A DNA stretch of 22,843 bases from positions 1 to 22,843 of IMG/VR virus record IMGVR_UViG_3300021197_001297. One strand, written 5' to 3'. Shown piece after piece: positions 1 to 22,843 of this stretch (position 1 is its first letter; each line of letters starts with the position of its first letter). This DNA is from a virus. Under the pieces are notes generated by a model, which saw nothing but the letters and a program-made list of their open reading frames with translations, made no database searches and was not told where the DNA came from. Both the position numbers and the translations under genes were made by a program.

Positions 1-455
1 GCAGTGCCTGTTAGGCCTTCTGTAACACCTGCTAGTTTAGTGATTCTTGCTAGTTCTTCTGACATTTCATCAGTATTTACCGTTTTGTTCGTATCTGCAA
101 GATTTTCATAGTCCTGCTTCGTTAGGTTGTTTTTGGTGATATCCCTAACGTCAAATCTCATTTGATGCTCCACTGCGAAGTCTTTTAACTCTTTAAGGAA
201 TGCATACCATTCGTCTCTGCTGTCCTCGTCAATCTTGCTAACTAGATCCCTGTTGTAATACACTTTCATGTTCTCACCGTCTGCTAGGCTTATGCTCACA
301 CTACCAAACGTATCTGCATCCTCTTGGAATTCGAATTCAAAGAATACTGCACTGCTTGGATCGGCTGTAGCGGCACCGTTCTCGTCGCCCAGTCTGATGT
401 TTGAGAACTGTGATCTTATCTTGTTGAATAGATCTTCGGAGTTTTTTGGGTTCAT
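1..455 (-). CDS. Conserved T4-like marine phage protein, cut by window edge
   Basis: The first 151 codons of a gene that runs off the left edge; the C-terminus is missing. It starts MNPKNSEDLFNKIRSQFSNI and continues with an acidic mixed alpha/beta region, including FFEFEFQEDADTFGSVSISL near residues 39-58. It resembles, from memory, an uncharacterised protein found in many T4-like cyanophages and pelagiphages; I know no function for it. Its last visible residues (RITKLAGVTEG) match a short LAGV motif in the 275-aa gene upstream. The ATG at 455 lies 6 bases after an AATAAATA late-promoter element that overlaps the TerL stop codon, and there is no Shine-Dalgarno sequence. The position after TerL suggests a role in head or packaging functions, but that is inference from context. 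Confidence 0.85.
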   Translation of the reverse strand, partial: MNPKNSEDLFNKIRSQFSNIRLGDENGAATADPSSAVFFEFEFQEDADTFGSVSISLADGENMKVYYNRDLVSKIDEDSRDEWYAFLKELKDFAVEHQMRFDVRDITKNNLTKQDYENLADTNKTVNTDEMSEELARITKLAGVTEGLTGT

Positions 456-461
456 ATAGTG

Positions 462-469
462 TATTTATT
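462..469 (-). promoter_or_regulatory. Late promoter element AATAAATA
   Basis: AATAAATA on the minus strand matches the T4-type late promoter (TATAAATA). It overlaps the TerL stop codon (468-470) and ends 6 bases before the ATG at 455, so the predicted transcript starts at or next to the start codon. Confidence 0.7.
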
Positions 470-2060
470 ATCCTGTGAACGATCCAAATATGGGCATGGG
501 TGTTATCTCGCTTGTCCTATCCGTCCATTTTTCGAATATTTTTGGGTCAAAATCTGCTAAAACTTTCATCATACGTGTCATTAATAAACACGAGCTAACT
601 AGGTCATCGTGCTGTCCAGGTTTAGCCTTGAAGCTCATTCCTGATGCTACAAAGTCTTTAAGTTCTGATATCAGCAACTGCGAGTTTATCTTCATTTTAT
701 TGTTCTCTATAAGTTCTTTGAATTTTGTACATGCGTCTATCTTGTGTTTTGCTGTGGTGTTGAATCCTCTTCTAAATTTTCTTCTGTGCCCTTTTCTTAT
801 GGGTTCTGACAAGAACATACCCATTATATTTTCTTCGCCAATATCCATCACTCTTAAAAGTGCGGCCTCGCCTAGTGAGTTATTCTCCATGCTATAGAAT
901 ATTTGTGGTGTTGCCGACGCATCTTTTTCCATTATTGTATCATGGAGATGTTTTGTGATGCTTTGCAGGATCCTTACCTGTTGATTCATTGGCGTAGTGT
1001 TGTGATGCCACTCACCCACTTGTTCAAACGTAGGCAATTCAAAAATCTGTATTGCGGCGTAATCTCCACCTGTACCCATGCTGGGATCAAGCGATACCAT
1101 GTAGGTCATTCCTGGTGTTGGACGTTTGAACCAACGTACCTGCCCTGTTGTCTCCACGGGGGCCGAGGCCTCCATGTCTGCTAAATGTATACTATCTATA
1201 AGTGTCTCATCAAAAATCAAGAATTCACATTCGTGTTCCCTCCTGAATCTCTCATCACCAATCCTGGCCTTTTCAGCCTCCGCCCACTCTTCGTTCCTGT
1301 CTGGGTGTTCTGACCAGTGTGCTTTCATGGCATAAAACCCATTGGTGCCAACTAGTTTGTCATTGCCGTACTCATCAAATCTCTTGTTTGCTTCTTTCCA
1401 GATCAATGCGAACTGGTCTTCGTCACTGTTTGGGGTTGATGTAATCATACACTTACCACCTGTACTCAATGTCGGAGATAGTGAAGTCCAAAATTCTTTG
1501 GCTTTTTCTGGTGGTTGCACGAACGCAAACTCATCACAGTAGATTAATGTAAGTGACATACCCCTACCTGTGTTTTCAGTTGTAGTAGTTGCCATAATTT
1601 TTGATCCGTTGTCAAATTCTATGCTGTTCCTGTTGTACTGTGTAACACCTGCTTTAATCCAACTTGGCAACATCTCATAAGCATAACGCACCCTCGACAT
1701 GATGTCTGATGCTCCTGCGTATTTGTGTGCCGCGATTAGTATCTGTGAATCTGGCCTGAACATGGCATACCATATTAGGAAACCGGATGCACATGTTGTC
1801 TTGCCCGTCTGTCTGGGTAACATGGCAATTGAAAATCTATGATCATTGTAACTGTTGATCAGTCTCTCTTGGTATGGGAATGGCTCGAACGGCATTGATC
1901 CTTTGACAGGATGCTGTATCTTCATGAATGTTTTCATAAAGAACAATGGACCTGTTTTGGGATCCATACATTTCTCGAGCTGTTCTACTTGAGACTTGCT
2001 GTATTTGTGTTTCTTGTGCGCCTTCTTGATCTGGTCGCTATCTAGTGATACATACGCCAT
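468..2060 (-). CDS. 17: Terminase large subunit gp17 (packaging ATPase-nuclease)
   Basis: The motor that pumps DNA into the prohead at the portal and cuts the concatemer. The 530 residues carry both expected domains. The ATPase domain has a Walker A segment LPRQTGKTT at 81-89, Walker B LIYCDEF at 172-178 with the catalytic acid E177, and a coupling motif TSTPN at 208-212. The RNase H-like nuclease domain has D325 in SLDPS, E392 in MENN and the DD pair 485-486 in GQHDDL, matching the acidic triad of T4 gp17. It is somewhat shorter than T4 gp17 (about 610 aa), mainly through a short N-terminus. No intein or frameshift is seen. A GTTAAATA element ends 7 bases before the ATG. TerS lies two genes upstream. 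Confidence 0.97.
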   Translation of the reverse strand: MAYVSLDSDQIKKAHKKHKYSKSQVEQLEKCMDPKTGPLFFMKTFMKIQHPVKGSMPFEPFPYQERLINSYNDHRFSIAMLPRQTGKTTCASGFLIWYAMFRPDSQILIAAHKYAGASDIMSRVRYAYEMLPSWIKAGVTQYNRNSIEFDNGSKIMATTTTENTGRGMSLTLIYCDEFAFVQPPEKAKEFWTSLSPTLSTGGKCMITSTPNSDEDQFALIWKEANKRFDEYGNDKLVGTNGFYAMKAHWSEHPDRNEEWAEAEKARIGDERFRREHECEFLIFDETLIDSIHLADMEASAPVETTGQVRWFKRPTPGMTYMVSLDPSMGTGGDYAAIQIFELPTFEQVGEWHHNTTPMNQQVRILQSITKHLHDTIMEKDASATPQIFYSMENNSLGEAALLRVMDIGEENIMGMFLSEPIRKGHRRKFRRGFNTTAKHKIDACTKFKELIENNKMKINSQLLISELKDFVASGMSFKAKPGQHDDLVSSCLLMTRMMKVLADFDPKIFEKWTDRTSEITPMPIFGSFTG

Positions 2061-2067
2061 GGTATAG

Positions 2068-2075
2068 TATTTAAC
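2068..2075 (-). promoter_or_regulatory. Late promoter element GTTAAATA for TerL
   Basis: GTTAAATA on the minus strand sits in the 39-base gap before TerL, 7 bases from the ATG. There is no Shine-Dalgarno sequence between it and the start. It differs from TATAAATA at the first two positions only in the bases before the shared TAAATA core. Confidence 0.55.
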
Positions 2076-2099
2076 GCTGTTTGGTTGTGTAGAAAAGTA

Positions 2100-2927
2100 T
2101 TACTTTGCTTCTTTGTCTTTGATGGCTTTTTTCATTGGTTCTTTCTTGTCGCCATCTTTGTCCATGTCCAAGAAGTCAGGCTTAGCCGCTTCTTGATATG
2201 CTGTTTTGAAACTTTCGTACTGTGTTCTAAGACTGTTTGCTAAATCTTCTTCAGTGACTTGGTCTTCTTTGGTCACTGCCATAGCGTTGTCTCCATCTTG
2301 TGCTTTTGCAAACTGTGCCTTCTGTCTGTTCAAACCACCGGAGTGTTTGTTTACTAAACTGTCAACGTCTTGAACTTTTTCTTCTGGTTCGTTTGCAAAC
2401 GTTTCCTCTTTTTGTTCGTCTTCAGGATTCTTGATTATGTCTCTCATTCTAGCCATGTCCATTGAACCCGCCGCATCGTCATCGCTGTGATCATGTTCTG
2501 GCTCGTCTGCACCTATCATTTTTGGGTCAACCTGTTGAACACCTGCTAGTTTCAAGATTTGCATCATCATCGACGCCTCTTGTGGACTGTCTGCTGAGAT
2601 TTTAATATCCTCTTTCACAGTTTCTTTTTTGTCTTCTTTGCCTGCTTTTTTGTCATGGTATGCTTTTAGACCGGCCGGCATTTTGCCTTCAACTGCTTCT
2701 TCTGTGCCATTGATTGCATCATAGAAACCTGCCAAGCTCTCACCGTGTTTCTTTAAGAATTCTTCTCTTGAAAGTTTCTCTGCTTCGTCGTGCAAGTAGT
2801 CTTTCATGCCACCTTCAGTAACTGCTTTTGGATTTGTCTTCTCAACGTTTTCTACTGCGTCTTTGACCAACTCAGGTTTTGATTCTGCTATTTCTTTTAA
2901 CTTTGTTAATACGTCGATCATTTCCAT
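2100..2927 (-). CDS. Acidic uncharacterised late protein with DxDxDG motif
   Basis: A 275-aa, highly charged protein rich in E, D and K with little predicted hydrophobic core; most of residues 95-230 looks disordered. An N-terminal helical stretch (residues 1-90) contains YLHDEAEKLSREEF. A LAGV motif (ILKLAGVQQVDPKM, 124-137) also occurs in the truncated gene at the left edge. The C-terminus has DMDKDGDKKEPMKKA (254-268), which resembles an EF-hand loop (D254, D256, D258, G259) but lacks the acidic residue at position 12. Similar tails occur, from memory, in other marine T4-like phage proteins. It follows the preceding gene by 2 bases and has a Shine-Dalgarno GAAGGAAAG, so it is probably translated from the upstream transcript. 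Function unknown; a scaffold or packaging accessory is possible. Confidence 0.85.
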   Translation of the reverse strand: MEMIDVLTKLKEIAESKPELVKDAVENVEKTNPKAVTEGGMKDYLHDEAEKLSREEFLKKHGESLAGFYDAINGTEEAVEGKMPAGLKAYHDKKAGKEDKKETVKEDIKISADSPQEASMMMQILKLAGVQQVDPKMIGADEPEHDHSDDDAAGSMDMARMRDIIKNPEDEQKEETFANEPEEKVQDVDSLVNKHSGGLNRQKAQFAKAQDGDNAMAVTKEDQVTEEDLANSLRTQYESFKTAYQEAAKPDFLDMDKDGDKKEPMKKAIKDKEAK

Positions 2928-2929
2928 AA

Positions 2930-3541
2930 CTATTTCTTTCCTTCTATTGGGTGTGCTTTTGTGATTTTTGAGAACGGACTTGGTGTTCCTACTTCTTCTT
3001 TGCTCATTGCATCTTGTGTTTTGTTGTCTTTGCCGTTTACAATTTCGTATCTGTCTTCTTTGTCTTTTAATAATTCTTTAAGAAGACTCATGTTGTGTTT
3101 GTCACCAAAGTGCTCTTCACCTTTAACTGGATGCTCTTGGAATTTTGTTTCTACGTCTGTTATCTTATTTGCTAATTCAGACTTCTTAGCAACCTGCATG
3201 TCGTCTTGGTATTCTTCTGTCGGCTCACCTGGTTTCCTGACAACCATGTGTGTCATTGGAATCCTTAGTAAGTCCGAAAGGTACTCATGCATCACTCTCG
3301 GTGACTCTGGGTAGTTTGTTGTAACATCAAAAATAGTAACTTGTTCGTTGCTTAATCTTGGAAAGTCCAAGGGCAAAGTCATAATTGGTGTGCTTTTGCC
3401 TGCTGACATACTAGCAAGATCAAATTTTTGCAGTGCTGTTTCTAAAGCATTCTTGTCAATGTCTTTTGGCTCGCCGGCAATCTTTATTCTGTAGTCATAT
3501 GACTTTGTTGATTCTGTTAGGTAGTCTTGAAACGTGCTCAT
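2930..3541 (-). CDS. Uncharacterised late protein between TerS and TerL
   Basis: A 203-aa protein starting MSTFQDYLTESTKSYDYRIK. The N-terminal 110 residues look like a folded alpha/beta domain (RIKIAGEP, TPIMTLPLDFPRL, VTIFDVTTNYPES, THMVVRKPGEP). The remainder is charged and probably flexible. I recognise the type from T4-like marine phages but know no function. A longer reading frame exists from a TTG at 3547, but the ATG at 3541 is preferred: an ACTAAATA late element ends 6 bases before it and overlaps the TerS stop codon, the same geometry seen at neighbouring genes. The fixed position between the two terminase genes suggests a head or packaging role (inference). Confidence 0.85.
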   Translation of the reverse strand: MSTFQDYLTESTKSYDYRIKIAGEPKDIDKNALETALQKFDLASMSAGKSTPIMTLPLDFPRLSNEQVTIFDVTTNYPESPRVMHEYLSDLLRIPMTHMVVRKPGEPTEEYQDDMQVAKKSELANKITDVETKFQEHPVKGEEHFGDKHNMSLLKELLKDKEDRYEIVNGKDNKTQDAMSKEEVGTPSPFSKITKAHPIEGKK

Positions 3542-3547
3542 ATGCAA

Positions 3548-3555
3548 TATTTAGT
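3548..3555 (-). promoter_or_regulatory. Late promoter element ACTAAATA
   Basis: ACTAAATA on the minus strand overlaps the TerS stop codon (3551-3553) and ends 6 bases before the ATG at 3541. No Shine-Dalgarno sequence follows it. Confidence 0.65.
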
Positions 3556-4078
3556 CTTTTTTAAGTAGTTTCTTCATTAATTCGTTACGATCAGATATCA
3601 CAAATCCGTCGCTTTCCTCCACTGGCCCACCGTCTTTATTGCCCTGATCTAATTTCTGCTTTTTAAGTTGTAATTCGATCATTTTGAGCTTCTTGTCGAT
3701 CTTGCCGCTTTTGGCGTCTATGGCGTTACGTAGGAAGTTTCCAGCAACCTCAAATATACGCCCTGAGTACCTGGAGTCAACATTCATGCCAAGATCCATT
3801 AAATTCTTGTAACTCTCTTCGGCTTCTATGGCCAGTTTGTCTAGTTCTAAGTCTGACAGTTCTCCCAACCCTTTTACCTGTGGCAGTGCGGCCGCGACCT
3901 TGTCGAACTCTGCATAACTTTTCTGTAGATTCTTCTGTGTCTGTGGATCTAGGTTTTTTGCTGATGCGTGTTGACCGTTTGCTTCTTTGATCTTCTTGTC
4001 TTTTTCCTTCTTGTCTACTTCTTTGAATGCCTCTTTGACATTTGGTAAATTAAGGATGTCTTCTAGTTTCTTTGTCAT
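3551..4078 (-). CDS. 16: Terminase small subunit gp16
   Basis: The regulator of the packaging motor; in T4 gp16 forms a ring of coiled-coil subunits that stimulates the gp17 ATPase. Here 175 residues, close to T4 gp16 (164). The central segment (about 95-145, from DLGMNVDSRYSGRIFEVAGN through the IDKKLKMIELQLKKQKLD helix) matches in layout the T4 helical hairpin AKIFLETAKNADS...LKLHKDMKD. The N-terminus (1-35) is lysine-rich and helical. The C-terminal tail ends in a basic helix (LMKKLLKKD). Assignment rests on size, helical pattern, limited sequence similarity and position upstream of TerL. The ATG follows an AGTAAATA element by 5 bases. Two unknown genes separate it from TerL, whereas in T4 the two are adjacent. 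Confidence 0.8.
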   Translation of the reverse strand: MTKKLEDILNLPNVKEAFKEVDKKEKDKKIKEANGQHASAKNLDPQTQKNLQKSYAEFDKVAAALPQVKGLGELSDLELDKLAIEAEESYKNLMDLGMNVDSRYSGRIFEVAGNFLRNAIDAKSGKIDKKLKMIELQLKKQKLDQGNKDGGPVEESDGFVISDRNELMKKLLKKD

Positions 4079-4083
4079 TGTCG

Positions 4084-4091
4084 TATTTACT
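4084..4091 (-). promoter_or_regulatory. Late promoter element AGTAAATA for TerS
   Basis: AGTAAATA on the minus strand overlaps the gp4 stop codon (4087-4089) and ends 5 bases before the TerS ATG. The T4 late spacing would put transcription start on the A of the ATG. Confidence 0.65.
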
Positions 4092-4527
4092 TACGTTTGC
4101 CATTGTGGAACAACTGTTCTTCTGACACCACCCTAAATCTTATCTTTCTCTGTTTAGCGTATGCGTTTGCGGCCTCCCACTTGGCCATGTTTATTACGAC
4201 CTGTTTCTTCTTGGCCATGCTCTTGCCCGCGGCTTCCATTGATGTCTGGCTCATGGGTTTAACCTCTACCATCTCTGCATGTTTGCGACCTTCCTTGTCT
4301 TGGTACACTATGAAGAAGTCTGGCACGTACACTGTGTACTTGCCTGTGAATGGATGGCGATATGGAATTTTTATAGATTCAGATGCCCATTGGTACACGT
4401 TCGGGTGTTCGTCACACAATCTCATGAAAGAGTGTTCCCAACTTGATCTGTATGTTGGTGTTTTTGTTCCTACGTATTTCTCTTGATTCTTGGGAGAGAA
4501 CTTGCCCCTAGCAAATCTCGGTAACAT
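4087..4527 (-). CDS. 4: Head completion protein gp4 (PD-(D/E)XK-like fold)
   Basis: T4 gp4 (also called gp50/65 in older maps) is a late-acting protein needed to stabilise filled heads before tail joining. The 146 residues match the family along their length: RSSWEHSFMRLCDEHPNVYQ (27-46), WASESIKIPY (47-56), VPDFFIVY (68-75) and MVEVKPM (86-92). E31, D70, E88 and K90 form the acid-acid-ExK pattern of TnsA-like/PD-(D/E)XK nucleases, so a nuclease activity is plausible. Size equals T4 gp4 (about 150 aa). The start codon overlaps the preceding gene's stop (TAATG), indicating translational coupling. No separate promoter is seen. Confidence 0.9.
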   Translation of the reverse strand: MLPRFARGKFSPKNQEKYVGTKTPTYRSSWEHSFMRLCDEHPNVYQWASESIKIPYRHPFTGKYTVYVPDFFIVYQDKEGRKHAEMVEVKPMSQTSMEAAGKSMAKKKQVVINMAKWEAANAYAKQRKIRFRVVSEEQLFHNGKRK

Positions 4528-4904
4528 TAGTCTATGATGTTTCTAGATACCGTCTCTTTGGTGGCCAGTGTTTTCCTCACACCCAGCCTACTTGACTTGT
4601 ATCTGTTGGCGTTTAATATTATTGTCATCAACTCAGACAACAGTACCGGTGTGGCGTGTGTCAATTGGTCTAGAATTTGTTGTGGTTTGATGTTGTCTAT
4701 CTTGGCCTGTGACAGTATTGCATATGCTGTCGATTCGGCCGCTGTCCTAGAGAAGTCACGTTTGACAAAGAACGCTATTGTACTATCATAGTCGCCCACA
4801 TTGAATTCATAGTCAGTCTCATAGGCAGTCGTGGTCAGTTTGTCCACAGTTTTTTGTAATTCATCTTTGTCTTTTGGTGGTAGGTTAGTATAGAATTCAG
4901 CCAT
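4527..4904 (-). CDS. Small conserved T4-like late protein, probably structural
   Basis: A 125-aa, mostly helical protein. The middle (GDYDSTIAFFVKRDFSRTAA, 37-56) and end (IILNANRYKSSRLGVRK, 95-111) resemble, from memory, a small protein encoded in the structural cluster of many cyanophages, where it is listed as a virion or hypothetical protein. No signal peptide or membrane segment is present. It is coupled on both sides by TAATG stop-start overlaps: with the tube-initiator gene upstream and gp4 downstream. It is therefore made from the same message as a baseplate-hub protein and a head completion protein. Its function is not known to me. Confidence 0.85.
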   Translation of the reverse strand: MAEFYTNLPPKDKDELQKTVDKLTTTAYETDYEFNVGDYDSTIAFFVKRDFSRTAAESTAYAILSQAKIDNIKPQQILDQLTHATPVLLSELMTIILNANRYKSSRLGVRKTLATKETVSRNIID

Positions 4905-6292
4905 TATATTGTCGCCTTCTCCGTTGCTATTTCAACATCCTGTGTTTGTCTTTCAATTTTTATATAGCCCTCTGTGACTAGTCTTCTTACATCTGTTATT
5001 GCTTTGTTAGAATACACATTTTTTACGTTTGTAGATGATGATTCATATTCTAGATTAGACTGTGCCACTGTCTGGCCTTTACGAGAACCTATGTCTCTGA
5101 AATATATGCCGGCCGCTATCTCGTCTCTGACATTCGTGTCATTAGACACTAGATAGAATGATTCGTCTGGACCCAAGAAGTTCACGGTATCTACTGTGGA
5201 ATTTATGATCACTGTGTTATTGGCTTGATTATTGTTGTCCGCGGTTCCCCTTGCCGAAGCAAGAGCAGTTGCACCCACTACGGCCGCACCAACCGAGAAC
5301 TGGGCCACGGGATTGGTAATTGACCCCGCCTGCTTGCCAACTTCAAGTATTCCGTCTTTGGCTATACCTTTTAATTCTTCCTTGACATCTGATTTTTTAA
5401 TTTTTTTAGCATTATTATATGTGTTAGATGCTGATAGTATTGCACCTAATATGTTCCCATTGTTTACATTCCTGATCACTGAACCTACACCATCCACAAT
5501 GCCTCCTGGTCCAAATATGCTGTTTGTGCCACCACCCAGTACAGTTAATGGGCTAGGAGAGTTGTCATAGTTGATCGTTGCAAATCCTGGTACGTTGTTC
5601 TTGTTCACTATGCCTGATTTATAGATCACAGTCTCATATAGGATCTGCATGGTGTTGTTCATTACGCCTGCACCATCCGCCTGATCTAGATTGTCGTGTG
5701 AGAATGAACCAATCACAGGATTGACCAGTGTCATTGATGTGAAACGTTTCTTGTGTAACACGAAGATCTCAATTCCTTTCAAATAAGGTTTCTGCCTCCG
5801 CCTCGGTGTATCCATACCAAACTTGGTGGTCTGTCTCGCATCGCCAAAGTTATAGTAATCATCCTTGGTGTTGTTTATTGTAAGATCACTGTTCATCCCT
5901 ATGCTGTCCGCTATGTTATACTCATAATATTTCTTCCAGAATGCGTTCACGGTATCTGCGTGGTCATCGTGGAATGTTATGTTCACAGGTTCGTACGCTA
6001 TTCTTGTCGCATTATACATCTTCTTGTTGTACTGTGTTTTCTCCTCGTAGCTCATGTTGTATTTTGGGAGGTCGCACTGCTTGACCAACATGTTCAGTTG
6101 GTATCTCTCGTTGGCGTTGAAGCCGTCAACGAACAGGGTCTCGTCTGTGTTGAAAACCACGTGGAACAGGAACTTCTGTTTGGGCATCAACTTGAAATTG
6201 TCGTCTAGATACAATCTCGATGCGTGTTGGTAGTCTTTCATACCCGGTAGTCCGTCCTGGAAACCTTTTAGGAAGTTGTTGATGCTTGGCAT
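4904..6292 (-). CDS. Baseplate tube-initiator/cap protein, gp54/gp48 type
   Basis: In T4, gp48 and gp54 cap the baseplate hub and start tail-tube polymerisation; both have a gp19-like fold. Residues about 35-135 here carry the tube-type pattern: LVKQCDLPKYNMSYEEKTQY, then TRIAYEPVNITFHDDHADTV and FWKKYYEYNIADS. A Gly/Asn/Ala-rich central region (about 240-360) follows, including a hydrophobic stretch VGAAVVGATALASA. The C-terminus (about 370-462) looks like another beta domain. Whether it is gp48 or gp54 cannot be decided by eye. An upstream GTG at 6310 gives an 18-base longer frame, but that would overlap the CATAAATA element; the ATG at 6292 lies 5 bases after it and is preferred. It sits directly after the tube gene gp19, separated by a terminator. 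Confidence 0.85.
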   Translation of the reverse strand: MPSINNFLKGFQDGLPGMKDYQHASRLYLDDNFKLMPKQKFLFHVVFNTDETLFVDGFNANERYQLNMLVKQCDLPKYNMSYEEKTQYNKKMYNATRIAYEPVNITFHDDHADTVNAFWKKYYEYNIADSIGMNSDLTINNTKDDYYNFGDARQTTKFGMDTPRRRQKPYLKGIEIFVLHKKRFTSMTLVNPVIGSFSHDNLDQADGAGVMNNTMQILYETVIYKSGIVNKNNVPGFATINYDNSPSPLTVLGGGTNSIFGPGGIVDGVGSVIRNVNNGNILGAILSASNTYNNAKKIKKSDVKEELKGIAKDGILEVGKQAGSITNPVAQFSVGAAVVGATALASARGTADNNNQANNTVIINSTVDTVNFLGPDESFYLVSNDTNVRDEIAAGIYFRDIGSRKGQTVAQSNLEYESSSTNVKNVYSNKAITDVRRLVTEGYIKIERQTQDVEIATEKATI

Positions 6293-6297
6293 ACACG

Positions 6298-6305
6298 TAT
6301 TTATG
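6298..6305 (-). promoter_or_regulatory. Late promoter element CATAAATA for tube-initiator gene
   Basis: CATAAATA on the minus strand begins 6 bases after the T-run of the gp19 terminator and ends 5 bases before the ATG at 6292. It restarts transcription for the following three coupled genes. Confidence 0.75.
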
Positions 6306-6310
6306 GCCAC

Positions 6311-6337
6311 AAAAAAAGCGCCTATAAAGACGCTTTT
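6311..6337 (-). terminator. Rho-independent terminator after gp19
   Basis: On the minus strand, a stem AAAAGCG / CGCTTTT with a 10-base loop is followed by a run of seven T. It lies in the 77-base gap after the gp19 stop. It should end the sheath-tube message. Confidence 0.85.
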
Positions 6338-6369
6338 GATGTTATAATTGCTTACTTAATTTTTTTGTA

Positions 6370-6996
6370 TTACTGTCCACCACCTGTACTTAGAGTACCG
6401 ATCGTTCTAGATACCGCTGTTCCAATTCCTGTTCCTGTTGGGGTTTGGATCGCGTTGTCGTATCTGATCTGCATCGTGATAGTTGCTGGATCTGATGTTG
6501 CGTATGCCAGTGAGTTGTAGTTAACGTTCTCAACATATGCACCATACAATTCAAATGTTTCTAACACATTTGGTGCACTTGCTCCATTACCACCGTCTAG
6601 CATCTCAATTCTAGTTGTGAATTTGTAGTCAATACCAGATGCCGCTGAACTCTGTTCAAAGAAATCAAACTGTTTCTGGATCTGTTCGCCAACCAATTTA
6701 GTAACTGAGTTGTTGACGTCATCTCTCAATGTGATTGTGATTGCTTCCCAAGTGTGTTTACCTGCAACGTAAACTTTTGAGTTGTACACGTCTAGTGTCA
6801 CGTTGTCAAAAGATAATTGTGGTCTTGTTATGTCCACCACTTGTTTTGTAAGTTCTGATCTTGGTGTTGATACTCCAAAATTTTCAAGTATTGCTCTGAA
6901 ACGATACTGTAGTTTTGGCATCAATAAACCCTGTGATGCGGCACTCTGATCGTTTGCTAAAGGTACTGTAAATTTTGATAAAGTTGATATTGCCAT
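6370..6996 (-). CDS. 19: Tail tube protein gp19
   Basis: The major subunit of the inner tail tube, through which DNA passes on infection. The 208 residues exceed T4 gp19 (163). The core shows the tube-family pattern: PKLQYRFRAILENFG (27-41), KQVVDITRPQLSFDNVTLDV (51-70), KHTWEAITITLRDDV (79-93), and ELYGAYVENVNYNSLAYATS (149-168) followed by ITMQIRYDNA. The extra residues are mostly the Thr/Gly-rich C-terminal tail (180-208). It follows gp18 after a short gap with AATAAATA and GGAG before the ATG, and is followed by a strong terminator. Confidence 0.95.
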   Translation of the reverse strand: MAISTLSKFTVPLANDQSAASQGLLMPKLQYRFRAILENFGVSTPRSELTKQVVDITRPQLSFDNVTLDVYNSKVYVAGKHTWEAITITLRDDVNNSVTKLVGEQIQKQFDFFEQSSAASGIDYKFTTRIEMLDGGNGASAPNVLETFELYGAYVENVNYNSLAYATSDPATITMQIRYDNAIQTPTGTGIGTAVSRTIGTLSTGGGQ

Positions 6997-7006
6997 CTGT
7001 TTCTCC

Positions 7007-7014
7007 TATTTATT
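7007..7014 (-). promoter_or_regulatory. Late promoter element AATAAATA for gp19, next to Shine-Dalgarno
   Basis: AATAAATA on the minus strand is immediately followed by GGAGAAACAG and the ATG at 6996. The GGAG lies 6-9 bases upstream of the ATG, a normal ribosome-site distance, yet would fall just upstream of or at the predicted transcription start of this promoter. Confidence 0.65.
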
Positions 7015-7020
7015 CCAAAA

Positions 7021-10000
7021 TTAGTTCCCTAAATTTGCAATTTCTCCTGTGTTTTTGATTCTTAGTGGAATATAAATGAACTCAACTGATTTGATTGGCT
7101 CAATTGCTATATCCACGTACAGTTCGTTCCTGTCAATCCTTGTAGAAGTGTTGTTTGTCTCATCACATACTACTAGGAAGTCATACAATGCTCTCTGACC
7201 TGTCAACTCCAACAAGAATGATTCAACTGCACCCTTGATCTCGTTTCTAGTCAGTTCATCATTTGGTTCAAAGATGAATGGTTTAGCGATTGCATCCAGT
7301 TGTGTTCTTAGATACACTGCCAATCTCGAAACGTTGATCCTGTCTAATGCAGAACTTGCCGTTGTTTTAGTCAAGTTACCAAAGTTAACGATCCCTGCAC
7401 CTGAGAAGAAAGTGATTGGATTCACTTTCACTTCATGCATTGAATCTCTCACTGACTCCGTAACAGATATTGTTTCAAACTCTCCAGACGCTGTGTCAAT
7501 GTAACCAACTGATGTGGCATTGTCAACAACACCTCTTCTTGTTCCTGATGGTGCGAACCATGGGAAAGCGATGTTATCGTTGTTTGCTAGTGTCCTCATC
7601 ATCATGTGTGATGGTGGAACAACGATTGATTTACCTGTGTTGTCTGTTGTTTGACCAGATGGATAAAACACACCCAAGAAATCACTTGAGCTCACTAGAC
7701 CGTCTTCACCGTTGTCAAGTGCTGACGCTGTGTTGTTAGCCCAGTCTTGGATTGAAGTTGATGTGCCTTCCAGTCTAAATGGAGTGTCACCAACTACAAA
7801 TGCTGTGTTGTTTCTGTCTGTGTTTAGGTTAATCATGTTTTGGATCAACTCTGGGTAACCAGGTGTTGCAATCACGTTATAACCTCTTTGGTCTTCTCTG
7901 ATTGCTTGGTTAGTGTCGATCTCTGATTTAAGTTGTTCAACGATCACTTTTCTCTGTGCTTTTCTACCGAAAGAACCAGAACCGTCTGCGTTGTTGCTTG
8001 ATTTAGTAACCCATCTGTCAGGGAAGTAAGTTGATACGCTCTCGTTACTTTGTCTGATGTTACCTAAACCAGTTGCGCCGCTTCCTGGATATTTCGTAGT
8101 TGTGATGTAACTGTTTTTGTATTCCTTAACATTGTAACCAGATCTTCTTGTGTTCCATAACATGATACCTTGTGGGTAGTTTGCTGGATCTGGAGCATCT
8201 GGATCTAAGAAGCCATCGCTTAATAAATCTTTGATGCTACTAGAAGTTCCTGCACCGCCTGTTGACAATGAGTCTGTCTTGTCTGCCGCTGTGTGCAATC
8301 TAGCATCTGCGAACACGATACCGTCTTCTGTTGTTTGGTCTGCTTTGTCTACCAACTCCCACGCCGCACCTGAAGTGGTAACTGCCACTTGGTTAGATGT
8401 GTTCGTTGAAGTCAACGTTGCCGCTGTGTTGTATTTGTAAAGTTTTGGATAGTTTTCTAAATCACTAGTGTCAATCCATAAGTCGTTAGTTACAAGTGCA
8501 GTACCGTCTGACTGTGTAGTTGGTGCTGTTGCACTGAACTGTGGACCATTTGGGTCTGTGGTTGAGTATGCTGTTGCATATCCAACGAAAGTAGTTCCAT
8601 TGTGTGCCATGATGTCTGCCTCGTCAGTTGCAGTGTGGTACCATAGTGTACCGTCCGCTGGTTCTAGAGTTGGCGAACTTGTAGACGCAGTGTAACTTAA
8701 TCTCTTCCAGTTACTTGCCATGATACCTGTGTTAGCACTTGAGTCAAGGCTCTCACCTGTTGGTAGGTCATACAAGTTGTCAAGCAAAGTTGAACTGTTT
8801 GCTGTGAATGTTCCGTAAGCGTGTGCCGTCGTTGCACTGAAACCTGCATCTGCTAATGGTGTTCCTGATGTGTCAAACATTCTGAACTCACCACCCAGTG
8901 CGTGTGTCATAGTGATCGCACCTGTGCTTAATTTACTTGCACTCACGTTTGTTAAACCTGCACCGTTCACTGCCGCGATAAAGTCATCAGCACCTGTACC
9001 ACCTAGTGTTACTGTTACTGCACTGTTTAATGCTTCTTGGTTCTTAACTGATTCTTGAATTTCAAAAGTTTCTGAACTTGTGAAAGTCGGTGAAGTTGTG
9101 TTACTTGTAATTGTAGTAGCACCGCCTTCGTATCTAAAGAATTGGAAGTCTGCAACATTTCCAGTTGAGTCTACTCCTGCTAAACTGTCTGCTCCCATGC
9201 TTTCTTCAGTTACATTGTACTGTGCATATAAGTTTCCAACTGCTAAACCAGTTCCACCGTTCGCTGGATCTAGATTAAAGATTGCTGAGTGATGATTACT
9301 GTGAAGTGGACTAGAAATTGTTGAGAAACTAGCACTTGCTGTACTGTAAAGTTTAGCAACAAGAGATGCACCTGAGTTTGCACTTGTAGTCTTGAACCAA
9401 ACTGAACCGTTAGGTCTGTTCTCGTCTGCAGTTTTCCAAGTTGGTCTGCTTGTGTGTGCCGCTTGTAAAAGTTGAACACCGTTGTATGTGCCAGCAGTGA
9501 TTCCTAGATCTGCTAATCCAGTTCCTGTGTTTGGTTCGAATCTGATAGTGTTTGCACCCGCTGTTGAGTCACCTAAAAATTTACCGTTGTGGAAGATTTC
9601 TAAGTTACCTGTTGTGCTGTTCACACTTGCTGTGACGTTTGTTACGTTAGATCCAATTGCTGTTGCAACATCTGACAATGCTGTCCCACCGTAAGTGATT
9701 TCAACACCGTTGATTGTGATTTTTTGACCACTAGTAACCGTTGTTCCTGAAGCAACTGTCACTACCGGTAATGATGTGTGCCAGTCAGTAGAACCAATAT
9801 GTACCCAAGTGTTACTTGCTGTTTTCTTGTAGATTTTGTTTGTTACGTGTGTTGTGTTTATTGCGTAATCACCAATTACACCGATTGAAGTCTTAGGTGC
9901 ACCAGTGCTCACCGTACCAACTAGATCACTAGTCGATGTTATCAATGTTGGAGTAATTGCTGTGAATGTTTGATTAGTCTGTGACCATTCGAATAAACCG

Positions 10001-10431
10001 TAACTGCTTGATGCAAGGTCAAACCAGTATGTGCCATCTGCCGGGGCCGCTGTAGGTGCCAAGGCACTTCCAACTAATTCTGTTGTGTTCACGTTTGCTC
10101 TTAGTACGAATGCTCTGTTGGCAACTCCTAAGAAACTGTATGCCGCTTGTAAGCCATACTCGTTCAGTTCATAACCGTTTATGCTATTTCCTGATGCGTC
10201 TGTGTAGAATTTCGGATCTCCGAAAGTCTCTGTTAATTCTCTCTGAGACGAGATCAAATAAGCAGTGTTGGCGTTTGCAGTCTGTGTTCCTACAGCAGTG
10301 CCGTCGCCTGCTCCATTTTGCTTGTCCTGTGATGATGCTACTATGAATAGTGGTGTTGTACCCGCATCTGATGGTACGTAGAAACTTTCGTTTATTACTG
10401 AAACCTCTACTCCTGGTGATGTTAATGCCAT
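7021..10431 (-). CDS. 18: Tail sheath protein gp18 with giant central insertion
   Basis: The contractile sheath subunit around the tail tube. The N-terminus (MALTSPGVEVSVINESFYVP, 1-20; AYLISSQRELTETFGDP, 57-73; NEYGLQAAYSFLGVANRAFV, 90-109) and the C-terminal third (about 735-1136, including RINVSRLAVYLRTQLD and FEPNDELTRNEIKG) are clear sheath signatures. At 1136 aa it is far longer than T4 gp18 (659). Residues about 120-735 form a Thr/Ser/Ala/Gly-rich insertion with at least five short Trp-containing modules and two diverged copies of a domain resembling the flagellin/hook IN motif (about 228-318 and 447-540). Such an insert would lie on the outer surface of the sheath (inference). A Shine-Dalgarno AAGGAGA precedes the ATG, and the late promoter is about 40 bases upstream, giving a true leader. 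Confidence 0.95.
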   Translation of the reverse strand: MALTSPGVEVSVINESFYVPSDAGTTPLFIVASSQDKQNGAGDGTAVGTQTANANTAYLISSQRELTETFGDPKFYTDASGNSINGYELNEYGLQAAYSFLGVANRAFVLRANVNTTELVGSALAPTAAPADGTYWFDLASSSYGLFEWSQTNQTFTAITPTLITSTSDLVGTVSTGAPKTSIGVIGDYAINTTHVTNKIYKKTASNTWVHIGSTDWHTSLPVVTVASGTTVTSGQKITINGVEITYGGTALSDVATAIGSNVTNVTASVNSTTGNLEIFHNGKFLGDSTAGANTIRFEPNTGTGLADLGITAGTYNGVQLLQAAHTSRPTWKTADENRPNGSVWFKTTSANSGASLVAKLYSTASASFSTISSPLHSNHHSAIFNLDPANGGTGLAVGNLYAQYNVTEESMGADSLAGVDSTGNVADFQFFRYEGGATTITSNTTSPTFTSSETFEIQESVKNQEALNSAVTVTLGGTGADDFIAAVNGAGLTNVSASKLSTGAITMTHALGGEFRMFDTSGTPLADAGFSATTAHAYGTFTANSSTLLDNLYDLPTGESLDSSANTGIMASNWKRLSYTASTSSPTLEPADGTLWYHTATDEADIMAHNGTTFVGYATAYSTTDPNGPQFSATAPTTQSDGTALVTNDLWIDTSDLENYPKLYKYNTAATLTSTNTSNQVAVTTSGAAWELVDKADQTTEDGIVFADARLHTAADKTDSLSTGGAGTSSSIKDLLSDGFLDPDAPDPANYPQGIMLWNTRRSGYNVKEYKNSYITTTKYPGSGATGLGNIRQSNESVSTYFPDRWVTKSSNNADGSGSFGRKAQRKVIVEQLKSEIDTNQAIREDQRGYNVIATPGYPELIQNMINLNTDRNNTAFVVGDTPFRLEGTSTSIQDWANNTASALDNGEDGLVSSSDFLGVFYPSGQTTDNTGKSIVVPPSHMMMRTLANNDNIAFPWFAPSGTRRGVVDNATSVGYIDTASGEFETISVTESVRDSMHEVKVNPITFFSGAGIVNFGNLTKTTASSALDRINVSRLAVYLRTQLDAIAKPFIFEPNDELTRNEIKGAVESFLLELTGQRALYDFLVVCDETNNTSTRIDRNELYVDIAIEPIKSVEFIYIPLRIKNTGEIANLGN

Positions 10432-10470
10432 TTTTCGTATTCTCCTTGCAAGTTACGTATATACTAGAGT

Positions 10471-10478
10471 TATTTATT
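10471..10478 (-). promoter_or_regulatory. Late promoter element AATAAATA for gp18
   Basis: AATAAATA on the minus strand lies about 40 bases before the gp18 ATG, leaving a leader of roughly 33 bases with a Shine-Dalgarno AAGGAGA. It is back to back with the HNH-like gene promoter in a 116-base divergent gap (10432-10547). Confidence 0.75.
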
Positions 10479-10520
10479 CAATCATACGGTTTTGTTGACA
10501 TAATTTACCGTTTTCCAGGT

Positions 10521-10532
10521 GCCTATATAGGC
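10521..10532. promoter_or_regulatory. 12-bp perfect palindrome GCCTATATAGGC
   Basis: A perfect inverted repeat in the gp18/HNH divergent gap, ending 2 bases before the plus-strand late element. It could be an operator or chance; no function is shown. Confidence 0.3.
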
Positions 10533-10534
10533 GA

Positions 10535-10542
10535 CGTAAATA
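10535..10542 (+). promoter_or_regulatory. Late promoter element CGTAAATA for HNH-like gene
   Basis: CGTAAATA on the plus strand ends 5 bases before the ATG at 10548, the same geometry as TerS (AGTAAATA, 5 bases). No Shine-Dalgarno sequence intervenes. Confidence 0.6.
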
Positions 10543-10547
10543 CACAC

Positions 10548-10907
10548 ATGCAGTACAAAGACAGACCGTTGTGTACGGAGTGCAATACCAAGCCCAGAGC
10601 CTATGCCTACAAGAGATATGGCAGGGTGTATTGGCGTAGTCGGTGCGACACCTGTATCAGGAAACGGGCCGGCAAGAGGGTTGGCGGTGTGACAGCACTG
10701 CAAAGATCCGGATACAAGAAACACAAGAAATGTGAACTGTGCGGATTCAAAGCACAAGATAAGGCACAACTGGATGTGCTGTTTGTGGATGGTGATCTGA
10801 GGAATACTGCGTCTACTAATCTAAAAACTGTTTGCGCCAATTGCCAACGGTTGACCAGTACCCGTAGATTGGGATGGCGTGTCGGTGATCTCGTCGCTGA
10901 CGATTAG
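10548..10907 (+). CDS. HNH-fold zinc protein with catalytic histidines missing
   Basis: A 119-aa basic protein with four CxxC knuckles: C9/C12, C33/C36, C62/C65 and C96/C99. The second half has the HNH layout: CELCGF, then LDVLFVDGDLRN (75-86), then NLKTVCANCQRL (91-102). Typical HNH enzymes have His-His where this protein has L78 and F79, and often His after the last CxxC where it has Q100. The zinc scaffold is kept but the metal-dependent cutting centre appears lost, so a DNA-binding role is more likely than cutting (inference). The start at 10548 is chosen because a longer frame to 10350 runs antisense into gp18 and crosses its promoter. The 3' end overlaps the convergent dNMP kinase gene by 87 bases. 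Confidence 0.8.
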   Translation: MQYKDRPLCTECNTKPRAYAYKRYGRVYWRSRCDTCIRKRAGKRVGGVTALQRSGYKKHKKCELCGFKAQDKAQLDVLFVDGDLRNTASTNLKTVCANCQRLTSTRRLGWRVGDLVADD

Positions 10908-11474
10908 GCTGTCAATTTTAGCATATAGTTCTTCCTTCGTCCCATTGTTCTCAATGACGAAATCAAACTCTTCCTTTGCCCAGGCGTATTCTGAACTGTG
11001 TATGCCTTTTGGTTCTATGTTGCCCTCTGTGTAATCAACGAACCAATCCGGATCTTGTCCTCTTTTTACGAGTATGATCTTGCCTCCACGTGCCCTGATC
11101 TGTTTCACTTCGTTGGGGAATCTTGTGTCTGCTATCACGGTGTCTTGCCCTTTGTATCTGCCAATGCAACTGTCCACCCAGATACCGTCGTACATCTGAC
11201 CACGCATCACTTCCGTGCCAAAGTATTGTAAAACCCATCTCGGAGTAGTTGGCTTGCCAAATTTATTGCTCCAAAACTCGTCTGGTTGTTCTCTCCATTG
11301 TCTGCTGGATTCCGTGTCTCCTTCGAGAAGAGCCCTGTCCCAGTTGAACATGGATGCCACGGCATCTTTCAGGCTTTTTGCGAAACTATCTTTTTGATAT
11401 CCGTGTCGTTCTACAAGTCTGTCTGCAACTGTTCCTTTACCAGAACCTATTAAACCTACTATACCTATTAACAT
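10821..11474 (-). CDS. 1: Deoxynucleoside monophosphate kinase, T4 gp1 type
   Basis: Phosphorylates dNMPs to dNDPs for phage DNA synthesis, in the cytoplasm. The 217 residues include the P-loop GLIGSGKGT (7-15), and DTVIADTRFPNEVKQIRA (115-132) matches the T4 gp1/adenylate-kinase-like fold (T4 gp1 is 241 aa). It is the only DNA-metabolism kinase in the window and stands inside a structural cluster. The last 28 residues (190-217, DTPSQSTGTGQP type) are low-complexity and lie in the 87-base convergent overlap with the HNH-like gene, so this tail may be a recent extension. A sigma70-like promoter (TTGAAA, 17 bases, TATAAT) ends 6 bases before the ATG, and no Shine-Dalgarno sequence is present. 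Confidence 0.93.
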   Translation of the reverse strand: MLIGIVGLIGSGKGTVADRLVERHGYQKDSFAKSLKDAVASMFNWDRALLEGDTESSRQWREQPDEFWSNKFGKPTTPRWVLQYFGTEVMRGQMYDGIWVDSCIGRYKGQDTVIADTRFPNEVKQIRARGGKIILVKRGQDPDWFVDYTEGNIEPKGIHSSEYAWAKEEFDFVIENNGTKEELYAKIDSLIVSDEITDTPSQSTGTGQPLAIGANSF

Positions 11475-11480
11475 AGGATT

Positions 11481-11509
11481 ATTATACTATTTTTTTAAAC
11501 GTTTTTCAA
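11481..11509 (-). promoter_or_regulatory. Sigma70-type promoter for dNMP kinase
   Basis: On the minus strand, TTGAAA (11504-11509), a 17-base spacer and TATAAT (11481-11486) lie in the 3' end of the 60-aa gene. TATAAT ends 6 bases before the ATG, so transcription would begin at the start codon. Confidence 0.7.
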
Positions 11510-11669
11510 TCTCTTTGATTGCTTTTCTTACAGATTTCAATATTGATGCTCTCAAGGTTTTCTTGCGTTCTTTCAACGCTTTTATGCTCATTGTTTCCAA
11601 TTCCTGTACTAGTTGTTCTAGATCATCCAGCGAGAGGTCAGAATAATTTCTGTGATGGGAGTCTTTCAT
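11487..11669 (-). CDS. Small helical late protein
   Basis: A 60-aa, charged, probably all-helical protein. It begins MKDSHHRNYSDLSLDDLEQL, with a long amphipathic helix or coiled coil over residues 14-60 ending in EIEKRLKK. No family is recognised. Evidence that it is real: it fills the gap between gp13 and gp1 exactly, it has TTTAAATA 6 bases before the ATG as other late genes here do, and its heptad-like hydrophobic spacing is regular. Its 3' end contains the sigma70-type promoter of gp1. Function unknown. Confidence 0.75.
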   Translation of the reverse strand: MKDSHHRNYSDLSLDDLEQLVQELETMSIKALKERKKTLRASILKSVRKAIKEIEKRLKK

Positions 11670-11675
11670 GCTAGG

Positions 11676-11683
11676 TATTTAAA
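11676..11683 (-). promoter_or_regulatory. Late promoter element TTTAAATA
   Basis: TTTAAATA on the minus strand lies in the 30-base gap after gp13 and ends 6 bases before the ATG at 11669. Confidence 0.55.
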
Positions 11684-11699
11684 TGATGTTTGGTGAGGA

Positions 11700-12461
11700 T
11701 TAACCAATAACAAAACTGTGTGGCGTTCCGCCCTCTTGGAAGTTTCCTATGTCTGCTTCCAATCTTTCTATCTCTGCTTGGCCCTCGCTCTTGAGTGCAT
11801 CACCGTTCAGCGTCGTGCCTCCTTGTGGTCCTGCGATGGTATTGAATTTGCCTCTTGCTTCGCCTAACATTATTTTAGACACAGCAAGTGTGTAATCTCT
11901 GATCCATGGTTTTGAATATATGTCTTTAAACAAAGTTATGTCTGGTCTAAAGTTATCAGTGTGCATAAGCACGGTCTCGTCATCTGCCCTAGGTCTTTGA
12001 GTGATAGTCAATTTTTTAGTTGCAACATCAAAATGGAACTGTATGAAACTCCCAAACATCTTCCCTATCATTTCTTGGTATGATGCGAAAGCGTAGTAAG
12101 TTGCCAATCCACCGGTTGCACCTGCTCTCAACAAGTAGGTATTTGTGTATGCCAAGTTGAATGGTTCAAACAATGTTCCACCTTCACCGCCTTCAGTTCG
12201 TGACCCAACAGTTCTTCTGTTTAGATTTCTCACGTTGATTATCTCATCTGGTAAAATATATGAATTTTGATTTTTCTTTAATTCTAGGAACGCATATGAT
12301 TCTTCCACGGCATTTGATGATCGCTGTCTAAATTTGTTGACTGCTCTTTCCAGTGCCGTTTGATAGTGTTTTGGGTCCAATTCCACATCAATCATCCCGT
12401 CACCGAGATTGTTCTTAACGTAATCGAAAATTTCCTGTTGTCCTGTTTGTAGTTCTGACAT
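11700..12461 (-). CDS. 13: Neck protein gp13
   Basis: gp13 and gp14 form the neck below the portal that closes the filled head and accepts the tail. The 253-aa protein matches the T4-like gp13 layout: an N-terminal helical segment with VELDPKHYQTALERAVNKFR (residues about 26-45), then EESYAFLELKKNQNSYILPD, a mid-region SYQEMIGKMFGSFIQFHFD, and the C-terminal KPWIRDYTLAVSKIMLGEAR helix. It is somewhat shorter than T4 gp13 (309). In-frame ATGs exist at 12479, 12467 and 12461. The TATAAATA element covers the first two, and only 12461 lies 5 bases after it, so 12461 is preferred. Unlike T4, it is transcribed away from gp14. Confidence 0.88.
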   Translation of the reverse strand: MSELQTGQQEIFDYVKNNLGDGMIDVELDPKHYQTALERAVNKFRQRSSNAVEESYAFLELKKNQNSYILPDEIINVRNLNRRTVGSRTEGGEGGTLFEPFNLAYTNTYLLRAGATGGLATYYAFASYQEMIGKMFGSFIQFHFDVATKKLTITQRPRADDETVLMHTDNFRPDITLFKDIYSKPWIRDYTLAVSKIMLGEARGKFNTIAGPQGGTTLNGDALKSEGQAEIERLEADIGNFQEGGTPHSFVIG

Positions 12462-12466
12462 ACTCA

Positions 12467-12474
12467 TATTTATA
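12467..12474 (-). promoter_or_regulatory. Late promoter TATAAATA for gp13
   Basis: A perfect T4 late consensus on the minus strand, ending 5 bases before the ATG at 12461. It is back to back with the gp14 element, 14 bases apart. Confidence 0.8.
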
Positions 12475-12477
12475 GTC

Positions 12478-12491
12478 ATTGCCTAGGCAAT
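12478..12491. promoter_or_regulatory. 14-bp palindrome between gp13 and gp14 promoters
   Basis: ATTGCCTAGGCAAT is a perfect inverted repeat centred between the two divergent late elements and touching the plus-strand one. It could be a shared operator or simply reflect symmetry; no binding protein is known. Confidence 0.4.
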
Positions 12492-12496
12492 AAATA
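12489..12496 (+). promoter_or_regulatory. Late promoter element AATAAATA for gp14
   Basis: AATAAATA on the plus strand ends 8 bases before the preferred gp14 ATG at 12505. The in-frame ATG at 12496 overlaps the element itself. Confidence 0.75.
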
Positions 12497-12504
12497 TGTA
12501 TGAT

Positions 12505-13674
12505 ATGCCAAGATTATCCATTTTTAAGCCTGAAAAGGGCAACGACTACAAGTTCTTTGATCGCAACATCAACGAGATGTTTCAGGTGGGCGGCACAGAT
12601 CTACACCTACACAAATACCTAGGTCCCTACGACCAGGGAGACACAAACAAGGACGGAGCGGCATCTCCCACACAACCACAGTATTCTGGTGATAGTTTGA
12701 ACGAGAGAACTATACAAGATTTATTATTTCTAGAAAACAGAGATAGAAAATATTCAGATGATGTCTATGTTGTTAGAGGAATATACAACGTGCAAGATGC
12801 AGACTTTAATCTATCGCAGTTTGGCATGTTCTTACAGAATGACACATTATTCCTCACTGTTCATTTGAATGACATCGTAGAAAGAATTGGAAGAAAGCCA
12901 ATGAGTGGTGATGTCATTGAATTCCCACACATGAAAGAAGATTATTCGTTAGATGAGAGTGTGCCTATAGCACTGAAAAGATACTATGTGGTTGAAGATG
13001 TAAACAGAGCGGCCGAAGGATTCTCGCAGACTTGGTGGCCACACTTGCTAAGATTGAAAATGAAAACACTAGTGGACTCTCAGGAATTCAGAGATGTAAT
13101 CGGTGACGCGACAACAGAAGGTTCTGTTGCCAGTTACATGAGCACGTATAACAGAGAAAAAAGTATCAATGATCAGGTTGTTGCTCAAGCAGAAGCAGAC
13201 GCACCTAAGTCAGGATTCAATTACAAACAATATTATGTGGCACCGATAGATGAAAGAGGAAACATACGTACCGAAAATGTTAACACAGAAGATCAAAGGG
13301 CCAGCAGTGATAACACTGTAAATGCAACAATAGACACTCCGGCAAGTTCTCACTATGGTTTCTATCTAGATGGAGACGGTGTTGCACCTAACGGAAACCC
13401 TGCTGGTTTTGGAATATCATTTCCAACGTCTGGTGTGGATCAAGGAGATTACTTCTTGAGGACAGACTTCTTACCAAACAGATTGTTCCGTTATGATGGA
13501 ACCAGATGGGTCAAAATAGAGGACAGTGTGAGAATAACTACAACGAACACTGATTCTAGAAGCAACTACAAAACAAGTTTTGTAAACAACACAACAGAAT
13601 CAACTATAAATGGTTTAACAGTTACACAAAGACAGTCGTTGACAGATGCTTTGAAACCAAAGGCTGACAATTAA
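12505..13674 (+). CDS. 14: Neck protein gp14 with C-terminal extension
   Basis: The partner of gp13 in the neck complex. The 389-aa protein starts MPRLSIFKPEKGNDYKFFDR. The T4 gp14 core is visible at about 65-200: ERTIQDLLFLENRDRKYSDD, then FGMFLQNDTLFLTVHLNDIV, PMSGDVIEFPHM and YYVVEDVNRAAEGFSQTWW. T4 gp14 has only 256 residues; the extra C-terminal 150 contain a Trp module, GDYFLRTDFLPNRLFRYDG followed by TRWVK (about 308-331), which also occurs in gp15 and gp18 here. An ATG at 12496 would add three residues but overlaps the promoter. The stop overlaps the gp15 start (TAATG). It is on the opposite strand from gp13 and nearly all other late genes. Confidence 0.9.
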   Translation: MPRLSIFKPEKGNDYKFFDRNINEMFQVGGTDLHLHKYLGPYDQGDTNKDGAASPTQPQYSGDSLNERTIQDLLFLENRDRKYSDDVYVVRGIYNVQDADFNLSQFGMFLQNDTLFLTVHLNDIVERIGRKPMSGDVIEFPHMKEDYSLDESVPIALKRYYVVEDVNRAAEGFSQTWWPHLLRLKMKTLVDSQEFRDVIGDATTEGSVASYMSTYNREKSINDQVVAQAEADAPKSGFNYKQYYVAPIDERGNIRTENVNTEDQRASSDNTVNATIDTPASSHYGFYLDGDGVAPNGNPAGFGISFPTSGVDQGDYFLRTDFLPNRLFRYDGTRWVKIEDSVRITTTNTDSRSNYKTSFVNNTTESTINGLTVTQRQSLTDALKPKADN

Positions 13675-15116
13675 TGCTACATTTTTACGAAGGACAGGTT
13701 AGGAAATTTCTCACTCAATTCATTAGGATCTTGAGTAATTTTTCTGTAGAGACAGGTAGGGGCAAAGATGATTCTATCAGTTTAAGGGCAGTGCCTGTCG
13801 TTTACGGAGATCCAACAAGGCAGGTTGCGAACATCATAAGGAATAACAGTGAGAATGCACTTAACTATGCCCCTAAAATTGCGTGTTATGTAAGAGAATT
13901 GAATTACGATAGGGAAAGAATGCAAAATCCTTATCACATAGAAAAGCAACACCTGAGGGAAAGAGGTATAGATGCGGACGGCAACTATACAAACGAATTG
14001 GGTGCAGGATACACAGTTGAGAAAGTTATGCCTTCGCCTTTCAGATTAGAAGTCACAGCAGATATTTTTTCATCAAACACAGACCAAAAACTACAGATAA
14101 TGGAACAGATATTATACTTGTTCAATCCTGACTTTGAAATACAAAAAACCGACAACTACATCGACTGGACCAGTTTAAGTTATGTGGAACTAACAGGCAC
14201 AACATTCAGTTCGAGAACGATACCTGTGGGTGCAGAATCTGAGATCGATGTTGCATCTATGACTTTTTCAATGCCAATATGGCTATCTCCGCCTGTGAAA
14301 GTTAAGAAATTAGGTGTTGTACAAAAGATCATTATGAGCATATACGACGACGACGGAGGAATAGCAAAAGGTCTGATAGACGGAGAACTTACATCTAGAA
14401 GTTACATTACACCAAACAATTTTGGTTTGTTAGTCACAGGAAACCAGTTAAGATTGCTAGGGTCAACAGGCACAAATGTCAAGTCAGGCGGTGATGGATT
14501 CCAATCAGGTGCAAACGAACCTAACAACTTTGATCCGTTCGAAACGTTTGGTCCTGCAGTCAACTGGAAGGTATTGTTAGATCAGTACGGAAAAGTAACA
14601 AATGGTACATCACAGATAAGATTGACACAACCAAATGGAAATGAGATCATCGGCACAATCGCAACAACGTCACTGGATGACACAATATTATTGTATACCA
14701 TAGACGATGATACAATACCAAGCAACACACTGACCGCAGTCAAAAAGATCATAAATCCAGCAACATTTGACCCAGGCTCTCCTGCAAACGGCGACAGATA
14801 CTTGGTCATAAACGATGTGGGAGATTCAACAGCAAGTTTTCAAAGTTCTAATTGGGGTACGCTTGTGGCGAGTGTGGGTGACATCATAGAATACAACAGC
14901 ACAACAAGTAAATGGAACATAGCCTTTGACGCTTCGAACCCAGACAGCACACAACACTACGTTACCAACTCAAACACAGGTATTCAGTACAGGTTCAATG
15001 GCACAGAATGGGTCAAATCATACGAGGGTGTTTACACACAAGGCAATTGGAGCATAGTGCTAGACGGTGGAGCAGATCCCGGGTACAACTCAAGCCTTGA
15101 CGCAACTACTCCTTAA
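13674..15116 (+). CDS. 15: Tail terminator/sheath-stabiliser gp15 with extension
   Basis: gp15 caps the finished tail and binds the neck. The first 230 residues match the T4 gp15 pattern: FYEGQVRKFLTQFIRILSNF (4-23), ISLRAVPVVYGDPTR (35-49), MPSPFRLEVTADIFSSNTDQ (119-138), KLQIMEQILYLFNPDFEIQ (139-157) and MTFSMPIWLSPPVKV (196-210). At 480 aa it is much longer than T4 gp15 (272). The extension holds two Trp modules near 366-417 (PGSPANGDRYLVIN; GDIIEYNSTTSKWN) and 424-448 (ending YRFNGTEWVKSY). Translation is coupled to gp14 by TAATG, giving a gp14-gp15 operon. Confidence 0.92.
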   Translation: MLHFYEGQVRKFLTQFIRILSNFSVETGRGKDDSISLRAVPVVYGDPTRQVANIIRNNSENALNYAPKIACYVRELNYDRERMQNPYHIEKQHLRERGIDADGNYTNELGAGYTVEKVMPSPFRLEVTADIFSSNTDQKLQIMEQILYLFNPDFEIQKTDNYIDWTSLSYVELTGTTFSSRTIPVGAESEIDVASMTFSMPIWLSPPVKVKKLGVVQKIIMSIYDDDGGIAKGLIDGELTSRSYITPNNFGLLVTGNQLRLLGSTGTNVKSGGDGFQSGANEPNNFDPFETFGPAVNWKVLLDQYGKVTNGTSQIRLTQPNGNEIIGTIATTSLDDTILLYTIDDDTIPSNTLTAVKKIINPATFDPGSPANGDRYLVINDVGDSTASFQSSNWGTLVASVGDIIEYNSTTSKWNIAFDASNPDSTQHYVTNSNTGIQYRFNGTEWVKSYEGVYTQGNWSIVLDGGADPGYNSSLDATTP

Positions 15117-15126
15117 TTGTTATAAT
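15097..15126 (+). promoter_or_regulatory. Sigma70-type promoter for Nudix gene
   Basis: TTGACG (15097-15102), an 18-base spacer and a perfect TATAAT (15121-15126) span the gp15 stop. TATAAT ends 5 bases before the ATG, leaving no room for a normal leader. Confidence 0.7.
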
Positions 15127-15131
15127 AATAC

Positions 15132-15560
15132 ATGGAAAAAAATATAGTATGTTCTGGTGCCCTGTTCTACTCTACAAGCACTAGACGTTTCTTATTCCTG
15201 CAAAGAACGGATAAAAAAACACAAGGAATGTGGGGATTGGTTGGCGGCAAATCTAAATTCTCGGAAAGTGCCTTTGAAGGACTAAAGCGTGAAGTAGAGG
15301 AAGAGACAGGCAGTTTGCCTAAATTTAAAAAAGTAATTCCACTAGAAATGTTTACATCAAACGATCAGAAGTTCTTCTTCCACACATATCTCATAGCCAT
15401 AGAATCTGAATTTATTCCTCGACTTAATGAAGAACATTCTGGTTACTGTTGGACTGCTTTTGAATGCTGGCCCAAGAACCTACACATGGGTTTAAAGAAT
15501 ACTTTGAACAATAAATCTATAAAAGGTAAATTACAAACTATTTTGGATTTAATTACTTAA
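15132..15560 (+). CDS. Nudix hydrolase
   Basis: A 142-aa Nudix-fold pyrophosphatase acting on a nucleoside diphosphate derivative; the substrate cannot be read from sequence. The Nudix box is G39-x5-E45-x7-R53-E54-V-E-E57-E58-T-G60, complete at the metal-binding REVEEETG core; only the last hydrophobic position is Ser61. Upstream LFLQRTDKKTQGMWGLVGGK (21-40) is the usual first strand and loop. It is not obviously the T4 NudE type. It has its own sigma70-like promoter and no Shine-Dalgarno sequence, while the flanking genes are late virion genes. It ends against a bidirectional terminator shared with the fibre gene on the other strand. Dilution of damaged or signalling nucleotides is a plausible role (inference). 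Confidence 0.93.
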   Translation: MEKNIVCSGALFYSTSTRRFLFLQRTDKKTQGMWGLVGGKSKFSESAFEGLKREVEEETGSLPKFKKVIPLEMFTSNDQKFFFHTYLIAIESEFIPRLNEEHSGYCWTAFECWPKNLHMGLKNTLNNKSIKGKLQTILDLIT

Positions 15561-15577
15561 TCAACCAGCACTAAAAA

Positions 15578-15603
15578 AAAAGGCGACCCGAGAGCCGCCT
15601 TTT
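15578..15603. terminator. Bidirectional terminator
   Basis: An 8-bp perfect stem AAAAGGCG / CGCCTTTT with a 10-base loop, preceded by further A and flanked by T on the other side, so it has a U-run in both directions. It sits between the convergent Nudix and fibre genes. Confidence 0.88.
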
Positions 15604-15623
15604 GTTCTACTAAAAAGTATGAA

Positions 15624-15631
15624 TATTTATT
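15624..15631 (-). promoter_or_regulatory. Orphan late promoter-like AATAAATA
   Basis: AATAAATA on the minus strand overlaps the stop codon of the 405-aa fibre gene and points into the terminator 20 bases away. No minus-strand gene follows until gp13. It may be a relic or produce only a very short RNA. Confidence 0.4.
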
Positions 15632-16847
15632 AGTTGTTAGTTCTCACCGCACAGTTTACCAGTTTGATACCTGCGTCTGTTGAGCTCTCTAATGCTCTAC
15701 CAATAACGTTGAAAGGAGAGATTGACTCACCTGACGCTACTGCTCTAGCACAACCTTTAATACTTGAAGTAACAAGTCTCTGACCTTTTGTCACAGCACC
15801 TGTTACTCTCACAGGAGTTCTTCCTGTCATTGCCACGAATGGGTGTGAGTCATTGTTACCTGCCGCCGCGTTCATGGCGTATGCTGGCATGTCAGAAATA
15901 ACACCAAAAACGTTTTCAGACATTTCTGAAGTTGATTCTGTGATTTCTGCTGATCCACCTACTTCTACTACTGCACCTGCTGTCATTGGAGCGTCTGCTT
16001 CGAAACGCTCGGCAACGTCCGCATACTGAGCCGAAGTTGCTACGGCGTGTACTACGTTGGCCCTAATGTCAATTAGGTCCGCTGTACCTGATGGTCCTTC
16101 AGATCCACCCTCTGATCTTCTGAAAGCAGTAAAGGCACCGCCTGCATTGCCATGGATAGTTGTTCCGTCATCCGCGAATGATTCGTCCCATGCCCAAAGT
16201 AATGGCATCTCTGTTGCACTTGAGCCTTCACCTCTGTTGATCTGTAATCCTGAAACTGTAGGCATACCTGAGTTTGAAGAAACATTTCTGTTAACCTCAA
16301 TTATGTTATCTTCAACTGATAGTGTTGCTGTGTTGATAATAGTTTCAGTACCGTCTACTGTTAAGTTTCCGTGTACCCTCACTGTACCTTGAGTGATCGT
16401 CAACTGTGTGGCACTGTTTACAACTGCTGTCTGAGCCGTATTGGAAACTGTGAAAGTTGAGTTCGTGTCCCCTGATGTCAGTGTTGTTGATGATAGTGCA
16501 CCGAGTTCAGTGTCGACGTATGCCTTGATCGACTGCTGTGAAGCAACCGATGTGGCACTGTTAGATGCCATGTTGTCCTCATCTTTTAAAAATCCTGATA
16601 GTAAGTTACCAGCATCTATGTTTGAGAGGTTATTACCTGTGCCGTTGGCATCAAGTGTTTTGTTTGTAAATGTAAGCGTATCAGATGCTATCAAGGCATC
16701 TTGATCGTCTACGTATTTCTTGTTTGACACGTCACCGTCACCTGATGGTGCCGCTGTAGCCAAACCTGTGATTGTGTTTGCCGAGGCTGATATTGTTATA
16801 TCACCTACTTCCAAACCGTTGTTAACTCTAAAGTTACGTGTTGTCAT
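15630..16847 (-). CDS. Tail fibre/adhesin protein with YADVAE C-terminal domain
   Basis: A 405-aa fibre-type protein. The N-terminus (about 1-50) has TNGLEVGDITISASANTITG-like shaft sequence; residues 86-113 carry the DED...SQQSIKAYVD repeat shared with the next two fibre genes. Residues about 157-222 hold the marine fibre motif NLTVDGTETIINTATLSVED, NIIEVNR and LLWAWDES. The C-terminus (about 268-405) starts ATSAQYADVAERFEADAP and continues TGRTPVRVTGAVTKGQRLV; such domains end many phage fibres and are sometimes annotated as intramolecular chaperone or G2-type processing domains, but no cleavage site is proven here. A Shine-Dalgarno CGGGAG precedes the ATG and a GCTAAATA element lies over the upstream stop. 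Receptor binding or fibre folding is likely. Confidence 0.82.
   Translation of the reverse strand: MTTRNFRVNNGLEVGDITISASANTITGLATAAPSGDGDVSNKKYVDDQDALIASDTLTFTNKTLDANGTGNNLSNIDAGNLLSGFLKDEDNMASNSATSVASQQSIKAYVDTELGALSSTTLTSGDTNSTFTVSNTAQTAVVNSATQLTITQGTVRVHGNLTVDGTETIINTATLSVEDNIIEVNRNVSSNSGMPTVSGLQINRGEGSSATEMPLLWAWDESFADDGTTIHGNAGGAFTAFRRSEGGSEGPSGTADLIDIRANVVHAVATSAQYADVAERFEADAPMTAGAVVEVGGSAEITESTSEMSENVFGVISDMPAYAMNAAAGNNDSHPFVAMTGRTPVRVTGAVTKGQRLVTSSIKGCARAVASGESISPFNVIGRALESSTDAGIKLVNCAVRTNN
16509..16592 (-). repeat. DED-QQSIKAYVD protein repeat, copy in 405-aa fibre
   Basis: Residues 86-113, ending SQQSIKAYVD, form one of about six clear copies of a ~30-residue repeat spread over three adjacent fibre genes. 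Other copies lie at 18276-18374, 18894-18986, 19764-19868, 20949-21047 and 21297-21389, with a diverged one at 19284-19358. Confidence 0.75.
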
Positions 16848-16883
16848 GGTTCCATATCTCCCGCATGATTGTTAATATAGATA

Positions 16884-16891
16884 TATTTAGC
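16884..16891 (-). promoter_or_regulatory. Late promoter element GCTAAATA for 405-aa fibre
   Basis: GCTAAATA on the minus strand overlaps the stop of the 1123-aa fibre gene. About 36 bases separate it from the ATG at 16847, leaving a leader with a CGGGAG ribosome site. Confidence 0.5.
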
Positions 16892-19800
16892 CTGCTAAAG
16901 CAGATATTCTGTACCCAGACACTGTGGTGCTACCACCTGATGTGCTTGATGCAAAAAGTTCAAGACTGTTTTCTGTAGATGTGTCAAAAGCCGCTGTAAA
17001 ATCAAGTTGTGAGGTACCTTTTGTGGACACATAAGGACCGTTGACCACCGCCGGCACTCCGGGTGTTGCCGCTGTGTAAATTTCCTGTATGCTGTATGCA
17101 CCCTCGGTACCGTTGGCACCAACTATGAAATAAACAGCACCGTTGGCTTCATCAATGTCCATTAGGTCCACGGCTGTAGCACTTGAACTTACTGTGACTG
17201 CCGCAAACGCTTTTTGGTTGGAGTTGCTCTCAGCAGTCATGTTGTCTTTTAATAAAATTTTGTGTATTGTAAGATTAAGATTGGGTTCCAAACCTGCGCC
17301 ACTTAAAACAACATTATCGCCTGATATTGCCGCTGTTAATTCGAGCAATGGATTATTTCCTGATCTAGTATGTCCATAACTTGTTATATATGCTGTTGTA
17401 CCGTCATGTACAACTAGTGCCTCAACGACGTCCGTTTCTGTTTTACTGTCGTTGTCTACGCTGATAAAATATTTTGCTCCCCTAAATGATGCATGAGCAA
17501 AAGTATCGATGGACTCCGAGGCCGAGTCAACGTCAGTGTTGCTAGTTGTCACAGTGTTACCTCTCGTGGCATCTGCTGTGCTTGACGACATGGCAATTTT
17601 GTAAAAACTCGCCTTACAGTCAGCACTGGTTCCTGTTGCCCTTACCCTGTACTGTCCATTCGAAACATCTGTAGCAAGTGTTGGTATAGTAGTTCCGCCG
17701 GCGGACTCGATTCCCCTACGGTTACCTAAGAAAGATGCTGAATCATTATTTGTTACTGCAAAACATTCAGCACTGATCACCTCATTTACGAGATCATTGT
17801 GTACTAAGAAGTAAAATGCACTATCTATAAATGTTGCATTTATGCTGTCGATGGTTCTTGCCGCTGTGCCAAGGGATTTGTTGTTACTGACAGTTGCTAA
17901 TGTGTCATCTGAAATTGTAGTTGCGACTGTGTCAAAACTTAAAGTTCCTGATCCATCTGTAACAAGTGCCTGTCCGGCTGTTCCATCTGAAGTTGGCAGA
18001 GTGAATGCAACACCACCCGAAGTGATTACCACCGGGCCTGTGCCATTAGCAATTAACTCTAAAGGTGCATTTGAGGCATTTGTTGAAATAGTATTGTCTG
18101 TTATTGTTACACCGTCCAGTGTTGAAGCACCGGTTACTCCTAATGTAGTTGAAACTGTTGCCGCTCCTGTCACTGCAAGTGTTGAACCATTAAAAGTTAA
18201 ATTTGCTTCTCCTTGTAAAGCGTGTGCTCCTGTTACTGTTGCGATAGTGTTGTCTGTCGAGCCTGACAATGTTGCTTTTGTGTCAGCATATGCTTTGATT
18301 GATTGTTGTGTCGCAAGTTTTACATTGGAGTCTGATCCCATTGAATCTTCATCTAGGATACCTGTCACAGTCGCTCCGTCACCAGCAACACTTAAATTTT
18401 CTAATACTACTGTTCCTGACCCGTTAGCATTGATCTCTAGATCAGCATTTGAACTGTTAGAAGTTATGATGTTGTCTGTTACAGTAACGCCATCAACTTC
18501 TAAAGAATTAATTTTTAAACTTCCTGCGTCAATACTAATTCCACCTGACTTATCGCCAGCGGTTGCAGTTGTAGTTCCTAGAACAAATGTGTCTGCTGAT
18601 TCATCCCAGATTATTGCCGCGTTGTTTCCTGTAGATCCTCTTTCAATTATAATACCAGCATCATTAAGTGACTGAGATATTCCTGTGTTCAATTCAATGA
18701 TGTTATCTGCGATTGTTGTGTTGGTTGAGCTCACTGTTGTTGTGTCCCCACTCACAGTCAAGTCACCTGATATTGTCACAGCACCTTCCACTGCAAGTGT
18801 TGAACCGTCGAATGTTAAGTTAGATTCTCCCTGTATGGCGTGTGCACCTGTCACTGTCGTTATCTGGTTGTTTGTCGATCCTGATAGGACTGCTTTGGTG
18901 TCCGCATATGCCTTGATCGATTGCTGAGTGGCTAACGCAGTAGCACTGTCTGAGCCCATAGCGTCTTCATCAACTATTGAAGTGACTGATGTAGTATTGC
19001 TTATAGTGAAGCCTGCACCAACATCTAATGCACCGTCAACGTTTAGTGCGTCATCAATTCTTACTGCTGTTGAATCTGATGAGCTGATTGAATTAGTAAC
19101 CAATGCAGTAGATGTCACTGATGACAGTCCCGTCAGTGCAGTGTCTAATGCTATTGTAATTGTATTACCAGAACCTGTTGTTGAAATGTTTGCTCCGCCT
19201 GATACTTGCAGTGTTTCAGAGTCTAGGTCTATGTTCAACGCTGTGGAATCGTCAGTAGCGAAATCTAAATCTTGTGCAGTGACTTGTGCATCTACATATG
19301 TTTTGATTGCTTTGGCCGATGCTAGAGTGTCATCGGATCCAGATACACTTGTAAGATCTGTATCTAAAACACCTGATTTTAGATCTGCGACATCAATATT
19401 TGAAATGCTGTTACCTGTTCCTTCAACGTCAAAAGTTTTATTTGTGAACGTGTCTGTGGTTGCTTTACCAACTAATGTGTCAGTGGCCGCTGGCAGTGTT
19501 ACTGTTACGTCTGCCGTTGACGCTGGACCAATCAAGGTCACTCCGTTTGTTCCGTTGTCCGTTCCTTCTAGAAACTTAATTTGTCCTGCTGTGCTGTTAC
19601 TCCCTGCACCTATAACTAGACTGTGTCCTGTGGCAGTTGTTGTAGTGGCCGCTAAAATTGTAATTCTGTCCGTACCATCTACTTCTAATGTTACGTTGCC
19701 GGTGCCAGAGTCTGCAACAGTCACGTTACTGTCACCCTGGGCTATTGCAGTTGTGCTTACAGCACTCACTTCTGAGTCGACGTACGCTTTAATACTTTGT

Positions 19801-20258
19801 TGTGTAGCCAGTGACGTTGCACTATCTGAGGATAGGTTGTCTTCGTCAAGTATGGTGGTCACTGTTGCACCACTAGTGCCTATTTTTAAATTCTCAAGGT
19901 TTACAGTTCCTGTTCCTGATGCGTTAATTTTGAAGTCATCGTTGCTTCTGTTGGTACTAATCGCGTTGTCACTTATAGTGATATCATTTAATATTATACC
20001 GCCCGTTCCTGATGTTTTTAATGTCAAGTCTGCGTTGGATGGAGCAAGTAGGTTAGTGATAGTGAAGTCACCATCTGAAGCAAATTCTAAGGCATTTCCT
20101 GCCGCATTTACTTTTAATAATTGTCCTGCTGACCCTATTGCACTTAGGCCCGTACCACCATTTGCTACTGGAACCGTGTCGCCTGATTGGAATTCGGCCA
20201 TTCCAGTGGCTACGTTAGATTCATTAAAGACTACTCGTACCGGTGTTTTATCTGCCAT
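16887..20258 (-). CDS. Long repetitive tail fibre protein
   Basis: An 1123-aa fibre protein rich in S, T, A, D, G and V. Residues 1-60 include the common fibre start GTGLSAIGSAGQLLKVNAAG. The shaft (60-790) repeats APSNADLTL-type strands and three full copies of the DED...LATQQSIKAY repeat (131-165, 425-455, 629-661), plus a diverged one (301-325). Residues 495-562 carry GDLTVSGDTTTVSSTNTTIA, NIIELN and AAIIWDES. The C-terminal third (800-1121) is three diverged copies of a ~95-residue beta domain, each with a FxxAxYFxxV-like core; as the distal end it is the likely receptor-binding part (inference). An in-frame TAG two codons upstream fixes the start at 20258 or later. No good Shine-Dalgarno sequence precedes it. 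Confidence 0.88.
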   Translation of the reverse strand: MADKTPVRVVFNESNVATGMAEFQSGDTVPVANGGTGLSAIGSAGQLLKVNAAGNALEFASDGDFTITNLLAPSNADLTLKTSGTGGIILNDITISDNAISTNRSNDDFKINASGTGTVNLENLKIGTSGATVTTILDEDNLSSDSATSLATQQSIKAYVDSEVSAVSTTAIAQGDSNVTVADSGTGNVTLEVDGTDRITILAATTTTATGHSLVIGAGSNSTAGQIKFLEGTDNGTNGVTLIGPASTADVTVTLPAATDTLVGKATTDTFTNKTFDVEGTGNSISNIDVADLKSGVLDTDLTSVSGSDDTLASAKAIKTYVDAQVTAQDLDFATDDSTALNIDLDSETLQVSGGANISTTGSGNTITIALDTALTGLSSVTSTALVTNSISSSDSTAVRIDDALNVDGALDVGAGFTISNTTSVTSIVDEDAMGSDSATALATQQSIKAYADTKAVLSGSTNNQITTVTGAHAIQGESNLTFDGSTLAVEGAVTISGDLTVSGDTTTVSSTNTTIADNIIELNTGISQSLNDAGIIIERGSTGNNAAIIWDESADTFVLGTTTATAGDKSGGISIDAGSLKINSLEVDGVTVTDNIITSNSSNADLEINANGSGTVVLENLSVAGDGATVTGILDEDSMGSDSNVKLATQQSIKAYADTKATLSGSTDNTIATVTGAHALQGEANLTFNGSTLAVTGAATVSTTLGVTGASTLDGVTITDNTISTNASNAPLELIANGTGPVVITSGGVAFTLPTSDGTAGQALVTDGSGTLSFDTVATTISDDTLATVSNNKSLGTAARTIDSINATFIDSAFYFLVHNDLVNEVISAECFAVTNNDSASFLGNRRGIESAGGTTIPTLATDVSNGQYRVRATGTSADCKASFYKIAMSSSTADATRGNTVTTSNTDVDSASESIDTFAHASFRGAKYFISVDNDSKTETDVVEALVVHDGTTAYITSYGHTRSGNNPLLELTAAISGDNVVLSGAGLEPNLNLTIHKILLKDNMTAESNSNQKAFAAVTVSSSATAVDLMDIDEANGAVYFIVGANGTEGAYSIQEIYTAATPGVPAVVNGPYVSTKGTSQLDFTAAFDTSTENSLELFASSTSGGSTTVSGYRISALAG
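16896..17861 (-). repeat. Three tandem diverged C-terminal domains in long fibre
   Basis: Residues about 800-890, 915-1003 and 1027-1121 align by eye around ID...F..A.YF..V, then V.E..V..DGT.AY, then a final KI/RI strand. They differ at most positions, so duplication is old. Confidence 0.65.
18287..18311 (-). repeat. 25-bp exact direct repeat, copy 1
   Basis: A 25-base identical segment encoding QQSIKAYA/V is shared with 21302-21326 in another fibre gene. It marks the best-conserved DNA part of the fibre repeat and could serve as a recombination site. Confidence 0.8.
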
Positions 20259-20316
20259 AATCTAGTTCTGTGCCCGGCCTTCTTGCACTCACCGGATGCA
20301 TTTCCTTTTGTTTACG

Positions 20317-20324
20317 TATTTATG
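20317..20324 (-). promoter_or_regulatory. Late promoter element CATAAATA for long fibre gene
   Basis: CATAAATA on the minus strand lies 58 bases before the ATG at 20258, in the 75-base gap between two fibre genes. The leader contains a short open frame (see findings). Confidence 0.7.
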
Positions 20325-20333
20325 TGTAGTAAT

Positions 20334-21677
20334 TTAAAATTGAAATAGCGTAGGACCAGAGGCATTGGTAGATAATGCTGTTCCGTCTGCTAAAGTAAAT
20401 GCCTGTTGGGCCTCTGTGTAAACAGGCACAGTTTCCACAGTTCCGTTGAATTCCAATTCTAGATCTGCTGTTTTTGCCAGCAGTTGTGCATCAGTTAAAT
20501 TACTGCTACCGTCACTAACAAATACCTTTACAATTTGCACTGGTCTAGCACCTGTTTTTGTTGTTTTACCTGCTAGTACAAGCGGTTGTTCACCGATCTT
20601 TGAACCTGTTGGTAAACTAGCACCTGTTGCCGCAATCGCCAATGTTCCTGATCCATCTGATGAAATTGTTGCTCCGCCTAGGTCAATTGTTTCGGCCGCA
20701 ACGTACAATGTTTGCCATCTTCTAGAACTTGATCCTAACTGGAAAACACCGTCTTGGCTAGGTATCAAGTTACCTGCTATCTCAATCCCGGTTGATGAAT
20801 CCTCAGTCTGTATAGTGGTGCCCGACACTCTCAACCCTTCAATCACAACGTTACCATTGCTTGAGGTCAAAGTAAGATCAGCATTTGAAGGAGCCGCTAT
20901 TGTTGAACCTATAAAACTTAAATCTCCAATACTTACATTGGCAATCTCCGTGTCTACGTAGGCCTTAATTGATTGTTGTGTTGCTAATAAAGTTGCACTG
21001 TTGCTTGAAAGGTCATCCTCGTCAGCGATACCAGTAACAGTGGCACCACTTGCAAGTGCCAAACTAGTTGACGATGATAAGGCACCAGACACTGTGGCTG
21101 TGCCATCTACAATTAACCCTTCATTTATGTTTACTGTGCTTGAATCATCTGCACTTATGGTTGTACCACTAAAACGCAATCCTGATGCAACCACTCCACC
21201 TGTCCCACTTGGAGATAAAGTTATGTCTGCATTACTCGGTGATATTATTGTACTTCCGTTGAAACTAATATCTCCCAAGTCTCCTCCAGCGTTTGCGTCA
21301 ACATATGCTTTGATTGATTGTTGTGTTGCCAGAGCGGTGTCACTATTTGAACCAAAAGCGTCCTCATCGAGTATAGTGGTTACAGTTGCACCAGAACCGA
21401 TCTTGAACGAATCATTTACAAGCACAACTCCTGAGCCTGCTGTTGTAAGGGTCAAATCACCGTTAGATGGTGCACTAATTGTTGAACCTGTGATCGTCAT
21501 GTCACCTAGTGACTTTAATGTATCAGCGTATTCCAGACTGGTCCAATTTGCTGACCCAGTACCAATCTTAAATCTGTTAGTGTCCGACTCCCAGCCAAAT
21601 TCTCCTGCCGCCAAAGTTGGATTATTTGACGTCCAGTCAGCGGCTGTATCTCTACGTAATTGTATCTGTGTTGGCAT
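20334..21677 (-). CDS. Tail fibre protein with Mtd-like N-terminal domain
   Basis: A 447-aa fibre protein. Residues 1-50 (MPTQIQLRRDTAADWTSNNP, LAAGEFGWESDTNRFKIG) match the N-terminal domain of phage major tropism determinant-type fibres, which attaches or nucleates the trimer. The shaft has three copies of a GDxxxxGSTIxxPSNADLTL strand repeat (57-86, 134-163, 250-279) and two DED...LATQQSIKAYVD repeats (97-127, 211-243). Residues 306-330 (DGVFQLGSSSRRWQTLYVAA) are a typical fibre motif seen before C-terminal tips. The C-terminus (about 360-447) is a distinct non-repetitive domain. The start overlaps the preceding stop (TAATG), so it is coupled to the 144-aa gene. Confidence 0.87.
   Translation of the reverse strand: MPTQIQLRRDTAADWTSNNPTLAAGEFGWESDTNRFKIGTGSANWTSLEYADTLKSLGDMTITGSTISAPSNGDLTLTTAGSGVVLVNDSFKIGSGATVTTILDEDAFGSNSDTALATQQSIKAYVDANAGGDLGDISFNGSTIISPSNADITLSPSGTGGVVASGLRFSGTTISADDSSTVNINEGLIVDGTATVSGALSSSTSLALASGATVTGIADEDDLSSNSATLLATQQSIKAYVDTEIANVSIGDLSFIGSTIAAPSNADLTLTSSNGNVVIEGLRVSGTTIQTEDSSTGIEIAGNLIPSQDGVFQLGSSSRRWQTLYVAAETIDLGGATISSDGSGTLAIAATGASLPTGSKIGEQPLVLAGKTTKTGARPVQIVKVFVSDGSSNLTDAQLLAKTADLELEFNGTVETVPVYTEAQQAFTLADGTALSTNASGPTLFQF
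21302..21326 (-). repeat. 25-bp exact direct repeat, copy 2
   Basis: Identical over 25 bases to 18287-18311, about 3 kb away in a different fibre gene and in the same orientation. Confidence 0.8.
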
Positions 21678-22111
21678 TATTCTGCTGTGCCTCCATCTAG
21701 TGCCGCGATTGCACTGTAATCAGATGTTGCATCTCCGCCATCAAGGTTAAGTGATGCAGTGTTGTCAACAAAACTGAGCACTCCTGATCCGTTTGTGGCC
21801 AAGACTTGATGTTGACTGCCGTCTGAATTTGGAAATGTTATCCCTGTTAACACAATGTTCCCTGTGCCTGCTACAGCAAGAGTAAGGTCAGCGTTGCTTG
21901 GTGCTGACAGTGTTGATCCGACTGCTGTTAGGTCTCCTAGACTGGTTGAAGAACCGCCTCCACCAGTACTAATTTCAGTACCTCCGGCTGTCGATCCATC
22001 ACCTAGTCGTAAACTACCTGTGTCTACATCAACTGCGAGGTAGCCGTCTTCAAGCACGTGTGTTGATAGGTTGTAATCTTTGTAAGATCCTACAAGTTTC
22101 CTGAATGCCAT
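21677..22111 (-). CDS. Short fibre-like protein
   Basis: A 144-aa protein. The N-terminus has DVDTGSLRLGDGSTAGGTEI (28-47), the LGDG-type segment found at the start of many phage fibres. A GDLTAVGSTLSAPSNADLTL repeat (59-78) matches the shaft unit of the next gene. The C-terminus, SFVDNTASLNLDGGDATSDY, is short, with no adhesin domain. It may be a proximal fibre segment or hinge that joins the 447-aa fibre, to which it is coupled by TAATG. A Shine-Dalgarno AAGGAG precedes the ATG and overlaps the upstream stop. A split of one ancestral fibre gene into two is possible but not shown. Confidence 0.82.
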   Translation of the reverse strand: MAFRKLVGSYKDYNLSTHVLEDGYLAVDVDTGSLRLGDGSTAGGTEISTGGGGSSTSLGDLTAVGSTLSAPSNADLTLAVAGTGNIVLTGITFPNSDGSQHQVLATNGSGVLSFVDNTASLNLDGGDATSDYSAIAALDGGTAE

Positions 22112-22120
22112 GTACGCTCC

Positions 22121-22567
22121 TTAATTTTGGCCAGACAATGTTTTTAGTCTTTGTATGAATTCACTTTCTGTCTTTGGTTCCTTGTTCTTCATTTGTTTTG
22201 GAACGCCTGGTTGGTTGCCATCTGTAGTCTCTGGTTGTTGAACCAACGGTTCGTCAACTCTTGCTTCTTCGTCTGCGGCCCTTTCATCGGCGTCCTGGTT
22301 TATGTTTGAGAACTGTCCAAGATCCTTACCTGCTTCCTGTTTCTTTAATTCTAATTCTTGCTGTAGTGGATATACTGCTGGCACAGTGTTTGGATCATCT
22401 GATGCAACCTTGCCTGGGTTGTCACTGTTATCCGTTGCTGGCTTTTCTGTTTTATCATCGGCGTCAGAGACTGATACACCTTTTGCACCCATTAATTGAT
22501 TTAATAATGCTTCGTCTTCCTTGTCTGGGATTGCTTTGATGTTGATATCTATTTCTTTGTATCTCAT
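22121..22567 (-). CDS. Acidic disordered protein of fibre operon
   Basis: A 148-aa protein rich in D, E, K, Q and P. It opens MRYKEIDINIKAIPDKEDEA and ends in a small helix ESEFIQRLKTLSGQN. Residues 30-125 look disordered. No domain, signal peptide or membrane segment is seen, and no family is recognised. It lies 8 bases after the 82-aa gene and 9 before the next, within one apparent operon. The context suggests a virion, assembly or chaperone role for fibres, which is inference only. Confidence 0.75.
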   Translation of the reverse strand: MRYKEIDINIKAIPDKEDEALLNQLMGAKGVSVSDADDKTEKPATDNSDNPGKVASDDPNTVPAVYPLQQELELKKQEAGKDLGQFSNINQDADERAADEEARVDEPLVQQPETTDGNQPGVPKQMKNKEPKTESEFIQRLKTLSGQN

Positions 22568-22575
22568 CCGTTATC

Positions 22576-22824
22576 CTATGATGTTGCCACAGCACTTCCG
22601 TCGTCTACATAACTCCATCTGTTGTTAGTAGTTTCGTAGAAGCATAATTTGTTTTTGGTTGCACCCGCACCATCGGTGGTCAAGAATGCGACCATTCCGT
22701 TTGCAGGACTTCCTGGCAAACTAGCGAATGCCACCGGAGTGAACTGTATGCCGTTCTTTATTGTAACGACCGCAGTACTTGGTTCTATGGTGTATGCACC
22801 TTGTGTTCTAACTGTCTTTGCCAT
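22576..22824 (-). CDS. Small Trp-module virion protein
   Basis: An 82-aa protein that opens the fibre operon. Residues 35-75 form a single module: FASLPGSPANGMVAFLTTDG, then KLCFYETTNNRWSYVDDG. The same PGSPANG start occurs in the gp15 extension (368-373), and the W-ending hairpin recurs in gp14, gp15 and gp18 here. It is short for a complete fibre and may decorate a tail or fibre base. The ATG lies 7 bases after a CATAAATA element, without a Shine-Dalgarno sequence. Confidence 0.8.
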   Translation of the reverse strand: MAKTVRTQGAYTIEPSTAVVTIKNGIQFTPVAFASLPGSPANGMVAFLTTDGAGATKNKLCFYETTNNRWSYVDDGSAVATS

Positions 22825-22831
22825 TTGCTAG

Positions 22832-22839
22832 TATTTATG
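22832..22839 (-). promoter_or_regulatory. Late promoter element CATAAATA for fibre operon
   Basis: CATAAATA on the minus strand ends 7 bases before the ATG at 22824. The next three genes have no promoter of their own, so this element probably drives genes down to 20334. Confidence 0.7.
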
Positions 22840-22843
22840 TTGT

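Follow-up and report, generated by a model that had tools for sequence, protein, structure and literature searches.

The mobile regulatory cassettes of T4-type phages known as PeSL elements, reportedly described by Arbiol et al. in 2010, consist of early promoters behind a stem-loop and are said to occur in many copies. T4 late promoters (TATAAATA; gp55, gp33 and gp45) have A at -13 as a listed variant, and roughly one helical turn separates their box from the start, according to passages of PMC2988020 and PMC2984593. A passage of PMC2988020 places the box at -13 to -6 relative to +1. The cyanophage S-PM2 form of the late promoter is NATAAATA. One phage promoter search, as a section of PMC9004378 describes it, excluded promoters outside intergenic regions. 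Searches of phage genomes may keep intergenic sites only, and such a filter would miss a promoter box that merges with a stop codon and points at a terminator.

The window is the full 22,843-nt stretch of virus record IMGVR_UViG_3300021197_001297 (positions 1 to 22,843). It is a piece of a marine T4-like phage genome, and its own genome is incomplete. A late-type box lies at the stop codon of its fibre gene. From sequence comparison, we put at roughly 0.5 the probability that this site is a working T4-type late promoter which, with the terminator that follows, forms a tiny transcription unit at the 3' end of the fibre gene. The locus is like T4 and S-PM2 late promoters in having the same box, and a gp55-like gene is present in one relative. 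Unlike T4 late promoters, this one runs straight into a terminator, has no gene, and its predicted first transcribed bases are conserved. With PeSL elements it shares a promoter and stem-loop in a small unit between swapped modules, but here a late promoter precedes the stem-loop. Several scattered copies per genome, as in PeSL elements, were not found; eight of the nine records searched contain one exact copy of the cassette and the ninth contains none. No description of such a unit was found in the limited library of literature searched.

Architecture of the proposed promoter-terminator unit

The cassette at the fibre-family stop reads TA[A/G]-TAAATA-N4-YACTTTTTA[G/A]TAG and is followed by an intrinsic terminator. 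The fibre gene of the window (15630..16847, minus strand) has a C-terminal region weakly like Peptidase_G2/IMC, below cut-off. Its box, AATAAATA (15624..15631, minus strand; positions -13 to -6), matches the 8-bp T4-type form (T/A)ATAAATA and, as the initial annotation had noted, overlaps the fibre stop, the AA being common to the box and the TAA codon (15630-15632). That annotation also held that late elements overlap stops elsewhere, and further boxes indeed touch or overlap stop codons at 462-468, 3548-3553, 4084-4089 and 16884-16889. ATAAATA occurs nine times in the window versus 3.25 expected, a number reached in 0 of 100 shuffles; the shorter TAAATA is not enriched (16 versus 13.55 expected). 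Each of the remaining eight ATAAATA sites has a listed gene start no more than 60 bases away, and the one at 10471 is also inside an overlapping HNH ORF.

The conserved block TACTTTTTAGTAGAA (15605..15619, minus strand) includes the predicted +1, the A at 15618. The terminator (15573..15603, minus strand) has an 11-bp stem, 15603-15578, that starts 20 bases past the box; nine T in a row follow on the minus strand, and the plus strand has only four. The stretch 10000-22843 has about as many terminator-like sites as its shuffles (10 versus 9.4), and the cassette's is the strongest of them, with 11 pairs versus 5-7 in the other nine. The earlier observation that the box points into a terminator 20 bases away with no minus-strand gene after it was borne out on both counts.

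With the phage's gp55-like late sigma, RNA polymerase would initiate at A15618, and the terminator would end the transcript at about 46 nt. The product would be short, its 5' end (ACUUUUUA) single-stranded and nearly invariant, followed by the terminator hairpin and a U tail. In the window, promoter and terminator together predict a 46-nt RNA, ACUUUUUAGUAGAAC-hairpin-U tail (15573..15618, minus strand; fold -15.2 kcal/mol), close to the RNA of about 40 bases first proposed. The start sequence predicted at A15618 is ACTTTTTAGTAGAA. A gp55-like late sigma gene was detected in one of nine records, the 138-kb relative (E 2.3e-24), which is the largest; the other eight are fragments. Promoter-to-terminator units were scanned for, by our own criteria, in four records (138, 91, 55 and 23 kb) chosen for holding the cassette. 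Each has a single such unit, always the cassette, and the promoter-like sites in these records number 35, 31, 24 and 9, respectively.

Conservation and start-site signature

Relatives were fetched by the fibre protein, not by the motif, and identical contexts were merged. The TNN- and SH-ending tip families are only about 50% identical in protein, and the cassette is common to both. The SH set consists of 45 of 64 distinct contexts, namely tips ending in CAC with >76% identity plus one further context (L483); the other 19 are one TNN-type tip (L470) and 18 distant tips, none of the latter with the cassette. An alignment-based fibre search gave nearly the same contigs and was left out of the counts. 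TAAATA is found at the stop in 60/60 TNN-ending and 40/45 SH-ending tips (100/105), and three contexts (L439, L455, L457) have TAAGTA in its place. YACTTTTTA is present in 59/60 TNN and 41/45 SH contexts, and the exact 15-mer of the conserved block in 53/60 and 24/45. The N4 spacer is free, with 13 and 17 different 4-mers in the TNN and SH sets, and upstream third codon positions average 74% and 77% major base. Synonymous sites of the adjoining fibre gene are much less conserved than the box. A lack of conservation, which by the initial annotation would have refuted its scar proposal, was looked for in these relatives and not found. The second box position is G in 31/45 SH contexts. This G also occurs before other genes: six displayed HNH boxes are all CGTAAATA, among 33 distinct HNH sites that all have YA, and the fibre gene's own upstream box is GGTAAATA in 6/18.

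The change from free spacer to conserved block falls at -1/+1, as predicted from the -13 to -6 position of the T4 box. YA stands at -1/+1 in 60/60 TNN and 45/45 SH contexts, a sequence signature of a start about one helical turn from the box in all 105. Of 50 distinct box sequences found beyond the cassette terminators, all have Y(-1) and 49 have A(+1); they come from a handful of gene families and so are not independent. In the control, TAAATA sites in coding sequence, YA is present in 47/65, or in 4/21 without 43 HNH-internal sites that we take for the gp18 and HNH promoters; a follow-up listing has 64 sites. The signature is not universal, since gp14 has T-G, the tube gene has A-A, and the 60-aa gene and most of four fib2 sites lack YA. 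Many of the clade's late promoters have Y(-1)A(+1), though not every one. The comparison also gives a sequence signature of start sites across a large part of the late regulon, with probable leaderless late mRNAs among its transcripts.

The full cassette is absent from 18/18 distant tips (49-62% identical) and from the fibre ends of three deep relatives, Atu_ph07, Phosso and PA5oct. Atu_ph07 and Phosso have homologous fibre ends with a terminator soon after the stop, and the homologous fibre end of PA5oct has an overlapping gene. Named phages gave no DNA match to the 4.9-kb region or to the 91-nt cassette region. A genome collection gave three pattern matches (L512, L513, L514), one of which, L513, is a contig in a Pelagibacter MAG and belongs to the same phage clade as the window. 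The other two matched none of the window's proteins and are probably chance hits.

The neck-gene block and the slot beyond the terminator

The cassette faces a plus-strand block that starts next to the gp13-like head-tail adaptor gene (11700..12479, minus strand; phrog_211). The block contains genes for a gp14-like neck/virion protein (12496..13674; phrog_11591), a gp15-like tail sheath stabiliser (13674..15116; PF16724, E 1.6e-25; phrog_11196/227) and a Nudix hydrolase (15132..15560; PF00293). The late promoter of gp13 (12467-12474, minus strand) is TATAAATA in 59/74 loci or AATAAATA in 15/74; its predicted +1 (12461) coincides with the A of an ATG, probably the true start. The gp14 promoter (12489-12496, plus strand) is AATAAATA in 74/76 loci, and gp14 probably starts at ATG 12505 with a 3-nt leader. 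As first described, gp14, gp15, Nudix and the HNH-like gene are the only recognised plus-strand genes, the remaining plus-strand ORFs opposing minus-strand genes.

The initial annotation had proposed that this block was inverted. The synteny comparison it called for contradicts this: the gp13(-)|gp14-gp15-Nudix(+) orientation is the same throughout the relatives (74/74, 79/79 and 63/63 loci), and the opposite orientation was found in 0/74 gp13/gp14 and 0/79 gp14/gp15 loci. The divergent gp13|gp14 arrangement also recurs in Atu_ph07 and Phosso, and PA5oct has gp14-gp15-Nudix and one further gene facing a minus-strand fibre gene. A local inversion was therefore rejected.

Relatives have minus-strand genes in the slot between terminator and Nudix. 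The slot turns over quickly: a tree of 61 tips requires at least 25 changes, and at least 12 for the cassette standing next to Nudix. In the window, a 12-nt remnant, AGTGCTGGTTGA (15561..15572, minus strand; Ser-Ala-Gly-stop, SAG*), is identical at 11/12 positions to the ends of accessory genes next to Nudix in relatives. Because these 12 nt match the last codons of the accessory gene, a minus-strand accessory gene was probably lost from this slot.

Alternative readings and the predicted RNA

The remnant and the turnover uphold one part of the original scar proposal, the missing minus-strand gene, and would suit a promoter of that gene stranded by inversion or insertion. However, relatives that have kept the gene also carry the cassette and terminator, and there the gene has its own box: in five contexts (L066, L069, L077, L079, L049) a second box lies before it, past the terminator, while the cassette box stays at the fibre stop. 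With the block orientation uniform in the clade as well, a leftover promoter is highly improbable. The cassette might instead drive the gene beyond it by terminator read-through, as an attenuated promoter whose short RNA remains in the window, where the slot is empty. This was assessed in 152 distinct contexts, which mix motif- and protein-fetched loci with the motif required, so that the shares are not natural frequencies. The slot holds many different genes, and in 13 contexts an ATG lies on the T-run or very close to it (in L070, a few bases past it) with no box in the next 70 nt. Translation of four of these gave frames of 190-191 aa that start alike, and a domain scan of one identified an FkbM-type methyltransferase. 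Against this, 72 contexts have another late box past the terminator, a class defined by a box within 70 nt of the T-run, and 62 have a convergent Nudix gene and nothing to drive, yet keep the box; the two remaining classes contain 4 and 1 contexts. The unit is independent of what follows it, and we consider an attenuated promoter quite unlikely.

Two further readings do not require a promoter. The site could bind a protein as DNA, or act in the fibre mRNA, where the conserved block would shape formation of the RNA 3' end; its likeness to a late promoter (or to a tandem stop, TAATAA) would then be incidental. It sits at the fibre-family stop codon in every context found, and its arms ACTARTAAATA and TACTTTTTAGT form an imperfect inverted repeat with two mismatched pairs. 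The YACTTT block also outlives the box: two SH tips (L447, L458) have TACTTTT without TAAATA, and YACTTT stands at offset 12 with no box in 4/18 distant tips, all from a single related group (L474-L476, L479), against a background of 2.6% per 34-nt stretch. These cases favour a 3'-end role and slightly lower the odds of a promoter making an RNA. But folding disfavours a stable long hairpin, and changes in the 3' arm are uncompensated (C-A at pair -1/22 in 17/105), so this hairpin was rejected; its sole hint is TAAGTA in L015, L439, L455 and L457, which converts the A-C mismatch to G-C. The +1 signature and the free spacer fit promoter anatomy, and a tandem stop fails to explain the ATA and the block. 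A 3'-end element is unlikely on these grounds. A recombination landmark, kept alike by frequent fibre-tip exchange as crossover homology and not for being read, would account for a stretch common to two such dissimilar tip families in a turnover hotspot. Exchange alone would not yield an N4 that varies between constant flanks, or the variation of the upstream third positions and the terminator, and this reading is very unlikely.

A promoter-terminator unit remains the preferred reading. It would travel with the fibre tip, whatever gene lies beyond. It may be transcribed, and selection may act on the RNA itself, which could for instance be a small regulator that works through a U-rich 5' end. 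If transcribed, it would be a defined small-RNA gene in uncultured marine phages. Judged by sequence, the unit has its own promoter and terminator and a conserved transcribed sequence. Neither a conserved structure of the 5' part nor a shared 13-nt target was found: changes are uncompensated, with the mini-hairpin pair C15-G22 broken in 17/105, and a search of nine records for antisense 13-mer targets with up to one mismatch returned only the cassette and two one-mismatch matches, in one record each. By eye, the 8-mer complement TAAAAAGT has no site common to four records except the cassette. Rfam gave only sub-threshold matches, no family reaching its gathering score. We tentatively propose, as a somewhat doubtful extension, a late regulatory RNA gene of ~46 nt fused to the fibre stop and widespread in a common marine T4-like phage group. 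Its near-invariant first bases (A-C-U5-A) would be the effector: they could seed pairing, or form a U-tract at the start site on which the polymerase slips, coupling output to UTP. At the fibre stop itself, TAATAA or TAGTAA could double as a tandem stop.

Conservation of the cassette at fibre stops

The cassette at the fibre stop consists of a conserved promoter-like TAAATA box on the minus strand (15624–15631) with a start signature that is frequent in the clade, a near-invariant first stretch of the would-be RNA, and a terminator. In the first relatives compared, the box always occurred with the fixed block and the terminator irrespective of what came next, and the terminator is suited to the minus strand, with T9 compared to 4 T on the plus strand. 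Two pattern scans (one with the 15-mer of the block alone) and the gp14 loci gave at least 140 distinct sequence contexts, and at least 103 have the box at a fibre stop. Among the contexts listed, 37 have neither the box nor a fibre end of the TNN or SH tip families, which are named by their C-terminal residues, and these are apparently chance matches. Fibre tips were also fetched by protein to keep the motif out of the choice of loci. TAATAAATA was found at the stop in 60/60 distinct contexts of TNN tips, and TAAATA was found in 40 of the 45 contexts of SH tips. The box and YACTTTTTA are near-invariant by column and the intervening N4 is free; upstream third codon positions average 74% (TNN) and 77% (SH) major base. 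The two families agree at 58% of the third positions of conserved residues, compared to 91% for the stop plus box and 91% for the 15-mer. The full cassette was absent from 18 more distant fibre tips, and PA5oct, Atu_ph07, and Phosso also lack it at their homologous fibre ends. The AGTAAATA boxes mostly have C as the first spacer base and the AATAAATA boxes T; because exceptions occur, the pairing of box base 2 with this spacer base may reflect shared descent.

The block also occurs without the box. In two relatives (L447 and L458), TACTTTT persists and TCATTA or TTATTA occupies the position of the TAAATA box. Among the 18 distant tips, 4 that form one related group carry a boxless YACTTT shifted one base toward the stop. 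The background for YACTTT is 2.6% of random 34-nt stretches from the same loci. The fibre ends (stop plus 34 nt) with YACTTT and no TAAATA are those of L447, L458, L474–L476, and L479. The conserved block may be older than the promoter.

Promoter signature and the predicted short RNA

An excerpt of PMC2988020 places the T4 late box at −13 to −6 with A(−13) among the variants, and therefore +1 would be the sixth base after TAAATA. The boxes that lie beyond the cassette terminators in relatives have A(+1) in 49 and pyrimidine(−1) in 50 of 50 distinct sequences, which derive from a handful of gene families. This YA signature is also present at gp13, gene 4904–6310, most gp18 sites, and the HNH sites, and is not shown by gp14 (T-G), the tube gene (A-A), the 60-aa gene, or most of the four fib2 sites. 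Within coding sequence, TAAATA is followed by YA in 47/65 cases, and in 4/21 after the sites read as gp18 or HNH promoters are removed. All 105 of the cassette contexts have YA, and by this second signature the cassette looks like a promoter. The AGTAAATA box form of SH tips seems to be tolerated as a late promoter because CGTAAATA is the form of the HNH box at the sites displayed, and 6/18 boxes upstream of the fibre gene itself read GGTAAATA. A late sigma factor gene was found in a 138-kb relative.

Four records chosen as cassette holders (138, 91, 55, and 23 kb) contain 35, 31, 24, and 9 promoter-like sites, respectively. Each has exactly one promoter-to-terminator unit, defined by a terminator within 90 nt of the promoter, and each time it is the cassette. 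The exact 13-mer core has one copy in eight of nine records and none in the ninth. Late firing from the cassette promoter would produce an RNA of ∼46 nt with a free, U-rich 5′ end; the checks made did not support structure in its 5′ part. Conservation starts at +1 and weakens before the terminator, which suggests that the RNA itself is under selection. Alternatively, the block may serve the 3′ end of the fibre mRNA; for the boxless block in L447, L458, and the 4/18 distant tips, this role is no worse a fit than a promoter. The occurrence of the block without the box reduced the odds that we assign to the cassette being a working late promoter that yields a short RNA from 0.55 to 0.50. Both this type of late promoter and this type of terminator are already known; no conserved late promoter-terminator unit lacking a gene appeared in the literature searched.

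Orientation of the gp14-gp15-Nudix block and the neighboring slot

The 22.8-kb virus record is the entire window, and its gene content (terminase, sheath, tube, gp13, gp14, and gp15) is that of a T4-like contractile-tailed phage. Among named phages, the closest gp14 relatives belong to large-genome phages that infect Agrobacterium, Sinorhizobium, and Pseudomonas (35–37% identity). Viral contigs with relatives at 91–100% are common (at least 599 loci), and 80 loci were retained. One contig of the clade, L513 (CAJQJC010000071.1), has gp13-gp14-gp15-Nudix at 90–99% and was assigned by binning to a Candidatus Pelagibacter MAG, a weak hint to the host given that phage contigs are not reliably binned.

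The initial annotation correctly described the box and the stop that it overlaps, as well as the terminator and the strand pattern. The inversion of the gp14-gp15-Nudix block that it proposed is not borne out, and orientation is uniform among the relatives' loci. Minus-strand gp13 accompanies plus-strand gp14 in 74/74 loci showing both, gp14 and gp15 are both plus in 79/79, gp15 and Nudix in 63/63, and the HNH gene is plus in 57/57. The divergent gp13|gp14 pair also occurs in Atu_ph07 and Phosso (gp13 identified by phrog_211). In PA5oct, gp14-gp15-Nudix and one further plus gene oppose a minus-strand fibre gene, and the gene upstream of gp14, the one neighbor position checked, is not gp13 (phrog_20196 only). 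A perfect 14-bp palindrome, ATTGCCTAGGCAAT, lies at 12478–12491 between the gp13 promoter and the divergently oriented gp14 promoter. It is probably due to chance because CTAGGC is present in just one of the four most frequent forms of the gp14 upstream sequence (6/77 sites).

Beyond the cassette terminator, 72 of 152 distinct contexts have a further box within 70 nt, 62 have the convergent Nudix gene (its stop falls in the terminator's A-run in 53), 13 have an ATG at the T-run or a few bases off, 4 have other arrangements, and 1 lacks a T-run by the rule used. Four of the 13 ATG contexts were translated, and the one scanned is an FkbM-type methyltransferase. The window and two almost identical relatives (L001 and L088) have 12 nt, AGTGCTGGTTGA, that separate the terminator from the Nudix stop and match the end of an accessory minus-strand gene (Ser-Ala-Gly-stop) at 11/12 bases. 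This gene end is located at the Nudix stop in 15/61 loci, and L192 has apparently both ends of such a gene with the middle missing. The slot state changes at least 25 times on the gp15-Nudix tree of the 61 loci, and L063, without a gene in the slot, is a near-identical sister of L069, which has one. An accessory minus-strand gene was probably lost in the window, as the AGTGCTGGTTGA remnant suggests, and this part of the proposed scar stands. The box is not the trace of that gene because gene-bearing relatives (L066, L069, L077, L079, and L049) have a separate box after the terminator and before the accessory gene. The cargo slot right of Nudix (15561 onwards; L001–L080), between Nudix and the fibre array, turns over fast; it holds the accessory gene ending in SAG-stop, in some loci an FkbM-type methyltransferase on the far side of the cassette, and several unassigned gene ends.

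Predicted leaderless late mRNAs

With +1 set at the sixth base after TAAATA, the predicted +1 coincides with the A of an in-frame ATG at gp13 (12461–12474), the plus-strand HNH gene (10535–10548), and gene 4904–6310 (6298–6304), and gp14 (12489–12505) has a predicted 3-nt leader. Some late mRNAs thus look leaderless from their sequences, and an extract of PMC5312081 describes phage transcripts as "often leaderless". An ATG peak lies 5–8 bases after the box in four records (20, 14, 9, and 11 sites, compared to 0–3 per record at other spacings), counts that are not independent because the records share genes. The true start of the HNH gene (10350–10907, plus strand) is probably the ATG at 10548, directly behind the CGTAAATA box and within the longer listed ORF.
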